Assembly: GCF_000265405.1 (NCBI RefSeq)
Contig: NC_018010.1
Location: forward strand, 992,001 to 1,056,000
Direction: 5' to 3'
Origin: Belliella baltica DSM 15883
GTDB taxonomy: Bacteria; Bacteroidota; Bacteroidia; Cytophagales; Cyclobacteriaceae
Length of the DNA: 64,000 bases
The translations under genes and the position numbers were made by a program. The stretch's first letter is position 1, and each line of letters begins with the position of its first letter. The notes beneath the pieces were generated by a model. It was not told the DNA's origin. It saw only the letters and a program-made list of their open reading frames with translations, and did no database searches. Below are positions 1 through 64,000 of the stretch, one piece after another.

Positions 1-498
1 AGGTAAGAAATTTTTTAGAGCCTTAAAACAGATAAACTCAAACTCTTTTGTTAATTCTGGTTGAAACAAATTGAAAAGACTCAATGAAGAAGAAAATAAC
101 AAGAAAAAATAAAGCTTATTTCTTAATGTCAATTCGGCTATCTCTTTAACAATTATTTTATTTGAATCTCTTATTAAAAAAGGATAATCATTACCATACA
201 ATTGCTCTCTTTCCAAGATTAGTCGAAAAATGTTCTCCACAAAAGTTTGGTTTTCGTCATTTCCTTCTGCTTGGTCTGAATCTTTTTCTTTTTGATGGAT
301 CAATCCTTCATCTTTAAATCTATCTAAAATATCAGTAACCGAAATATATGTGCCATTGGAAAAAACAGAGACCACTTCAACATAATCGGCATATATATGC
401 AATAAATGTTTTGCTGGATTCCCAGTCAGCCCAGTAGATTCTTTTAACTGAATAGAAATTTTTGAAAAATAAGAATCAAGTTTTTCTTCAAAGCTCAT
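1..498 (-). CDS. Unknown protein, cut by left edge
   Basis: An open frame of 166 codons begins with ATG at 498 and continues beyond base 1 without a stop. Its start overlaps the last 11 bases of the ParB-like gene upstream, so the two are probably translationally coupled. The visible part is acidic and mostly helical in appearance, with a hydrophobic phenylalanine/leucine stretch near residues 128-140. I recognise no domain. Its place directly after the ParB-like gene at the edge of a phosphorothioation locus suggests a part in the same island, but nothing in the sequence shows a function. Confidence 0.7.
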   Translation of the reverse strand, partial: MSFEEKLDSYFSKISIQLKESTGLTGNPAKHLLHIYADYVEVVSVFSNGTYISVTDILDRFKDEGLIHQKEKDSDQAEGNDENQTFVENIFRLILEREQLYGNDYPFLIRDSNKIIVKEIAELTLRNKLYFFLLFSSSLSLFNLFQPELTKEFEFICFKALKNFLP

Positions 499-1588
499 CT
501 TTCTCGTCCTCCCTATCTTGTAAAGTTCTAGCAATTTTTGTAGCCAAGGATCTAATGTTTTTGACGTATTCTATGACTTCAGCTTCAGTTATTGTGACCT
601 TGATTACCAGTCTATCTGCGTGTTCTAAAGCATTTAATGCACTATGAATTGAATTCATAAATTGTTGATCAAGTTCCCCTGTTAATTCTCGAGCCACTTC
701 CAAAGAAACACCTTCTTGATCAAATGCCTTAAAAGCAACAGGATGACCTATAACCCTATTTAGAACAGTCAAACTTTCACTGTCACCAATCAATCGGGTT
801 CTGTTCTGATCATTTTTTTCAAACAACCAATGGATCCATTTTTTGAGATTTCCAAGGTTGATAGAGGTAGAATAATCGTCTCGGTCATCTGTCAAATCCA
901 CACCTAGGAATTCACAAATATTTGCCCTTGAGAGACTATCCGCTATATAGTTGAAGTAAAATGAGGTGTCATCAAGATCTTTTATTTTAAAAAATTTCTC
1001 ATCTTCTATCATCTTATAGATTTGGTATCCCACAAGCAGCCTTTTGACATAATCTTTTCTGCTTCCTATACTCTTAGCAAGTTCACGTGATGCCAAATTT
1101 AAAGAAAGTTCAAAAGAGGAAGTTTGCCAAAGGTCATATAAATATTTTGCCTTCTCCAATAACTTCCATTCCTTTATACCTGTAATATGTCTATATCCTA
1201 AGTAGTTATAAATATCTTCTTCTTTTGAAAAAACCAAGCAAGGTATTTCATCCGGGCGAAATTCTGTTTCATCTATTACTTGATTGACTTTTGCTTTCTG
1301 AACTTCCGCAAGACCTGGATTTGATAAAAGCTTGAGAGCTGAAAGCCTCCTATTACCTTCTACTACCTTGAATTTTTCATCTGAATCTAAAACAACCAAA
1401 AGTTGTTCACCAGGAAAAAAATCATTCTTACCAATAGCCAACATTAATTCAATCAATGATGCGTCCAACAACATGTATTCAAGAATTTCCTTTTCGGATT
1501 TCCCCTGAAGTGATTTAGGTAATCTAGGATTATTAGGATCTAATTTCAATTGATCCAAAGGGATGATTCTATATTCGGGCTTTTCCAT
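488..1588 (-). CDS. ParB/Sulfiredoxin-fold N-terminal domain protein
   Basis: The N-terminus has the ParB-type nuclease/CTPase fold signature: a DPNNPR motif near residue 20 and VVEGNRRLSALK near residue 80, which are the usual substrate-loop motifs. The remaining roughly 250 residues are alpha-helical and unassigned. A TTG 12 bases further upstream could also start the frame, but ATG at 1588 is more likely. It is divergent from the cysteine desulfurase gene and overlaps the next gene by 11 bases. DndB of classical Dnd systems is also a DGQHR/ParB-like DNA-binding regulator, so this gene might play a similar role here; that is inference, since I see no DGQHR motif. ParB-like proteins of this type are common in defence islands. 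Confidence 0.75.
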   Translation of the reverse strand: MEKPEYRIIPLDQLKLDPNNPRLPKSLQGKSEKEILEYMLLDASLIELMLAIGKNDFFPGEQLLVVLDSDEKFKVVEGNRRLSALKLLSNPGLAEVQKAKVNQVIDETEFRPDEIPCLVFSKEEDIYNYLGYRHITGIKEWKLLEKAKYLYDLWQTSSFELSLNLASRELAKSIGSRKDYVKRLLVGYQIYKMIEDEKFFKIKDLDDTSFYFNYIADSLSRANICEFLGVDLTDDRDDYSTSINLGNLKKWIHWLFEKNDQNRTRLIGDSESLTVLNRVIGHPVAFKAFDQEGVSLEVARELTGELDQQFMNSIHSALNALEHADRLVIKVTITEAEVIEYVKNIRSLATKIARTLQDREDEKDEL

Positions 1589-1752
1589 AATTTTAACCAA
1601 AATTGCAAAAACGAGCTAAGCACTTTTGAATTTAACTCTTGCTAAATAACGACAAATATAAAGATTCATAATTACAATCCTTTAAATGAATATATCTGTA
1701 TAATATCTAATCAAATTTATTACATTTAAATCATTCCCTACCTTTACAAGAG

Positions 1753-2919
1753 ATGCAAAATAATTTAATTTATCTAGATAATAATTCAACCACTCCTTTA
1801 GACCCGAGGGTTCTTGAATCTATGATGCCCTATTTGACAACAACGTTTGGAAATGCTTCAAGTAACCACATTGCCGGTGTGATGGCTAATCGCGCTGTAA
1901 ATTCAGCAAGGGAAAAAGTAGCAAACCTAATTAATTCTGACCCACATGAAATTATTTTCACTTCTGGAGCAACAGAGGCCATTAATCTTGCAATTAAAGG
2001 CATTGTAGAGCAAAACCAAGATAAAGGAAACCATATTGTTACGGTGTCCACAGAGCATCCAGCAGTTTTAGATACTTCCAAGTACTTAGAATCAAAAGAT
2101 GTGGAGATAACTTATTTGCCTGTAGATAAATTTGGGTTGGTCGATTTAGCTGAAGTAGAAAAGGCTATCCGCAAAGATACGATACTTGTATCAGTGATGC
2201 TGGTCAACAATGAAACGGGGGTGATTCAACCCATCAAAGAAATCGCTGAATTAGCACATCAAAAAGGAGCCTTTTTCATGACTGATGCCACCCAAGCTGT
2301 TGGAAAGATGAAAGTTAGTGTCAATGAAATGGGCATTGATATCATGGCGTTTTCTGGACATAAATTTTATGGTCCGAAAGGTGTGGGAGGGCTTTATTTA
2401 AGGAGTAGAAGACCATATAAGGTAAAACTAGAATCTCTTATTCACGGTGGAGGGCATGAAAGGGGAGTAAGAAGTGGGACTTTAAATGTACCTGGAATTG
2501 TTGGTTTAGGCGTAGCAGCCGAAATATCCATGAAGGAAATGGAAGCAGACCAAGAAAGGATTGGCGATCTAAGAGATCAATTGGAAAAAACTTTTCTCGG
2601 AATGCCTGACACTTTTCTAAATGGACATCCCAAAAAAAGGCTATACAATGTCTCTAATATTTGTTTCAAAGGAGCTGATGCGGATGCAATTATAGCTGGA
2701 CTGGAAAATATTGCCGTTTCTAATGGTTCTGCTTGTAGCTCGATTAAAGTTGAACCATCCCATGTTTTGACGGCTATGGGATTGAGTGAAAGTGAAGCTT
2801 ATTCGAGTTTGAGGCTGAGCTTAGGGCGATTTACTAATTATTCAAATATTGATATCTCAAAAACCAAAATAATAAAGGAAATACATACTATAAAAAATTT
2901 TTCATCATTTTTAGAATAA
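1753..2919 (+). CDS. dndA: Cysteine desulfurase of the Dnd system (DndA/IscS-like)
   Basis: This is a class V PLP aminotransferase of 388 residues, the usual length for IscS/NifS/DndA. It releases sulfur from L-cysteine as an enzyme persulfide and would hand it to DndC. Visible features are the LDNNSTTPLDPRV start, the SGATEAIN phosphate-binding loop near residue 71, the PLP lysine in SGHKFYGPKG (K204) and the catalytic cysteine in SNGSACSS (C328). It lies on the opposite strand to the dnd operon and ends 6 bases from its last gene. A chromosomal IscS could have the same sequence features; the assignment to DndA rests on location. Confidence 0.9.
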   Translation: MQNNLIYLDNNSTTPLDPRVLESMMPYLTTTFGNASSNHIAGVMANRAVNSAREKVANLINSDPHEIIFTSGATEAINLAIKGIVEQNQDKGNHIVTVSTEHPAVLDTSKYLESKDVEITYLPVDKFGLVDLAEVEKAIRKDTILVSVMLVNNETGVIQPIKEIAELAHQKGAFFMTDATQAVGKMKVSVNEMGIDIMAFSGHKFYGPKGVGGLYLRSRRPYKVKLESLIHGGGHERGVRSGTLNVPGIVGLGVAAEISMKEMEADQERIGDLRDQLEKTFLGMPDTFLNGHPKKRLYNVSNICFKGADADAIIAGLENIAVSNGSACSSIKVEPSHVLTAMGLSESEAYSSLRLSLGRFTNYSNIDISKTKIIKEIHTIKNFSSFLE

Positions 2920-2925
2920 CAATAG

Positions 2926-3870
2926 CTATAAATCCCGACTTTCTAAATATGAAGGATAATATTTATAAGTGTTGAAATAATTTTCTTTATGAGCCTTAGG
3001 GACAAAATCAATTTCCGAATTAATAACAAAGTTTTCCTCTGTAGAAGGCAATAATTGAGTCATTCTATGATACTCCATTGAAGTTATGATTGGATAACTA
3101 ATACACACAGGTTCAACATCATTTGTTACGAAATTATAAGAGTGGAATTTTAATTTATTAAATTCATTTTCCTGACTCTTTAAAATAAAAATGCCTCCAA
3201 ACGTATACATAGGAGCGTCATCTTTATAAGTAAAGTTAAATATTTGTTTGAAAATGAGACGATCCTCTTCTTTTTTGGTCGAATAATCATTTACTATCAC
3301 ATCCTCAATTACATTTATTATCATTTCTCTTATCAAAATATGGCTTTTCTTAGATTCTAAATACTCTGGGGTTAAATAGTCAGGAACTTTATCTCCAAAT
3401 TCATCCTGAAAACTTTTTTTCTCGGTTTGTTCAAAGTCTCTTCTAAGTGATAATACCAAAAAACTCCAAGGCTTGGCTTTATGACAGCAAGTTTCAATAT
3501 CTTGAAACATGAAATTCTGTAATGATTTATCATAATCTAGCCAGACAATTGATTTTTTCTTCCAAGGCAATTTGTTAAGTACTTGATAAGAATATCCAGG
3601 ACGAATCACAATACAACTAAAGGGTTTATTATATTCACACCTCTTAATATTCAATTTATCGGAATTACCTTCTATACTGATCATATCAGTTATACTTAAT
3701 TCCCGGTGAATTAATTTAAAATCAGAGAAAAAAGATGCTCCGAACCCAATATATTGGTATTGATCACAATTTGAAGGAATGCACACTTCTTTAAATACAT
3801 CAAGAAGCATCTTTCGTTCAATTGACTTAGAGGGTCTTAAGCTATAGTTTATTTTTCTATCACTACTCAT
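2926..3870 (-). CDS. Unknown 314-aa protein, last gene of dnd operon
   Basis: I do not recognise this family securely. The N-terminal half looks like a Rossmann or methyltransferase-type fold: a glycine-rich stretch YIGFGASFFSDF near residue 41, an acidic strand end MISIE about 20 residues later, and a VWLDYDK strand near residue 128. It has several cysteines, including a CC pair near residue 147. Its start overlaps the end of the upstream GHKL ATPase gene by 8 bases, so the two are very probably a functional pair. A role as DNA-modifying or sensing partner of that ATPase is inference only. No transmembrane segment or signal peptide is visible. Confidence 0.8.
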   Translation of the reverse strand: MSSDRKINYSLRPSKSIERKMLLDVFKEVCIPSNCDQYQYIGFGASFFSDFKLIHRELSITDMISIEGNSDKLNIKRCEYNKPFSCIVIRPGYSYQVLNKLPWKKKSIVWLDYDKSLQNFMFQDIETCCHKAKPWSFLVLSLRRDFEQTEKKSFQDEFGDKVPDYLTPEYLESKKSHILIREMIINVIEDVIVNDYSTKKEEDRLIFKQIFNFTYKDDAPMYTFGGIFILKSQENEFNKLKFHSYNFVTNDVEPVCISYPIITSMEYHRMTQLLPSTEENFVINSEIDFVPKAHKENYFNTYKYYPSYLESRDL

Positions 3871-5212
3871 AGTTCAATTCCTTCATTTCTACAAAGTAAA
3901 AAAAAGTTTTTTCACCAGCATCGCCATTTGTTGAAACTTTTAAATGTTTTTTCACCCTATTCAAAACATCCTTATCGACTCTATAAGATACCAGTGCTTT
4001 GTCATCTCCAAAATCTCTTTTCTTAATAATTGGAAACTTAAACTCTTCGGTTAAATCTTGCTTTTCTTGCTGATATGCAACAATATCTACTTGCATAGAA
4101 TCATCTACCACAAATTGACGTTGTTCTGCATTATCTAATCTATTGAGATCAGTTAAAACAGACCTCATTGCGAAAATCATTTTATTCCTTGTTTCTTTAA
4201 AAATTGTTGAATTAACATCTATACCCCATTTTGTTGTTGTCATTGGGAGTTTTGTAGGGTCATCAGAAGAAAAGAAAACTATACCTCTAAACATTGCCAC
4301 TTTATTATGAAATTTCTGTACACCTGAATCATCATAGTAATTCTTTCCTCCTTCCCAACCAGTAAGATTTGTCTTATCTCTTTCTACCATCAATCTATCA
4401 TTACAGTAAATATACCAACCAGCTAAATTTGGATTAGGCTCGCCTATTCCAGCAAATATCTTAACATTTACCCCACTTATATCATCTGTAAAATAGTAAG
4501 GTTTCAAATCTTCTGAAACCAATAGTTGAATTGGCTTAGATTTAAGTTCTATTTTGTTAAAGAATATTTTTAAGCCACTTTCAAGAGTATAGTTTAGTGT
4601 ACGTTCAATCTCGCTTATCATCCTGTTTTTAAAGGAGGTTAATGAGAAATCTAATTTAACCGCATCATTAAGATTTGTAACTTTAATATATGTCCCATCT
4701 GATTCCAATAGAGGAGAATGTAATCCTTCTTCAGTAACTTCTCCATTTACGTCGTGAAAATCAAATTCCCATTTTCCTACTTCATCTTGCCATTTAGCGA
4801 CATCTTCTTCAACAATAAAATGGTCTGCATCACACTTAGATTCTACCACAAAATAATTTCCTAACTTAAATAATGCTCTTTTCATTCCAACCCCAAATCT
4901 CCCTACTAATCCTTTCCCCTGTTCACTACTCATATCAGTAGGTCTACCAAACTTAAAGGCATGTTCATTTGCAGCCTTCTTACTAAAGCCTCCACAATTA
5001 TCACTAATAATAAATTCATTTTCATTTACTACTATGTCAATTCTAAATGAACTATACGGAATTTCAGCCAATGACTTCTCCATGACAGTTTTTGCACCAT
5101 CTACTGAATTATCAATTAAATCAATAATAGCTCTTTCCAAAGGAATGTCTTTAGTCAACATATGTATAAAGAATTCCTTTGTTGGTTCTGCATCAAATTT
5201 TCCTTTTGCCAT
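3863..5212 (-). CDS. GHKL (MORC/Hsp90-like) ATPase, second copy in dnd operon
   Basis: The N-terminal 115 residues carry the Bergerat ATP-binding fold: N-box DLIDNSVDG near residue 31, G1 box ISDNCGGF near residue 69, and G2 box GRFGVGMKRA near residue 104. This arrangement without a phospho-acceptor histidine domain is that of MORC, Hsp90 and MutL-like ATPases, not of sensor kinases. The C-terminal part, including a short basic segment around residues 400-435, is unassigned. The gene sits 5 bases after the small dnd-associated gene and overlaps the 314-aa gene. Such ATPases act as ATP-driven clamps in anti-phage systems, so a role in sensing or restricting unmodified DNA is likely but not shown. 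Confidence 0.85.
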   Translation of the reverse strand: MAKGKFDAEPTKEFFIHMLTKDIPLERAIIDLIDNSVDGAKTVMEKSLAEIPYSSFRIDIVVNENEFIISDNCGGFSKKAANEHAFKFGRPTDMSSEQGKGLVGRFGVGMKRALFKLGNYFVVESKCDADHFIVEEDVAKWQDEVGKWEFDFHDVNGEVTEEGLHSPLLESDGTYIKVTNLNDAVKLDFSLTSFKNRMISEIERTLNYTLESGLKIFFNKIELKSKPIQLLVSEDLKPYYFTDDISGVNVKIFAGIGEPNPNLAGWYIYCNDRLMVERDKTNLTGWEGGKNYYDDSGVQKFHNKVAMFRGIVFFSSDDPTKLPMTTTKWGIDVNSTIFKETRNKMIFAMRSVLTDLNRLDNAEQRQFVVDDSMQVDIVAYQQEKQDLTEEFKFPIIKKRDFGDDKALVSYRVDKDVLNRVKKHLKVSTNGDAGEKTFFYFVEMKELNYE

Positions 5213-5217
5213 ATTAG

Positions 5218-5619
5218 TTAATCCATTAAAACCATCTCAACCAAATTATCTAAAGGCTTCCCTGGGTTATTTACAATTTCTTCCACCACATAAACAATAC
5301 CCCCGTTAGCATAACCCTGAGCTATATCCAGAACCTTTCTATTGTTCAATAAATTTAGTAGATTTTTTTCTTTCGCAAAAGCGATAGCAATCAAGACAGG
5401 CACATCGACTTTCTCTTCAAAAACATCCGAACTGAAAATATCCTTTGAAGCAGTTATTTCTTCAAAGGCATTGTATTTCTGTCCCATACAGGCAGCTAAC
5501 ATGAACAAATCCTTCATAGTCTGAAAAGGATAGTGGTCCGGATTTTCAGAACCTCTTTTCACCAGTTTCTCATAGGTTTCATGCTTATCCTTATCGATAT
5601 AGATCCTTAAATTCTTCAT
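5218..5619 (-). CDS. Small dnd-associated protein (dnd system-associated protein 4-like)
   Basis: A 133-residue protein starting MKNLRIYIDKDKHETYEKLV. It has a basic, ribbon-helix-like N-terminus, a central hydrophobic helix (FMLAACMGQKYN near residue 40) and a C-terminal helix. The pattern matches what I know of the TIGRFAM family called dnd system-associated protein 4, a small protein found only with dnd genes and of unknown role. It lies one base after the SMC-like gene and 5 bases before the GHKL gene. The size and the N-terminal pattern also recall DndE, so it may be a DNA-binding adaptor for its ATPase neighbour (inference). Confidence 0.65.
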   Translation of the reverse strand: MKNLRIYIDKDKHETYEKLVKRGSENPDHYPFQTMKDLFMLAACMGQKYNAFEEITASKDIFSSDVFEEKVDVPVLIAIAFAKEKNLLNLLNNRKVLDIAQGYANGGIVYVVEEIVNNPGKPLDNLVEMVLMD

Positions 5620-5620
5620 A

Positions 5621-7624
5621 TCATTTTAATTCTGTTATGCTTGTTTGTCTCATTGTCTCATCAAAATGCATTTCATAAACATGGTTTGCATATTTTGATA
5701 GGTTTAGCCGTGTCGTTTGATTCCATTCAACATCTGGAATCAAAAATAAGATAGTCTGTTCCGCCAATTTGGGTAAACGTTCGGAAATAGCAGCATGAAC
5801 GGAATGATCCAAACGACTAAACGGCATATCTATTACTAGCGGTGGGTTTTTCCTTGATACTCTTGAAATGGCAGTGATAAAGGCTAAACTCAAACACTGT
5901 GATTGTCCCATAGAAAGCCTTTGTAAGGCTCTGTTTCCATTGGAATCCAAAACTTCTAGTGAGTAATCTTTACTCAAAGCTACATGGTAAGCTGAAGAAG
6001 AAACTACAAATTTTTTAAACTCCTCGATGGTCAAATCCTCCACTGTCTTTCTACTTTTCTCAGCGAAATCATCATAAAGTGCTCCTAAAACATCCCCTGC
6101 CTTCTTCGCTAATTCACTCCTTATATGAAGGTAATTAGCTTCTTCTTGCATTTTTCCAAGAGCTTTTCGTTCCACATCAAGTTCTCTCAATTTCTGCTCT
6201 GAATTGGTTCTTTCTTCTTGTTTGGTACTTAGCTCAGCTATTAATTCATCATCCTTATCTTTTCTCTGTTTTCTTTCATTCATTAAGGTTGCAACATTCT
6301 CTATTGGAAGAGATTCCAACTCTTGGTCGATTTCCTGAATTTGATACACAAGGCTTTTCTCTTCTTTCTCAAGTTCTATGGCTGTATTCTCTTTTAACCC
6401 CAAATTATCAATGGAATTATTTATGATATCCTCAGCATTATTTAAATCATGGAATAGGTCAATTAGTTTATCCTCTTCACCAGACCTGTGTTTTTCTTTT
6501 TCAAGTCTGGAAATTAATTTTTCGAAAATTGGATTTCCTGGTTTAGCTTCAAACTGTGTCCCGCATATGCATTCCTCTTGGTCAAACAGATCATGAAAAA
6601 ATGTTTCTCTTATATGTTTAGGAATTTCGCCTTTAGCTCTTTTTTCTCTCAGTAATTCTTTTAACTCAATCAAGGGCTCTTTAGCTAAAATTAATGAAGC
6701 CTTAGCTGCATCCTCCCTCATTTGGTTTTTGATAACCTTAATATTTTCTTTAGTTTGAGTTAACTCCTTACTTAATTGGTTTTTCCTTTCTTGAAGCGTA
6801 CTTGTTTCAGGGAGATCTTTTAATTTAGAGTCTATTAATGCAATTTGATCATTGATTGCCAATCGTTCTTTTTTGATATCACTTATTCGAGTTTTTAAAC
6901 CATTTTGAAATTTTAACTCTTGATTATAAGCTTCCTCAACTTTTCCTAACTCTCCTTTGGCCGCCTTTGCGGCTTTTTTGCTATACCATAGAGCTGTCTC
7001 TTCCAAATGGTCATAAGCATTTCTGACAATTTCCAAATCAACAACCCTATAGATTGCATCTTGAACTTCTTGACTATTTCCTGGTTTGGCAAGGTTATGT
7101 ATCCGGTCACCATCAAATAAAAAGTAGCTTTTAACATTGTTGGGCAAGATTTCATCCAAAAATGTTCGGGTATATGGGATGGTAATATGATCTCCTTGAG
7201 GTGTGATTTCTTTGAGGATATGATTTCTATCGACAAGGGTCGCAGTCAGTTTATGGTCTAATTCCTTTTTTGGTTGAAGTACTAATGAAAGTCTAATATA
7301 AAACTCTCTTTTACCACTTTCATCTTCGTGCTCGAAATAAAGTGTAGCAGACATATTAAGCCTTGAATTGTCATTAGCAGCTTCACTTAATGCTGATTCA
7401 TTAAGGAAATCAATAATCTCTCTTTCCTTTATTTTTTTTAGGTCTTTCTCAAATTCCTCTCCATACAACGCCCAATTTATGGCATCAAAAAGTGAGGTTT
7501 TCCCAAAGCCAGTACCGCCAATGAAAATAATCAATGGTTTTTTTTCATCAGTTTCAAGGTTAATAGGTCCAACTTTGCCATAGTAAGAAGCAAAATTCTC
7601 TAATTCAATTTTTTGAAACTTCAT
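5621..7624 (-). CDS. SMC/Rad50-like ATPase, DndD paralogue with zinc-hook-like motif
   Basis: A 667-residue ABC-type ATPase of the SMC/RecF/DndD kind. It has Walker A GGTGFGKTS near residue 36, a long heptad-rich coiled coil on both sides of an EECICGTQF motif near residue 350 (two cysteines like a Rad50 zinc hook), the signature LSMGQSQCLSLA near 570 and Walker B LVIDMPFSRLD near 596. A GTG 18 bases upstream could be the start, but the ATG chosen gives the usual short N-terminus. It overlaps the 75-aa gene. It is distinct from the true DndD in the same operon, which lacks the hook cysteines. It may act in DNA end sensing or restriction. Confidence 0.85.
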   Translation of the reverse strand: MKFQKIELENFASYYGKVGPINLETDEKKPLIIFIGGTGFGKTSLFDAINWALYGEEFEKDLKKIKEREIIDFLNESALSEAANDNSRLNMSATLYFEHEDESGKREFYIRLSLVLQPKKELDHKLTATLVDRNHILKEITPQGDHITIPYTRTFLDEILPNNVKSYFLFDGDRIHNLAKPGNSQEVQDAIYRVVDLEIVRNAYDHLEETALWYSKKAAKAAKGELGKVEEAYNQELKFQNGLKTRISDIKKERLAINDQIALIDSKLKDLPETSTLQERKNQLSKELTQTKENIKVIKNQMREDAAKASLILAKEPLIELKELLREKRAKGEIPKHIRETFFHDLFDQEECICGTQFEAKPGNPIFEKLISRLEKEKHRSGEEDKLIDLFHDLNNAEDIINNSIDNLGLKENTAIELEKEEKSLVYQIQEIDQELESLPIENVATLMNERKQRKDKDDELIAELSTKQEERTNSEQKLRELDVERKALGKMQEEANYLHIRSELAKKAGDVLGALYDDFAEKSRKTVEDLTIEEFKKFVVSSSAYHVALSKDYSLEVLDSNGNRALQRLSMGQSQCLSLAFITAISRVSRKNPPLVIDMPFSRLDHSVHAAISERLPKLAEQTILFLIPDVEWNQTTRLNLSKYANHVYEMHFDETMRQTSITELK

Positions 7625-7832
7625 CTTCTTTTTGCTTATCACCTAAATTAAGTTGAGTACTTCTGGCAACCCCTTCAATAATATCTCTAATTTTTTGCCA
7701 AGGGAAATTCACCCTTTCGGTAGATCGATAACTAATTTCGACTCTAAAGACACCTCTAATCACGTCTCTTAATTTTTCGTCTTCCACTTGATTAAGGACT
7801 TCTTCCAAACGACCAATATTACTTTTTTTCAT
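7605..7832 (-). CDS. Unknown 75-aa protein in dnd operon
   Basis: A small charged protein (starts MKKSNIGRLEEVLNQ) predicted to be mostly helical, with a central FRVEISYRSTERVNFPW strand-like part. It starts 3 bases after the helicase-nuclease gene stop and its end overlaps the start of the SMC-like gene by 20 bases, so it is firmly inside the operon and probably translated. I know no family for it. It could be an accessory subunit or inhibitor of either neighbour; nothing in the sequence decides. Confidence 0.65.
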   Translation of the reverse strand: MKKSNIGRLEEVLNQVEDEKLRDVIRGVFRVEISYRSTERVNFPWQKIRDIIEGVARSTQLNLGDKQKEDEVSKN

Positions 7833-7835
7833 ATT

Positions 7836-9980
7836 TTATTGGTCTGTGATATCTAGCAAATCCAATTGGTTTGCCATTGTAAATAACTGGTTCATAGAGT
7901 CAAATTGATTTATTGCCATGCTCGAAAATTCTTGTACTCTTTTATATTCTTTGGTAAATGCACTTTTTACAGCTGAATAGGATACACTTTTTCTTCCTTC
8001 TGCAATAAGCCTTTGAGGAGGAATGGACACTAAATCATATATGACTGCATGTTCTTTTCCTGGATGTTTTCTTAAAACTCTTCCTCTTCTTTGCACAAAC
8101 TCACGAGGATTACCTGAAGAGGCTAAAAAATAAGCTACTCGAGTAGGAGGCACATCCACACCTTCATCCAGGCATTTCATTGCCATTAAAGATTGGATTT
8201 TTTGATCACCAAATTCCTTAAGCAATTCTCTTCTTTCCTTTCTACTTTGTCTTGAGGTAAATTCATGAAGTTTTATTTTGAAAGTTTTTCCCAAAAGCTC
8301 CTTGACTGGCCCGAAAATCTGATCTCCTGCATAAAACAAACTAAAATCTATCGGTTTATTTTGAATATTTTCCCTTAGCCATTCTATTTTATTGAGTGAA
8401 TTGTTTTGAATCCTCGCACGTCTAATAGCCAGTTTTTCAAGTTTTTCGACACTATCAATATCTTTACGACTGGCTAATCTCGCAATTTGAGTAGTTAAAT
8501 CAACGTAGTTTTCGAATTCCTCTTCTGTAAGTTCTACCGGAATCGGATGATAGTAATATGGTGTTAGAAATTTCCCAATTGCATCTTTAATAGGTAAACT
8601 AAATACAATCTTATCAAAATAATCCATTAATGCCAATGTACCCTCGGGATCTCCATGCCGTTCAGGTGTAGCACTTAGCCCTAATCTAAATGGACACAAT
8701 TCAGGGAGAAGTTTTCTCATTGAATTCGAACCTGCATAATGGGCTTCGTCTATGATTAGCAATAACTCTTCGATACATGGATTTACAATTTTTTGGAAAG
8801 TTTCTGAAGAAAAAGAGGCATTGGTTGTAATAAGAACGACACGGTTTATTCGTTTCCTCCTAAATAGTTGAGCCTGCCTTGCAGCATGCTCTTCCCACAA
8901 GCTTCTGGATTCCCCAACCAAAATATTGTCAAGGCCAAATTTCAAAGCTTCTTCACACCATTGTTCGGCCAAATGGATAAATGGACATGAAATAATAATA
9001 AACAGTCTTTCTTTATTCCTGAGTAGTTCCCATATGGCAGCCAATGCAGTAAAAGTTTTACCTGTGCCAGTAGCCATGGCCAACATTCCTTTATAGCCAT
9101 TGTTTTTCCATGCTGAAATCGCATTCTCTTGATAAGCCCTTAACTTAGGTAATTCTGATACACTTTTTGTTTTTCGGGAAATAGGTTCAAGCTTTTGAAC
9201 TAGATCTTGGATTCTTTTTTTAAAAGATTCTGATAATCTGTAATCTCCCTCTAATTCCCGCATTAATTCTAGTTCCTCTTCAACAAGAGATTCAATATCA
9301 TTAACAGGAAATTCTTGTTGAATAATTGCTTTAATACTCTCAATGGGTATTTTTTCAACAACCTCGGATAATCCGTTCCAGGTTTTATAAAATAGGTAGT
9401 TAAAATGTTGAATTCTATCTTTGCTTACTTGGTTTTCTGCCCAGGAATAATCGCAAATAAGTGACTCGATGTTGTTAAATATAGCGTTAGCTGAAAAATT
9501 AATAGACCCAGTAAATACTAATTCATTGCCAATTAGATCTTTAAAAATCCCGAATTTTTGATGCACTATACCAACTCTATTGTTTTTTGGTACGGTTGCC
9601 ATGATTTCTATCCGATTGGTAGCTATAAGCCAAGAAATGCAATTGAAAAAATGTTTATCTGATTTAGATAGCGTCTTTTTTAACTTCAAAATATCATTTA
9701 GGATTTTTTTTTCAAAAGTTGAATCAATTATTTTTTCTTGACCTTTCAATATAGCTATCTTATCTGATTCTGATAAAACATCATTGATAATGATTCTCAT
9801 TCTACCGCCATTTTTGATAAAATAAGCAAAACCAATTGAAAGTGCTCTAAAACCACTTGAACTGAAATATCCAAGCCCTAAATCAAAAGAATTACTATTA
9901 ACCAATGCTTCAATAAAAAACTCAGCAGGCTCGTGTTCACCAGAGGCATATACAGATTTGAATTCAGCATTTTGTAACAT
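7836..9980 (-). CDS. PLD-nuclease/SF2-helicase fusion, probable phosphorothioation-linked restriction enzyme
   Basis: A 714-residue fusion. Residues 1-210 form a phospholipase-D type domain with one HxK(x4)D...GSxN motif (HQKFGIFKD at 140, TGSINFSAN at 158), which suits a nuclease. Residues 275-680 form a DEAD/DEAH translocase: Q-like region LRAYQENAIS at 280, Walker A MATGTGKT at 302, DEAH at 411, motif III LSATP near 430 and motif VI QRRGRVLRK near 640. It resembles the family annotated as DNA phosphorothioation system restriction enzyme. One base separates it from the preceding GHKL gene. It is the only obvious nuclease in the operon, so it is the likely effector. Confidence 0.85.
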   Translation of the reverse strand: MLQNAEFKSVYASGEHEPAEFFIEALVNSNSFDLGLGYFSSSGFRALSIGFAYFIKNGGRMRIIINDVLSESDKIAILKGQEKIIDSTFEKKILNDILKLKKTLSKSDKHFFNCISWLIATNRIEIMATVPKNNRVGIVHQKFGIFKDLIGNELVFTGSINFSANAIFNNIESLICDYSWAENQVSKDRIQHFNYLFYKTWNGLSEVVEKIPIESIKAIIQQEFPVNDIESLVEEELELMRELEGDYRLSESFKKRIQDLVQKLEPISRKTKSVSELPKLRAYQENAISAWKNNGYKGMLAMATGTGKTFTALAAIWELLRNKERLFIIISCPFIHLAEQWCEEALKFGLDNILVGESRSLWEEHAARQAQLFRRKRINRVVLITTNASFSSETFQKIVNPCIEELLLIIDEAHYAGSNSMRKLLPELCPFRLGLSATPERHGDPEGTLALMDYFDKIVFSLPIKDAIGKFLTPYYYHPIPVELTEEEFENYVDLTTQIARLASRKDIDSVEKLEKLAIRRARIQNNSLNKIEWLRENIQNKPIDFSLFYAGDQIFGPVKELLGKTFKIKLHEFTSRQSRKERRELLKEFGDQKIQSLMAMKCLDEGVDVPPTRVAYFLASSGNPREFVQRRGRVLRKHPGKEHAVIYDLVSIPPQRLIAEGRKSVSYSAVKSAFTKEYKRVQEFSSMAINQFDSMNQLFTMANQLDLLDITDQ

Positions 9981-9981
9981 A

Positions 9982-11583
9982 TTAATTTCTCAATTCTTTA
10001 CTAAAATCAACCTTAAATAATTTATTGACTGTGTACTTATAGGTTTCTCTAAAGGTATTTAAATCATTAAATGAAATCGTAACTGTGCTTCGCTTATGAA
10101 CTAGATCACACCGGAGTCTATAAAAATGCTCAATCTTTTTCCATTGTTCTTTGTTAATTCTGACTTTACATCCCTTTATTTCATTATGAACCTCAGAACG
10201 ATTCTTCATAATAGCAGCTAACCGTCCTTCGCTAAATGTTTTTCCTGAATCATTTACCAGATAGTCTTTAAATGCTATTTCGAGACCACTGTCTAGCAAT
10301 AGCATAGATATTCTAAAATTTTGCTCAAGCTTCAAGGATATGATTTGTTCAACTGCTATCTCCGTTTCATAAGAGCCTACTATCCATGGCTTAGATTGAG
10401 CAATAGCCCTATTGTTTCTCTTCAATATATCAGCATATTTCCTCTTTTTTGGACTTCTTGGAACAGCGGGTAGATGTATCCTTACATTTCTAGAAACATC
10501 ATTGAGAGCTTCTGTTTTTACTATGCCTGTTTTATACTGAAAAATTTTTTCTTCCCATTCACCAGACCAATTCCTAGACATAGAGGCATAAGTAAACAAA
10601 ACTCGTTCAATATGGTCCATTATTTCCCTGAATGTCTTATGCTTGAAGTCGATTTCAGATTTACTACTATTCCATGGCATCAACTCTACTGTACCATGTA
10701 GTTTAACTAAGACTCTTGCAAGTGACAAAGAGGGGTGTGGTTTCCCTACACGTGGAGGTTTATAACCAACCTCAGACCCCTTATATCCCCTGGCAATTAA
10801 TCTGTCGTTACAATAAAAATAAACTCCATATTCCTCACTTGAAGATTCTTCACGGTGAGATTTTGTTAACCCACCTTGGATTTCAACGTCAATTCTGCCT
10901 CTGTCTCCAAAATCGATTGGTCCTTTAAAGTGTTTCGGTTCAAAACCAGGAGGGTAAGACCAATTGTCAAAAGTCTTGGGTTTAATTTCTTTTTCGTTAA
11001 GAATAATATCTAATCCAACTGTATCTAAAAATAAAGCATATGTAGCACCCAAATGTTCTATAAGATTAGACTCATTTTCTGGGAGTATTGGATCTCTTAA
11101 CTTAATGAGCTCAATCATTGTAGAATTCTCCTCAATAGGATCTACTTCATAAGCTTTCAAAAACCAATTTTCTTCATCCGATATCCATGCGTCATCAATC
11201 TCAACCAATATTGTTTTTTCATTGGAGTGTCTGGTAAATATCTTTACATCTTCAGCGAGAGCTATTACCGCTCTTTTAGAGCCAACGCCAAACACTCCTA
11301 TTATTTCATCATTATAATTTTCCCGTGATTGACCAGGACTAACAATTAATTGAATATCATCTTCTTTAATACCTCCACTATTATCTACAACTTGAATAGT
11401 TTGCCTTTCATAATCCAAGTCAATCTTAATTATCAAATCTCTAGGCCTTTGATTAAAAATCCAATTGTCAATGGCATTATCAATAAGCTCACACAAAGCC
11501 AATTCCAAATGGTAGTCTACAATTATGGAAAGATATAAACGCTTTGAAGGAATTGCTTCTATATCATTTATGAATTTTTTCAT
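9982..11583 (-). CDS. GHKL (MORC-like) ATPase, first copy in dnd operon
   Basis: A 533-residue protein with a Bergerat ATPase domain: N-box ALCELIDNAIDN at residue 29, G1 box VVDNSGGI at 65, and G2 box GVFGVGSKRA at 96. A S5/transducer-like middle region follows (FYCNDRLIARGYKG near 255), then a linker rich in basic residues (PRSPKKRKY near 380) and a C-terminal helical domain of about 130 residues with an RCDLVHKRS motif, similar to the HEPN/Swt1-like RxxxxH style, which is suggestive only. It follows dndE by 11 bases. It is clearly different in sequence and length from the second GHKL protein of the operon. Likely an ATP-driven DNA clamp in the restriction branch. Confidence 0.85.
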   Translation of the reverse strand: MKKFINDIEAIPSKRLYLSIIVDYHLELALCELIDNAIDNWIFNQRPRDLIIKIDLDYERQTIQVVDNSGGIKEDDIQLIVSPGQSRENYNDEIIGVFGVGSKRAVIALAEDVKIFTRHSNEKTILVEIDDAWISDEENWFLKAYEVDPIEENSTMIELIKLRDPILPENESNLIEHLGATYALFLDTVGLDIILNEKEIKPKTFDNWSYPPGFEPKHFKGPIDFGDRGRIDVEIQGGLTKSHREESSSEEYGVYFYCNDRLIARGYKGSEVGYKPPRVGKPHPSLSLARVLVKLHGTVELMPWNSSKSEIDFKHKTFREIMDHIERVLFTYASMSRNWSGEWEEKIFQYKTGIVKTEALNDVSRNVRIHLPAVPRSPKKRKYADILKRNNRAIAQSKPWIVGSYETEIAVEQIISLKLEQNFRISMLLLDSGLEIAFKDYLVNDSGKTFSEGRLAAIMKNRSEVHNEIKGCKVRINKEQWKKIEHFYRLRCDLVHKRSTVTISFNDLNTFRETYKYTVNKLFKVDFSKELRN

Positions 11584-11594
11584 TTTATTAAATG

Positions 11595-11978
11595 CTAAGT
11601 TAAACCCCCTTCAATTCTTTGAGTCAAAAAATCAATACCCGAACCTGAGAAGTTCTTGAATTCTTTTTCAATCATTTCTAGCCCATCATCAATATGCATT
11701 TTGACATATCGAGCTAAATCCTTGTCTGAAATATGAATATTGTAATGTACACAAAGTATAGCCATGTAAAAGTCTCCATAATCTCCAAACAGCACCTTAT
11801 ATGTATATTCTTTACCTTGTGAATCATGGACCTCAGATAGGTTCACTTTATGCTCATTTCCTAATGAATAGGCAAAGGCTATCCTGGCAATCACATTTTC
11901 AGCGCCTAAGTTAAGTTTTCGAGTAAGTTGAACTACCCGCTCCTTATTTTCTTTTGATGTTTTGATGGTATTAAACAT
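11595..11978 (-). CDS. dndE: DNA sulfur modification protein DndE
   Basis: A 127-residue protein with the characteristic DndE core LTRKLNLGAENVIARIAFAYSL near residues 18-39. DndE binds nicked double-stranded DNA and is needed, with DndC and DndD, to insert sulfur into the sugar-phosphate backbone. The length matches the family (about 110-130 residues). Its start overlaps dndD by 8 bases, the usual coupling in dnd operons. Confidence 0.92.
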   Translation of the reverse strand: MFNTIKTSKENKERVVQLTRKLNLGAENVIARIAFAYSLGNEHKVNLSEVHDSQGKEYTYKVLFGDYGDFYMAILCVHYNIHISDKDLARYVKMHIDDGLEMIEKEFKNFSGSGIDFLTQRIEGGLT

Positions 11979-14109
11979 TGGCTACAAATTTTAAAGAATT
12001 GAATAACTCTGTTGGCCTGCATTCTTCAAAGTACGATTTGTCTTTGGTAGAATTTTTTATCAAATAAGCCTTTGAGACCAATGGGTAAAGGTTTTGATAT
12101 TCCTTTTGTGTTAGTTCTTTTTCAAGAAGTGGTAGTAAAATCACCTGCTCTGAGATTGTAGGATAAAAATCCTTTATAATATTGGTGGCATGTTGATGGT
12201 CAAACTTCTGAAGTGGACTATCTATGAAAATAGGGAATTTAATATTAGATTCTTCTACCAAAGCCTTCAGAAGTGCAGTGGCATATAATTGCTGCTCCCC
12301 TTTGGATAGACCATCCTTATTGATAACCCTTCCATCTGAATCATAAAATTCAATATCCAAGAGATCTTTTTCCAATATCACTTCCACTCTTTCAATAAAC
12401 TGCTTTTTGTGCATCAGCTGCTGGAGTTCTGAAAGAATCTTAGATTCAAGAGATTCCTTTTTCTTATCTTTTAGTTTTTTAAGAAAAACAGTAAGTTCCT
12501 TGATAAGCCGGGCAGCCGTTTCATCTTTCTGCACATCTGCCAATGCGATATTTACTTTCTTACTAAGTTCGGATTGCCTCTTATACAATATTTTTAAGTC
12601 ATTCAAATTAGTTTCTGACCGGACTTTCAACGAGATGATTTCTTCTTCAATTTTAGCCAATTCTTCATCTATCTTCATTTTAGCCTTTCTAATCTCTTGA
12701 ATTACTAGGTCGTCTTCTTTTGATTCTGCATTTGAAAGTTTATTTACGATTATTCTCATAGTGCTTTGCTTGACTCTCATATCCTGTGTCAATGCCCTGA
12801 ATCTTTCCGAATAAGAAGTTTCAATGTTGTCAATTAAAGATCTAAACCGATTAGTTTGTTCTTTATTAAATTCTAAAAGAGGTTTGAAATTTTTATCACC
12901 TGATGAAAGGAGCTCAGAAAGAAGCACTTTAGACAATTTCTCCTTAGCTTCCTTTGATATTGCTAATTCTTCTTTCCTCTCCTCAATTATTCTCTCAATG
13001 GCATTTATCTTGGTTTTTATAAATTCAGCCGAAAGTTCAGATGCTTGGTTTTCTTCCTCCAATAAAAGCTGGTTGTTAACTCGTTGCATTTTTTTAAATG
13101 CAATTGCAAAAGGGGCTAGCTCTATGAAATCCTTGAATTGTTGATTAGCTACTTGATTTTCTCGCGAAGCATTTTCCTTTAATAGTTTTAGGTCGTTTAA
13201 TTCTTCCAAAGTAATAGTAGAACCTTCCCTGATTAACTTTTCCTGTAGCTTTTCTGATTCCTCCCGCTTTCTTAGAAACTCTTCTCTTTTGCTTTCAATA
13301 GTTTCCAAAAAATATTTTTGCAGTTTTTCTGCACTTTGAATCTCCTTGTTGACTTTCTCCAGTTGAAGTTTATCCTCACCAGAAGCTTGACTGTTTCTTA
13401 GTCTAAGTCTTAAATTTTCAAGATTTCGTTTTAAATCTTCATATTTTTTGATTCCCAAAACTTCGGAGTAAGCTCGGCTTAGCTCTCTTTTTTCATCCAC
13501 GGTTCTAATTTCTGCTAACGATACAATTTTCTCTGCATCAAAGAAGAAAAACTTTGCAATCTCTTTGGGCATTATAAAATCATGAATAAAAATCTCTGAC
13601 CCTACTTCTTTGGTTAATTCATTTACTCTACCATCAATCAGGATTTCAACTTTTTCATCCTCTGTCTCTACATTGAATGATCTTTTAATTTCTACCTTGT
13701 TACATGGTACAGAGGGAATAAAGATGTCAGAAATCAATATGCTTACACTAAAGGTATTGAGCAAGTCTAATTGCTCTTGAATATTGGATTTTTCCTTCCC
13801 AAAACTTATTTCTAATTCGTTTTTCAATTTTTCTTTTGAAGGACTTTCCCAAGTAGCTTTGTTTATAGTTTTCCTACAAAAACGCTTATAGCCTCCACTT
13901 TCATAAATTTCTCTTTTGTACCTATAATCCACATCGACCATAAGTTTTCCGTAAAAACACCAGACCAATGAAGTGAGAAAGGTTGTTTTACCAAAACCAT
14001 TGTTGCCAGCGATAACAGTAACATTTTTTTCAGGTGCATGAAGGAATGAAACCTCGTTAACGCCTTGGTAAATTCTAAAATCCTTTAATGTAATTTTATC
14101 TATAAGCAT
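11971..14109 (-). CDS. dndD: DNA sulfur modification ATPase DndD
   Basis: A 712-residue SMC-like ATPase. Walker A is GNNGFGKTT at residue 35, followed by LTSLVWCFYGKL, typical of DndD. Long coiled coils span roughly 220-580. The ABC signature is LSKGEQQLYATAL near 601 and Walker B FPIFIDSPLQKFD near 624. Its ATPase activity is thought to supply nicking or conformational work for phosphorothioate insertion. It starts one base after dndC ends and overlaps dndE. No hook cysteines are seen in the coiled coil. Confidence 0.93.
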   Translation of the reverse strand: MLIDKITLKDFRIYQGVNEVSFLHAPEKNVTVIAGNNGFGKTTFLTSLVWCFYGKLMVDVDYRYKREIYESGGYKRFCRKTINKATWESPSKEKLKNELEISFGKEKSNIQEQLDLLNTFSVSILISDIFIPSVPCNKVEIKRSFNVETEDEKVEILIDGRVNELTKEVGSEIFIHDFIMPKEIAKFFFFDAEKIVSLAEIRTVDEKRELSRAYSEVLGIKKYEDLKRNLENLRLRLRNSQASGEDKLQLEKVNKEIQSAEKLQKYFLETIESKREEFLRKREESEKLQEKLIREGSTITLEELNDLKLLKENASRENQVANQQFKDFIELAPFAIAFKKMQRVNNQLLLEEENQASELSAEFIKTKINAIERIIEERKEELAISKEAKEKLSKVLLSELLSSGDKNFKPLLEFNKEQTNRFRSLIDNIETSYSERFRALTQDMRVKQSTMRIIVNKLSNAESKEDDLVIQEIRKAKMKIDEELAKIEEEIISLKVRSETNLNDLKILYKRQSELSKKVNIALADVQKDETAARLIKELTVFLKKLKDKKKESLESKILSELQQLMHKKQFIERVEVILEKDLLDIEFYDSDGRVINKDGLSKGEQQLYATALLKALVEESNIKFPIFIDSPLQKFDHQHATNIIKDFYPTISEQVILLPLLEKELTQKEYQNLYPLVSKAYLIKNSTKDKSYFEECRPTELFNSLKFVANV

Positions 14110-14110
14110 C

Positions 14111-15406
14111 TTATTGGCTTTTTACAAATTGATCAAGTCTGTTTTCCAAGTCGTTTTGTAAGCCCTTCGCTTTGACCATAATTGTCTTGGCCTTTTGAAG
14201 CTTCAAAAGTTCATTTATCAACTGATAATCTTCAGGATGCTCCGTACATGATTCTTTCAAAATTTCCTTTTCAAAAATCAAGTGATCTTTGAAGTCACGG
14301 TCTGTTAATTCAGTTCCATAAACCTTATTATAAATATCAGCTACACTGAAATTGAAATGGTTATCCCTATACCAAGTTACTTGAATTGCAACCAATTCTT
14401 GGTAATTGATTAAGCTAATCTCAGGCTCAGTTTCATTAACTTCTTTCTGAGCCATGAGTAACGTTTCTAAAATTAATGCACGTTTATGTATAAAATATGG
14501 ACCAGGGCCATCTGACCCATCTCTCCGGGTAGGTTGCCTCCATTCTGGATGATTTCTGTAGGTTACCAACATGTCTCGCAACTCTGCCATGGGCTCCATC
14601 CATTCTTCACCATTCTGAATTAAAGCATCCATAGATTTATCTTTACTAACCACTGTACAAACCCAACAACCAAATCTGCTTTTTCCACATGATGGAGTGG
14701 TATCATCTATTACTAGAGGACAATCACCACTGTTTGCATTTCTGTACAATGCATTTAGCATTTTATTATTTGCTCCCCAAGGTGATGGAACTTGATTTAG
14801 ATATTGCCATAATTCGGTTACCAAAACATCTTTAATAGGAGCATACACAAACGCATTTGGAAGAACATGTTTCCTTAACCTTTGACCATCTACCTCATGT
14901 TTCTTCATGCTTCGGGCTCTATTTGCACTTTCTTCACTCCTGGTTCCTAGCAAAATGATGGCCTCACCTACTTCACTGATTTTATTTTTTATAAACTCAG
15001 TAGTCGGATTGATTTTTAATCTTTCTGTACACCATCTAAATGCATTATTTGGTGCGGGGTAACCTTTACCTATCAGATTTACCCAAAAACTATCTTCAAG
15101 TTTTGGTGTTGTTTTTACCACAAAAACCGGCATAGATTGCTCAAAAGCAGCCTTTTCTATTTTTTCAAGAACTTCTTCCGTATAATTAAGAATTTTTGGA
15201 TTTTCTACTAGAGTGTTATTACAAACAACATATAATTCTCGTTTTCTCAATTCCTGTGGAAGCTGTCTAACACTGTTCCAAACTAGTTGTAAAAGCATTG
15301 TAGAATCCTTACCTCCACTAAAGCCAATAATCCAAGGGCGATTCCCATCATCTTCAAAATATTGACTAACTATCTCTTCTTCTAATTCCTTTAGATTGAG
15401 TAACAT
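14111..15406 (-). CDS. dndC: DNA phosphorothioation sulfurtransferase DndC
   Basis: A 431-residue PAPS-reductase-like protein. The PP-loop GFSGGKDST lies at residue 28. Four cysteines suited to a 4Fe-4S cluster are in GDCP (229) and SCGKSRFGCWVC (240, 247, 250). DndC activates DNA or transfers sulfur received from DndA. The YGTELTDRDF region near 345 is typical of the C-terminal half. It is first in the ten-gene minus-strand operon. It is somewhat shorter than the roughly 500 residues of Streptomyces DndC. Confidence 0.93.
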   Translation of the reverse strand: MLLNLKELEEEIVSQYFEDDGNRPWIIGFSGGKDSTMLLQLVWNSVRQLPQELRKRELYVVCNNTLVENPKILNYTEEVLEKIEKAAFEQSMPVFVVKTTPKLEDSFWVNLIGKGYPAPNNAFRWCTERLKINPTTEFIKNKISEVGEAIILLGTRSEESANRARSMKKHEVDGQRLRKHVLPNAFVYAPIKDVLVTELWQYLNQVPSPWGANNKMLNALYRNANSGDCPLVIDDTTPSCGKSRFGCWVCTVVSKDKSMDALIQNGEEWMEPMAELRDMLVTYRNHPEWRQPTRRDGSDGPGPYFIHKRALILETLLMAQKEVNETEPEISLINYQELVAIQVTWYRDNHFNFSVADIYNKVYGTELTDRDFKDHLIFEKEILKESCTEHPEDYQLINELLKLQKAKTIMVKAKGLQNDLENRLDQFVKSQ

Positions 15407-15656
15407 AAGTTTTCACTTCAAATTTTTATGATAATTTATTCAAAGTAACAAATTTCTTTGAAAAGTATGAGTTCAAGACTTAAAATTATAAGACTTGAAT
15501 TAAATATATTAGTGAAAGTCAGACAACTGTTTTGAGGTTATACCAAAGCTTATATCAGCAAAGTATATGATAAATGATGGTTTAAAAATTTCTATAGAGT
15601 TTTATTTGAAATTGAATTATTATAACATTCAAACCTACCCATTCCCCCACAAACAA

Positions 15657-15680
15657 AAAATACCCCCAACTGGGTATTTT
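15657..15680 (-). terminator. Intrinsic terminator after the XRE regulator gene
   Basis: A 9-bp perfect stem (AAAATACCC at 15657 with GGGTATTTT at 15672) closes a 6-base loop. Read on the minus strand it lies just after the regulator's stop and ends in a run of T. It separates the regulator from dndC, which therefore needs its own promoter in 15410-15650; I see no clear TAnnTTTG box there. Confidence 0.7.
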
Positions 15681-15693
15681 TCACCTTAAAAAA

Positions 15694-16299
15694 TCATATG
15701 ATCTTCTTGCCCTTTTCACTTGTATAATATTTTTGGTGAGGATTGTTTGGGCTTATAGGATCAGTCATTTGCAGCCAATTTAATTCTAAAGCAATACTTA
15801 TTGTTCTTTTAAAATTATTTGTTGTGTTTTTTAACCCAAGATTGCCAAGTATTTCTTTTTTGGATTTGGGCTTTATACAAAATGTGAGTGTTTTTAAAAT
15901 TCTAATTGTGTTAATTGAAGAGAATTTTGATGCAAATTCATTACCCTTTAGTCTTTTTACTTGTTCTAATACTTGTTCTTTAATGAACTCAAATAACAAA
16001 TCATGATCAAATTCTTTACAATCTTTTTCGGAATTCACAGGAAGTTTAAATAAATCAGTATAGTCTAAGCCAAGATCATTTAATAAGTTAAAAACCGTCT
16101 CAATAGTTGGATTTGCTTTGCCACTTTCATAGTGCGAATACTGCGATCTAACTATATTTTTTGCGTCTGAGAAGTCATCTTTTGTTTTATATCCAAGCTC
16201 TAATCTGGCTTTTAAAAAAAATTCAGATAGCTCTTTTTTGAACTTTAAAAGTCTTTCTTCTTTGTTTGATTCCTTTGAATTGCTCTCCTCATTTCGCAT
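15694..16299 (-). CDS. XRE-family regulator with C-terminal winged helix
   Basis: Residues 20-90 form a Cro/C1-type helix-turn-helix (YKTKDDFSDA ... RSQYSHYESGKANPT), with the conserved YESGK turn. Residues 125-200 resemble the winged-helix tail of many Fic and helicase-like proteins (LGLKNTTNNFKRTISIALELNWLQMTDP ... KYYTSEKGKKI, shown in part). The gene lies directly upstream of dndC on the same strand, with a terminator between. It is the only regulator in the island and may control it, in the way XRE proteins control restriction-modification and phosphorothioation genes (inference). Confidence 0.8.
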   Translation of the reverse strand: MRNEESNSKESNKEERLLKFKKELSEFFLKARLELGYKTKDDFSDAKNIVRSQYSHYESGKANPTIETVFNLLNDLGLDYTDLFKLPVNSEKDCKEFDHDLLFEFIKEQVLEQVKRLKGNEFASKFSSINTIRILKTLTFCIKPKSKKEILGNLGLKNTTNNFKRTISIALELNWLQMTDPISPNNPHQKYYTSEKGKKII

Positions 16300-16352
16300 T
16301 CATAAAAGAATAAACAAAGAAAAATTAATAAAATCTATTAAAATAGGAATTT

Positions 16353-16360
16353 TATATTTG
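16353..16360 (+). promoter_or_regulatory. Bacteroidota -7 box, candidate
   Basis: The sequence TATATTTG matches the Bacteroidota -7 consensus TAnnTTTG. It points away from the XRE gene and toward the structured segment at 16479-16658, so it could drive that RNA. A clear -33 TTTG is not visible. Confidence 0.35.
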
Positions 16361-16478
16361 TTTATATTTATTTGATTATTATATTAGTAGCGACAAATTT
16401 AGAATTAGAAACAGATTCAAAGAACCAAATGAAATAAATTACTTATTCCAAAGGTTAATACAAAAAGGTATTTCTAAA

Positions 16479-16658
16479 GAGTCTCGGCTGCAAATTCTGA
16501 CACTTAAATCGGACGAGACGATAGGGAAATGCCCATAGCAAGCTATATTTGTATAGTTATGTTATGGGTTCCTTATCGTAATTCCAATCCGTAGGCCGTC
16601 AGAAGCCAGCAGCTTGGTTGTAAGGAGCCCTCCATAACTCCTTTTTCAACTACCGACT
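16479..16658 (+). ncRNA. Candidate structured RNA: long nested stem
   Basis: Several complementary blocks nest in order: GCTGC (16487) with GCAGC (16609), TTCTGAC (16495) with GTCAGAA (16598), CGGA (16510) with TCCG (16588), ACGATA (16518) with TATCGT (16574), GGGAA with TTCC, CCCATA (16531) with TATGGG (16563), and CTATA with TATAG at the tip. An outer GAGT/ACTC pair may close it at 16479/16655. Together they form one extended stem of about 125 bases with small internal loops. Unlike a terminator it is long, has no following T-run, and is followed by a 68-codon frame. No known RNA family was recognised. Strand is a guess from the promoter-like box. Confidence 0.5.
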
Positions 16659-16680
16659 CGTTTAAAAACTTTTCAAAAAC

Positions 16681-16887
16681 ATGAAAGCGAGCAACACCAT
16701 CCAGCTTTATATTCTAGATTTCAGAATGTTTATTTCTGAGAAGCTCGGAATCGTATTGTCTTTCTTGTTGAGAAAGGTAGCCTTCGAGTCCAAAATTGGC
16801 ATGCTAGGCATGCTGGTACTGAGCTTTGAAATAGCGCTTACAGCGTATGATAGGCTATTTCCACTCAAACCCAAAAACCCTATTTAA
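16681..16887 (+). CDS. Possible small hydrophobic protein, 68 aa
   Basis: An ATG-started frame of 68 codons follows the structured segment by about 25 bases. The product has hydrophobic stretches (IVLSFLLRK and GMLGMLVLSFEIAL) and a basic, proline-rich tail. I recognise no family and no ribosome site is clear. It may be a leader-controlled peptide or a chance frame. Confidence 0.3.
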   Translation: MKASNTIQLYILDFRMFISEKLGIVLSFLLRKVAFESKIGMLGMLVLSFEIALTAYDRLFPLKPKNPI

Positions 16888-16966
16888 ACCTATTTTATTA
16901 CATGCGAGTCGAGCCACTGACAGAGATACGTTTTTCCAAGGTAGTTACGCAATTAAGTGAGCTCGC

Positions 16967-17003
16967 AATCTTTATATAGCTGCTGCAGAAGCTATAAAAG
17001 ATT
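16967..17003. repeat. 37-bp near-perfect palindrome
   Basis: The segment reads as an inverted repeat centred on CTGCAG, with arms ATCTTT-TATAGCT and AGCTATA-AAGAT that match except for a few single-base differences. It is not followed by a T-run on the plus strand. It could be a protein-binding site, a transposon scar or a weak hairpin. Confidence 0.6.
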
Positions 17004-17343
17004 TACAATTCAAATCAATTTCTAATATGCCATTGACCAGTATTTCACTGGGTTGAAAGAGGTATGTCCATTTGTCAAATGACCTTACACGTCATCCATA
17101 AAAATGGATCACCATGGGATTCCTATGCCTTCTTTTTCCCGACAAATGCTGAACTCGGACTAAACCAGAACTTATGATTGAAACCCTATGGATAGAAGTA
17201 AAGGTTGCTTATCCCCAATAAATCAAGTACCCCCCAGCCAGTGGAATCCATGTCTAACCTAAAAACAAGTGATGCTAAACTGGTTTGCAGCGAACACATT
17301 GCTGCCCACCGCGCTGGGGTTTTTACCCTTCTTTCGAGACTCT

Positions 17344-17459
17344 GTCATTTCGATCCCGAAAGCTTTCGGGATAGAAATCTCATCTAGAGCAATTCAGGAA
17401 AGATGCAATTAAGATGTAGTTATTAGTTCGAGACATCTCCCTTCGCTCGATGTGACGAC
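17344..17459. repeat. MITE-like repeat, copy 1
   Basis: This 116-bp unit starts with GTCATTTCGA, has an internal GAAATCTCATCTAGA, and ends with AGACATCTCCCTTCGCTCGATGTGACGAC (given here in part as AGACATCTCC ... GATGTGACGAC), which is complementary to its own start. A small perfect hairpin ATCCCGAAAGCTTTCGGGAT lies at 17354. The motif is a familiar intergenic repeat of Bacteroidota. A second copy lies at 17835. Confidence 0.65.
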
Positions 17460-17781
17460 TCAAAGATGACAATTCAACTGATAACCCAATAAACTATCCT
17501 GATATGATGACTCAAGTATACCATCTCAACCATAAACCTAACATTTAACACTTAACATTTAACGATTAACAATTCAACCTATTCCACTAATAACTCTACC
17601 CATGAAACCAACCCGTCCCCCAAATCTTAATTCTAAAATCTAAAATCACCAATACCCAGGGCCTCCCCGTCCACCTTTTCTCATAAGGTTAAACGATAAA
17701 TATAGACCCAAATAGTTCGGAGACACAGAAGGTGACGAAACTATTGGACGGCGGAGTGGGGGAGCCTCACCGTAACTCCCC

Positions 17782-17820
17782 AGGCCGGCAAACACGATTC
17801 CACTCACAACCCGCCGGCCT
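17782..17820. repeat. GC-rich inverted repeat
   Basis: Perfect 8-bp arms AGGCCGGC (17782) and GCCGGCCT (17813) flank a 23-base spacer. The surrounding 17660-17825 is notably more GC-rich than neighbouring DNA and lies between the two MITE-like copies. Function unknown. Confidence 0.55.
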
Positions 17821-17834
17821 CCCTTTTCTACTTC

Positions 17835-17946
17835 GTCATTTCGACGGTACGGAGAAATCTCATCTAGACAAAAACAGAAGAGGAGTTCTAAATAATCTAC
17901 ACCTAGTAACCAAGACGAGATATCTCACTCTGTTCGATTTGACGAC
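17835..17946. repeat. MITE-like repeat, copy 2
   Basis: Same plan as the copy at 17344: GTCATTTCGA, then GGAGAAATCTCATCTAGA, then after a variable middle GAGATATCTC ... CGATTTGACGAC. The ends pair with each other, so a transcript would form a long hairpin. The middle sequence differs between the copies, while the ends are conserved. Confidence 0.65.
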
Positions 17947-18048
17947 TAAAAAACGAAATCTCAACCACTAACCCTAACTCAATTAACCAATTAACCACTT
18001 GTCCGCCGTGGCGGAAATAACCTATTCAGACCCAGCCTTTAACCTTTG

Positions 18049-18140
18049 CCCTTTTACCTCATCTTTCAACCACTAACCAAACCTTTCACCTTTTCCCTTT
18101 CACCTCTAATCAACCAATAACCTAATCAACTAATATCTAT
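18049..18140 (+). other. G-free tract, leader of the TlpA gene
   Basis: Ninety-two consecutive plus-strand bases contain no G, ending only at the G of the ATG start at 18139. The leader is therefore without any Shine-Dalgarno sequence, and an RNA made from it would be nearly unstructured. Comparable G-free tracts lie at 24803 and 26504. Confidence 0.8.
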
Positions 18141-19455
18141 GAAAACACGAATAATCTTCCTACTTACCTTTCTGTTCGCTTATTACACCTCCGCTCAGCA
18201 GAAGCTAGTTCCTCTCAAAATCGGCGACCAAATCCCCGACTTCAAATTTTCCAATGTCCTCAACACCGAGGGAGAGCCCATCCGCATCTCTGACTACAAA
18301 GGCAAAATCCTGATCCTTGACTTCTGGGCTACCTGGTGCGCACCATGCATCGCTTCATTCCCTAGACTCGATAGCCTCGATAAAGCTTTTGGTGACCAAC
18401 TCGCCATTATTCCTGCCACATACGAAAAAGTCAAACCAGTCGAAAACTTATTCAACCGCATGGAGAGCATTAAGCATATCCGCAAACCCATGATAGTGGA
18501 AGATAATATCCTGCGCTCCATATTTCCCCACAAAATACTTCCCCATTATGTATGGATAGATCAGGAGGGTAAAGTCTTGGCTTTTACAGAGTCTTCTGAA
18601 GTAACAACCAAAAACATCCAGAAAATTCTCGAAGACAATAATACTTCCCTAAATCAAAAAGATATGACTTACAAAACCACCATTCTCGAAAAGTCATACT
18701 TTAACTCGGAAATCATTAAACCAGAGACCTTGCTTTTTCAAAGCTCCATAGCTGGGTATACTGAAGGACTTTTGGGAGCTTATAAAGTTCATTTTGATGA
18801 GAATAAAAAAGTTGAGCGAATTATTGTTAATAACCAAGGCATCATTCAACTCTACAAATTAGCTTATGGAGAACTCAACTCTACTTTTTCTCAAAATAGG
18901 CTCCGAATTGAAGTAGAACATTTAGATTCTATCCAATTCGATGGTTCAGGACAAAAATTTATTGACTGGAAAAAACAAGGCAATGCATTTTGCTACGAGC
19001 TCTTTTTAGGTGAATATTTTAGAGATAGAGCTTTTGAAATCATGCGGGATGACCTCAATCGCTTCTTCCCACAATATAAAGCCCAGGTAATCATGGAAGA
19101 TATAGATATCTGGGCCCTTGTAATCACAGATGAAGAAAAAGCAGCACAATTGAAAACCAAGAGATCTGAATCCATACTCAAAGACAGCTTCTCGGAATTC
19201 TCCATGACAAATAGGAAAGTAAGTTGGCTGATTTCCATACTCAATATCAAATACCTCCAAGACTTAAATGCTACCCTAGTTGATAAGACTGGATTGAAAG
19301 ATAATATCGATTTGCTTCTTCAAGGAAATATGACAGATATACAAAGTATCAGAAAAGCCTTGGAACCTTATGGCCTTGATTTTATACCGCAAAAAGAAAA
19401 AGTACCAGTGCTCCTTATCTCAGATAATCTTAATAGAATCCCAACATCACTTTAA
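18139..19455 (+). CDS. TlpA-like thioredoxin with C-terminal TIGR03435/DUF3738-like domain
   Basis: Residues 1-19 are a signal peptide ending in TSAQ. Residues 25-165 form a TlpA/AhpC-type thioredoxin fold with the redox motif WCAPC (C67, C70). The last 250 residues include ISILN...LVDKTGLKDNIDLLL and IRKALEPYGLDFIPQKEKVPVLLI, which resemble the tail family TIGR03435 (DUF3738). The protein should be periplasmic and act as a thiol-disulfide reductase. It precedes SusC by 40 bases and is part of that operon. Such thioredoxins often stand next to SusC/SusD pairs in this phylum. Confidence 0.85.
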   Translation: MKTRIIFLLTFLFAYYTSAQQKLVPLKIGDQIPDFKFSNVLNTEGEPIRISDYKGKILILDFWATWCAPCIASFPRLDSLDKAFGDQLAIIPATYEKVKPVENLFNRMESIKHIRKPMIVEDNILRSIFPHKILPHYVWIDQEGKVLAFTESSEVTTKNIQKILEDNNTSLNQKDMTYKTTILEKSYFNSEIIKPETLLFQSSIAGYTEGLLGAYKVHFDENKKVERIIVNNQGIIQLYKLAYGELNSTFSQNRLRIEVEHLDSIQFDGSGQKFIDWKKQGNAFCYELFLGEYFRDRAFEIMRDDLNRFFPQYKAQVIMEDIDIWALVITDEEKAAQLKTKRSESILKDSFSEFSMTNRKVSWLISILNIKYLQDLNATLVDKTGLKDNIDLLLQGNMTDIQSIRKALEPYGLDFIPQKEKVPVLLISDNLNRIPTSL

Positions 19456-19494
19456 CCAAATGAATCAATTGTCACACTTAAACTAACATCAGCC

Positions 19495-22400
19495 ATGAAA
19501 AAAGTTTTACTCTTTTGTATGCTAGCCTTAGCAATACAGTTCAGCACCCTTGCGCAGAATACAGCGCTCCTCAAAGGAAGAGTATTAAGCCAATCAGATA
19601 ACACACCACTTCCAGGTACCATCATCTATGCAAATGAAAATAGGGCTGTAGTCACTGATGAAAATGGGGGATTTCAAATTCAATTGCCAGAAGGTAAAGT
19701 CGAATTGACCTTCAGCTACCTCGGCTTTGAAACCCAAATAGTCACCGTTACAATTCCTTATGATGGAAACCTGCTTGTCAAAATGACGGGGGAAGGTTTG
19801 GCTATGCAGGAATTTGAATTGGTGTCTACAGGATACCAAAAGTTGCCCAAGGAAAGAGCTACAGGATCCTTTGTACAAATCGATGAGGAACTTGTCAACA
19901 GAAGAGTGTCTGTAGATATCCTAGACAGGCTTGAAGATGTCACTCCTGGCTTAATATTCAATAGGAGGGTGCAAGGCAGAGATAGACCTGACCTAAGTAT
20001 CCGTGGGAGAAGTACCATTTTTGCCAATGACCAGCCACTTATCGTCATTGACAACTTCCCCTATGAAGGAAATATCTCAACGCTCAACCCCAATGATGTA
20101 GAAAGTATAACTGTCCTAAAAGATGCCGCAGCAGCTTCTATTTGGGGAGCAAGAGCTGCCAATGGTGTGATCATCATTACTACCAAACAAGGTGCTTTTG
20201 ACAAAAAGATGAAAGTGACTTACAACGGTAATTTTACCTCAAGTGAAAGACCTGACCTCTTTTTTAGACCTCAGATCAGTCCCGCTGATTTTATTACTCT
20301 AGAAAAGGAACTCTTTGCTCAGGGTATTTACAACAATGTAGAGAATTCCATCGTGAGAGCCCCAGTTTCACCAGTCGTTGAACTTTTAATTGCCCAAAGA
20401 GATGGCCTTATTGATCAAAATACTATGGATAGTCAATTGGCACTACTCGCCCAAAGAGATGTTAGGAATGACCTCCAGCAGTATTTCTATAGACCCTCCG
20501 CACACCAGCAGCATAGTTTCAATATCTCAGGTGGATCAAAGAACCACAATTACGCAATTTCTTTAGGACATGATAGGGTAGCCAACAACCTGATAGGTAA
20601 TGGAAGAGATAGAACTTCAGTAAACTTCACCAATACATTCAAATCAGCCAACAATAAGCTTAAGATCAATACGGGGATTTACTATGCCAATGCCATTACC
20701 CAAAATGACAACCAAGGCGAATCCCAAATGAATTCATCATCAGGACTAGGACTCTCACCTTATGCAGCTTTGGTAGATGATATGGGTAACCCTATCCATA
20801 TTGTCAAGGATTACCGAAAAGAATTTATCGAGGAAAAAGAAGCCTTGGGATACCTAGATTGGAGATATGCTCCACTGAAAGACCTAGATGAAATTGATAA
20901 CAAAAGTACGCTCAATGATTATAGAATTAACTTTCGAGGGTCTTATGAAATTCTTCCAGGCCTTCAGGCTGAGCTAAGCTACCAATATTGGGGAAGCCAA
21001 AACACGCAAAATCATCATCGCTCTGCTGAAAGTTACTTTGTAAGAAACCTCATCAATAGATACACCCAAGAAAACCCAGATGGAACCTTGACAAGACCAA
21101 TTCCACTGGGTGGAATCTTAGATTTTTCACAAGGAAACTCTAGGGGTCACAATGGTAGATTTCAAATAAACTACAATAGAACATTCCAAGACAAACATCA
21201 AGTCACTGGAATCATAGGGACGGAAATCAAAGATGTGATTTTTGGCTTATCCAGAACAAGGTACTTTGGATATAGAGATGAGTTGGCTTTCTCCGAACCC
21301 GTTAATTTAATTTCCGAATTCCCGCTCTCAGTAAACAGAGCTACCCAATCTAGAATTCCTAACCTTCAGGGTTTATCTGGTACAACGGATAGATTTCTTT
21401 CTTACTATACCAACTGGGCCTATGTATTCGATAATAAATACGGCCTTTCCGTAAGCGCAAGAAGAGATGCTTCTAACCTATTTGGTGTCAATGCAAACAT
21501 GCGTGGAGTCCCGCTTTGGTCAGTTGGAGGGTATTGGCAAGTTCAAGAAGAAGACTTTTACAATAGCAGCTGGCTCCCATACCTCAAAGTCAGAGCAACC
21601 TATGGGTACAATGGCAACCTAGATAGAACGATCTCTGCATACATCACTTCTGCATTCTCTGGCTTGAGCACCAATACAGGCCTGCCATTTGCCCGAATTC
21701 AAAACCCACCAAACCCTAACCTAAGATGGGAAAGAGTGAGTACGACAAACCTTGCCCTAGATTTTGAAATGAAAAACAGCATCCTTTCAGGCTCTATCGA
21801 ATACTTTAGCAAAAAAGGGCTTGATTTGATAGGAAGCATCCCTTATGCGCCTTCTACAGGGGTGACTACTTTCAGAGGCAATACAGCTTCTACGCTGACC
21901 AGAGGACTTGACCTCACATTGAGATCAACACTTGTCGACAAAGGAGTAAGGTGGACTTCGGAGTTTTTCCTGACTACGTTGAAAGAAGAGGTATTGGATT
22001 ATGAACTTCAAGCAGCAGTAGCTTCCTATGTGCAGAATGGGGCTGGGGCTCAAAATTTCCCACCTGTACCATTGACAGGCAATCCATTATTTGCAGTGTA
22101 TAGCTATCAATTTGCAGGCTTAGATCCGGCCACGGGTGATCCAATGGGCTTTTTAGACGGAGAACCAAGCTCAAATTATTCTGCTGTAATGAATGCTGTG
22201 ACTCCCGAATCGCTGGTATTTCACGGAAGTGCTACCCCAACAGCATTTGGAGCCCTGAGAAATAATGTCGCATGGAAAAACCTCTCCCTTTCTTTCAATA
22301 TCGCATATAGATTGGGCTATTACTTTAGAAGAGAGTCTGTAAGGTATAGCATCATGTTTAGCGGGAACCCACTCCATGGAGATTACGCAAGCAGATGGCA

Positions 22401-22713
22401 ACAGCCAGGAGATGAACTCACCACTATCGTTCCTTCAAGGCCACTGACAAATAATGCGCAAAGAGATAATTTCTACAGCAATTCATCCGCACTCGTCGAA
22501 AAGGGTGATCACATCAGACTGCAAGATATTCGCATCGCCTATACACTTGATAGGAAAAATTTCTCAAGTCTTCCTTTTCAAAGAGCTGAGATCTATACCT
22601 ACATCAATAACATAGGCCTATTATGGAAAGCGACAGATCAACCAATAGACCCTGATTTTAGATTATTGCCTCCGCAGAGAAGCCTTTCTCTAGGTTTTAG
22701 AATTGACTTTTAA
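19495..22713 (+). CDS. SusC/RagA family TonB-dependent outer-membrane transporter
   Basis: A 1072-residue protein with signal peptide (to about residue 20), an N-terminal carboxypeptidase-regulatory-like domain (LKGRVLSQSDNTPLPG ... SYLGFETQ), a plug domain (DRLEDVTPGLIFNRR ... SIRGRSTIF, NDVESITVLKDAAAASIWGARAANG in part) and a beta-barrel ending in SLGFRIDF with the terminal phenylalanine typical of the Omp85-assembled barrels. It imports an unknown substrate, likely a peptide or glycan, bound by the SusD partner. No FecR/sigma pair is next to it. Confidence 0.93.
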   Translation: MKKVLLFCMLALAIQFSTLAQNTALLKGRVLSQSDNTPLPGTIIYANENRAVVTDENGGFQIQLPEGKVELTFSYLGFETQIVTVTIPYDGNLLVKMTGEGLAMQEFELVSTGYQKLPKERATGSFVQIDEELVNRRVSVDILDRLEDVTPGLIFNRRVQGRDRPDLSIRGRSTIFANDQPLIVIDNFPYEGNISTLNPNDVESITVLKDAAAASIWGARAANGVIIITTKQGAFDKKMKVTYNGNFTSSERPDLFFRPQISPADFITLEKELFAQGIYNNVENSIVRAPVSPVVELLIAQRDGLIDQNTMDSQLALLAQRDVRNDLQQYFYRPSAHQQHSFNISGGSKNHNYAISLGHDRVANNLIGNGRDRTSVNFTNTFKSANNKLKINTGIYYANAITQNDNQGESQMNSSSGLGLSPYAALVDDMGNPIHIVKDYRKEFIEEKEALGYLDWRYAPLKDLDEIDNKSTLNDYRINFRGSYEILPGLQAELSYQYWGSQNTQNHHRSAESYFVRNLINRYTQENPDGTLTRPIPLGGILDFSQGNSRGHNGRFQINYNRTFQDKHQVTGIIGTEIKDVIFGLSRTRYFGYRDELAFSEPVNLISEFPLSVNRATQSRIPNLQGLSGTTDRFLSYYTNWAYVFDNKYGLSVSARRDASNLFGVNANMRGVPLWSVGGYWQVQEEDFYNSSWLPYLKVRATYGYNGNLDRTISAYITSAFSGLSTNTGLPFARIQNPPNPNLRWERVSTTNLALDFEMKNSILSGSIEYFSKKGLDLIGSIPYAPSTGVTTFRGNTASTLTRGLDLTLRSTLVDKGVRWTSEFFLTTLKEEVLDYELQAAVASYVQNGAGAQNFPPVPLTGNPLFAVYSYQFAGLDPATGDPMGFLDGEPSSNYSAVMNAVTPESLVFHGSATPTAFGALRNNVAWKNLSLSFNIAYRLGYYFRRESVRYSIMFSGNPLHGDYASRWQQPGDELTTIVPSRPLTNNAQRDNFYSNSSALVEKGDHIRLQDIRIAYTLDRKNFSSLPFQRAEIYTYINNIGLLWKATDQPIDPDFRLLPPQRSLSLGFRIDF

Positions 22714-22723
22714 ATAAACAATC

Positions 22724-22891
22724 ATGCAGCAACTAATTTCAGTTCCAAGTTTAAACCCAAATCCCAAACCATTAATCGATATTTTGATCATTACAGATGG
22801 ATTCCCAAATGATAAAATACCTGATAACTATCCACAACAAAAAGAAAATACTCATACGCTTAGACGACTGTCAACTGTCGACAGATTTTGA
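22724..22891 (+). CDS. Possible 55-aa peptide between SusC and SusD
   Basis: A small frame starts at ATG 10 bases after the SusC stop and ends at TGA in a segment that contains the inverted pair GACTGTCAACTGTCGAC. The product begins MQQLISVPSLNPNPKPLID and contains ILIITDGFPND. It looks like the start of a larger cut protein rather than an independent gene. No family recognised. Confidence 0.3.
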   Translation: MQQLISVPSLNPNPKPLIDILIITDGFPNDKIPDNYPQQKENTHTLRRLSTVDRF

Positions 22892-22942
22892 TGCTAAAAG
22901 TATTATGGATGAGCTTATTTAAAACTTCAAATTTACATAATC

Positions 22943-24292
22943 ATGAAAAACAAATTATACTTCCTCTTATCCCTAATCCTCCTTACTTCTTGTGAGGAAT
23001 TTCTAGATGTCAAGCCAGAAAAGTCTCTGCTATTACCCGAAACACTCACTGACTTGCAAGGTTTACTGGATTCAGATGCATTGGTGATGAACATTACACC
23101 GGCGCTCCAAATTGCCGCAGCTGATGAATTACTCCCTTCGCCACAAGGGTGGAATGCTATTCCGGAAATCCAACGAAATGCCTTCATTTGGGCGGATGAT
23201 ATGTATGAAGGGGCGTTAGTTGGTGACTGGAATAGGCCTTTTGAGCAAATATTCTATGCAAATGTGGTTCTGGAAAGATTAGAGCAAGTTCAAATCAAGC
23301 CCAATGAAAAAGCTTGGAAAGAGGAAATCAAAGGTGCCGCTTTGTTCTTTAGAGCCCATGCCTATTTCCAGTTATCGCAGATGTTTATGCCACCTTACAG
23401 CACAAATGTTGCGAATGAACCATTGGGTATGCCTTTGAGAGATTTTTCTGATGTTTCAACTATTGCTCAAAGATCCACAGTACAGCAAACATATCAATTT
23501 ATGCTTCAAGACTTAAATGAGGCTATGGAATTATTACCTTCAATAGCACAATTCAAAAACAGGCCTTCCAGACAAGCTGCGTTCGCTTTGCTGGCTAGAA
23601 TTTATTTGGCGATGGGCGACTATCCCAATGCAGAACAATATGCAGATTTATGTTTGGAAATCGACGATACATTGATGGATTATAATGAAATCAACCCTTC
23701 TCCTGCAAGACCTTTTCAAAGATTCAACAGCGAAGTGATATTCAATGCCAATTCGGTTATATATACTTTTTCAGTTTTCCCGACCATTCCTGCAAACCCG
23801 GAATTACTCTCTTTGTACGAAGAGGAAGATTTAAGATCTAATTTATTCTTTGCTCAACCTACAGTGTTTGGGAGGGTCTTTAGAGGGTCTTACATGGGAA
23901 ACTTATTTTACTTTACTGGGATTGCTGTTGATGAGGTGGTTCTGATTTCCTCAGAAGCAAAAGCAAGAACGGGTAAATCAGAAGAAGCTCTTGAACTATT
24001 AAATTATCTACTGTCTAATAGAGTTGAAAACGGTTCTTTTCAAGAAGTCCATGGAATTTCCGATATGGAATTGTTGGAAAGAATACTATTAGAAAGAAGA
24101 AAACAATTGGCTTTTCGAGGACTCAGGTGGTCGGATATCAGAAGGCTTGCATCTAGTCCAATAACAGCTACAGAGCTCAACAAAGAAATTGCAGGGGAAA
24201 GTTATGTTTTGCCAATAAACAGTCCAAAGTATGCTTTTCAAATCCCAGATGATGAACTCCAAAGAAGTGGACTATCCCCTAATCCGAGATAA
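22943..24292 (+). CDS. SusD/RagB family nutrient-binding lipoprotein
   Basis: A 449-residue protein with lipobox LLTSC at residue 13-17, so it is a surface lipoprotein. The SusD pattern is clear: EEFLDVKPEKSLLLPETLTDLQGLLD at the start, tetratricopeptide helices (FRAHAYFQLSQMF, AAFALLARIYLAMGDYPNA), and the end ERRKQLAFRGLRWSDIRRL. It forms a lid over the SusC barrel and binds the substrate. It is about 230 bases after SusC. Confidence 0.92.
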   Translation: MKNKLYFLLSLILLTSCEEFLDVKPEKSLLLPETLTDLQGLLDSDALVMNITPALQIAAADELLPSPQGWNAIPEIQRNAFIWADDMYEGALVGDWNRPFEQIFYANVVLERLEQVQIKPNEKAWKEEIKGAALFFRAHAYFQLSQMFMPPYSTNVANEPLGMPLRDFSDVSTIAQRSTVQQTYQFMLQDLNEAMELLPSIAQFKNRPSRQAAFALLARIYLAMGDYPNAEQYADLCLEIDDTLMDYNEINPSPARPFQRFNSEVIFNANSVIYTFSVFPTIPANPELLSLYEEEDLRSNLFFAQPTVFGRVFRGSYMGNLFYFTGIAVDEVVLISSEAKARTGKSEEALELLNYLLSNRVENGSFQEVHGISDMELLERILLERRKQLAFRGLRWSDIRRLASSPITATELNKEIAGESYVLPINSPKYAFQIPDDELQRSGLSPNPR

Positions 24293-24301
24293 TCAAAAGA
24301 T

Positions 24302-24330
24302 AAAGGGTGAAGCCAATAGCTTCACCCTTT
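24302..24330 (+). terminator. Intrinsic terminator of the SusCD operon
   Basis: A perfect 12-bp stem (AAAGGGTGAAGC / GCTTCACCCTTT) with a 5-base loop is followed by GATTTTATTT. It lies between SusD and the convergent DUF6520 gene and may work in both directions. Confidence 0.85.
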
Positions 24331-24365
24331 GATTTTATTTACTTTTAAACAGAATCACTACAATT

Positions 24366-24650
24366 TTATTGCGATGTCAACCTGATGTAATCTCCATCAA
24401 CCACTGTGGCAGGGATAGGATTCTCGTTCTCAGGATCATCATTGGTATAACTTGCAGTACATACATTTGAACTTTCGTTGCAGATATAATCAGTCCCCAA
24501 CTCAAATTCTAATTCTGTCAAATTATCCCATTGTTGCGTCATTGGATTGAACGCAAAAATGGGTGCATGGTTCGGCTGCGTAAATGCAAAAGCAAAAACA
24601 GCTGCAACCATGAAAGCTAAAAGAGGTACTTTTTTCAATAAAGTTTCCAT
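24366..24650 (-). CDS. DUF6520 family protein
   Basis: A 94-residue secreted protein of the Bacteroidota family DUF6520: a basic start METLLKKVPLLAFMVAAVFAFA forms a signal peptide, followed by FTQPNHAPIFAFNP and two cysteines (YICNESSNVCTASY) that may form a disulfide. Function unknown. Unusually for this organism a good Shine-Dalgarno AAAGGAG lies 8 bases before the ATG. Confidence 0.75.
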   Translation of the reverse strand: METLLKKVPLLAFMVAAVFAFAFTQPNHAPIFAFNPMTQQWDNLTELEFELGTDYICNESSNVCTASYTNDDPENENPIPATVVDGDYIRLTSQ

Positions 24651-24802
24651 AATATTCTCCTTTTTTTAACAATCAAAAAAGACAGTAAAAACGTTTATGG
24701 TTAAAATGCCTACTCTAAATAAGGATTTTCGGCTTTCTCCTTCATACTGCCTGGGTCTTGTGCTGATTCTACCTAGTACTCAATCCCCATAGAATCGGGC
24801 AG

Positions 24803-24959
24803 CTATTTTTCTTAATTTTATTACTTAACCTTTTTCCTTTAACCTTTTTTTAATTTCATCCTTTCAAATCCTTTCCCCTTTAACCTTTCACTTTTCCCCT
24901 TTTCCCTTTTTTAATTTCATCCTTCATAATTCCTCCTTTTCAACCCTTTCCTTCAATTC
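24803..24959 (+). other. 157-base G-free tract upstream of IS3 element
   Basis: The plus strand has no G from 24803 to 24959, mostly short C/T runs such as CCTTTAACC and TTTTCCCCTT. The rest of 24651-25093 is non-coding and shows only short text-like repeats. The tract ends 134 bases before the left inverted repeat of the IS3 element. Confidence 0.85.
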
Positions 24960-25132
24960 GCAAAATTTGAAGCGCTCTGGCGCAAAATTCAAAATGATTT
25001 TAAAGAAATAAATACTAGTTTAAACCCAAATCAGCCCACAAATCCCTAATTCGTTCAATTCGTAAAATCCGTGGTCACCCTTTTTCCTGTCATTCCCTGA
25101 AATAGGTTGACCGTTTTTAACCCTTAAATTAG

Positions 25133-25531
25133 ATGTTAAAGACTGGAAAAAGGATTAATTCCCAAAGGAGATTTTCTGAAGAGTTTAAACGTAAATTGGT
25201 TGATGATTATGAGAAAGGGATAATGTCTGTTGCTCAGATGGAGCGTTTTTATAATATTAGAAATGGTCTTATCTACAATTGGATTTATAAGTATTCGACG
25301 TATAATGAAAAAAATGTTAGGATAGTTGAGATGAAAGATAGTCAGACAAACAAGCTAAAGGAACTGGAAGAAAAGGTCAAGGAATTGGAACGCGCAGTAG
25401 GTCAGAAGCAGATAATGATTGATTACTTAGAGAAGATGATTGATCTGGCCAAGGAGAACTATTCGATTGATATTAAAAAAAACTCCAACACCCCACACTC
25501 TGGTGGTTCCAAGACAACCGACAAGCTATGA
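25133..25531 (+). CDS. IS3-family OrfA, helix-turn-helix subunit
   Basis: 132 residues. The first 55 residues form a transposase helix-turn-helix (RRFSEEFKRKLVDDYEKG ... YNIRNGLIYNWIYKY), followed by a leucine-zipper-like coiled coil (LKELEEKVKELERAVGQKQ). Its stop overlaps the start of OrfB in an ATGA, so coupling rather than frameshifting probably joins the two. Confidence 0.85.
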   Translation: MLKTGKRINSQRRFSEEFKRKLVDDYEKGIMSVAQMERFYNIRNGLIYNWIYKYSTYNEKNVRIVEMKDSQTNKLKELEEKVKELERAVGQKQIMIDYLEKMIDLAKENYSIDIKKNSNTPHSGGSKTTDKL

Positions 25532-26475
25532 GTTATTCACTCAATTCACTTTACGAGGTCGTAGGCGTGAGCAAGCAAGCTGTTCATCAGGCTAAGAAAA
25601 GACAGGAAGCCTTTGATCTTGAGGTTTCCGAATTGGTAATCTTAGCAGATAAGCTCAAGGAAGAACACCCTGGTTGTGGGGTTGAAAAGATGTATTATAC
25701 ATTGCGCCCATCCTTTATGGGTAGGGATCAGTTCTGTGAGATTTTCATGGAATTAGGTTATGGAGTCAAACGTGTAAGTAATTATCATAGAACTACTTAT
25801 AGCGGGGCTTATATTTATCCCAACCTGATAGAGGGGATGGGAATAAAAAGGCCATTTCAGGTAATCCAAAGCGATATAACCTATTTTCACTTAAACGGTG
25901 AGCATTATTATTTGGTGTTTATCATTGACGTTTATACCAGATTGGTAGTAGGATATGCAGTCAACGAAAATCTGAGGACAGAAGGAAATATAGCGGCTAT
26001 GAAAATGGCTCTCAAGATAATGAATTACCAGTCTTGGGGCTTGATCCATCATTCAGACAGAGGATCCCAGTATAGTAGTAAGGAATATACCTGTTTACTA
26101 AAAGAAAACCATATTCACATCAGTATGGGAACAGTTGCATGGGAAAACCCTTATGCTGAACGAATCAACGGAATTATTAAAAATGAATACCTCAAAAGAT
26201 GGCAGATTAAGGACTTAAAAGACCTGAAGAAAAAAGTGGGAAAAGCAGTTGAACACTACAATACAAAAAGACTACACAGAGCTTTCAAAATGAAATTTAC
26301 TCCTATGGGATTTTATCAAAAATTAGTACATTTATCTGCCCAAGAAAGACCGACGGTGATTGTTTATACCGAAGGAAAGAAAAACTTCGAAGGGGCGTCG
26401 AGCCCCTACGAAGTTTGCCCAAGAGAAGAACCTCTGGCTCATGATTGCCCGATGGAAATACTTAATGAATGTTGA
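25528..26475 (+). CDS. IS3-family OrfB, DDE transposase
   Basis: 315 residues with the rve integrase core: first aspartate in QSDITYFH, second in HHSDRGSQYSS, and glutamate in NPYAERINGIIKNEYL with the usual K/R seven residues on. An N-terminal SKQAVHQAKKRQ region is the HTH_21-like part. Intact, so the element may still move. Confidence 0.9.
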   Translation: MSYSLNSLYEVVGVSKQAVHQAKKRQEAFDLEVSELVILADKLKEEHPGCGVEKMYYTLRPSFMGRDQFCEIFMELGYGVKRVSNYHRTTYSGAYIYPNLIEGMGIKRPFQVIQSDITYFHLNGEHYYLVFIIDVYTRLVVGYAVNENLRTEGNIAAMKMALKIMNYQSWGLIHHSDRGSQYSSKEYTCLLKENHIHISMGTVAWENPYAERINGIIKNEYLKRWQIKDLKDLKKKVGKAVEHYNTKRLHRAFKMKFTPMGFYQKLVHLSAQERPTVIVYTEGKKNFEGASSPYEVCPREEPLAHDCPMEILNEC

Positions 26476-26503
26476 ACCAAACGGTCAACGCTATTTAGGG
26501 AAG

Positions 26504-26631
26504 TACAAACACCCTTTCTCCTTTTCCCCTTTTCCCTCATTCAATCCAATTAACCCCTTTAACCTCTTAATCCCTATAATCCAATCCCTCAATCCCCCAA
26601 TTAACTTATTCAACCAATAACAAAATCAACC
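26504..26631 (+). other. 128-base G-free tract downstream of IS3 element
   Basis: The plus strand has no G from 26504 to 26631, starting 3 bases after the IS right end. Text-like repeat wording (CCGTGTCCATCCGCGTCCATC) follows to about 26740. Confidence 0.85.
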
Positions 26632-26760
26632 GTGTCCATCCGCGTCCATCTTTGGCAAATAACCCCCTTTTCCGCAAAACCCGCAGAATCCGCATACTCA
26701 TTTCCAAACCTTCTGACTACCAGCCATATTTGACCATGTTTCACTTAAAACCATATCAAA

Positions 26761-27507
26761 ATGGCAAAACAAACAGGTATAATAACCCTCAGCGGTAACA
26801 TTGGAAAGTTGAACTTCTTCAAAAACCGCGATGGCTACCAGGCCAGAGAAAAAGGTGGGGTCACAAAATCCAGAATCATGACTGACCCTCGATATGCACG
26901 AACCAGAGAAAATATCGCCGAGTTCAAGACAAATGCTGTAGCAGTCAAACTGCTAAAGGATACAGTCAGACCGGCAATCATCAAAATCTCTGATCCTAGA
27001 CTGCATCAAAGAATGATCAAGAGAATGCTGGAAGTCCTCCGTACTGACCCAATCAACGTGAGAGGTGAGCGACAGGTAGCCGAAGGTGACTGGTTGATGA
27101 TGCAGGGACTGGAAATGAATATCAAAGCCAACTTGGCGACGGTACTCAAACCAGAACTCACATTCGCCAACTCAGCAGCGGATTGGTCAGTGTCTGTTCC
27201 GGAGTTTCAGCCTAGCGATTTTCTGATGATTCCTGAAGGTGCCACGCACTTCAGAGTATTCGCAGTAGGTGCATCGGTCAATTTCCAAACAGCAGAAAGG
27301 AACTACATCATGGAAGCATCGACAGAACTCCCAATCGGGGATGTGTCAGCTCCTTTGACGCTAACTATTCCTAAAGCAACCTTGGTAGACCCGCATAAAG
27401 TTTACCTGCTTGGTGTAGAATTTCTCCAGATTTCTAATGGAATAAATTATGCACTCAGCAATGGTGATTTTAATGCTGCGAAAATCATTACAGCTGAAAG
27501 AGACTAA
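26761..27507 (+). CDS. Bacteroidota-specific hypothetical protein, 248 aa
   Basis: The N-terminus MAKQTGIITLSGNIGKLNFFKNRDGYQAR belongs to a group of hypothetical proteins that I have seen repeatedly in Cytophagales; no function is known. There is no signal peptide. The first 130 residues are basic and contain a TDPRYARTRENIAEF motif; the remainder is beta-rich. It starts a four-gene plus-strand cassette ending at 28385 that lies between repeat-filled spacers and right after an IS. A structural phage-like or contractile-system role is conceivable from the beta-rich tail and the small membrane genes after it, but unproven. Confidence 0.7.
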   Translation: MAKQTGIITLSGNIGKLNFFKNRDGYQAREKGGVTKSRIMTDPRYARTRENIAEFKTNAVAVKLLKDTVRPAIIKISDPRLHQRMIKRMLEVLRTDPINVRGERQVAEGDWLMMQGLEMNIKANLATVLKPELTFANSAADWSVSVPEFQPSDFLMIPEGATHFRVFAVGASVNFQTAERNYIMEASTELPIGDVSAPLTLTIPKATLVDPHKVYLLGVEFLQISNGINYALSNGDFNAAKIITAERD

Positions 27508-27510
27508 GCC

Positions 27511-27915
27511 ATGACAGTGCAGCTCTTTAGGAAATACAGGCCTGAGATGACCGTAGGGTATTTGATGTGCGAAGGAAAAGTAATTTCCAAAACCATCGAA
27601 CAAATCAGGATGTTTCCAACTCCCTGTATCAAAGAAGGAAAGTACGAACTTCTCCTTAAGCACAATGAAAGAAGAGGTTGGTTCCTTCAGCTTCGCAATG
27701 AAGGACCTGACAAATACATCATCAGCCCATTACAAAAAGGGAAGTTTATACCGCTATTGGGAATAGCACCTGTTCTGCATTGGGATAGGAAAGCAAAGTT
27801 CTCAAGGTTGGCAACTTTCAAAGTATTGGAAGCTTTTGAAAAAGTATTTGCATCAGGTGACAGATTATGGCTTGAAATTACGGAGGGAGACCAAGATTTC
27901 TTGGAAGATGATTAG
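27511..27915 (+). CDS. Unknown 134-aa protein of the four-gene cassette
   Basis: Starts 3 bases after the preceding stop. The product (MTVQLFRKYRPEMTVGYL...) has alternating basic and aromatic residues consistent with a small beta-barrel or OB-like fold, including a PCIKEGKYELLLKHNERRGWFL stretch (given in part). It resembles small DUF5675-like lysozyme-associated proteins found beside phage-derived genes, on the basis of pattern only. Not secreted by sequence. Confidence 0.6.
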   Translation: MTVQLFRKYRPEMTVGYLMCEGKVISKTIEQIRMFPTPCIKEGKYELLLKHNERRGWFLQLRNEGPDKYIISPLQKGKFIPLLGIAPVLHWDRKAKFSRLATFKVLEAFEKVFASGDRLWLEITEGDQDFLEDD

Positions 27916-28096
27916 TTTAATAATAATAGGAGTGGGAGGGGTGGTGTCACTCCTCCTCTCTATCATCGCATATTTCCTCAAGCTTTTGGTTCAGGATATC
28001 CGGGATCTTAGAAAAGATTACGGTGACCTGAGAGAACTCTGCATTTGGCTCAAAGCCAAGCAGATCAGCTTAGAACACAAGATTTCCAAGACTTAA
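27908..28096 (+). CDS. Small membrane protein with one helix and coiled tail
   Basis: ATG at 27908 overlaps the previous gene by 8 bases and gives 62 residues: a transmembrane helix (LIIIGVGGVVSLLLSIIAYFL) followed by a charged amphipathic helix (DIRDLRKDYGDLRELC). This is the layout of small holin-accessory or haemolysin-like membrane proteins. A longer frame from 27836 exists but would lie inside the upstream gene. Confidence 0.55.
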   Translation: MISLIIIGVGGVVSLLLSIIAYFLKLLVQDIRDLRKDYGDLRELCIWLKAKQISLEHKISKT

Positions 28097-28163
28097 ACCC
28101 GCCTATCATTAAGTAGGCTCAAGTCTCATGTCTTACGTCTCAAATCTCATATCTAAATTTACC

Positions 28164-28385
28164 ATGGAAGTAAACAAATTAATCTCTGAATTGAAGACAA
28201 GGTGGAAGAAACCAACACCACCTTTATTCCAAAAACTGGGTCAACTCGGATTGATTCTAGCTGGAATTGGCGGAGCAATCTTAACAGCTCCTGTAGCTTT
28301 ACCCCTCGTTTTGACAAACGTAGCTGGTTATTTATTAACCGCGGGTACCGTTCTGGCAAGTATTAGCCAGATTACGAGTGAATAA
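28164..28385 (+). CDS. Small holin-like membrane protein
   Basis: 73 residues with a basic N-terminal segment (KTRWKKPTPP) and two short hydrophobic segments (LGLILAGIGGAILTA, VALPLVLTNVAGYLLTAGTVLA). The frame could begin at 28128, but ATG at 28164 follows a non-coding repeat-like stretch better. Size and topology resemble phage holins, supporting a phage-derived origin of the cassette. Confidence 0.55.
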   Translation: MEVNKLISELKTRWKKPTPPLFQKLGQLGLILAGIGGAILTAPVALPLVLTNVAGYLLTAGTVLASISQITSE

Positions 28386-28392
28386 TTGAATG

Positions 28393-28424
28393 AATCAGGG
28401 GAGCTTTGTTCCCCTGATTTTTTT
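28393..28424 (+). terminator. Intrinsic terminator after the four-gene cassette
   Basis: A perfect 10-bp stem (AATCAGGGGA / TCCCCTGATT) with a 7-base loop is followed directly by a T-run. It closes the cassette 26761-28385. Confidence 0.9.
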
Positions 28425-28584
28425 AAAAGATATATCACCAGATATAGGCCAATTATATTTTTGTGTTCAATTGTTTTAGAGAGATCTATTTGCCTTTTCA
28501 ACATAAATTCTCTCTCAATTTTCACTTCTCCCACTCCTTCATAATTCATAATTCGAAGTTTTACATTCGAGGTTTAGGAATTAA

Positions 28585-28778
28585 TTAGCCACAAATGAAC
28601 ACGAATGAATACAATTTTTCTTTGCGTTCCCCAGCGTTCCTTTGCGGCTAAAAATATTTGCCGCGGAGAGCGCAGTGAATCGCAGAGGTATTTTACCACT
28701 GATGAACACAGGTAAACACAGTTTTTCTTTGCGTTCCCTATCGTTCCTTTGCGGCTAAAACATTTGCGGCGGAGAGAA
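28585..28778. repeat. Tandem pair of intergenic text-like repeats
   Basis: Two copies of about 75 bases (28590-28665 and 28702-28775) share CTTTGCGTTCC(C) ... CGTTCCTTTGCGGCTAAAA ... TTTGC(C/G)GCGGAGAG, preceded in each case by a GAACACA-type stretch. No coding role; the same vocabulary recurs in other spacers of this window. The rest of 28430-28584 is AT-rich and shows nothing. Confidence 0.7.
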
Positions 28779-28795
28779 AACACCTATGGTAAAAT

Positions 28796-29158
28796 TTATA
28801 TCCACTTCAACTCTTCTACAGTCTGCTCTACTTTGACAGTACCTGTATGCTGAGTTGATTTAGGTTCGATAAGCATCACCCGAACCTCTTCATCATGCGT
28901 CCAAGGGCGGTGCTCTATACCTTTGGGGACAATCAAGATTTCTCCAGGTTTGGTTGTAATCGTCTTGCCATCTCTGAAATCCATCATCAAAGTACCACTA
29001 ATCACCACAAACATCTCATCTTCCTCCTGATGACTGTGCCACACCAAGTCACCTTTTAGCTTGGCAAGTTTGACATAGTTTTCATTCAGTTCGCCGATGA
29101 TATGCGGATGCCAGTAACCGGCTATTTTGGAATACTTTTCTTCTAAATTGATCTTCAT
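28796..29158 (-). CDS. Cupin-domain protein
   Basis: 120 residues with the two cupin motifs: HSHQEEDEMFVVISG (G(X)5HXH-type metal ligands H, H, E) near residue 41 and PGEILIVPKGIEHRPW near 72. Small single-domain cupins bind a metal and act as isomerases, dioxygenases or sugar-binding proteins; the substrate cannot be named. It is a stand-alone gene between repeat-rich spacers. Confidence 0.85.
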   Translation of the reverse strand: MKINLEEKYSKIAGYWHPHIIGELNENYVKLAKLKGDLVWHSHQEEDEMFVVISGTLMMDFRDGKTITTKPGEILIVPKGIEHRPWTHDEEVRVMLIEPKSTQHTGTVKVEQTVEELKWI

Positions 29159-29898
29159 AGCTCACAAGTTAAAAGGTCTGGTTTATTTTTCAAACAGGAA
29201 AATTTAAAAACCAGAAAGCCACTGATAAAGCCAAATAACACAGTTTTTGATTTGATTAAATCTAAAATCTACCCTCTAAAATCCACTGTGTTCACCCGTG
29301 TTCATCTGTGGTAAAATAAAAATCCCCGAACTTGCCTCCTTCTAAAGATCCACGTGCAATTCCCTAATCAAAAAACCCAGTGCACCTCCGTAATTCCTCT
29401 GTGAATCTCTGTGCAACCCAAAAAACCTACTGTCTCTAAAAAGTATTGAATTCAACCAAACCCCATAAAACTACACACCCCCAAATCTGAATTCTACAAT
29501 CTAAAGTCTAAAATTCACCATATTCATCCGTGGTAAAAAATCCACGCACTTGCTTCCCTCTGGGAGGTTTACCTCACTTTAGGGAGGATCCGCGTGAGAA
29601 TCAATATTCACAATCAACTAATCCCGATAATCCTAATCCACTGTAAAAAATATTTTTATCAATAAAGGAACGCAAGGTATTCCTCCCTCAAAGTGCTTTT
29701 ATATTCTATGTTTTGAGATTCTGCCTCTATGGTGATTTTTTCTTAAATCTTATGAATATTATGAAAAGATGACTTGAAGTTGTCTGTTAAGTAATATCAA
29801 TTGCTTCATCTGACTTATTGGTTTTTTTTTCAAACCATAGAATTATAATCAGCAGTTAACAAAAGTATCCGCTAAAAAAACTAAAACCATTAATCAAA
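29159..29898. repeat. Gene-free spacer with dispersed repeats
   Basis: No coding frame is credible. The segment 29280-29560 is built of phrases also found elsewhere in the window: GTGTTCATCTGTGG, CACCTCCGT, CTCTGTGCAACCCAAAA, then a block CCTACTGTCTCTAAAAAGTA through ATCTGAATTCTACAATCTAAA that matches 33980-34080 nearly base for base. The part 29660-29880 is AT-rich with poly-T and shows nothing further. Confidence 0.75.
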
Positions 29899-30035
29899 GA
29901 GGTCAATATGCTCCTGAATTTTGACCAAAGAGAGGGCAACATGCTCCGGAATATCAGTCGAATATTGCCATTCATTTCCTTTTCACTAAACAAAAACATT
30001 CCGATTCTGAGGGGTCAATATGCTCTGGAATATCC
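29899..30035 (+). repeat. Triple direct repeat, IS21-like end remnant
   Basis: The motif GAGGGGTCAATATGCTCCGGAATATC occurs three times with small changes: 29899 (GAGGTCAATATGCTCCTGAAT), 29932 (GAGGGCAACATGCTCCGGAATATC) and 30009 (GAGGGGTCAATATGCTCTGGAATATC). Multiple direct repeats of about 20 bases like this are typical of IS21-family ends. No transposase genes remain here, so this is probably a solo end. Confidence 0.5.
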
Positions 30036-30049
30036 ACTAAAATACATAA

Positions 30050-30130
30050 TTAGATTTCAGGATTTTTATCTGGTAAAAATAAAAATGGTAAGTCTAAATA
30101 TGTATTAACATTTTTTTTATTAATTCTACC
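30050..30130 (-). pseudogene. C-terminal fragment of the TonB-domain lipoprotein gene
   Basis: Read on the minus strand, the sequence just past the IS continues the interrupted gene in frame: after the duplicated GGTA it encodes R-INKKNVNTYLDLPFLFL and stops at 30050. This is the final strand region of a TonB C-terminal domain, and it joins exactly to the truncated product ending WIPGR at 31479. Confidence 0.85.
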
Positions 30131-30334
30131 GGTAAGTGGTTGCTTTTTTCGACAGTTTGTAAATATAGTTGATTAAATTGAAATTTGAACTGTTCAATTG
30201 AAACGGAAATGAGCTCTGCTGGGGAGCAACTCATCAGGGATAAATTGACCGACGAAAATGAAAGGGAGGCGTTCGATTGTTGGACGTCTTTCTTTTTACC
30301 CATTTTCCGAGTGCTATGCCTTCAAAAACCCACA

Positions 30335-31150
30335 TCATGCCGCGTATTCATTTGGTGTACAATAGTTCAGGGACTCGTGGGGTCTTTCTTGGTTGTAATC
30401 TTCTTTCCAGGGTTGAGTTACTTCATAGACATGATCCAATGAAAAGAATAAGTTAGCATCAAGAATGTCTTCGCGGTAAGTCCTGTTAAATCGCTCAACG
30501 ATAGCGTTCTGTTGTGGCTTCCCTTTCTGGATTTTTATCCACTCTATATCGTTTTTGTCTAGCCAGATTTGAAATAAACACGATGTAAACTCTGGTCCAT
30601 TGTCGGTTCTAATTCCTAAAGGTTTTCCGTGCTCAATAATGGTTCTTTCTAAGATTTCAATCACTTTTCTTGATGGAAGTGAGTAGTTTATGCCTATTTC
30701 TAGGCATTTTCGATTGTATTGATCGACAATATTGAGTGTTCTGAACTTTTTACCACTTGCCAGTGAATCAGACATGAAATCCATTGCCCATTCTACATTT
30801 GCAGCTAATGGTACTTCAATCGGATTTGCAGGATTATCAATGCGTCTTTTCTTCATTCGCTTATACAGTGAAAAACCTTCCTTTTCGTAAACACGTCTGA
30901 TTTTTGCTGCTCCAATACCCGGATACTTCTTTTGCACTTTTACAATTACTTTTCTTCGCCCTAATCGACTCGTACCAATCACACTTGAAATAGCCTCTTT
31001 AACCACGACATCCTTCTCAGGCATTACTTTTTTGTAATACTTATTTGTTCTTGAGCAACTAACCAACTTACACGTCTTAGCATAACTTAACTTAGGAAAA
31101 ACTTCTTGCACAAAAGTTAAGCATTGCTCCTTTTGATAAGACGTTACCAC
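30335..31150 (-). CDS. IS407-group OrfB, DDE transposase
   Basis: 271 residues with the rve core: D in WAMDFMSDSL, D in RTDNGPEFTS, E in NAIVERFNRTYREDIL, and the end YNQERPHESLNYCTPNEYA usual for this group. An N-terminal HTH_21-type region precedes it (SRLGRRKVIVKVQKKYPGIG). Overlaps OrfA by 7 bases, consistent with a -1 frameshift fusion. Intact. Confidence 0.92.
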   Translation of the reverse strand: MVTSYQKEQCLTFVQEVFPKLSYAKTCKLVSCSRTNKYYKKVMPEKDVVVKEAISSVIGTSRLGRRKVIVKVQKKYPGIGAAKIRRVYEKEGFSLYKRMKKRRIDNPANPIEVPLAANVEWAMDFMSDSLASGKKFRTLNIVDQYNRKCLEIGINYSLPSRKVIEILERTIIEHGKPLGIRTDNGPEFTSCLFQIWLDKNDIEWIKIQKGKPQQNAIVERFNRTYREDILDANLFFSLDHVYEVTQPWKEDYNQERPHESLNYCTPNEYAA

Positions 31151-31410
31151 TTTTTTGAGTTAATCTCTTTAAGCACTTGGTTGTCTAAAGATAAATCTGC
31201 AACTAACCGCTTTAAGCGTGCATTTTCAGCCTCCAGCTCTTTAACGCGCTGTAGCTCAGACAATGTCATTCCGCCATATCGGCTCTTCCAATTGTAAAAT
31301 GTTGGCTCTGAAATACCGAACTCGCGGCAGATCTCACTTACCTTTTTTCCCTCCTCTTGGGTTTTTAGCACTTTCAAGATCTGTGCTTCTGTAAACTTTG
31401 ACTTTTTCAT
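31144..31410 (-). CDS. IS407-group OrfA
   Basis: 88 residues: transposase helix-turn-helix (KFTEAQILKVLKTQEEGKKVSEICREFGIS, shown here only as its ends KFTEAQI and EFGISEPTFYNWK) followed by a leucine zipper (ELQRVKELEAENARLKRLV). It provides end recognition and dimerisation for the frameshifted OrfAB transposase. Confidence 0.9.
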   Translation of the reverse strand: MKKSKFTEAQILKVLKTQEEGKKVSEICREFGISEPTFYNWKSRYGGMTLSELQRVKELEAENARLKRLVADLSLDNQVLKEINSKKW

Positions 31411-31473
31411 ACTCTTTTTTGCTATTTATAAAGTTAAAACTCTATTTTTAACTTGTCGCAAAAAAGCAGCCCT

Positions 31474-31779
31474 TTACCTACCTGGGATCCATTTTTCAGA
31501 ATCAATTAACTTCTTTACAATCTGTTCTTCATAAAATGGGAAATTTCCTTTAATTACTCGTGGATTGCGAACATTTCCTTCAAGGTCAATTTCTAACCTA
31601 AAAACTAATTCTACTGGTTCTAGATTATCTGAAAGTATAAGTCCATTTTTAAGATATTTATAAAAAGCATCTAAGCCTTGGGGGTATTCAGGTAAAACAT
31701 CAAGTTCATTTATTGGATAAGTCGTTTTATCAATACAACTAGGAAATAATAGAATTATTATAATAATCAATCTTGACAT
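31474..31779 (-). pseudogene. TonB C-terminal-domain lipoprotein, truncated by IS
   Basis: The product begins with a lipobox-like LLFPSC (cysteine 15) and carries a TonB C-terminal domain (LVFRLEIDLEGNVRNPRVIKG ... IDSEKWIPGR). It stops two codons into the IS, at TAA 31474, while the missing last strand is encoded across the element at 30050-30130. Proteins of this type are stand-alone TonB-like domains found with Bacteroidota signalling or transport genes. It is last in a four-gene operon and overlaps the upstream gene by 13 bases. The truncation probably disables it. Confidence 0.85.
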
Positions 31780-32225
31780 AGAGAATCTAATGCATTTAAT
31801 ATTTCTATATTATTCGAATCTAATTTTAATAATTTTTGGGTTCTAAATTCATCGTTAACAAAAACAACAATGATTTTACTAGGATTAAGCCTTGTATATT
31901 CTGTCCAAAAACCTAAGCTATCAAATTTTACATTTTTAAAATCTCTAACTTTTTCATCAAACATAATTCTAGAATTCTTATTGTAACTTCCAGAAATAAT
32001 GATCTGATAATCTAAATGTTGACCATATCTTTCTATTAATGAATATGCTGTCGTGTGACATTCAAAGCAAGCCACAGAAGGGATTATAATCAACTTATGA
32101 TCACATTTTATTTCATTTAACTGTTCATAACTAATTTCAATAAGCTTATAGCCTTCTTCGTTGGAGTGGATATTACAACTGAATAAAATATTAATCAAAA
32201 GCAATTTTATAAAAAGTTTTTTCAT
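31767..32225 (-). CDS. Lipoprotein with thioredoxin-like CxxC
   Basis: 152 residues with a lipobox ILFSC (cysteine 17), then an apparent thioredoxin-type fold: LIIIPSVACFECHTTAYSLIERY with a CFEC redox motif near residue 53, and a VVFVNDEFR strand near 122. It likely faces the periplasm as a thiol-disulfide protein. It overlaps the DUF4221 gene by 35 bases and the TonB-like gene by 13. The N-terminal choice is set by the signal sequence. Confidence 0.7.
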   Translation of the reverse strand: MKKLFIKLLLINILFSCNIHSNEEGYKLIEISYEQLNEIKCDHKLIIIPSVACFECHTTAYSLIERYGQHLDYQIIISGSYNKNSRIMFDEKVRDFKNVKFDSLGFWTEYTRLNPSKIIVVFVNDEFRTQKLLKLDSNNIEILNALDSLCQD

Positions 32226-33387
32226 TTTCGCTCTTATTTGAATTTTCTCCTAAATACAATCCATTTTCTAAAACAATAATATCAAAAGGATCATAATTCC
32301 GTGTGTCAATAACATGAGTACTAATTAACCTACCAGTGATATCATGAACATTTAATGAAGCTTTTCTAGGTGTAACTTTGCTATTTTTCATAATTTTATC
32401 AACTGATTCATCATCAAATCCCCCTAAAGAAATTCTATAAATCTTCTCTCTAAATTGATCGAAAATTACTAAAGCATGCCTAGGAGTTTCTAATTGATGC
32501 CGAGTTCGATCTTCATACTCCCAATTTTGAGGATTTGGACTTTTGATATTTTCAACAAAATCTGATTTAGAAATAAACATTTTTCTTAAAACATCATTTT
32601 TTGCATCAAAAAAATAAACAGAGTCACTTGTAGGATAGCTAATTAGAAATTCATTTGGATTTCGAAAAGCAGTAATACTGGGTAAAAAATGATCTGGACC
32701 TCCTAGAAACTCATTTCCAAAACTTGTAGGATATCCTAATAAATATTCGATTTTCCCGTCACTTAAATCAACTTTAACAATTAAATTTTTATTTTTATAT
32801 GCATTTTGATACGGATCAATATCAGGAACTGTAGGTATATAAATGGAACCATCTGCTAATCTAATGTCTCTACCTTTAAGAGTGAATGGTAAACTAGAGA
32901 CTTCATCGGGCTTGTTACCTTCTGATTTTTTAAGACGATAACTGAGTTTTACTTTTCCTGACGAATCGACTAAAGATAAAAGGTAAGAATATCTATCTAC
33001 TAGAAAAATGGAATCGAAGTTGTGAAGATAAAAATCTGTTACATTTCCAACTCCATTAGGTCCTTCTACATCAAAAATCAGTTCGATATTTTTTTCTTTT
33101 TCTTCAAGCGAATTCAGAAATAACCGATTTGGGTTCATTGGGAATGGATTTTGAATAACCATATATTTACTCCCATTATTTAGATTAAAAATTTGATGAT
33201 AAAGCCAACTATTAGTAGCGTTATTGTTGAGAGAGATTGTTATAAATTCTTTGAAATCTAAATTTAAAAATTCAGAATTAGAAATTTTATGACCAGAGCA
33301 ATTTAAACCGGTAAATATAAAACTTAAGAAAACCAAGGCATTTTTGAATGCCTTGGTTAACTGTTTTTGAAATGATGAGTTGCTCAT
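32191..33387 (-). CDS. DUF4221 family lipoprotein-like protein
   Basis: 398 residues. The N-terminus has a hydrophobic segment ending at a cysteine (FIFTGLNC, residue 30), so it is likely a lipoprotein. The body repeats beta-propeller blade motifs (SIFLVDRYSYLLSLVDSSGKV, EFLISYPTSDSVYFFDAKND in part) and has the end YDPFDIIVLENGLYLG. The family is DUF4221 or a BF3164-type beta-propeller; its function is unknown. It begins in an ATGA overlap with the small secreted peptide gene. Confidence 0.75.
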   Translation of the reverse strand: MSNSSFQKQLTKAFKNALVFLSFIFTGLNCSGHKISNSEFLNLDFKEFITISLNNNATNSWLYHQIFNLNNGSKYMVIQNPFPMNPNRLFLNSLEEKEKNIELIFDVEGPNGVGNVTDFYLHNFDSIFLVDRYSYLLSLVDSSGKVKLSYRLKKSEGNKPDEVSSLPFTLKGRDIRLADGSIYIPTVPDIDPYQNAYKNKNLIVKVDLSDGKIEYLLGYPTSFGNEFLGGPDHFLPSITAFRNPNEFLISYPTSDSVYFFDAKNDVLRKMFISKSDFVENIKSPNPQNWEYEDRTRHQLETPRHALVIFDQFREKIYRISLGGFDDESVDKIMKNSKVTPRKASLNVHDITGRLISTHVIDTRNYDPFDIIVLENGLYLGENSNKSENEKTFYKIAFD

Positions 33388-33593
33388 CCTACTCCTTCTT
33401 CTAAGTCATCATTTCCAGGAGTAACAACAACAGTAGGAAGACATGTTCCACCTGAAAGAAAACAAGTGGTATAAATTAACTCACCGGAGGTATTCCTTAC
33501 ATCAAAAGCTAGTCTATATGCATAACTGTAATTTAATACACCTAGTGTTCCAAACAGCGCTACAAAAGCAATCATTTTTTTAAATCTGTTCAT
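33384..33593 (-). CDS. Small secreted peptide (NVEALA-like)
   Basis: 69 residues: signal peptide (FKKMIAFVALFGTLGVLNYSYA), then a short mature part with two cysteines (TTCFLSGGTCLP) and the tail VVVTPGNDDLEEGVG. In Bacteroides, short secreted NVEALA peptides are encoded next to propeller lipoproteins of the same type, and this gene pair has the same layout. The mature peptide of about 45 residues could be a ligand or substrate of the operon. Strand and start are supported by the ATGA overlap with the next gene. Confidence 0.65.
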   Translation of the reverse strand: MNRFKKMIAFVALFGTLGVLNYSYAYRLAFDVRNTSGELIYTTCFLSGGTCLPTVVVTPGNDDLEEGVG

Positions 33594-33624
33594 AAATTAA
33601 AATAATTAATCTTAATACACTTTA

Positions 33625-33660
33625 AAAAGGTAGTGTAGATAACCTTAAAAGTTTTCACAA
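33625..33660 (-). promoter_or_regulatory. Possible promoter of the peptide/DUF4221 operon
   Basis: On the minus strand TACCTTTT (33632-33625) resembles the -7 consensus TAnnTTTG and TTGTG (33660-33656) lies 23 bases upstream, near the -33 position. Weak match. Confidence 0.3.
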
Positions 33661-34168
33661 CTGGTTTAGAAATCTTTATATATTAAACATAAGATAAAAA
33701 AAATAATAATCCAACATATACTAAAGTTATTTTATAATTTTTCTTATTATTATTTTAACTTTTAATTTATTTTAAAGTCATTTATTTCATATTTAAAGCT
33801 TTTTATACCTAATTTAGCAAATTTAGTACTCATTATTCAAGAATTAGAAATTTCTATCGCTGTTAGTGCTAAATCAATTCAAACAAAATATGCCTTTTGC
33901 CGAAGGTGGGATGGATCCGAGTGCTTTTCCCAAATAAAAAAACTCTGTGCACCTCCGTGCATCCTCAGCGAAACTCTGTGCAACCCAAAAAACCTACTGT
34001 CCCTAAAAAGTAATGAATTCAACCAAACCCCATAAAACTACACACCCCCAAATCTGAATTCTACAATTTAAAATCTAAAATCCACCAGTGTTCATCGCGA
34101 TCGTCTCGGGACAGGTTCTGTGGCAGAATCACTTCGAGGCTCCGCGTGCAATTAAATCTATGGCAAAC
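33661..34168. repeat. Gene-free spacer: AT-rich part and repeat copy
   Basis: 33661-33900 is very AT-rich with nothing recognisable. 33945-34085 repeats the text-like block of 29380-29520: CACCTCCGTGCATCC, CTCTGTGCAACCCAAAAAACC, CTACTGTCCCTAAAAAGTAATG and ACACACCCCCAAATCTGAATTC. About nine bases in ten match the other copy by eye. Confidence 0.75.
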
Positions 34169-34439
34169 CTATCTAAGCCTGATATACCCATTTTCATGAA
34201 GCTCTTCAGCAGTTTGGATTGGAAAACTTCTGCCATTGTTGATCATGTACACTTGATCAGAGACCTCCATGATATGCTGGTAAAGATGATCAGATATCAA
34301 TATCCCTTTATTTTCCACATCCATTTCTTCCTAGAAGACCCGTCACACTACCTGATTCACATTTCAAATAGATGTTCTGCAACACACGATTCTGCCCAAA
34401 ACTCAGCATGACACCGTCCACTTCTAAAGTATGCTTCAT
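34169..34439 (-). pseudogene. ABC transporter ATPase with large internal deletion
   Basis: Read from ATG 34439 the frame gives LEVDGVMLSFGQNRVLQNIYL and a Walker A GLLGRNGCGK, then stops at once. In another frame the sequence resumes as GILISDHLYQHIMEVSDQ (the H-loop histidine of such ATPases), ending at 34169 with GYIRLR. The centre, including the signature and Walker B, is missing. A full gene would be about 230 codons. It is coupled by an ATGA overlap to the membrane gene upstream. Confidence 0.85.
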
Positions 34440-34759
34440 AAAAACTTTAGGATCAAAAAATAACCAAATAGAAACAAGAAAATATCAAACCCAATGGTCC
34501 AAGACCAAAGCTGTCTTCTATTGAAACCCAAATTTTGAAAGTAGTAAAACTGTTTCCTCATATCATCTTGGAGGAAAAAGATAATCCCCGCAGAAGTTAA
34601 TATTTTCAACCAAAACAATGGGGCAAAAGCTGCATTTCCAGAAGTCCAAATGATCCCCCAACTCACAACGGTTAGCGTAAGACTAGCCGCAGAAAAAGCC
34701 CGATAAAAGGTCTTTAGAATTCTTACTTTTTTGAGTAGTGTCGATTGGTTTGATTTCAA
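34436..34759 (-). CDS. Small membrane protein next to decayed ABC ATPase
   Basis: 107 residues with about three membrane segments (AASLTLTVVSWGIIWTSG, LFWLKILTSAGIIFFL, LWSWTIGFDIFLFLFGYFLIL). It has a conserved-looking YYFQNLGFNRRQLW loop. It is translationally coupled to the broken ATPase gene, and proteins of this size occur beside Bacteroidota YhbG-like ATPases. With the ATPase destroyed it probably has no function. Confidence 0.7.
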   Translation of the reverse strand: MKSNQSTLLKKVRILKTFYRAFSAASLTLTVVSWGIIWTSGNAAFAPLFWLKILTSAGIIFFLQDDMRKQFYYFQNLGFNRRQLWSWTIGFDIFLFLFGYFLILKFL

Positions 34760-35136
34760 TTTACTGAGAGTTGCTGCTTCGTATATTTTAAATTTAAAGA
34801 TTAAGTTTTTAAATCCAACAAAAACGAGGCTGCTTTACCTCCATTTGCTTAAAACAGTGCCATTCTAATTTTAATATTCGCCTCCAACTAGGCCTAGTTT
34901 GAAACTACGCCTTTATATCTTTTTACAGATCTAAATAAATTTCTCCCACGGATAAACACAAAAAACACGGCTATTTGAATTCCCTTTACATGTGAAAGAA
35001 TTCCTCTGCGCACCTCCGTGCATCCTCAGCGAAACTCTGTGCAACCCAAAAATCTAAAACCCACTGCGTTCATCCGTGGAAAAATCACTTTGCAGCCTTT
35101 GCTCCTCAGCGGTCTTAGCGAGATTTCCCTCCTTTT
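34760..35136. repeat. Gene-free spacer with text-like repeats
   Basis: 34760-34980 shows nothing. 35003-35060 is a third copy of CACCTCCGTGCATCCTCAGCGAAACTCTGTGCAACCC (part of it: CACCTCCGTGCATCC). It continues as GTTCATCCGTGG and CTCCTCAGCGGTCTTAGCG. No response-regulator gene is present, though one is normally next to the kinase that ends here. Confidence 0.7.
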
Positions 35137-36156
35137 CTATCTCACTGCTCCACCCACTCTCGGAATGCAGCCGTACTGGATTGACTCGTCACTAGCTTTT
35201 TGTCGGAACCTACAACCTGAATAGCCAAATTGTTTTTCCCATAGCGCTCCATTCTTTTTAGGATTTTTCTTGGGTTTGAGTGAATTGGTGATAGAAAGTG
35301 ACTTTTCCTCAAAATCCAACTCAATCAATACAGGATCCTTCTCTGTGCCCAAATTATGCTCAATAGCATTCTCAATCAACACCTGCAAACTCAATGCGGG
35401 CAAAAGAGCTCCTTTCGAAATCACACCACCAACTTTCAAAATATAAGCATCCCCATATTTCTGCTGCATCAATCGGAAATAGCGCTGTGCAAAATCCAAC
35501 TCTTCTTCTAAGCTTACGAGTTGCTTATCGGAAGACTGCAACACATAGCGGTAGATATCCGAGAAATCATGCAAAAATGCCGACGCTTGTTTCTGATCTT
35601 CTTCAATCAATTGATCTAGCACGTTCAGGTTGTTGAAGAGAAAATGCGGATCCAATTGTGCCTTGAGCTTAGACAATTGACTTTCAATCTGAGCCTTTTC
35701 AAGCTCGGAAATTTTCTTTTTGTCTTCTTGATTTTTGTGAAAATAATAGTGCGCCAAGAAGAATCCACCATAGACAAATACATCAACTACATATTTGATG
35801 TTTGAGCTTGCCAAGGAATTAAAATTGAAATTACGCGCTACAGTATTGAAAGCAAGTGAGATCAAAAAGGACAGAATATTATTACCAATCACATAAACAA
35901 CAAGGGAAATAGTGAATACTGAAAGCGCATGGCTAAGTGTCAGCTTCTCTTCAAACCTTCGGATCACCAAGCCAATGATGACAAACAAAAGCATGGCATT
36001 GATCAACTGACCTATGGCTGCGTCTGGAGTAAATAAAAACCAACGGAAGGATTTACTAAAGTAGAACCTGATCTGTATGGATTCCAAATAGGCAAAGATG
36101 ACTATGAAAGCCAAAAAGTATTTGCTTAAATAAAGTGATTGGAAAAACTTTTTCAT
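35137..36156 (-). pseudogene. LytS-type sensor histidine kinase with frameshifted C-terminus
   Basis: N-terminal 140 residues hold about four membrane helices. A His_kinase domain follows: LDPHFLFNNLN (H171), then LIENAIEHN (N-box near 260). The product then leaves the expected sequence after residue 303: the current frame reads EKQFGYSGCRFRQKASDES, but the alternate frame reads GKNNLAIQVVGSDKKLVTSQSSTAAF, the usual end of this family. A one-base slip near 35244 explains this. The distal ATP-binding part is therefore lost. No LytTR partner is beside it. Confidence 0.75.
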
Positions 36157-36219
36157 TGCTAAGAACTAGGAGGGTGTAAAAATAGCCCTTTCTTTCAAAA
36201 GGGCTAATAAACTAATGGA

Positions 36220-36972
36220 TCAATTTGTTTCTGCTGCAGGAGGGAAGGAGTAGAGCACTTCACCTTTTTCATTGAAGAAATCTAGTTTGGCTTGATTCGC
36301 TTGATCTACATAGAACATCGCCAGCGGCATGCCTTGATCATCGAATAGAAAAAGACCGTTATTTTGACTTCCTGATTTGCCTAACATCACTCTAGGAGCT
36401 CCACCAATCAATTCTTGTTCTTGATATTCTAGCATTTTGGCACGAGCTGCCGCTGGATCGGTTTTCCTCAATTCCTGCACCTCTGCCATGATTTCCATCG
36501 TTTTGAGTTGGGTTTCCTTTTCAGCTCGATCCATAAACACGAGACTACTGCTTACCCTTCTTTTATCTCCTTGCTTGGAATCTGTGGTCAATAACTGCAT
36601 CACTTGATCTCCATCATACTGGTCAAATGTCATGGATAATCCAGCGCTGTGGCCGTTTTCGGTGAGTGCACCATCGTAAATAAGTCCACCGCATTCTATC
36701 CCTTCTTCATTGAAGAATAACATCCCTGATCGCTTTTTCCTTTCTGCATTGGTTGGTCGATCGTTGATTTTAGTGTCCCCATTTGGGAATTTATCCACAT
36801 TAGTGATGACCATCTTGACCGTGCCATCGGGTTCCACGATGTTTATTCTCTGTACATCGATTTCTTCAAAATGATGGTTACCATTATTTTTAAAGGCAAC
36901 TGAAGTAAGTAAAATTGCTCCACCCGCCATGGCTATTGCAAAAGTCCTAAGTAATACTAATTCCTTGTTCAT
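36220..36972 (-). CDS. Membrane-anchored or secreted hypothetical protein, 250 aa
   Basis: An N-terminal hydrophobic segment (LLRTFAIAMAGGAILLTSVAF) is a signal anchor. The rest has repeated short blocks such as INIVEPDGTVKMVI and RVMLGKSGSQNNGLFLFDDQG, a beta-hairpin pattern seen in hypothetical Bacteroidota proteins. No function known. A -7-like CAAAAGTA box lies about 40 bases upstream on the minus strand. Confidence 0.75.
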   Translation of the reverse strand: MNKELVLLRTFAIAMAGGAILLTSVAFKNNGNHHFEEIDVQRINIVEPDGTVKMVITNVDKFPNGDTKINDRPTNAERKKRSGMLFFNEEGIECGGLIYDGALTENGHSAGLSMTFDQYDGDQVMQLLTTDSKQGDKRRVSSSLVFMDRAEKETQLKTMEIMAEVQELRKTDPAAARAKMLEYQEQELIGGAPRVMLGKSGSQNNGLFLFDDQGMPLAMFYVDQANQAKLDFFNEKGEVLYSFPPAAETN

Positions 36973-37007
36973 ATTGATTTGGTTTTTGTTTTGAATGATT
37001 GATGATT

Positions 37008-37015
37008 CAAAAGTA
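37008..37015 (-). promoter_or_regulatory. -7 box upstream of the 250-aa gene
   Basis: TACTTTTG on the minus strand matches TAnnTTTG exactly, 36 bases before the ATG. The -33 element is not convincing. Confidence 0.4.
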
Positions 37016-37141
37016 GCCTACAGGACACCAAACACCTCCCACAAAAAATTGAACCAAGGAAAAAATCTAATGAGTTGAGGAAAACTCAGAATGAATTCTA
37101 TTTCCTAGATCTGCTAAATGCCCATCTAGAAAAAAAATAGC

Positions 37142-37267
37142 GCCGGTTTACAATACTTGAAATCTCAAGACCAGACTAAAGGGGTTTGCAATCCCCCACT
37201 CGATATCTGCCGGCTTTTCAAGATTTGCAATCTCGAAACCAGATAAAAGGGATTTGCAATCCCATTC
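37142..37267. repeat. Tandem repeat, about 67-bp period
   Basis: Two adjacent units start with GCCGG and share ATCTC(A/G)A(A/G)ACCAGA(C/T)(T)AAA(A/G)GG(G/A)(T)TTTGCAATCCC. Each ends in a small palindrome GGGATTTGCAATCCC or its relative. It lies in a gene-free 840-base spacer (36973-37813). Confidence 0.65.
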
Positions 37268-37462
37268 ACAGAAACATCAAATTATAAAACTACCCAGCCT
37301 AATTTAACCAATAACCAATCCACTAAACACTCATTTTTTCATCCCTCTAAATTTCTCATTCTCCTTTGCTTTCAGGAACTCAAATACCTTCTTGTTGTTA
37401 CTTTCTTTAAATATTGATGAATATGAATAACCGCTTTTATACCAGCAGCCATTTATAATATT

Positions 37463-37520
37463 GTTTGAAGTTCATTTCAATCAGCTGTGGTCAATTGACT
37501 ATGGACTGTTGGCGATTATT
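37463..37520. repeat. Dispersed repeat copy A
   Basis: GTTTGAAGTTCATTTCAATCAGC followed by a TGACTATGGACTGTTGGC block. The same unit recurs at 40464. A weaker version is at 37665-37730. The intervening 37521-37790 is AT-rich and otherwise featureless. Confidence 0.65.
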
Positions 37521-37813
37521 AGCATAATTATAAATGAAATCTTCACATACTTCTGTCATTGCAGATAATCATATTGATGAATATGCCATTTTGTTAATCC
37601 TTAAGGAAATTAAAATTCCTATTTATGCATATCCGCTTTCATGCCAGTAGCCATCCAAAATAATGTAATTATCAGATTTAGATCAGCTGTTGACCGTTGT
37701 CCGCCGACTGTTGACAATTCGTTATAATTCAGATTTTAAACTTAGTTACTGGTGTAATTGCGGATAATTATATTCCTATTTAAACTATCTTGCCACCCAA
37801 TTCAAAACATCCT

Positions 37814-39658
37814 ATGAATCAAACCCAAATTAAACAGCATCTTCAAACGATTTTATCAAATATGCCAGTGGACTGGCTCAAGCTCACCACGCATCGCCTA
37901 GATATCTATAATGAAAAGCTAGCCAAATCCCAATTTTTAGAGCATTTTGAAAGTTTGTTAAAGTCGAATTCTATCGACGCAGAGCAACTCAATCAATTAC
38001 CCACAGCCTATGACTACATCCGCCTCGGTCATCCATTGTCCAGTATTTTGGAATGGGCCATTGCCGAATTGAATCAGTTGCCCTTTGACCATGTCATTAG
38101 CTTTTCTTCCAAAACAGCCCCTATTTTGGCTGTGCTCAGAAAAAACCTATTCCTCGGTAGAAAAACACAGTTACTCTACACAGAAGATATTTCTAATTTC
38201 TTCGGAGCTGAATTGATTCGTGAGATCTATGGGTATCAATTTGACATGAAACAGGTGAGTGCTGAAGAGGAAATTCCCGACTTTGAAGGGAGCAGAGTTT
38301 TGATTTCTCAATCCAGCGCTATCGGGGAAATTCAAGATGATTTCAACAGCGATTTTGTGATTACCACGCATGGATCCTTGGGAAGTATTATTCATGTCAC
38401 TAAAAAAGAGCATGCCTCATATATTGGTGAAATACAGCATGTACGAAGAAGGGAAACGATAGCCATGACGCCAGCTAATTGCTTGATGGCTTTGGAAATT
38501 TTAGCAGGAAAAACAATCAAAATACCGCAAGATGATCGAGACGTCAACTACAAAGACGACGTATTCGTATCCATCGCCAACATCACAAGTACAGATGTCA
38601 AACCTCTAGTTGCCTCCAGTGGCTTATCGATTCAATATGCCATCATGATGGGATTGATCCACGATGCCATGGAGAAACACCCGGGAAAGGAACTCAAATT
38701 TATTGTTCCGCCCAACTGCTACGGGGGGACCAATGACCAAGCGAGGAGAGTAGCTGCTGCTTTGTCTCATGTAGAGATCGTAGACTTACCCGTGGATGCC
38801 GGCAACGACATGAACCAAAGCCTAGACAGGATATTGAACGAACTGGCCGAGAAAGACGCAGTACCCTTTATCATAGCAGAAATTCCAACCAACCCAAGAG
38901 TGGAAGTTCCTGATTTGGATCGCCTAAAAGAAGTCTTAAGCCAAACTCGTCAAACAAAAAACGGAGAAACAGCCATTGAACCTGTTTTTATTCTAGATCA
39001 GACTTTCTGCCCAAATGTGCATTTTTTGGGAGAAGAAAATACGCTTTCAGTTGTCCCAGCGATTGCTTACGCCAGTGGGTCTAAGTTTCCAAGTGGGGGA
39101 GAATGCACGGCAGGCTATTGCGTGGCCAATCAAAAAGCTGAGGAATTGATGGATAAAATCGGGCTTCACTTGGCACTATGTGACAATGAAGCAACGGGAC
39201 AGCAGTACGAGATTTTGGCCAAACAGCTGCCTTCTATGAATCAAAGAATTCAAGATGCCTATGTCAATACCAGAGAATTTGTCAATTTCATTCAAGCGAA
39301 TTTGCCAGAAGCCAAGATCAACTTTGTCTCAGAAGAACTGGCAGAAAGAGGCTTCACTCCTTCTGTATTTTCACTGGATCTTCCTACCAAAGGAAATACG
39401 CCGGAGGAAAAGGAGGCCCATAAAAGGGAATTGAATCTACAATTGATTGATTTGATGATCACAAAGATTCCAGATGAAAGCAAATTCTGTGTCAGCTACG
39501 GCCAATTGAAAGGTTGCTACTGGACCATTCCAGCCACATCCACCCAAGGGACTACCAAGGAAGGCGACAAAGATTACATTGTCAGAGCCTCAGTTTCCCC
39601 TAATATAGATTTAGAGCGACATAAAGAAGTTTTCATGGAGTTTGTTCAAAGGATGTAA
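37814..39658 (+). CDS. PLP-dependent Cys/Met-metabolism-type enzyme, extended
   Basis: 614 residues, much longer than the roughly 380-400 of cystathionine gamma-synthase or beta-lyase. The C-terminal 400 residues carry the family fold with a PLP lysine in SGSKFPSGGECTAGYC (K424) and an aspartate in VFILDQTF; an extra N-terminal 200 residues have an alpha/beta pattern. A TTG 24 bases upstream gives an eight-residue extension, but ATG at 37814 is more likely. Reaction probably a trans-sulfuration or gamma-elimination step. Stand-alone gene. Confidence 0.8.
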   Translation: MNQTQIKQHLQTILSNMPVDWLKLTTHRLDIYNEKLAKSQFLEHFESLLKSNSIDAEQLNQLPTAYDYIRLGHPLSSILEWAIAELNQLPFDHVISFSSKTAPILAVLRKNLFLGRKTQLLYTEDISNFFGAELIREIYGYQFDMKQVSAEEEIPDFEGSRVLISQSSAIGEIQDDFNSDFVITTHGSLGSIIHVTKKEHASYIGEIQHVRRRETIAMTPANCLMALEILAGKTIKIPQDDRDVNYKDDVFVSIANITSTDVKPLVASSGLSIQYAIMMGLIHDAMEKHPGKELKFIVPPNCYGGTNDQARRVAAALSHVEIVDLPVDAGNDMNQSLDRILNELAEKDAVPFIIAEIPTNPRVEVPDLDRLKEVLSQTRQTKNGETAIEPVFILDQTFCPNVHFLGEENTLSVVPAIAYASGSKFPSGGECTAGYCVANQKAEELMDKIGLHLALCDNEATGQQYEILAKQLPSMNQRIQDAYVNTREFVNFIQANLPEAKINFVSEELAERGFTPSVFSLDLPTKGNTPEEKEAHKRELNLQLIDLMITKIPDESKFCVSYGQLKGCYWTIPATSTQGTTKEGDKDYIVRASVSPNIDLERHKEVFMEFVQRM

Positions 39659-39790
39659 GAAGCCCTTTGTGCCTTAGCGTCTTTGTGGCTAAAATGTAAA
39701 AAAGCCACGAAGGCTCTAAGTTGAGTCGAATGAAGCACCAAACAAGATTATTGAATAAAAGTGAAACTCCTTTTTAGGGAAAGGAGAGCT

Positions 39791-40240
39791 TTAAGCTTTT
39801 CGTACCATTTCTATGTGTTCAATCCCATCTTCATCATAGATCTCCCCATCTGACTTGAATCCCAAAGATTCATAAAATCCTAAAGCATAGGTTTGCGCAC
39901 CTAAGCGAATATCACAGGAACCAAAAAGCTGATAACAAGCATCTAAAGTAAGTTCCATTACTTTTCGACCTAGTCCTTTTCCTCGAAAAGCAGGAGAAGA
40001 GACAACCCTGCCAATGGCAACCTCCTCGTAGGATAAACCTGCTGGAACAATCCTCGTATAGGCAACCAATCCATTTTCTTGGTATAAAAGCAGATGAAAG
40101 CATTTCTGATCCTTATCATCCAAATCCAAAAAAACGCAGTTTTGCTCTACCACAAAAACCTCACTTCTTAAACGAAGTAGATCATAAAGCTCGTTTATAC
40201 TCAATTCGTGGAAAGATTTTAAGCTATGTTTCAGGTTCAT
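39791..40240 (-). CDS. GNAT acetyltransferase, ElaA-like
   Basis: 150 residues. It has the ElaA-like start LYDLLRLRSEVFVVEQNCVFLDLDD, the acetyl-CoA-binding loop VVSSPAFRGKGLGRKVM (Q/RxxGxG/A type) near 92, and YALGFYESLGFKSDGEIYDEDGIEHI. A longer version from ATG 40264 is possible, but ATG at 40240 fits the family start. Substrate unknown. Confidence 0.85.
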   Translation of the reverse strand: MNLKHSLKSFHELSINELYDLLRLRSEVFVVEQNCVFLDLDDKDQKCFHLLLYQENGLVAYTRIVPAGLSYEEVAIGRVVSSPAFRGKGLGRKVMELTLDACYQLFGSCDIRLGAQTYALGFYESLGFKSDGEIYDEDGIEHIEMVRKA

Positions 40241-40389
40241 AAGACTACTACTTGAATTTCTCATATTGGCTAATATAATTTATATTCCTAGAAATAAAGA
40301 AAGTTAAGCAGATGAGTGAAAGTTTTCTCTTTTGTAAAATTTAAATTCCAAAATCTAATTTTAAAGCGATTAAGGCAAAAAACAAAAAA

Positions 40390-40407
40390 AGCCCCCTAAT
40401 GGAGGCT
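40390..40407 (-). terminator. Weak bidirectional terminator
   Basis: AGCC and GGCT arms with one inner mismatch, flanked by A-run and T-run, in the spacer between the S9 peptidase and the GNAT gene. Confidence 0.4.
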
Positions 40408-40463
40408 CTTTTTCTATTTATTGAGGCAATTAATTGTAATTTAATCAACTTTCTTAACAGTCG

Positions 40464-40522
40464 TGTTTGAAGTTCATTTCAATCAGCAGTGGGCTGTTGA
40501 CTGTGGACTGTTGACAATATTA
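40464..40522. repeat. Dispersed repeat copy B
   Basis: GTTTGAAGTTCATTTCAATCAGCAGTGGG then GACTGTGGACTGTTGACAA; 22 of the first 22-23 bases match the copy at 37463. Confidence 0.65.
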
Positions 40523-42949
40523 TTTATTTTTTACATATTTCTCCAACCACTGATGTTGTTCATACAGGGTGTGAAGAATAGACTCTTCAGCAGAATATCC
40601 ATGACTTTCGTGAGGTAAAAACACCAATCTTGTAGTAGCCCCATGTCCTTTCAAGGCATTATAATAACGCTCTGATTGGATTGGGAAAGTACCAGAGTTG
40701 TTGTCAGCCATTCCGTGAATCAATAGGATTGGAGTTTTTACTTTGTCAGCATGCATAAATGGCGCCATCGTATTGTACACATCTGGAGCTTCCCAATAGG
40801 TTCTCTGTTCGTATTGGAATCCAAATGGAGTCAACGTTCTATTATAAGCACCTGATCTTGCGATACCCGCAGCAAATAGATTGGTGTGAGAAAGTAAGTT
40901 TGCTGTCATAAATGCTCCATAAGAATGACCTCCTACAGCGATTTTAGATCTATCACCAACTCCAGACTCTACCACAAAGTCGATTGCTGCCTCAGCATTC
41001 GCAACCAACTGTTCCAAGAAGAAATCATTTGGTTCTAAGTCACCTTCACCTACAATTGGCATTTCTGTCTGATCCATAATAGCATAACCTTGAGTCACCC
41101 AATACAATGGAGAACCCCAGCTTAATCTAGTAAATCGGTACTGTGAACCTCTTACTTGAGCAGCTACCGCAGCAGACTTATACTCCCTTGGATATGCCCA
41201 CATCAACACAGGTAGCCTACCATCTTTTGCAGGGTCATATCCCTCAGGCGTGTAGAGTACAGCTGAAAGATCCAATCCATCGTTTCTCTTATATTTTACC
41301 AATTGCTTCTTGATACCTTTTATAGATTCGTATGGATGTTCAAAATTAGTTATTTGAACAGGAGCAACTCTTCTTTTTGTGCTTAGCAACCAATAGTTAG
41401 GCTGTATTTCAACACCTTCTTTTGAAGTAATAAATTCCGTAGCATTATCATTCAAGACTTTTACTACTCTTTCATAATAAGGTGCTTCACTTCTCCAGAT
41501 TATTTTTTCTGTTTTTGTCTTTACATTGAAAGTAGAAAGGTATGGCATACTTCCCTGTGGAGAACCACCTTCACTTGTCATAAATACATCGTCTCCTTTT
41601 CTAAGAATCACACCTCTTCCAAATTCATTAGTAGTAAACACTGGACTTCCTGGATCATTATAAATATCATCAGAAGATCTTTCGATGATCACAGTTCCTT
41701 TATCCATTGGCTTGGAAGGGTTGATTACTCTTACAATTTGCTTTCTAGTGGCTGACCATCTTTCGCTAAATAATGCGAAGCTATCATCAGACCAAGAGAT
41801 TCCACCGTATCTATATGGAGTACTTGCAAATTTCACTTTCTCTCCTGTAAATGGTGCATCTAATGTGTAAACAATATCTCTTTCAGCAATCTCTACTCTA
41901 CCATCTCCACCATCCTGAGCTTCTACCCAGTATAATGTCGCTGGCTTATCCGCTCTCCAATTGATAGATCTTGGCCCTGTTACAGTAGCATCAAATCCAG
42001 TCGGTCTTACTTCATCCAAAGGAATTTCAGCGAAAGTTTTAACATTTTTACCAGTCATGTCCCAAAGCTGAACATCATAAGGAAACCTTGATGCTGGTAC
42101 CAAATAAGAGAATGGCTTTTTGATTTTATCTACCATCACATAGTTTCCATCTGGAGAAAGACTCACAGAAGAATACATGCCTGGCTGACCAAAAGGAGTT
42201 TTATTGCCTTCAAGATCCACCATCATTAGTTGAGAATCCATGAAGTAGGCAAATAAATTTTCATCATGTCTATTTTGTAATAAATCCTGATAAGTCCTGG
42301 AAGGAGCCGCATTCCCTGAAGTTTCCTGAATCGTAGGACCAAGTGGAGCTAATGGCGCAACTGGCATAGAACCTCTTTTTGGGTTGATGGCTTTCAATAA
42401 GATTTTGTTGTCTGGTGTCCAAGTCATAGTTCCACCCATCACATCATTGACAATCTCGTCAGTCAGCTTCTTAGCTTCAAAGGTGCTCAAATCAACCACC
42501 CAAAGGCTAATACCTGTGTTTGTCGTATTTGTAACAGCAGCATACTTCTCGTCTTTAGAGAGAGATAGGTTGCCTAATCTTGCATTTGCAGGAAGTCCAG
42601 TGATTTGATTTTCTACACCTGTTCTCGTGTTTTTTACTTTTACATTTTCTACAGCACCACTACGGCTAGGACCATTGGTAGCAGGATTGATTCTCATACC
42701 GGCAATTCTCAATTCCGGCTGAGCCAAATCTTCTATAGATGGATTTCCTGAGCGCTCTAGAAGCAACATAAAATCACCTGTACGGCTGAAGCTGACGGAA
42801 GGCGTAGAAGGAGCCTTTACCAAGTCAGCTATTTCTTTTGGTGGGGTCTGATAAGTTAGCGCACTTTGGGATACCGCAGGACTAATGGCGAACCATGTCA
42901 AGCAAACTATCAAGGATAGGCGCATCGTTTTGTGTAATGAGTATAGCAT
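40520..42949 (-). CDS. Prolyl-oligopeptidase family S9 serine peptidase, secreted
   Basis: 809 residues with an N-terminal signal (LIVCLTWFAISPAVSQ). Residues 80-520 form the beta-propeller gate (repeated LSLSKDEKYAAVTN and VSLSPDGNYVMV blades), and the last 250 the alpha/beta-hydrolase with catalytic serine in GGHSYGAF (S676), aspartate in HGMADNNSG (D749) and histidine in PHESHGY (H783). It resembles glutamyl-endopeptidase/S9C-type periplasmic peptidases that trim peptides. The start could be nine codons further in. Stand-alone. Confidence 0.92.
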   Translation of the reverse strand: MLYSLHKTMRLSLIVCLTWFAISPAVSQSALTYQTPPKEIADLVKAPSTPSVSFSRTGDFMLLLERSGNPSIEDLAQPELRIAGMRINPATNGPSRSGAVENVKVKNTRTGVENQITGLPANARLGNLSLSKDEKYAAVTNTTNTGISLWVVDLSTFEAKKLTDEIVNDVMGGTMTWTPDNKILLKAINPKRGSMPVAPLAPLGPTIQETSGNAAPSRTYQDLLQNRHDENLFAYFMDSQLMMVDLEGNKTPFGQPGMYSSVSLSPDGNYVMVDKIKKPFSYLVPASRFPYDVQLWDMTGKNVKTFAEIPLDEVRPTGFDATVTGPRSINWRADKPATLYWVEAQDGGDGRVEIAERDIVYTLDAPFTGEKVKFASTPYRYGGISWSDDSFALFSERWSATRKQIVRVINPSKPMDKGTVIIERSSDDIYNDPGSPVFTTNEFGRGVILRKGDDVFMTSEGGSPQGSMPYLSTFNVKTKTEKIIWRSEAPYYERVVKVLNDNATEFITSKEGVEIQPNYWLLSTKRRVAPVQITNFEHPYESIKGIKKQLVKYKRNDGLDLSAVLYTPEGYDPAKDGRLPVLMWAYPREYKSAAVAAQVRGSQYRFTRLSWGSPLYWVTQGYAIMDQTEMPIVGEGDLEPNDFFLEQLVANAEAAIDFVVESGVGDRSKIAVGGHSYGAFMTANLLSHTNLFAAGIARSGAYNRTLTPFGFQYEQRTYWEAPDVYNTMAPFMHADKVKTPILLIHGMADNNSGTFPIQSERYYNALKGHGATTRLVFLPHESHGYSAEESILHTLYEQHQWLEKYVKNK

Positions 42950-43063
42950 AGTTTAAGTTCTTTTTATTAGAGAAATTTAACCCTTTCTACTCAGTTTCTT
43001 ACAAATTTTTGAATTTGAGGTACTCTCTGAATTTAAACGGTCAAATCCGATGCTTAAAAAATA

Positions 43064-43089
43064 AAAAAGGAGCCCAAAAGCTCCTTTTT
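43064..43089 (-). terminator. Intrinsic terminator after gldJ
   Basis: A stem AAAAGGAGC / GCTCCTTTT with a 6-base loop lies 60 bases past the gldJ stop on the minus strand, with A/T-runs both sides. Symmetric, so it could act in both directions. Confidence 0.8.
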
Positions 43090-43146
43090 ATTACTTATTC
43101 CTAAAAACCTTTCTGTTAATTCTGTCAAGGTCTCAGATTACAGTTT

Positions 43147-44370
43147 TTAATTCCCAACTGCTCCTACAGAAATCATAGCACATCTAAAACCAATATGGTT
43201 AGTAGCAGAGTCTTGATGAAGGAACCTTCTTGTACCAGGAGATAACCAATAAGCCATATCTCTCCAAGAACCTCCTTTGTAAACTCTATAGTTATCGTCA
43301 ATTAAAGTGGTATTGTAATCCTCAGATTCGTCATAGATTCCATCCTTTCTCAATGGATTCAAATCATCAAAATCTGTAAATGAAAGTGGTCTATAAACAT
43401 CTTGTACCCATTCGTTCATATTTCCTGCCATTTGGTACAATCCAAAGTCATTCGGAGGATAATTATAAACGTTGGTAGGAATGATATCCCCATCATTTGC
43501 AATGCCACCAGCTATACCTGCATAATCACCTCTACCTCTTTTGAAGTTAGCAAGCATATCACCTTGCTTTCCTTTTCTTTTGATATTATAAGGATTTCTT
43601 ACACCTCTTCCATCCCAAGGATAAATTCTACCATACTCTTGGTTTTCATCCATATACTGAGTACCAATCATTGCTTTGGCAGCATATTCCCACTCTGCTT
43701 CGTTTGGAAGTCTATATTCAGGTATGGCAACACCTCTTTCAATCAGTTGATTTTTAGTCAAGGTACTATCTATTCCTTCTCTTTCTCTCATCAGATTACT
43801 TACATATTCTGTTCTCCATTTAGCATAGGCTGTTGCTTGTACCCAAGACACACCAGCTACAGGATAAAAATTGAATCCTGGAAATCTAAAATAGTAAGTA
43901 TCATATACGTCGTTGTAAGACATTGCTCCAGCCCATACTTTGTCAGATGGCTCTAACTTCAATACAGAATCAGCACTTACATTCTTCCGCATATTGAACA
44001 AAAACTCTTTGTAATCATTATTGGTCACTTCAGTTTCATCCATATAAAAAGATGCAATGGTGACTGTTCTTTCCACATTGTCACGAAAAGCCATGATGTC
44101 TTGTTCCTGAGAACCAATGACCGCACGCCCACCTTGGATATATTTCAAGTTTGGCCCTACAATCTGTTTTGCCATCTTCGTCACGACAAAGTTGGTACTA
44201 TCGTTGGCATCAAAACTGAATTCTGCTCCTGTAGTAGCACTTACCTTACCTGGCTTCGCCGCAGTCCTTCTTCCGTACCCAGGTGTTTTATTACATGATG
44301 ATAAGATGCCAGTCGCTACAAAAAGCATTGCAACAGCGACTAATCCTAATTTATTTTTTCCAAAAACCAT
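43147..44370 (-). CDS. gldJ: Gliding-motility lipoprotein GldJ-like
   Basis: 407 residues. Lipobox GILSSC puts the lipidated cysteine at residue 26. The rest is an FGE-sulfatase (formylglycine-generating enzyme-like) fold: YIQGGRAVIGS, YMDETEVTNNDYKEF, GVSWVQATAYAKWR, GNMNEWVQDV and GGSWRDMAYWLSPGTRR. GldJ and GldK share this fold; a stand-alone gene away from a gldLMN cluster suggests GldJ, needed for gliding and type IX secretion. ATG at 44370 is chosen over one 27 bases upstream because it gives a normal lipoprotein signal. Confidence 0.8.
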   Translation of the reverse strand: MVFGKNKLGLVAVAMLFVATGILSSCNKTPGYGRRTAAKPGKVSATTGAEFSFDANDSTNFVVTKMAKQIVGPNLKYIQGGRAVIGSQEQDIMAFRDNVERTVTIASFYMDETEVTNNDYKEFLFNMRKNVSADSVLKLEPSDKVWAGAMSYNDVYDTYYFRFPGFNFYPVAGVSWVQATAYAKWRTEYVSNLMREREGIDSTLTKNQLIERGVAIPEYRLPNEAEWEYAAKAMIGTQYMDENQEYGRIYPWDGRGVRNPYNIKRKGKQGDMLANFKRGRGDYAGIAGGIANDGDIIPTNVYNYPPNDFGLYQMAGNMNEWVQDVYRPLSFTDFDDLNPLRKDGIYDESEDYNTTLIDDNYRVYKGGSWRDMAYWLSPGTRRFLHQDSATNHIGFRCAMISVGAVGN

Positions 44371-44543
44371 ATGACATTTAGTGTTTTTTGTGCACAAATA
44401 GAACGCTAATATATAATCAATAATATCCTAACACAATATTATTTTTTCTCTTTGCTCTCACTCTAATTACGAATCTGTCCGAAATCAGAGATATTATACA
44501 AAAAATATCTCCAAAGTGACAGTTTTAGACCTACCAAAAATTT

Positions 44544-47500
44544 TTAATTTTTTTGGATTTTCATATCATTTAACCATTTTTTAGCTCGACTGATGTCTTT
44601 TACTCCACTGATAGTGAGTATCAAACGGCTCTTATGCTCTTTCATTTTACAGTGCCTAGACTGTGTTCCTACATATTTCAAAATATTCCCAAAGACTTCC
44701 GACTTGAAGTAACTTTCTTTGGTAGATGGGACAAAATAACATTTCATCACATCATTTTTCAAAACTAATTTTTCAAATCCCAACTGCTCAGCAAGCCATC
44801 TTAGCCGGACAGTTTCAAATAAATCCTCAACAACCTCTGGTATTGGACCAAATCTGTCTTGAATAGTTTTGATATAGGATAATAACTCTTCTTCCTTCTT
44901 TATATTATCTAGCTTTGAATACAAATTCAATCGCTCTGAAATATTACTTACATAGGTTTCAGGAATCAAAAGCTCCATATCTGTCTCAATGACACAATCC
45001 TGAACTAAGATCTCTACTTTTTCTTTCAAATCATCTTCAAACAAGGCTGCGAATTCATTTTCCTTCAATTCCTGAACTGCCTCATCTAAGATCTTATGGT
45101 ACATTTCAAATCCTAAATCAGTGATAAACCCACTTTGCTCAGCCCCCAGTAGATTTCCTGCACCTCGAATGTCTAAGTCTCGCATCGCTACTTTGAAACC
45201 ATCACCCAAGTCAGAAAACTCCTCTAAAGTTTGCAAACGCTTTCTTGCTTCTGTGGTCAGCCCAGTCGTTGGCGTTGTCAAAAGATAACAGAAAGCTTTT
45301 TTGTTACTTCGACCCACTCTTCCTCTCATTTGATGTAAATCACTCAAACCAAACATGTGAGCTCGGTTGATAATAATGGTATTTGCATTTGGTATATCTA
45401 ATCCAGATTCAATGATGTTGGTAGACACCAAAACATCAAATTCGCCTTCGATAAACTTCACCATGATTTTTTCCAATGCCTTTCCATCCATCTGTCCATG
45501 TGCCCCTGCAACTCTCGCATCTGGAACCAGCTTCATGATAATATTTGCAATAGTATCAATTTCTCCAACACGGTTGTGAACAAAGAAAACCTGACCTCCA
45601 CGTCGTAACTCATAAGCAACAGCATCACGGATAACCTCTTCTTGAAAGGTATGAATTTCGGTAGTGACAGGCTGCCTATTAGGTGGTGGTGTAGCTATTA
45701 CAGACAGGTCTCTTGCTCCCATAAGTGAAAAGTGCAGCGTTCTTGGAATAGGCGTGGCTGTCAAGGTCAATACATCTACATTCAGCTTCATTTCTTTGAG
45801 CTGATCTTTGACTTTTACTCCAAATTTTTGTTCTTCATCAATGACCAAAAGCCCCAAATTCTTGAACTTGATATCTTTATTGACAATTCTATGTGTTCCC
45901 ACCAAAATGTCAATTTCTCCAGAGGTGACCTGTTTGGTGATTTCTTTGATTTCCTTCGCTGTTCTAAACCTGTTGATATAGTCCACTTTTACTGGAAAAT
46001 CTGCCAACCTCTCCTGAAATGTATGAAAATGCTGCATAGCCAAAATGGTCGTTGGGACTAAAATAGCCACTTGCTTTCTATCATTTACCGCCTTAAATGC
46101 AGCACGAATTGCAACTTCAGTCTTTCCAAAACCCACATCACCACACACTAACCTGTCCATCGGATAAGGCTTCTCCATATCTACTTTGACATCTGCCGTA
46201 GCAGAAGCTTGGTCCGGAGTATCCTCAAAGACAAAGGAACTTTCCAATTCCACCTGCAATACCGAATCAGGCGAAAACTGGAATCCAGGCGCATTTCTTC
46301 GCTTAGCATACAAAGCAATCAGGTCTTTGGCGATGTCTTTGACCTTCCCTTTGACCTTCCGCTTTTTATTATCCCACTCTGGTGAACCAAGTTTGGACAT
46401 CGTGGGTGCAGTGCCTTCTTGACCAGAATATTTCGATATTTTATGGAGTGAATGAATATTCACATAAAGCAAATCATCATCTCTAAAAACCAATCGAACT
46501 GCCTCTTGAAGCTTTCCATTCACATTAACTTTTTCTAATCCTGCAAACCTTCCAACGCCGTAGTCAATATGCACTATATAATCTCCCGGATGAAGAGATT
46601 TGATTTCCTTAAGTGTTAGTGCTTTTGATTTACTGGATCTAGCTTTGGTTTTGTATCTGTGAAATCGCTCAAAAATCTGATGATCGGTGTAGCAAGCCAC
46701 ACGCAAGGTTTTGTCAACAAACCCTTCTCTAAGACCAATAAGTAATGACTGGGTCTTAAGCGTTGGATCCAATTCATGTAAGATATTTTCTAGTCTATTG
46801 ATTTGTTTGTCATTCTCAGAACAGATGATATTGAGCCAGCTATTTTTTTCATTGCTTACCAGGTTTTCAACCAAGAGATCAAAGTTCTTATTGAAAGAAG
46901 GCTGCGGCTGAGTATCAAATTGAATGACTTGACTATCTTGACCATAAAACTTATGACCAAACTCTACTTTGACAAAAGAATTGCTCAAAGTCTCAAAAGT
47001 ACTTGAATTGTCAAACAAGTCGCTTGGCTTGGGAAGCAGTTTATCATTATTGGTGTTGTCCACAATTTGGTCAAAATGCTTGGTCGCTTTTTCAAAATTT
47101 TGATCCAATACATCAAAAGTAAATTGTTGATCTTTCAACCAAAGTACAGTGTCATTAGGCAAAAACTCCAAAAATGATTGTCTCACTTCTTGAAGCAATC
47201 GGGTTTGCACATTAGGGATGATACTGATAGAATCAATTTGATCTACAGATAGCTGGGTCTCTGGGTCAAATGTTCTGATACTTTCTATTTCTCTACCAAA
47301 AAGCTCAATCCTATAAGGAAGATCATTGGCATAAGAATACACATCTAAAATCCCTCCTCGAATAGAAAACTGTCCCGGCTCGTAGACAAAATCAGATTTT
47401 TCAAAATCATAGGTGGAAAGAATCTCAGCGATAAACTCCATATCGACTTTTTCTCCAACGGAGGCTATAAAAGTATTTTCCTTCAAAGATCTCTTATTGA

Positions 47501-47903
47501 TCACTTTTTCATAAAGCGCCTCAGCGTAGGTAATCACCACTTCATTTTTATTCTCTTTGGCTAGAATCTTATTCAAAATTTCTGCCCGCATCAGAATATT
47601 GGCATTTTCTACTTCATCAAACTGATAAGGTCTTTTATAACTTGAAGGAAAAAGTAAAGTATCTTTCTTTCCTAACAATTCTTGAAGATCAGAATTTAAA
47701 TACGCAGCTTCTTCCTTATCATGGGCCACAATCAAATGAAACCCACCAATACTGTTGAAAACCGACGTAAACAAGACCATATCCAAACTTCCTGAAACTC
47801 CCTTTAGCTGGAAATTTCTGTTTTTTCGGTACTTTAGTTGCTCGGAAAAAGTCAGTACAAAAGGATCTTTTTCGTAGAGGGATAAGAATGATTTTTTGTC
47901 CAA
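44544..47903 (-). CDS. mfd: Transcription-repair coupling factor Mfd
   Basis: 1119 residues, normal for Mfd. UvrB-homology N-terminal part (residues 1-340) with SYKRPYQFDEVENA, RNA-polymerase-interacting domain with HPGDYIVHIDYGVGRF near 438, helicase domain with Walker A GDVGFGKT (588), DEEQ (689) and LTATPIPRTL, and the TRCF C-terminal domain. It removes stalled RNA polymerase and recruits UvrA. Stand-alone and slightly apart from gldJ. Confidence 0.97.
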   Translation of the reverse strand: MDKKSFLSLYEKDPFVLTFSEQLKYRKNRNFQLKGVSGSLDMVLFTSVFNSIGGFHLIVAHDKEEAAYLNSDLQELLGKKDTLLFPSSYKRPYQFDEVENANILMRAEILNKILAKENKNEVVITYAEALYEKVINKRSLKENTFIASVGEKVDMEFIAEILSTYDFEKSDFVYEPGQFSIRGGILDVYSYANDLPYRIELFGREIESIRTFDPETQLSVDQIDSISIIPNVQTRLLQEVRQSFLEFLPNDTVLWLKDQQFTFDVLDQNFEKATKHFDQIVDNTNNDKLLPKPSDLFDNSSTFETLSNSFVKVEFGHKFYGQDSQVIQFDTQPQPSFNKNFDLLVENLVSNEKNSWLNIICSENDKQINRLENILHELDPTLKTQSLLIGLREGFVDKTLRVACYTDHQIFERFHRYKTKARSSKSKALTLKEIKSLHPGDYIVHIDYGVGRFAGLEKVNVNGKLQEAVRLVFRDDDLLYVNIHSLHKISKYSGQEGTAPTMSKLGSPEWDNKKRKVKGKVKDIAKDLIALYAKRRNAPGFQFSPDSVLQVELESSFVFEDTPDQASATADVKVDMEKPYPMDRLVCGDVGFGKTEVAIRAAFKAVNDRKQVAILVPTTILAMQHFHTFQERLADFPVKVDYINRFRTAKEIKEITKQVTSGEIDILVGTHRIVNKDIKFKNLGLLVIDEEQKFGVKVKDQLKEMKLNVDVLTLTATPIPRTLHFSLMGARDLSVIATPPPNRQPVTTEIHTFQEEVIRDAVAYELRRGGQVFFVHNRVGEIDTIANIIMKLVPDARVAGAHGQMDGKALEKIMVKFIEGEFDVLVSTNIIESGLDIPNANTIIINRAHMFGLSDLHQMRGRVGRSNKKAFCYLLTTPTTGLTTEARKRLQTLEEFSDLGDGFKVAMRDLDIRGAGNLLGAEQSGFITDLGFEMYHKILDEAVQELKENEFAALFEDDLKEKVEILVQDCVIETDMELLIPETYVSNISERLNLYSKLDNIKKEEELLSYIKTIQDRFGPIPEVVEDLFETVRLRWLAEQLGFEKLVLKNDVMKCYFVPSTKESYFKSEVFGNILKYVGTQSRHCKMKEHKSRLILTISGVKDISRAKKWLNDMKIQKN

Positions 47904-48050
47904 AATAATATTTGATTACTAATATGAAATATTTTGCAAGTTAAGGAATTGATTTGTTAAGGCTTCAAGAGACATTTATGAATTTGAAGGCATTTCCTTG
48001 AACCTATGTCTCATTAAAATGTTTAGAAGGCAGTTGATCAAATAGAAAGA

Positions 48051-48659
48051 ATGAAAACAGAGAAAGAAACTTGGTTTCAAAAAATAGAAAACATGCATCC
48101 CTATCAGACTTTAATGTATTTGGGCATGTTTGGAAGCGGGTTGATATTTTTGTTTATGACCTTAGCCTTCTTAGCTTCTGGCTATGGTAATCTTGATGGA
48201 TTAGGATTTAAAATGCCAAGATCTTTTATTCTAAGCACGATTGTGATCATTTTCTCTGGCTATACCTGCTCCAAGATGATCTTACATTACAAAGAAGAAG
48301 CTACAGCAAAATTAAAAAACAGTCTTTTTACTACCTTTCTTTTAGGCCTTATCTTTACTGCTCTTCAGATAATTGGTTGGAAGGAATTGACAAATATGGG
48401 TATTGATTTTCGAGGCATTCCCAGCGGAAGTTTTCTCTACATTTTGAGTGGGATCCATATTTTTCACTTATTCGGCGCGATGATTTTCGCTTTGATTATG
48501 ATAGTACAGTATAATAAAAAAGAAAAAGATGCTATTCAAAAACTGATAATGCTCACCAATCCTTTTGAAAAAATGAGAATTGAGTTATTCTCAAAATATT
48601 GGTTTTTCATGGATTTTATCTGGTTGATACTTTTTTTAATTTTTGTGATTTCTTTTTGA
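48051..48659 (+). CDS. Cytochrome c oxidase subunit III-like membrane protein
   Basis: 202 residues with about five membrane helices and loop signature IFHLFGAMIFALIM (His-Leu-Phe-Gly) that resembles the HxxH region of heme-copper oxidase subunit III. There are no other oxidase genes beside it, so it is an orphan or relates to a distant cluster. The similarity is by pattern only. Confidence 0.6.
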   Translation: MKTEKETWFQKIENMHPYQTLMYLGMFGSGLIFLFMTLAFLASGYGNLDGLGFKMPRSFILSTIVIIFSGYTCSKMILHYKEEATAKLKNSLFTTFLLGLIFTALQIIGWKELTNMGIDFRGIPSGSFLYILSGIHIFHLFGAMIFALIMIVQYNKKEKDAIQKLIMLTNPFEKMRIELFSKYWFFMDFIWLILFLIFVISF

Positions 48660-48842
48660 AGCAAAAAATCACCAATAGATTTTGCCATGCTTCTGTAAAA
48701 TACTTTTTATTAAATTCTCAGGGTAGCAAAAGACTGAATAATCAAATTCCTTATGGTTTTTAACCGTATTCTTCTCATATTGAAACTTAGTTCATCCAAT
48801 TTCGAACACTTTTAAAAATCATCAAATTAAATATTTCTAACT

Positions 48843-49820
48843 ATGTCAGAAAAAAATTATGAAATCAATATCAATCCAGACTGGATCAAAAAGTATCTGG
48901 GAAAGATTGTCATTGGCATATTTCTCTTATTAGCTATCTTCTCGAGTTTGAGAACTGTTGGTCCTGAGGAAGAAGGTGTCGTCGTACAGCTTGGAGAATA
49001 TAATAGAACAGTACAACCTGGTTTGAATTTTATGCTTCCTTTTGGAATCGAAAAGATGTATAAAATCCCTGTTCAAAGACAGCTAAAACAAGAATTTGGT
49101 TTTCGTACGACTAACGCTGGTAGAAGTTCGGATTATGTAAAATCAGGCTATGGAGATGAAAGTATGATGCTCACTGGAGACCTTAACCTAACGGATGTTG
49201 AATGGGTCGTACAGTACAGAATTACCGATTCATTCAAATATCTCTTTAAAGTCAGAAATGCCGATAAGACATTGAGAGACATGTCCGAATCAGCTATGCG
49301 AAAAATCGTAGGTGACCGAACAGTCAATGAAGTATTGACCGTTGGAAGACAAGAAGTAGCTTCTAGCGTGGAAGTTTTGCTACAGTCAATGTGTGATGAT
49401 TATGAAAATGGTATCCGCATAGATCAAGTAGTGTTGCAAGATGTAAATCCTCCAGAGCCAGTCAAGCCTTCTTTTAATGCAGTAAATCAGGCCCAGCAAG
49501 AAAGAGAAACGCTTATCAATCAGGCAGAAGCGGAGTACAACAGGGTAATTCCTAGGGCTAGAGGTGAAGCAGAAGAGACCATTGAACTAGCAGAGGCCTA
49601 TGCTCTCAATCGAGTCAACCGCTCCATCGGTGAAGCTGAGAGATTCAAAGCTTTGTATGAAGCCTACATGAAAGCTCCTGAGGTTACCAAACAAAGGATT
49701 TACCTCGAAACTATGGAGAAAATCCTTCCAAAAATTGGAAATAAGATCATTGTGGATGAAAAAGGAAACAATGTATTACCTCTTTTGAATATTGATAAAG
49801 TAAAAACACCACAGCAATGA
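48843..49820 (+). CDS. hflK: Membrane protease modulator HflK
   Basis: 325 residues: a transmembrane segment (IVIGIFLLLAIFSSL) near residue 22, then an SPFH (band 7) domain starting GPEEEGVVVQLGEYNRTVQPGLNF. HflK and HflC form a complex that encloses FtsH and controls its proteolysis. It overlaps hflC by 4 bases. Confidence 0.92.
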   Translation: MSEKNYEININPDWIKKYLGKIVIGIFLLLAIFSSLRTVGPEEEGVVVQLGEYNRTVQPGLNFMLPFGIEKMYKIPVQRQLKQEFGFRTTNAGRSSDYVKSGYGDESMMLTGDLNLTDVEWVVQYRITDSFKYLFKVRNADKTLRDMSESAMRKIVGDRTVNEVLTVGRQEVASSVEVLLQSMCDDYENGIRIDQVVLQDVNPPEPVKPSFNAVNQAQQERETLINQAEAEYNRVIPRARGEAEETIELAEAYALNRVNRSIGEAERFKALYEAYMKAPEVTKQRIYLETMEKILPKIGNKIIVDEKGNNVLPLLNIDKVKTPQQ

Positions 49821-50755
49821 AAAAAAATAGAATAGGATATATCGTACTTGCTGCCATTGGAGCTCTTTTGCTCTTCAATAGTTATTTTATTTTGGATGAA
49901 ACTCAACAGGCCATTGTCACACAATTTGGTAAACCTGTTGGAGAACCAAGAACATCTCCTGGAATCAATTTCAAGACACCATTTTTACATAAAGTACAAT
50001 TCTTCGATAAGCGCTATTTGGAATGGGATGGAGATAAAAACCAAGTGCCTACCAAAGACAAAAAATTCGTCTTTGTAGATACTTATGCGCGATGGGAAAT
50101 TACTAATCCATTACAATTTTTCATAAGATTGAGAGACGAGCGCTCAGCACAATCCAGATTAGATGATATCCTTGATGGAGAAACCAGAAATGCTATTGCA
50201 AGTCATGACCTTCTAGATATTGTAAGATCTACAAATAGAGCTCCCGAAATCACGGAAGACTTTATGGAACAAATTGAGATTTTAGAAGATATCTCAGTGG
50301 GTCGGGACAAGATTGAAGCCATTGTACTAGAGAAAGCCAACGAAAGGACGACTGATCTAGGTGTAAGAATTTTGGATTTCAGGTTCAAAAGAATGAATTA
50401 TGTGGATGAAGTTCGGGATAGAGTGTATGATCGAATGATTTCTGAAAGAAACCGAATCGCCGACCAATTCCGCTCCGAAGGTCAAGGAAGAGCCAGATCG
50501 ATACAGGGAAACAAAGAAAGAGATTTGGCTCAGATCCAATCAGAAGCTTACAAAGAAGCAGAAGAAATCAAAGGTAAAGCTGACGCTGAGGCTACAAAAA
50601 TCTACGCTGATGCTTACAACAAAAACAGACAGTCTATAGAATTGTATAAGTTTTTGAGAACTATGGAAAGTTTTGAAAAATCCATGGATGAAAATACAAG
50701 TATTGTCTTATCGACAGATTCCGAATTCTTCAAATATCTTAGAAAATTGAATTAA
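49817..50755 (+). CDS. hflC: Membrane protease modulator HflC
   Basis: 312 residues with one N-terminal transmembrane helix and an SPFH domain (DETQQAIVTQFGKPVGE ... PFLHKVQFFDKR), a long coiled C-terminal helix rich in AEEIKGKADAEATKIYADA. Partner of HflK. A terminator follows at 50769. Confidence 0.92.
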   Translation: MKKNRIGYIVLAAIGALLLFNSYFILDETQQAIVTQFGKPVGEPRTSPGINFKTPFLHKVQFFDKRYLEWDGDKNQVPTKDKKFVFVDTYARWEITNPLQFFIRLRDERSAQSRLDDILDGETRNAIASHDLLDIVRSTNRAPEITEDFMEQIEILEDISVGRDKIEAIVLEKANERTTDLGVRILDFRFKRMNYVDEVRDRVYDRMISERNRIADQFRSEGQGRARSIQGNKERDLAQIQSEAYKEAEEIKGKADAEATKIYADAYNKNRQSIELYKFLRTMESFEKSMDENTSIVLSTDSEFFKYLRKLN

Positions 50756-50768
50756 AAGTTTTGTAAAA

Positions 50769-50797
50769 AAAGAGGAAGTCATTGCTAACTTCCTCTT
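50769..50797 (+). terminator. Intrinsic terminator of the hflKC operon
   Basis: AAGAGGAAGT pairs with ACTTCCTCTT over 10 bp around an 8-base loop, followed by a T-run. Confidence 0.9.
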
Positions 50798-50883
50798 TTT
50801 TTTAACTCTTACTTGTAAGAAATCTCACTCCTAGAGTGATACTTGTTCAAACATTTTTCTACAAAACACGCTTATCAATCCAA

Positions 50884-51321
50884 ATGAAAATAATCATAGA
50901 AACATCAGTTGAGCAAGATTACCTTCAAGTAAAAAGTGGTTTCGATCAAACCCTTTTTTCAAAATTAAGTCCTCCATTTCCTCCTGTCAAGTTATTGCGA
51001 TTTGATGGATCTGCAAAAGGTGATGTGGTTACTTTAGAATTAAACTTCCTTTTTTTTAAACAAAAGTGGACTAGTGAAATCACTGATGATCAGACAAATG
51101 ATAAGGAGTTTTACTTTATCGATGAAGGAGTAGAGCTTCCGTTTTTCCTCAAGTCATGGCAACACAAACATCGAATTATTAAAAATGGAACGGGATCCAT
51201 CATTAGAGATGAAATTACCTACCAAGGGCCATTGGGGATCATGACTTTACTATTATACCCTGCAATATATTTACAATTTCTCTATAGAAAACCTATCTAT
51301 AAGAAGATCTTCAAAAAGTAA
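50884..51321 (+). CDS. START/SRPBCC-like ligand-binding protein
   Basis: 145 residues starting MKIIIETSVEQDYLQVKSGF, with the SRPBCC pattern of a central beta-sheet and C-terminal helix (HRIIKNGTGSIIRDEITYQGPLG). An upstream extension from 50836 is less likely. Proteins of this fold bind hydrophobic ligands. It converges on the Fur-family gene with one base between. Confidence 0.7.
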   Translation: MKIIIETSVEQDYLQVKSGFDQTLFSKLSPPFPPVKLLRFDGSAKGDVVTLELNFLFFKQKWTSEITDDQTNDKEFYFIDEGVELPFFLKSWQHKHRIIKNGTGSIIRDEITYQGPLGIMTLLLYPAIYLQFLYRKPIYKKIFKK

Positions 51322-51322
51322 A

Positions 51323-51793
51323 TCAACCAAATTGTAGGTTTTCACAATTTTGAATTTGACAATCTCCATAAAGAACCAAAGAATGACTGCTGATTGCTGA
51401 TCGAAATTCTCTTCCCATAGCCTCTTTGATCAGATTAAGCCTTTCGTCTGAGAATTCACGAATTTTTCGGCATTGATTACAGACATGATGATCATGGTGC
51501 TTATAAGTCAAAGCTTGTTCGTAGAGTGCAACTTTATCTTTAAATTGATGCTTGACAGCTAAGCCACATTCCACCAAAAGGTCTAATGTATTATAGATTG
51601 TAGCCCTGCTGATTGTATATCCCTTATTTCTCATTAATAGAAATAGTCCCTCCACATCAATATGCTCATCTTGAGGAAGCGCGTAGAGTTCATCTATCAC
51701 AGAAAATCTCTCTGGAGTTTTTCTGCTTCCTTGTCTTGAGAGGAAATTTTCAAAAATTTTTTTTGCTTTATCTACTACCGACTTTTCTGCCAT
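51323..51793 (-). CDS. Fur-family metal-responsive regulator
   Basis: 156 residues with the Fur DNA-binding winged helix (FSVIDELYALPQDEHIDVEGLFLLM ... ATIYNTLDLLVECGL in part), the metal motif HHDHHVCNQC near 110 and a structural zinc pair with the C-terminal CQIQNC. It senses iron, peroxide or zinc; the exact metal cannot be told from sequence alone. Confidence 0.92.
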   Translation of the reverse strand: MAEKSVVDKAKKIFENFLSRQGSRKTPERFSVIDELYALPQDEHIDVEGLFLLMRNKGYTISRATIYNTLDLLVECGLAVKHQFKDKVALYEQALTYKHHDHHVCNQCRKIREFSDERLNLIKEAMGREFRSAISSHSLVLYGDCQIQNCENLQFG

Positions 51794-52001
51794 ATCAAAT
51801 GCTTCTAAAAATCTAAGATGCAGGATTTTTTAGATATTTTCAACTTAATAGCAAGTCAAATCCCGAAATTCAAGAATCAAACAGTCTTTCAGGGTCTGAT
51901 TATCAGTAAATTTCTCAGATATTTAAAGCTGATCGAAAACATATTTTGATTTTATTTATTCTTATATTAATGAATGAAAAAAATCAGCCCTTAAGGATTT
52001 T

Positions 52002-53258
52002 ATGCCCAAAGTACTGTTCTTAACAATCGCCCAAATCTGCCTTATTTTCAGCAAGGCATGCTTTGCACAAGTTCCTGGGTTTTTTATGAAAAAAGAATCC
52101 AGAAAAGCAGAAATTCCATTTATCAATTCCAATAATCTGATCATCGTCCCTGTTTCAATCAACGGTAATGAACCTGTCAATTTTATTGTTGATACTGGCG
52201 TAAGAACAAACATATTCTTTAGCAAAACTCTAGCGAATCAGCTTGGTTTACAATATACCAGAAGTCTAAACCTAGTAGGCGCAGATGGCAAGACAGTCTT
52301 GACGGCATCAGTATCCCCAAATAATCATTTTGACCTTGGTAATGTTGAGGGAAAAATTCAGACTATTTTAGTACTTGATGAAGATTTCTTTGAATTAGAA
52401 AGTGTCATTGGCATACCAATATATGGGGTACTAGGTTACGAATTTTTCAAGTTTAATCCAGTCAGGATCGATTATGATAGAGGAAAGATGTTTTTCTATA
52501 AAACAGATGCCTTGAAGTGGAGACCAATCGGTTTTAGGAAATTGAAAATGCCCATTGAATACAACAAACCCTATATCAACGCAAAAGTAAAGCAAGTCGC
52601 TGGTGAAGATTTGTATACAAAACTTTTGATAGACACAGGGGCAAATCATGGTCTGCTACTCAATAAGGAATCCACCGAGGAAATTGTCATCCCTCCAGTC
52701 AACCTCGAAACAGACTTAGGAAGATCACTTGGAGGAGATTTATTTGGAGTAGTCGGAAGATCGAAATTTTTATCTCTCAATGGCTTACGATTCAACAACA
52801 TAATCACCTCATATCCTTTTGAAACTGAATACAGCTACATCATCAAAGAAACAGGTCGGCAGGGGAGTATTGGCTCTGAACTTCTTGGAAGGCTTGAGCT
52901 GATTATTGATTACCCAAGAGAACGTTTTCTATTCAAAAGGTCAGTGACATTTACTAATCCTTTTGAATTTGACATGAGTGGAATTACGCCTAAAATTCTT
53001 CCTTCTGATATCAGAAGAGTATATGTAGCGAGATTAAAAGAACAATCTCCCGCATTTAATGCTGGTGTTAGAGTACTTGATGAAATAATCGAAATCAATA
53101 AAATACCAATCGGTTTTTGGGAGCTTTCAGATATTATCAAAGTTTTTAGATCCGAGGTAGGCCGGGTAATTTCAATCAAAGTATTACGACCATCAACTGA
53201 AAATGAAGAAATTTTTAATGAATTTGAGTTTAAATTTATGTTGAGAAGACAGATTTAA
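52002..53258 (+). CDS. Secreted retropepsin-like aspartic protease with PDZ domain
   Basis: 418 residues with a signal peptide (TIAQICLIFSKACFAQ). Two DTG motifs appear in one chain, FIVDTGVRTNI (64-66) and LLIDTGANHG (211-213), so the active site can form within the monomer. The last 90 residues form a PDZ domain (QSPAFNAGVRVLDEIIEINKIPI). A periplasmic protease, probably for protein quality control. Confidence 0.85.
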   Translation: MPKVLFLTIAQICLIFSKACFAQVPGFFMKKESRKAEIPFINSNNLIIVPVSINGNEPVNFIVDTGVRTNIFFSKTLANQLGLQYTRSLNLVGADGKTVLTASVSPNNHFDLGNVEGKIQTILVLDEDFFELESVIGIPIYGVLGYEFFKFNPVRIDYDRGKMFFYKTDALKWRPIGFRKLKMPIEYNKPYINAKVKQVAGEDLYTKLLIDTGANHGLLLNKESTEEIVIPPVNLETDLGRSLGGDLFGVVGRSKFLSLNGLRFNNIITSYPFETEYSYIIKETGRQGSIGSELLGRLELIIDYPRERFLFKRSVTFTNPFEFDMSGITPKILPSDIRRVYVARLKEQSPAFNAGVRVLDEIIEINKIPIGFWELSDIIKVFRSEVGRVISIKVLRPSTENEEIFNEFEFKFMLRRQI

Positions 53259-53363
53259 TAAGTGGATAAGGAAGTAGAAAATTTCAAGCAAAAACAAACG
53301 TTTAATTCACCCAACATTAAAAAGTTCTAAGGTTACATATTCTTATTTCTCTTATGAAATTAG

Positions 53364-53371
53364 TATCTTTG
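53364..53371 (+). promoter_or_regulatory. -7 box of the PAS-kinase gene
   Basis: TATCTTTG is an exact match to the Bacteroidota -7 consensus TAnnTTTG and lies 68 bases before the ATG at 53439. A -33 element is not clear. Confidence 0.55.
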
Positions 53372-53438
53372 ATAGGTTAAATTTTTAAAAAATTAGTGAA
53401 TTACAGTAAACAAAGTAAAATTTTAATCTAATAAAAAG

Positions 53439-56400
53439 ATGTCTGAACAACCAAGATCAAGATTTCAGAATATTCTTCTTACACTGAAAAAATACCAAGA
53501 CAGTACATTTGAACTTCTTTATATTTCTTCCGAAATCCGAGAAATAATCAATGGAGATACAAAGTTCTATAAAGAACATTTTTTTGAAAAAATCTTTCCG
53601 ACACTCAAAAGGCCCATTTTTGACTACCTATTCAAAGCATTGGGAAATGGAGATAAATTTATTTGTCCAATTATCCTCAAAGAAAACCATTTTCTTTGGG
53701 TAGAAATTGAAGGCTATGTGATAAGCCAAGAAGACGGTTCTTACCTTATCAATGCACTTATTTCTCCTTTACAGACGGCAAGTAGCATCAAATATGCCTG
53801 GATCGTAGAAGGCACCAATCATTACCCAATTTTACAAGAAAGCAGTGAGTCTAGAACTTTTGAAAATTGGCAGCAATTGATCAAGTCAAAATTTTCATTT
53901 GTAGATAAAAAAGCGCTTCAGAATTTCGGAAAAAAATCTGATAATTCATTTATCACTATTTTTCCAAACCGCTTGTACCTAACAAAAAAAACGCTTCAAG
54001 GAGATATTTCTTTGATTCAACTAGAATATCATACATCACAGTCAGCAGTAGAAAAACAGCTCGTCGAAAATATCTCCAATAATCAAAATGGGAATTTGGT
54101 TTATTACGAACTAGATCGCAAAAAAAACGAACTTTCTATTTCTGGAGCGATAAAAAATGTCTTAGGTTATGACCCTTCCTATTTTGTAGATTTCTCTATC
54201 AAAGATTGGGAAGAGTTGATCCACCTCGATGACAGGGTTGTTTTCCAAAAAGGGTTTGAACATAGCAACACCATTATTTATAAATTTCTTCATGCTGATG
54301 GCAATTATATTTTCTTACAAGATGAAATTCGAAATTTCAATGGAGATGATTTGAACTCTGACATCATCTTGGGAGTGATTGGAGATATTTCTGAATTGAA
54401 AGAAATAGAAAAAGAACTAATTGACAACAAGACGATCTTGGACGAGCTAACGGGCGTTGTACCAGGAATAGTCTATATGTTGAAATCATTCCCGGATGGC
54501 ACACATCAATATATTTTTGTAAGTGAAGGCAGTAAAGAATTGGCTGAAATAGAACCAAGGGATATCATACAGGACGAAAAAACATTTGAGAATTTAATTT
54601 TAAGCGAAGACCTCGAGTCCGTTTTAGCTGCAGACAGAAATGCCTACACCAAAAACCAAAAGTTCTCGTGTGAATTTAGGATCAAAACTACCTCCGGCAA
54701 GGAGAAATGGGTTTATGGCGCTTCAAACAGATTAAAAAAGTATCAAAAAGAATCTATTTGGGCTGGTATATTCATAGATATTACAGAAAGCAAAATCAAA
54801 GAAAAAGAATCTCGATTAAACCTCTTGAAATATAAATCCCTTTTTGATGAAAACCCACTAGCAATTTTTCATTTTGATCAGACTGGTAAAATCATTGCAG
54901 CAAATAAACAATTTATTTTAAGCCTCGGAGTTCAGGAGGAAAATCAAATCATAGGGAAAAACCTTTTTGATCTAGTCGATAATCACCCAATATCAAATAC
55001 TTATCAATCTACAATCAACGAGGGATCAGGATACTATGAAGGTCCTTATATTAGTTATTTTTCCAAGCAATTATTCCACATAAGAGTCCGCGCAAAAGCA
55101 ATTGGTGACAACAGTTTTGAAGCCATAATAGAAGATATCAACGAGCAAGAATATGTTCATAATGTCCTGGCTGAACTTACTGAGCGGACTTCCAAGTTTA
55201 GCGGACAGGAATTTTTTGATGCACTTACATTATTTCTATCTGAGAAAATGGGAATGGAATATTGCTTTATCTCTGAAGTGGAAGAGAACAATGAAAAAGC
55301 ATCCGCTATTTCAATTTTTAAAAACGGGAAAAAACTCAAAAACTTCCGCTATGATATTGCCAATTCTCCTTGTGAAAAATGTCTAAGAAGTAATAGCCCA
55401 CTAATAATTTTGCAAGATGTCCAAAAACAATTCCCACTAGATGAAGATTTGGTCAAAATGGACATTTCTGCTTACATGGGAGTAAGCATTTTGGATATCA
55501 ATGATAATAAACTCGGGATGTTGGTATTGATGAATACCAAGCAAATTCAAGTCAGCACAGCTTATTCTGCTGTACTGAATGTGCTTGCTGATAGAATTGG
55601 TGCTGAATTGAGTAGATTATCTTACGAAAAACGACTTTTATCATCAGAACAACTATTTAGAAGTATAGCGGAGAATTTTCCGAAAGGAACAATAGAAGTT
55701 TTGGATAGAAACCTGATGTATGTGTATACAGACGGCAAAGAATATAGACAACAAGATATTGATCCAAGTTATTTAATTGGCACTTCGTTGATTGCCAAGT
55801 ACACTCCAAAAATCGCTAATGAAGTCAACCTTCAGCTGAAGAAAGTATTGAAAGGAGAACAAGTGATGTTTGAGCTTGTGATCGGTGACCAATATTATCT
55901 GAAAAGTGGGGTTCCGCTGGTGAATAATCAAGGAGAAATTGATAGAATTCTCTTGGTTACCCAAAATATTACAGAAAGTAAAAATGCAGAGGAGGAAAGA
56001 AACCTATTAATCAAAGACCTCAAATCTCAGAATGAAGAACTTCAGCGTTTTGCCTATATCATTTCTCATAACCTAAGAGCCCCAATAGTCAATATTACTT
56101 CTCTTTTGGAATTATACAACAGCCTTGATCCTGCTGATAATGAAAATATTGAGATTATCGATAATTTAAGAATTTCAACTAGGATCTTAAACCACACCTT
56201 ACAAGACCTTATTGATGTAGTCGCTATAAAAAAGAACAAGCTTCCGAAAATTGAAAAAGTTGATTTTGAGACAATTTCTGGAAACATAGAAAAGAGCCTC
56301 TCAAAACAACTAAAAGAAGCTAAAACAAAAATCTCTAAAGACTTTACAAAAAAATCTTACATCAATTATGTGTATTCACATTTGGAAAATTTCTTAATCA

Positions 56401-56714
56401 ATCTGACTACAAATGCCATCAAGTATAAGCACCCTAAAAGAAACCTAAATATAAGTATCAAAACTTACGAAGAAGGGCATTTCACTGTAATCGAGTTTAA
56501 AGATAATGGCATAGGAATAGACCTAGAAAGGTATGGTGATCGATTATTTGGTCTTTATCAGAGATTTCATTCCCACGTGGAGGGAAAAGGCTTAGGTCTA
56601 TATTTGGTCAGGGAACAAATTCGAGCACACGATGGCAACTTACATGTAGAAAGTGAAGTGGGGAAAGGCACAACCTTTTATATTTATCTTAAAAACCTCA
56701 TCGGAAATACTTAA
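53439..56714 (+). CDS. Multi-PAS hybrid-type sensor histidine kinase
   Basis: 1091 residues, no membrane segment. Several PAS/PAC units are visible, for example with LHADGNYIFLQDEIRNF, EFRIKTTSGKEKWVYGASN and YLKSGVPLVNNQGEIDRILLVTQN, and a GAF-like domain (residues 590-740). The kinase core is in the last 230 residues: H-box QRFAYIISHNLRAP (H877), N-box NLTTNAIKYKHP, G1 DNGIGID and G2 GKGLGLYLV. It is cytoplasmic and likely senses a small molecule or redox state; no receiver domain is fused. Confidence 0.9.
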   Translation: MSEQPRSRFQNILLTLKKYQDSTFELLYISSEIREIINGDTKFYKEHFFEKIFPTLKRPIFDYLFKALGNGDKFICPIILKENHFLWVEIEGYVISQEDGSYLINALISPLQTASSIKYAWIVEGTNHYPILQESSESRTFENWQQLIKSKFSFVDKKALQNFGKKSDNSFITIFPNRLYLTKKTLQGDISLIQLEYHTSQSAVEKQLVENISNNQNGNLVYYELDRKKNELSISGAIKNVLGYDPSYFVDFSIKDWEELIHLDDRVVFQKGFEHSNTIIYKFLHADGNYIFLQDEIRNFNGDDLNSDIILGVIGDISELKEIEKELIDNKTILDELTGVVPGIVYMLKSFPDGTHQYIFVSEGSKELAEIEPRDIIQDEKTFENLILSEDLESVLAADRNAYTKNQKFSCEFRIKTTSGKEKWVYGASNRLKKYQKESIWAGIFIDITESKIKEKESRLNLLKYKSLFDENPLAIFHFDQTGKIIAANKQFILSLGVQEENQIIGKNLFDLVDNHPISNTYQSTINEGSGYYEGPYISYFSKQLFHIRVRAKAIGDNSFEAIIEDINEQEYVHNVLAELTERTSKFSGQEFFDALTLFLSEKMGMEYCFISEVEENNEKASAISIFKNGKKLKNFRYDIANSPCEKCLRSNSPLIILQDVQKQFPLDEDLVKMDISAYMGVSILDINDNKLGMLVLMNTKQIQVSTAYSAVLNVLADRIGAELSRLSYEKRLLSSEQLFRSIAENFPKGTIEVLDRNLMYVYTDGKEYRQQDIDPSYLIGTSLIAKYTPKIANEVNLQLKKVLKGEQVMFELVIGDQYYLKSGVPLVNNQGEIDRILLVTQNITESKNAEEERNLLIKDLKSQNEELQRFAYIISHNLRAPIVNITSLLELYNSLDPADNENIEIIDNLRISTRILNHTLQDLIDVVAIKKNKLPKIEKVDFETISGNIEKSLSKQLKEAKTKISKDFTKKSYINYVYSHLENFLINLTTNAIKYKHPKRNLNISIKTYEEGHFTVIEFKDNGIGIDLERYGDRLFGLYQRFHSHVEGKGLGLYLVREQIRAHDGNLHVESEVGKGTTFYIYLKNLIGNT

Positions 56715-56831
56715 GATTTTGTCTTAAAAAGAAGAGAAGACTCAAGATATTTGAAAAAAACCCCATTTATAATAAACCTCTCTCGTAAATTTACGTCAAA
56801 TACCTGCATTGTTTTTAAAAACACCAATTCT

Positions 56832-57422
56832 ATGAAAAAAGCATTAATTCCTATTATCATCATTGCGCTGATCGGGCTATTCGTTTATACCAAAGCTGTT
56901 GGCGTATACAACACATTCGTACAAACCGAAGAAACTATCAACGGTGAATGGGCAGAAGTAGAAACTCAATATCAAAGAAGAGCTGACCTCATCCCAAACC
57001 TTGTCAATACAGTAAAAGGTTATGCTGATTTTGAGCAGCAAACTTTGACAGGAGTAATCGAAGCCCGTGCAAAAGCTACTTCCATCACCCTCCAAGCAGA
57101 TGACTTGACTCCAGAGAATATTGCAAGGTTCCAAGAAGCTCAAGATCAATTAAGCGGATCACTCAGCAGGCTTCTAGTTGCTGTAGAAAGATATCCTGAC
57201 CTAAAAGCAAATCAAAACTTCCTTGAACTTCAGGCACAACTTGAAGGCACAGAAAATAGAATTGCTGTAGCAAGAAGAAACTTCAACCAATCAGTTCAAA
57301 GCTACAACTCCAATCTTCGAACATTCCCAAATAATATTTTTGCTGGTTGGTATGGCTTTGAGCGAAAAGGCTATTTCGAAGCTTCGGCAGGAGCTGAAAA
57401 TGCCCCAACTGTAGAATTCTAA
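56832..57422 (+). CDS. LemA family protein
   Basis: 196 residues: a single N-terminal transmembrane helix (IPIIIIALIGLFVYTKAVGVY), then four long helices with ETINGEWAEVETQYQRRADLIPNLVNTVKGYADFEQQTL (given in part), the hallmark of LemA. ATG at 56832 removes an unusual 27-residue lead. It is upstream of two TPM-domain genes, as is common; the three form a membrane-associated cluster of unknown role. Confidence 0.88.
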   Translation: MKKALIPIIIIALIGLFVYTKAVGVYNTFVQTEETINGEWAEVETQYQRRADLIPNLVNTVKGYADFEQQTLTGVIEARAKATSITLQADDLTPENIARFQEAQDQLSGSLSRLLVAVERYPDLKANQNFLELQAQLEGTENRIAVARRNFNQSVQSYNSNLRTFPNNIFAGWYGFERKGYFEASAGAENAPTVEF

Positions 57423-57432
57423 AAAAATAAAC

Positions 57433-57867
57433 ATGGCCGAAAAATTATTCAGTAATTCTGATCGGGGTATTCTATTGGAGGCAATTAAAGCCGCAGAAAA
57501 AGAAACCTCGGGAGAAATCCAAGTTCACATCGAAAACCACTGCAAAGGTGATGTGCTAGACCGTGCTGCTGAAGTATTTGAAAAGCTCAAGATGCATAAG
57601 ACAAAGCACCGCAATGCGGTGCTTTTCTATCTTGCTGTCGAAGAGCATAAGTTTGCCATACTTGGAGATGCTGGCATCAATAAAGTAGTCCCTGAAAACT
57701 TCTGGGAAAATATTAAAGAAGAAATGCTGCTCCATTTCAAAACTAGGGCTTTTACAGAAGGACTAAGAAAAGGCATAGAAATGTCTGGACAACAACTTCA
57801 GCAACATTTTCCATATGAACAAAAAGGAGACATCAATGAACTCCCCGACGAAATATCCTTTGGATAA
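57433..57867 (+). CDS. TPM-domain protein
   Basis: 144 residues of the TPM (Psb32/YgcG/MOLO-1) phosphatase-like fold: KAAEKETSGEIQVHIENHCKGD, AVLFYLAVEEHKFAILGDAGIN and FTEGLRKGIEMSG. There is no membrane segment or signal peptide, so this shorter copy is likely cytoplasmic. It is 7 bases from the next TPM gene. Confidence 0.85.
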   Translation: MAEKLFSNSDRGILLEAIKAAEKETSGEIQVHIENHCKGDVLDRAAEVFEKLKMHKTKHRNAVLFYLAVEEHKFAILGDAGINKVVPENFWENIKEEMLLHFKTRAFTEGLRKGIEMSGQQLQQHFPYEQKGDINELPDEISFG

Positions 57868-57873
57868 GACATC

Positions 57874-58674
57874 ATGACCAATAAACATCTCTTTACTACT
57901 CTTCTATTATTTACTCTTTCATTTGTAAGCTTGGCACAGGGTGATTTTCCAGAAAAACCAAACCCTCCTCGCTTAGTAAATGATTTTTCGAATACCCTTT
58001 CCGATACAGAAGTTCGGCAACTGGAAGGTAAACTTGTCGCGTACAATGACAGTACTTCCTCTCAAGTAAGCATCGTCTTGATCAATTCTGTTGGTCCGTA
58101 TGATATCAGTGATTATACTTTTCAATTGGGAGAAAATTGGGGAATAGGAAGAAAAGACCTTGATAATGGTATTTTAATCTTAGCCGCTATGAAAGATCGA
58201 AAAGTCTTTATTGCGACGGGATATGGTATGGAAGGAGCAATTCCAGATGCTTTGGCGAAAAGGATAGTGGATCAACTAATCGTGCCTAATTTCCGGATGG
58301 AAGATTACTATACAGGTTTGGATAAAGCCACAGATATGATATTTAAGCTTGCATCTGGAGAATACGAGGCAGAAAAAGTAACTTCCTCAGGAAATTCCGG
58401 TGGAGCTTTACTGATGTTTTTGTTTTTTATTTTCGTTTTTGTGATACTACCTCTCATCAGAAACCGCAAGGACAATGACAACCACATGGGTGGTAAAGGT
58501 GGCGGAGTAGATCTTTTCACAACCATAATGCTTGCAAATATGCTAGGCGGTGGAAGCAGAGGTAAATTTGGAGACTTTTCTTCAGGAAGAGGAGGTTTTG
58601 GTGGCGGTGGCGGTTCATTCGGCGGATTTGGTGGGGGTAGCTTTGGCGGTGGCGGTGCTGGAGGAAGTTGGTAA
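57874..58674 (+). CDS. TPM-domain membrane protein (YgcG-like)
   Basis: 266 residues: signal peptide to about residue 21, TPM domain (VNDFSNTLSDTEVRQLEGKL ... GWIGRKDLDNGILI-like), a transmembrane helix (LLMFLFFIFVFVILPLI near 175) and a glycine-rich, basic tail (GGGGSFGGFGGG repeats). Typical arrangement for this family next to LemA. Confidence 0.88.
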   Translation: MTNKHLFTTLLLFTLSFVSLAQGDFPEKPNPPRLVNDFSNTLSDTEVRQLEGKLVAYNDSTSSQVSIVLINSVGPYDISDYTFQLGENWGIGRKDLDNGILILAAMKDRKVFIATGYGMEGAIPDALAKRIVDQLIVPNFRMEDYYTGLDKATDMIFKLASGEYEAEKVTSSGNSGGALLMFLFFIFVFVILPLIRNRKDNDNHMGGKGGGVDLFTTIMLANMLGGGSRGKFGDFSSGRGGFGGGGGSFGGFGGGSFGGGGAGGSW

Positions 58675-58772
58675 TAGATTTATTCCTTTTATTTTGATCT
58701 AACCACAATGATGTTTGAAAAAAAATCTTTAAATAGATACAAGACATCTATAAACAGGTTATTCAGCCAGAA

Positions 58773-59405
58773 ATGATAAATTTTGAGAATATAAAGACCT
58801 TTTCTTCTGAGATTCCAGATACTTATGGTTTTTTATGGACACCTGAAGAAGTCGAAAAGCTACCACAAGAACATAAAGACCAGATTTATTTTCTAAATGA
58901 AGATGCAGGTCAATTCCTTAAAAATTATATCAGCAGCTCAAAAATGGCCACCGGACCTAGTTGGAAACCATTTAATGATAAATATTTCAACACCATTGAG
59001 GAATTTCAGGTAAATGAAAATAGTGATGATGAAATTAAAAAATGGCTTTATAATAAGCCAATTCGTTTTGACAAGTTTGTTTATCTTCAAAATGAAAGCA
59101 ATGGCCATTTTGCAACGCTGACATGGAAAATGATCATTAAATATTGGAAAGATTTTTTCTTTGCAGACGACTTACTGATTTTTGATGAGACACTTAATTG
59201 GGGTCTTTATTACTTCCACGAAAACAACTTATTTTTTGCAACTGATAAAATCTATGACAAGGAGTTCGAATATCAAAGAATTAAAGATCTCAAAGAGTTG
59301 AAAGACAAGTTTTTCAATAAAGACAACCTTAATTTTACAAAAGAAGAAAAAAGGGAAGCAGTCAGAAACTTCAAAGAGAAATATAATACGGACAGTATCG
59401 AATAA
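58773..59405 (+). CDS. Hypothetical protein, DUF2947-like
   Basis: 210 residues, acidic and aromatic-rich, with LWTPEEVEKLPQEHKDQIYFL and DDLLIFDETLNWGLYYFHENNLFF. The pattern resembles DUF2947, a family without known function, but I could not check this. No signal or membrane segment. Confidence 0.65.
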   Translation: MINFENIKTFSSEIPDTYGFLWTPEEVEKLPQEHKDQIYFLNEDAGQFLKNYISSSKMATGPSWKPFNDKYFNTIEEFQVNENSDDEIKKWLYNKPIRFDKFVYLQNESNGHFATLTWKMIIKYWKDFFFADDLLIFDETLNWGLYYFHENNLFFATDKIYDKEFEYQRIKDLKELKDKFFNKDNLNFTKEEKREAVRNFKEKYNTDSIE

Positions 59406-59506
59406 AGAAAATCTCTCATTAAATTGAAGTCTATTTAGATTAAAAACTATTTGAAGCTGAGTAAGTTAATTATTTAGAACTTAAAATTGATTAACGAACA
59501 ACAGCA

Positions 59507-60028
59507 ATGAAATCCATATTTTTGACACTTTTAATGATGAACAGTTTAGTAATATTTGATTTTGCTTCTTCTAAAGATTGGACTGTCTGGGAAATAGAGA
59601 ATGACGTAGTCATGGGTGGAAAATCTAAAAGTAAAATCTCACGAAGTCAATCCGGTCATGCTATTTTTACTGGAGATGTTTCCTTGGACAATAATGGTGG
59701 ATTTGCGTCAATGCAATATCATTTTAATCCCAAGGACATTAGTGGTTTTGAAAAGGTCATCATCAGATTAAAAGGAGATGGAAAAGAATATCAATTCAGA
59801 ATAAAAGCCAATTTGAAAGAAAGAGCCTCCTATGTAAAAACTTTTCAAACAACTGGAGAATGGCAAACCATAGAAATTCCTCTTAACAAAATGGAACCCA
59901 CTTTCCGAGGAAATATGCTGAATCAGCCGAATTTTAATGCCAATCAAATTCAAGAAGTTAGATTTATGATTGGTAATGGAAAAGCAGAAAGCTTTAAATT
60001 AGAAATTGAAAAGATTGAGTTACAATAG
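59507..60028 (+). CDS. CIA30-family protein
   Basis: 173 residues with the complex I intermediate-associated 30 signature: FDFASSKDWTVWEIENDVVMGGKSKSKI (given in part), GGFASMQYHFNPKD, and IRLKGDGKEYQFRIKAN. A short signal-like start precedes it. CIA30 domains bind carbohydrates or serve in assembly; here the role is unknown. Confidence 0.85.
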   Translation: MKSIFLTLLMMNSLVIFDFASSKDWTVWEIENDVVMGGKSKSKISRSQSGHAIFTGDVSLDNNGGFASMQYHFNPKDISGFEKVIIRLKGDGKEYQFRIKANLKERASYVKTFQTTGEWQTIEIPLNKMEPTFRGNMLNQPNFNANQIQEVRFMIGNGKAESFKLEIEKIELQ

Positions 60029-60091
60029 TCATTTCAGATACGACTAAGATTAAAATTACCTATCTTAAAGCAGTACTTAATCAATTATTTT

Positions 60092-60892
60092 ATGAATTTT
60101 CTAAAAAAATCTCGCTCATTATCAGCCCTTTTCTCACTTGCACTTACTTTTTCTCTTGCTTCTTCCTGTATAGAAAATGAATCTACAAATGATTCAGAAA
60201 ATGAAAGTAGGTTCAATAATTCAGAAATTATATTTCTATTGATAGATGAAAGCAGCATTGATAATGGAAATGAACCAAATAATTTTTCAGAAATCGAGGT
60301 CAATGATAATATTGCAGAAATAGGACAGAGACAAATTCTAAAATATTTTCTTGAAAATACTGGGAGGACAATTGATCTTTTCACTGGACAAGTTGGTGAT
60401 GAAGGTTGGTTTGCTCCAAAAAGTATCCCCAGTAGTTGGATCAATGCTGGGCCAACTAAAAATGGCTTACAAAATTATTTAACGCCTGGACCTGGTCTTG
60501 GAGCTTCAGGCGATGATCCTGAAGTTTTGCTGGATGAAATCCCAAATGTAACACCACTTAGAGCCACAGGATTGAAGATGTTGGAAGGTGAAACAGTGTA
60601 CGCTCTAGTTTATGACAGCGATATTTCTATAAATTATAGTCCTTTAGTAGGAAATCTTCAAGGTTCAAATTTAGGAATAGTAGCATTTGATGTGCTGAAT
60701 GTAACAAGACGGATGGATGGATCCACTTCAGATTTACCAAGAGTAACTGTTAGAATCCGAAATGCTACAGAAGTGAAAAACTTGAATTTGGGGTTATTTT
60801 CTAATGCTCCCATACCACAATCTTCTTCGGAGCCTTTTGATATTAACCCACCCGCTACTGTACCTTCTGTCAATATAAACCCTGCAGAATGA
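60092..60892 (+). CDS. Hypothetical lipoprotein
   Basis: 266 residues with a lipobox SLASSC (cysteine 26), an acidic low-complexity stretch to residue 70 (ENESTNDSENESRFNN), and a body rich in proline and aspartate with INAGPTKNGLQNYLTPGPGLGAS. I recognise no family. Confidence 0.75.
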   Translation: MNFLKKSRSLSALFSLALTFSLASSCIENESTNDSENESRFNNSEIIFLLIDESSIDNGNEPNNFSEIEVNDNIAEIGQRQILKYFLENTGRTIDLFTGQVGDEGWFAPKSIPSSWINAGPTKNGLQNYLTPGPGLGASGDDPEVLLDEIPNVTPLRATGLKMLEGETVYALVYDSDISINYSPLVGNLQGSNLGIVAFDVLNVTRRMDGSTSDLPRVTVRIRNATEVKNLNLGLFSNAPIPQSSSEPFDINPPATVPSVNINPAE

Positions 60893-61054
60893 AATCATCG
60901 CTATAAGTTAAAGCACCAAAAAGTTTCTTTTTAAAAAATCTCCTTAAAGCTTATTGGAATAATGTCTCTTTAGAAAATACCATCTGAAATATAGGACGAA
61001 AAAAGATTATGATTAATTACAAACATTTACATTTGAGTCAAATAAAATGTCTCT

Positions 61055-61507
61055 ATGGTAGTTCAGGTTCTGTTAGTAATCTTTGGTTAAGCAGGCTTGA
61101 TTCTGGGAGGACAGCTTGTAGTGCTCAACAGTGTAAATATTGCAAACAGCTAAGGCGTAAGTGAAAAAATCATTGGACTCACAATTGTAGCAGCGGGAAC
61201 ATCTTTACCAGAACTTATCACCTCTATAGTAGCAGCAACAAAGAAAAATAGTGATATAGCAATTGGAAATGTAATAGGCTCAAATATTTTCAATATTCTA
61301 TTAATACTGTCAATAAGTGGGGTAGTAAACCCAATCGCATACAACTCAAAATTCAATTTGGACTTTTTCATTTTGATAGGAGGTACTCTTTTTCTTATAG
61401 TAGCTATGTTCACTGGAAAAAGAAAGAAACTTGACAGATGGGAGGCAGCTATTTTAGTACTATTCTATCTCTTATATACTGGTTATTTGATCATTAATGA
61501 ATTATAA
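61055..61507 (+). pseudogene. Na+/Ca2+ antiporter (CaCA), broken
   Basis: The frame from 61070 to the stop at 61505 encodes the second half of a CaCA antiporter: the helix VSEKIIGLTIVAAGTSLPELITS is the conserved alpha-2 repeat. In-frame stops occur upstream at LLVIFG-TAA and INIANS-TAA, and the whole first half of the protein is missing. Decayed copy; no other antiporter is in the window. Confidence 0.88.
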
Positions 61508-61518
61508 ATAAAGTCTAT

Positions 61519-62220
61519 TCAGAATCGACCAGCGGCTATTACTGCCAAATCAACCAACTTAGCATTTGCTGCCAAAAGTACATTGGCGCATGATGTTAAT
61601 GTAGCCCCTGTAGTCATTACATCATCTACCAAGAGGATTTGTTTATCTTTTAAATCAATCGATTTGTTTGCAGAAAATACTTCTGATACATTTTTAATCC
61701 GTTCTATTCTCGATTTTTTTGTCTGGGTTTCAGTAAACTGAGTCCTAATTAACCCCAGATTCATAGGGATTTCCAAAACTCCCGCTATTCCTTGAGCGAA
61801 TTGTTCACTTTGATTATACCCTCTCCTTCTTTGTTTTTGAGGATGTAGGGGCACAGGCACTACCATGTCCCAATTTGCGTGGAAACCATGTTTTTTCAGT
61901 AAATGACCATAAATTGTTCCCAATTCCAAACCAACTTCTGGTTTATTTTTATACTTCAATTGATGTAGCAGTTTTTGACTCATTCCATGTTTTGTAAATC
62001 TAAGAAATGACATTACCAAGTTTGGATTTGTTAAGCCCATCACTTTAACTACCAAATCATTATTTTGTGGTTGCAAGTGATAATTGGTAATAGGCAAAGA
62101 ACCAATACAGACTTTGCAGAGCTGATTTTCGAAGTCAAATAGACTTCTTTTGCAGACGCAGCAGGTTTTCGGAAAAACCAGAGCCAAAAAATCTTCAAAA
62201 AAAGTGAAACGCATATCCAA
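61519..62220 (-). CDS. ComF family phosphoribosyltransferase
   Basis: 233 residues: an N-terminal zinc-ribbon with two CxxC pairs (CCVCKRS, LCKVC) and a PRTase domain with DMVVPVPLHPQKQRRRGYNQSE and the PRPP loop ILLVDDVMTTGATL. ComF proteins are linked to competence or purine-related uptake. Confidence 0.9.
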   Translation of the reverse strand: MDMRFTFFEDFLALVFPKTCCVCKRSLFDFENQLCKVCIGSLPITNYHLQPQNNDLVVKVMGLTNPNLVMSFLRFTKHGMSQKLLHQLKYKNKPEVGLELGTIYGHLLKKHGFHANWDMVVPVPLHPQKQRRRGYNQSEQFAQGIAGVLEIPMNLGLIRTQFTETQTKKSRIERIKNVSEVFSANKSIDLKDKQILLVDDVMTTGATLTSCANVLLAANAKLVDLAVIAAGRF

Positions 62221-62296
62221 AAAGGCTTGTTAGAACTGAATGACAGCAAAATACCTGTTATATTTGCTGGTTATATAAATACTTATCTAAAAGTTA

Positions 62297-62653
62297 ATGA
62301 ATTTAATAGAAGAATTCAACGATTACAGAAGTCGAATGAATGAAAAAATCATGTCGGCTGACAATAAAGTCATAAAGCGTTTCTTTAACCTTGATACCAA
62401 TGCTTACTCAGAAGGAGCTGTAGATGTCAAAACAAAAGAAATGATAGGTCTTGCTTGCTCAATGGTGCTCCGCTGTGATGATTGTATCAAATATCATCTT
62501 GGCAAATCCTATGAAGCAGGATTAAGTAAAGAAGAAGTTTTTGAAGTATTTTCGATTGCTACACTCATTGGTGGATCTATTGTAATCCCACATTTGAGAA
62601 GAGCTGCAGAATATTGGGAACTGTTAGAAGAAGAAGGAAAAAAGCATGTATAA
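62297..62653 (+). CDS. Carboxymuconolactone decarboxylase/AhpD-like protein
   Basis: 118 residues with the AhpD redox motif RCDDCIKYH (C60, C63) inside an all-helical fold (AYSEGAVDVKTKEMIGLACSMVL). A small thiol peroxidase or alkylhydroperoxidase-type protein. Its end overlaps the next gene by 8 bases. Confidence 0.88.
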   Translation: MNLIEEFNDYRSRMNEKIMSADNKVIKRFFNLDTNAYSEGAVDVKTKEMIGLACSMVLRCDDCIKYHLGKSYEAGLSKEEVFEVFSIATLIGGSIVIPHLRRAAEYWELLEEEGKKHV

Positions 62654-63008
62654 AAAAGATCTTGATCTTGAAAAACGTTGGTCCAAACTCCTAGTTGGTA
62701 TTCAAGAACTAGTAGGAAAAAAGCCTGCCGATCTTAATGGTGTTTTGTTTTTAATTGGTGTTCAAGAGTTAGGACAGGGAAATAAGACATTTACCAAAGA
62801 GCAAAAACAAGACTTGATGCATATCGCAATTTGTAAAGTACTCAGCTCAGCTGGCTTTTATGAATTGGATTATATAGACCAAGATGGTTGGCCACATTGG
62901 AAACTTGTGGGAAAGCTCCCTCATTTTGATGTTTTAGAACAAGAAAAACTTCTAAAGCTTCATGTATTGGAATATTTTGAACAAGAATTTGAAATAGAGA
63001 TCAAATAA
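62646..63008 (+). CDS. Hypothetical protein, 120 aa
   Basis: Helical protein with LFLIGVQELGQGNKTFTKEQKQDLMHIAICKVLSSAGFYEL. No family recognised. Overlaps the AhpD-like gene, and is 13 bases from the exonuclease gene, so an operon is likely. Confidence 0.75.
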   Translation: MYKKDLDLEKRWSKLLVGIQELVGKKPADLNGVLFLIGVQELGQGNKTFTKEQKQDLMHIAICKVLSSAGFYELDYIDQDGWPHWKLVGKLPHFDVLEQEKLLKLHVLEYFEQEFEIEIK

Positions 63009-63020
63009 AATCTAAATTCA

Positions 63021-63779
63021 ATGAAAATCGTATCCTATAACGTCAATGGAATAAGAGCTGCCTTGAACAAAGGCTTCGCAGATTGGCTAAAAGCAACTGA
63101 TCCAGACATCATAGGCTTGCAAGAAGTAAAAGCACTCGAAAATCAAATAGACAAAAGCATATTTGAAGATCTAGGCTACCAAATAAGTTGGTTTCCTGCA
63201 GTAAAAAAAGGCTATAGTGGGACAGCTATACTTTCCAAACAAAAACCAAAGCATGTAGAATTTGGAATAGGCTATCAAGATTATGATGATGAAGGAAGAT
63301 TAATTAGAGCAGATTTTGATGAATTCTCATTTATCTCTGCTTATTTTCCTTCAGGAACTACAGGGGATATTAGGCAAGATTTCAAATATAAGTTTTTGGA
63401 TGACATATATGGTTACACACAAGATTTAAGCAGAAAATTTCCTAATTTGATAATAAGTGGAGATTATAACATTTGTCATAAGCCTATAGATATTCACAAT
63501 CCTATCTCCAACAAAAACTCTTCTGGTTTCTTACCAGAAGAAAGAGCATGGATGGACAAATTTACTGAAAGTGGATTTATAGACACTTTTAGAGAACATA
63601 ATCAAGAACCACATCAATATACTTGGTGGAGCTACAGAGCAGGAGCAAGAGCCAAAAACTTAGGTTGGAGAATAGACTATCACATGGCGACGCCATCAAT
63701 AGCATCAAAAGTAAAAAGAGCAATCATATTACCAGAGGCACATCACTCAGATCACTGTCCAATTATGATCGAACTTTAG
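63021..63779 (+). CDS. xth: Exodeoxyribonuclease III
   Basis: 252 residues, usual for the enzyme. Conserved start MKIVSYNVNGIRAALNKG, metal glutamate in GLQEVKA, core NFR...ISGDYNICHKPIDIHNP, and the final SDHCPIMIEL (catalytic histidine). It repairs AP sites in DNA. Orthodox sequence. Confidence 0.95.
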   Translation: MKIVSYNVNGIRAALNKGFADWLKATDPDIIGLQEVKALENQIDKSIFEDLGYQISWFPAVKKGYSGTAILSKQKPKHVEFGIGYQDYDDEGRLIRADFDEFSFISAYFPSGTTGDIRQDFKYKFLDDIYGYTQDLSRKFPNLIISGDYNICHKPIDIHNPISNKNSSGFLPEERAWMDKFTESGFIDTFREHNQEPHQYTWWSYRAGARAKNLGWRIDYHMATPSIASKVKRAIILPEAHHSDHCPIMIEL

Positions 63780-63823
63780 ATAAGAATATTTAAGTAAAAC
63801 ATTAATTATACAACAAAAGCTTC

Positions 63824-64000
63824 ATGAAATCTATAAAAATTTCAATCCCTTCTCTAATAGAGAATATTAAAATCATAGAAAGCTTCATTGATAATGCGAA
63901 AGAAAGATTCCACATCGATGATGATATCTATGGAAATATTATGATTTCCGTTACTGAATGCGTGAGTAATGCTATTCTTCACGGAAATAAGGGAGATGCT
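63824..64000 (+). CDS. RsbW-like anti-sigma ATPase, cut by right edge
   Basis: The first 59 codons encode MKSIKISIPSLIENIKIIESFIDNAKERF and VTECVSNAILHGNKGDA (the N-box ECVSNAILHG). This is the HATPase type of an RsbW/SpoIIAB serine kinase. It starts 45 bases after xth and continues past the window. Confidence 0.8.
   Translation, partial: MKSIKISIPSLIENIKIIESFIDNAKERFHIDDDIYGNIMISVTECVSNAILHGNKGDA

What the first reader, a model, noticed from the sequence alone, without database searches (positions are those of the whole stretch)
2926..15406. Phosphorothioation operon with a non-canonical restriction half
dndC, dndD and dndE are followed in one tight operon by two GHKL ATPases, a PLD-helicase, a second SMC ATPase and small unknown proteins. 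No DndF/G/H-like gene is visible. The gaps are a few bases or overlaps, so the unit probably works together. The organisation suggests a restriction branch that uses MORC-like and SMC-like ATPases to guard modified DNA.
Basis: partly seen in the sequence, partly recalled or inferred. Interest (0 to 1): 0.85.

Follow-up and report, generated by a model that had tools for sequence, protein, structure and literature searches.

The report
MORC ATPases join sulfur-tagging defence operon
A bacterium's ten-gene antiviral operon joins a known DNA sulfur-tagging system and its known blocking partner (PbeABCD) to two extra MORC-type ATPases, one with a probable RNA-cutting tail and one paired with an unstudied methyltransferase-like protein; that second pair also turns up on viral contigs and in other defence loci beside quite different DNA-tagging enzymes.

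Summary
The operon is real: ten minus-strand genes, 15406 to 2926, every junction between a 20-nt overlap and an 11-nt gap. The 'non-canonical restriction half' is mostly a known set: the PLD-helicase, 75-aa protein, SMC-like ATPase and 133-aa protein are PbeA-B-C-D, published in 2019. No DptF/G/H gene is in the operon.

Unexplained by that are three genes. (1) GHKL1, a MORC ATPase with a probable C-terminal HEPN RNase domain. Its Dnd-linked clade (window plus 8 Bacteroidota loci, 100/99 support) sits with DndCDE beside DptFGH (1 locus), Pbe genes (2) or neither (5). (2) GHKL2, a second MORC ATPase, and (3) MT35 (PF20553), a methyltransferase-like protein. They form a portable pair: the same 4 of 395 genomes have both, and all 19 viral contigs found carry both beside a cytosine-5 methyltransferase; it also sits in DISARM loci. 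Many GHKL2 relatives, though, show no MT35.

Best reading: Dnd-Pbe extended by two MORC modules that couple DNA sensing to extra effectors. Function is inferred; nothing was tested at the bench.

The parts
14111..15406 (-). DndC, PAPS-reductase-like sulfurtransferase (431 aa)
   Evidence: TIGR03183 448 bits against cut-off 290.4; PADLOC DndC 495 bits; SGGKDS loop
11971..14109 (-). DndD, ABC ATPase (712 aa)
   Evidence: PADLOC: best model is named PbeC (466 bits), best DndD model 273 bits; TIGR03185 220 bits, under its cut-off of 245.85; Walker A, no CxC; place between dndC and dndE
11595..11978 (-). DndE (127 aa)
   Evidence: Pfam DndE 104 bits against 25; TIGR03184 64.4 bits, under its cut-off of 71.85
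9982..11583 (-). GHKL1: MORC-type ATPase with probable C-terminal HEPN RNase domain (533 aa)
7836..9980 (-). PbeA: PLD (HxK) nuclease-like domain plus SF2 helicase (714 aa)
   Evidence: PADLOC PbeA 657.6 bits; TIGR04095 464 bits, under its cut-off of 600; HQK at 140
7605..7832 (-). Probable PbeB, small protein (75 aa)
   Evidence: No family match; named by its size and its place between pbeA and pbeC
5621..7642 (-). PbeC: CxC-type ABC ATPase (673 aa; likely start ATG 7624)
   Evidence: PADLOC PbeC 1568 bits; CIC motif at 358
5218..5619 (-). PbeD (133 aa)
   Evidence: TIGR04062 dnd_assoc_4 E 3.4e-14, 53.2 bits, under its cut-off of 74.25; position
3863..5212 (-). GHKL2: second MORC-type ATPase (449 aa)
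2926..3870 (-). MT35: PF20553 methyltransferase-like Rossmann protein (314 aa), partner of GHKL2
   Evidence: PF20553 E 3.3e-98; GHKL2 on the same strand before it in all 29 other loci where both families were mapped, in one of them 3 kb away
1753..2919 (+). Cysteine desulfurase, likely DndA role, convergent with the operon (388 aa)
   Evidence: IscS/NifS/DndA models, TIGR03235 412 bits under its cut-off of 480; SACSS with C328
488..1600 (-). ParB-like protein (370 aa), possible counterpart of DndB
   Evidence: 504 bits to the gene between dndE and GHKL1 in Sinomicrobium L022; PADLOC PD-Lambda-5_A 87 bits over residues 10-165; no Pfam or NCBIfam match over cut-off
1..534 (-). Part inside the window of a 343-aa gene that continues to genome base 991503
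   Evidence: 54% identity to the gene after the ParB-like gene in L022
15694..16299 (-). HTH regulator upstream of the operon (201 aa), membership uncertain
   Evidence: HTH_19/HTH_3; 287-nt gap to dndC

Best explanation
This is a phosphorothioate (PT) defence operon of the known DndCDE-PbeABCD kind with two MORC-ATPase modules added. Step 1 (inferred from families): the desulfurase and DndCDE put PT marks on host DNA. Step 2 (shown by others for the archaeal homologue, inferred here): PbeABCD blocks propagation of unmarked virus DNA. Step 3 (inferred): GHKL1 loads on DNA as an ATP-closed MORC clamp and, on DNA that lacks PT or when Dnd/Pbe is challenged, turns on its C-terminal HEPN RNase, a second layer that can abort infection; it travels with the PT half, not with one restriction half. 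Step 4 (inferred): GHKL2-MT35 is a ready-made effector pair, borrowed from systems in which it pairs with cytosine-5 or other DNA methyltransferases. GHKL2 senses DNA and MT35 acts next to it with a SAM-dependent or SAM-gated activity. In 13 of 19 viral cassettes I saw, by eye, no Vsr or other restriction gene next to the methyltransferase and the pair, so the pair is the best candidate for their restriction half.
For: Dnd and Pbe assignments. Ten genes with junctions from -20 to +11 nt. GHKL1: genome-contig scan gave 64 loci; dnd genes in 8 (L020-L026, L050); on a tree of 53 rows (16 of 69 sequences under 450 aa dropped) the 9 Dnd-linked rows are one clade, 100/99, 100% of bootstrap trees. 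Directly after DptFGH in L050, Pbe genes in L023 and L024, neither in the stretch held of the other five. A DndB/DGQHR gene within two genes in 5 of 8. R491...H496 in 120 of 120 listed homologues and in 57 of 62 locus sequences with both columns aligned; HEPN_RiboL-PSP is the Pfam family hit by most members, 4 of 44, best E 6.9e-4. GHKL2-MT35: same 4 of 395 genomes, adjacent in all 4; viral scans by MT35 (11 loci) and by GHKL2 (15 loci), 19 distinct contigs together, all with the pair and a gene with cytosine-5 methyltransferase motifs; distances covary, Mantel r 0.886, 0 of 2000 permutations, 22 non-redundant pairs, one interrupted pair left out. DISARM context in a Microvirga plasmid and in G165.
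Against: No function was measured. GHKL1 is in only 1 (the window) of 9 DndC+DndD loci among 395 genomes, so it is optional. GHKL2-MT35 with Dnd-Pbe was seen only in this window; the 8 other GHKL1-Dnd genomes gave no PF20553 match (no control rang). GHKL2 is not tied to MT35 everywhere: the protein search found 3869 GHKL2-like proteins but 89 MT35 relatives, and only 16 of the 119 other listed GHKL2 relatives (13 of 63 on contigs of 10 kb or more) have a longest contig of the same length as a listed MT35 relative (a rough test, lists capped). HEPN matches are under the Pfam cut-off, no PDB HEPN was found by sequence, a comparison with a DUF4145 protein gave nothing, and 5 of 62 locus sequences lack the R/H pair. 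GHKL2 has Asp where GHKL1 has the N-box Glu, so its ATP turnover may be weak. Vsr-like genes in 6 of 19 viral cassettes could be the nuclease there.
Confidence: 0.45

Rival explanations
1. GHKL1 serves the modification half: with the ParB/DndB-like protein it organises DNA for DndCDE, controlling where and how densely PT is placed, and its C-terminal domain is structural.
For: GHKL1 occurs with dnd genes beside DptFGH, Pbe or neither and has a DGQHR/DndB gene within two genes in 5 of 8 Dnd loci, with the ParB-like gene between dndE and GHKL1 in a sixth.
Against: Most GHKL1 relatives (55 of 64 loci) show neither dnd nor pbe genes in the stretch held, some of them short, and 57 of 62 locus sequences keep the R/H motif, which fits an effector better than a PT cofactor; most dnd loci lack GHKL1.
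Confidence: 0.25
2. The MORC genes are passengers: GHKL2-MT35 (and perhaps GHKL1) landed in the transcription unit within a defence island and act on their own or not at all.
For: GHKL2-MT35 with Dnd-Pbe was found only here; it has no methyltransferase gene of its own in the operon; both families occur in many unrelated contexts.
Against: Junctions of -20 to +11 nt through all ten genes; open frames; one Dnd-restricted GHKL1 clade.
Confidence: 0.25
3. Plain DndCDE-PbeABCD with nothing new: the GHKL genes are routine R-M accessories as predicted in 2008.
For: Iyer 2008 (PMC2292703) already placed MORCs in R-M operons, a few with HKD-helicases; PbeABCD is known.
Against: Neither PMC6459918 nor PMC10853773 contains the word GHKL, and MORC has 0 occurrences in PMC10853773 (not searched in the other); library searches phosphorothioat+GHKL+Dnd and MORC+DndD gave 0 papers; the 2008 paper has 0 occurrences of dnd and HEPN. 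Figures and supplements were not seen.
Confidence: 0.05

Closest known systems
DndCDEA-PbeABCD (Xiong 2019, PMC6459918; CxC-DndE system of Rakesh 2024, PMC10853773)
   Same: Gene set and order DndC-D-E ... PbeA-B-C-D, PLD-SF2 helicase, CxC ABC ATPase
   Different: A MORC gene sits between dndE and pbeA and a MORC-MT35 pair follows pbeD; a ParB-like gene and a 343-aa gene lie further downstream beyond the convergent desulfurase
Prokaryotic MORC ATPases of R-M operons (Iyer 2008, PMC2292703)
   Same: GHKL plus S5 module, MORC S5 motif, setting beside helicases, methylases and Vsr
   Different: PT instead of methylation here; HEPN-like tail on GHKL1; a PF20553 partner is not described in the parts I read (1-3 of 4, no figures)
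VcSduA, GHKL-Shedu (PMC12137116, passages seen)
   Same: GHKL ATPase joined to a C-terminal nuclease; that paper shows both sites are needed against phages
   Different: GHKL1 has no DUF4263 match; its tail is HEPN-like; it sits in a Dnd operon
DISARM with GHKL2-MT35 (Microvirga terrae plasmid NZ_CP102847; G165)
   Same: The same adjacent gene pair
   Different: In Microvirga the pair lies between the MmeI-like gene and drmA; no dnd genes seen there
Pf phage PfAC20 accessory cassette (PP058144)
   Same: ATP-binding protein, MT35-like protein, cytosine methyltransferase in a row
   Different: Cytosine methyltransferase instead of PT genes; its authors list only the methyltransferase, as an incomplete system (PMC11878078, passages seen)
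MZA system (MzaB)
   Same: GHKL ATPase in a defence operon
   Different: Only 17 bits against a cut-off of 850 for GHKL2; no other MZA model among the listed matches of the ten proteins

Membership tests
Dnd phosphorothioation | DndC sulfurtransferase | tested here: met
   TIGR03183 448 > 290.4 bits
Dnd phosphorothioation | DndD and DndE | tested here: met
   Pfam DndE over cut-off, PADLOC DndD/PbeC-class ABC ATPase, gene order; TIGR03185 and TIGR03184 fall below their own cut-offs
Dnd phosphorothioation | PT in DNA | not testable with these tools
   needs mass spectrometry or PT-aware sequencing
DndFGH restriction | DptF, DptG, DptH in the operon | tested here: not met
   none of the ten proteins matches; the same models did match L050
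DndFGH restriction | DptH elsewhere in the genome | tested here: inconclusive
   no match in G000, but no control genome rang either; DptF and DptG not searched there
PbeABCD | PbeA PLD-helicase | tested here: met
   PADLOC PbeA 657.6 bits; TIGR04095 464 bits, below its cut-off of 600
PbeABCD | PbeC ABC ATPase with CxC hook | tested here: met
   1568 bits, CIC at 358
PbeABCD | PbeB and PbeD small proteins in A-B-C-D order | tested here: inconclusive
   order and sizes fit; PbeD 53.2 bits under its cut-off of 74.25; PbeB has no match
PbeABCD | PT-dependent block of virus replication | not testable with these tools
   wet assay needed
MORC ATPase (Iyer 2008) | GHKL ATP-binding residues | tested here: met
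   GHKL1 E32, N36, D67 in 119 of 119 ungapped rows, G96/G99/G101 in 120 of 120; GHKL2 has D31 at the E position in all 79 rows of A5
MORC ATPase (Iyer 2008) | S5 motif GhXhhpXXRhl | tested here: met
HEPN RNase (GHKL1 tail) | RX4-6H motif | tested here: met
   120 of 120 listed proteins; 57 of 62 locus sequences
HEPN RNase (GHKL1 tail) | profile match over cut-off | tested here: not met
   4 of 44 members hit HEPN_RiboL-PSP, best 20 bits against 28.4; the window's own tail hit nothing
HEPN RNase (GHKL1 tail) | HEPN fold | tested here: inconclusive
   model tail is nearly all helical, R/H at the end of helix 478-496; the structure comparison covered residues 1-375 only
SAM methyltransferase (MT35) | SAM-site residues | tested here: inconclusive
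   invariant G42, G44, E67 and WLDY in 27 rows, meaning recalled; no PDB relative by profile
Shedu (GHKL type) | DUF4263 nuclease | tested here: not met
   no such match in GHKL1 or GHKL2
DISARM | drmA/drmB genes | tested here: not met
   no DrmA or DrmB model among the listed matches of the ten proteins

The most novel reading that the evidence does not exclude
GHKL2-MT35 is a chemistry-blind restriction half: a MORC clamp that detects the absence of whatever mark its local modifier makes (5mC beside phage methyltransferases, other methylation beside DISARM or CcrM-like enzymes, phosphorothioate here) and fires a methyltransferase-fold effector instead of a nuclease. With its methyltransferase it would be a three-gene phage-borne defence system that is at present read as an orphan or incomplete methyltransferase.
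Probability: 0.2. Interest if true: 0.87.

Novelty: new variant of a known kind. Interest (0 to 1): 0.6.

Why it matters
How PbeABCD stops viruses without cutting their DNA is open, and how MORC ATPases, known in animals and plants as silencers of mobile DNA, work in bacteria is little tested. Here MORC proteins are wired to a chemically unusual mark that can be switched off by one cysteine change, so their dependence on the mark can be tested directly. The GHKL2-MT35 pair gives a small, separable system (three genes on viral contigs) for asking what MORC senses and whether a methyltransferase-fold protein can be a defence effector; one such cassette in phage PfAC20 was listed in print as an incomplete restriction-modification system.
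Full report
WHAT IS THERE. Ten minus-strand genes run from 15406 to 2926. Junctions along transcription are +1, -8, +11, +1, +3, -20, +1, +5 and -8 nt, taking ATG 7624 as the PbeC start because the PbeC profiles begin at residue 7 of the longer ORF. Family scans give DndC, DndD, DndE, then GHKL1, then PbeA, a 75-aa protein, PbeC and PbeD, then GHKL2 and MT35. Several curated TIGR models match below their cut-offs (DndD, DndE, PbeA, PbeD), and the best PADLOC model for DndD is named PbeC; the PADLOC and Pfam matches and the gene order carry those names. PbeC has the CxC hook (CIC at 358), PbeA an HxK at 140 followed by an Asp whose spacing recurs in three other PbeA proteins, and the desulfurase a cysteine at 328. 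Neither paper contains the word GHKL; MORC was searched only in the second and has 0 occurrences there.

THE TAIL OF GHKL1. Residues 390-533 are mostly helical. R491 and H496, an RX4H pair as in HEPN RNases (motif recalled), are invariant in 120 of 120 listed homologues; the residue after R is Cys in 102, Ser in 8, Asn in 7 and Gly in 3. The 120 are the best of 856. Of 62 locus sequences with both columns aligned 57 keep the pair; L053, L068, L071 and L077 have lost it, and a second ORF in L055 has K/H. HEPN_RiboL-PSP is the Pfam family hit by most members (4 of 44, best E 6.9e-4), below its cut-off. I rate the HEPN assignment likely but not proven.

GHKL1 GOES WITH DND. A scan of genome contigs with GHKL1 gave 64 loci. 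Eight carry dndC-D-E: a Bacteroidales MAG, Pedobacter, Sinomicrobium, Fulvivirga, two Mucilaginibacter, Flaviaesturariibacter and Flavobacterium. A ninth (L066, archaeal) has PbeA-C-D but no dnd genes in the stretch held. On a tree of 53 rows (16 of 69 sequences were under 450 aa and dropped, L066 among them) the window and the eight form one clade, 100/99, in 100% of bootstrap trees. GHKL1 directly follows DptF-DptG-DptH in L050 (TIGR03238, TIGR03236, TIGR03237), follows a probable PbeD in L023, stands 4.7 kb from and opposite to DndC-D-E-PbeA in L024, and follows DndE directly in L025; in L020, L021, L022, L025 and L026 neither Pbe genes nor relatives of the L050 DptF, G or H were found in the stretch held. 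A DndB/DGQHR gene is the next or next-but-one gene in L020, L021, L023, L024 and L025. In L022 the order is dndC-D-E, ParB-like, 327 aa, GHKL1; both of these extra genes have counterparts in and beside the window (504 bits; 54% identity), and the window's genome has no DGQHR match of its own. Against ubiquity: among 395 genomes of the phylum sample 13 have DndC, 9 of them with DndD, and only the window has GHKL1 within the stretches fetched.

GHKL2 AND MT35 AS A MODULE. In the same 395 genomes GHKL2 (E up to 1e-20) and PF20553 (E up to 1e-10) hit the same four genomes, G000, G039, G165 and G322, adjacent and same strand in each; if independent, about one chance in 1e9 (395 choose 4). Scanning viral contigs with MT35 gave 11 loci, with GHKL2 15; together 19 distinct contigs (three of them near-copies), and every one has GHKL2 directly before MT35 and a gene with cytosine-5 methyltransferase motifs within two genes. 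One such gene was checked as Dcm and one Vsr neighbour as Vsr; five further Vsr-like genes were named by eye. Over 22 non-redundant pairs the distance matrices correlate at r 0.886 with 0 of 2000 permutations as high; shared descent can add to this. Plasmids: the same two records match both, one with the pair interrupted. In Microvirga terrae the pair lies inside DISARM, between the MmeI-like gene and drmA; in G165 it stands next to a DrmA gene; in G039 and G322 a DNA methyltransferase gene comes right after MT35, adenine-type by models below their cut-offs in G039 and by eye in G322. Pf phage PfAC20 carries ATP-binding protein, MT35-like protein and cytosine methyltransferase in a row; its paper (PMC11878078, passages seen) lists only the methyltransferase, as incomplete. 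PADLOC 2023 had no match for five MT35 proteins (window, L085, L099, L102, L136) and at most a 16-bit MzaB match for four GHKL2 proteins. The tie is looser from the GHKL2 side: the protein search found 3869 GHKL2-like proteins against 89 MT35 relatives, and 16 of the 119 other listed GHKL2 relatives share a longest-contig length with a listed MT35 relative, 13 of the 63 on contigs of 10 kb or more. Contig length is a rough proxy and both lists have limits, but many GHKL2 relatives probably work with other partners.

HOW IT MAY WORK. Shown by sequence: gene content, open frames, module linkage. Shown by others in related systems: PT-dependent block of virus propagation by PbeABCD without cleavage (PMC6459918), need for both ATPase and nuclease in the GHKL-Shedu protein VcSduA (PMC12137116, passages seen). 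Inferred: GHKL1 as a clamp-gated RNase, GHKL2-MT35 as a borrowed effector pair. In 13 of 19 viral cassettes the methyltransferase, GHKL2 and MT35 are the only system genes I could see by eye, so one of the last two should provide restriction if the cassette restricts at all; a Vsr-like gene in L106, L107, L108, L127, L132 and L133 is an alternative nuclease there.

NOVELTY. Dnd, Pbe and MORC-in-R-M are known. New as far as my searches reach (open-licence papers only, no figures): MORC genes inside a Dnd-Pbe operon, the Dnd-bound MORC-HEPN clade, and the recurrent MORC-PF20553 pair across modification chemistries. I file it as a new variant of a known kind.

Noticed in passing
L136:280-3711 (Pseudomonas phage PfAC20, PP058144): Three-gene cassette ATP-binding protein, MT35-like protein, cytosine methyltransferase; published as an incomplete defence system but it looks like a complete set of the kind seen in 19 viral contigs.
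   Followed up: yes
L121:8791-10461 (G355): A different GHKL protein (MzaB/MutL-like, 69 bits) stands right after dndE, in the same slot as GHKL1 in the window; other GHKL genes lie beside Pbe-like genes in L094 and L096.
   Followed up: partly
L053, L068, L071: Three GHKL1 relatives that lost the R/H motif share a two-gene neighbourhood (about 766 and 337 aa) and one branch of the tree: perhaps a separate system.
   Followed up: no
window 488-1600: ParB-like protein whose N-terminal half matches the A protein of PD-Lambda-5 (87 bits).
   Followed up: partly
L020:7332-8822: A RelA/SpoT-domain protein (PF04607, 3.7e-10) lies between dndE and the DndB-like gene in a Bacteroidales dnd locus.
   Followed up: no
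L112:12379-13932, L114:3723-5255 and L026:7504-9075: DndE-like proteins of 517, 510 and 523 aa, four times the usual length; the first two also match DptH weakly (49 and 43 bits), so DndE may be fused to a DptH-like part in some genomes.
   Followed up: no
L098 (Sinorhizobium meliloti plasmid psymA): GHKL2 and a shortened MT35 are 3 kb apart with other ORFs between them that look like an insertion element by eye.
   Followed up: no
window 25133-26475 and 30335-31150; genome 988017-988994: ORFs that read like IS transposases on both sides of the defence genes (by eye, no family scan).
   Followed up: no
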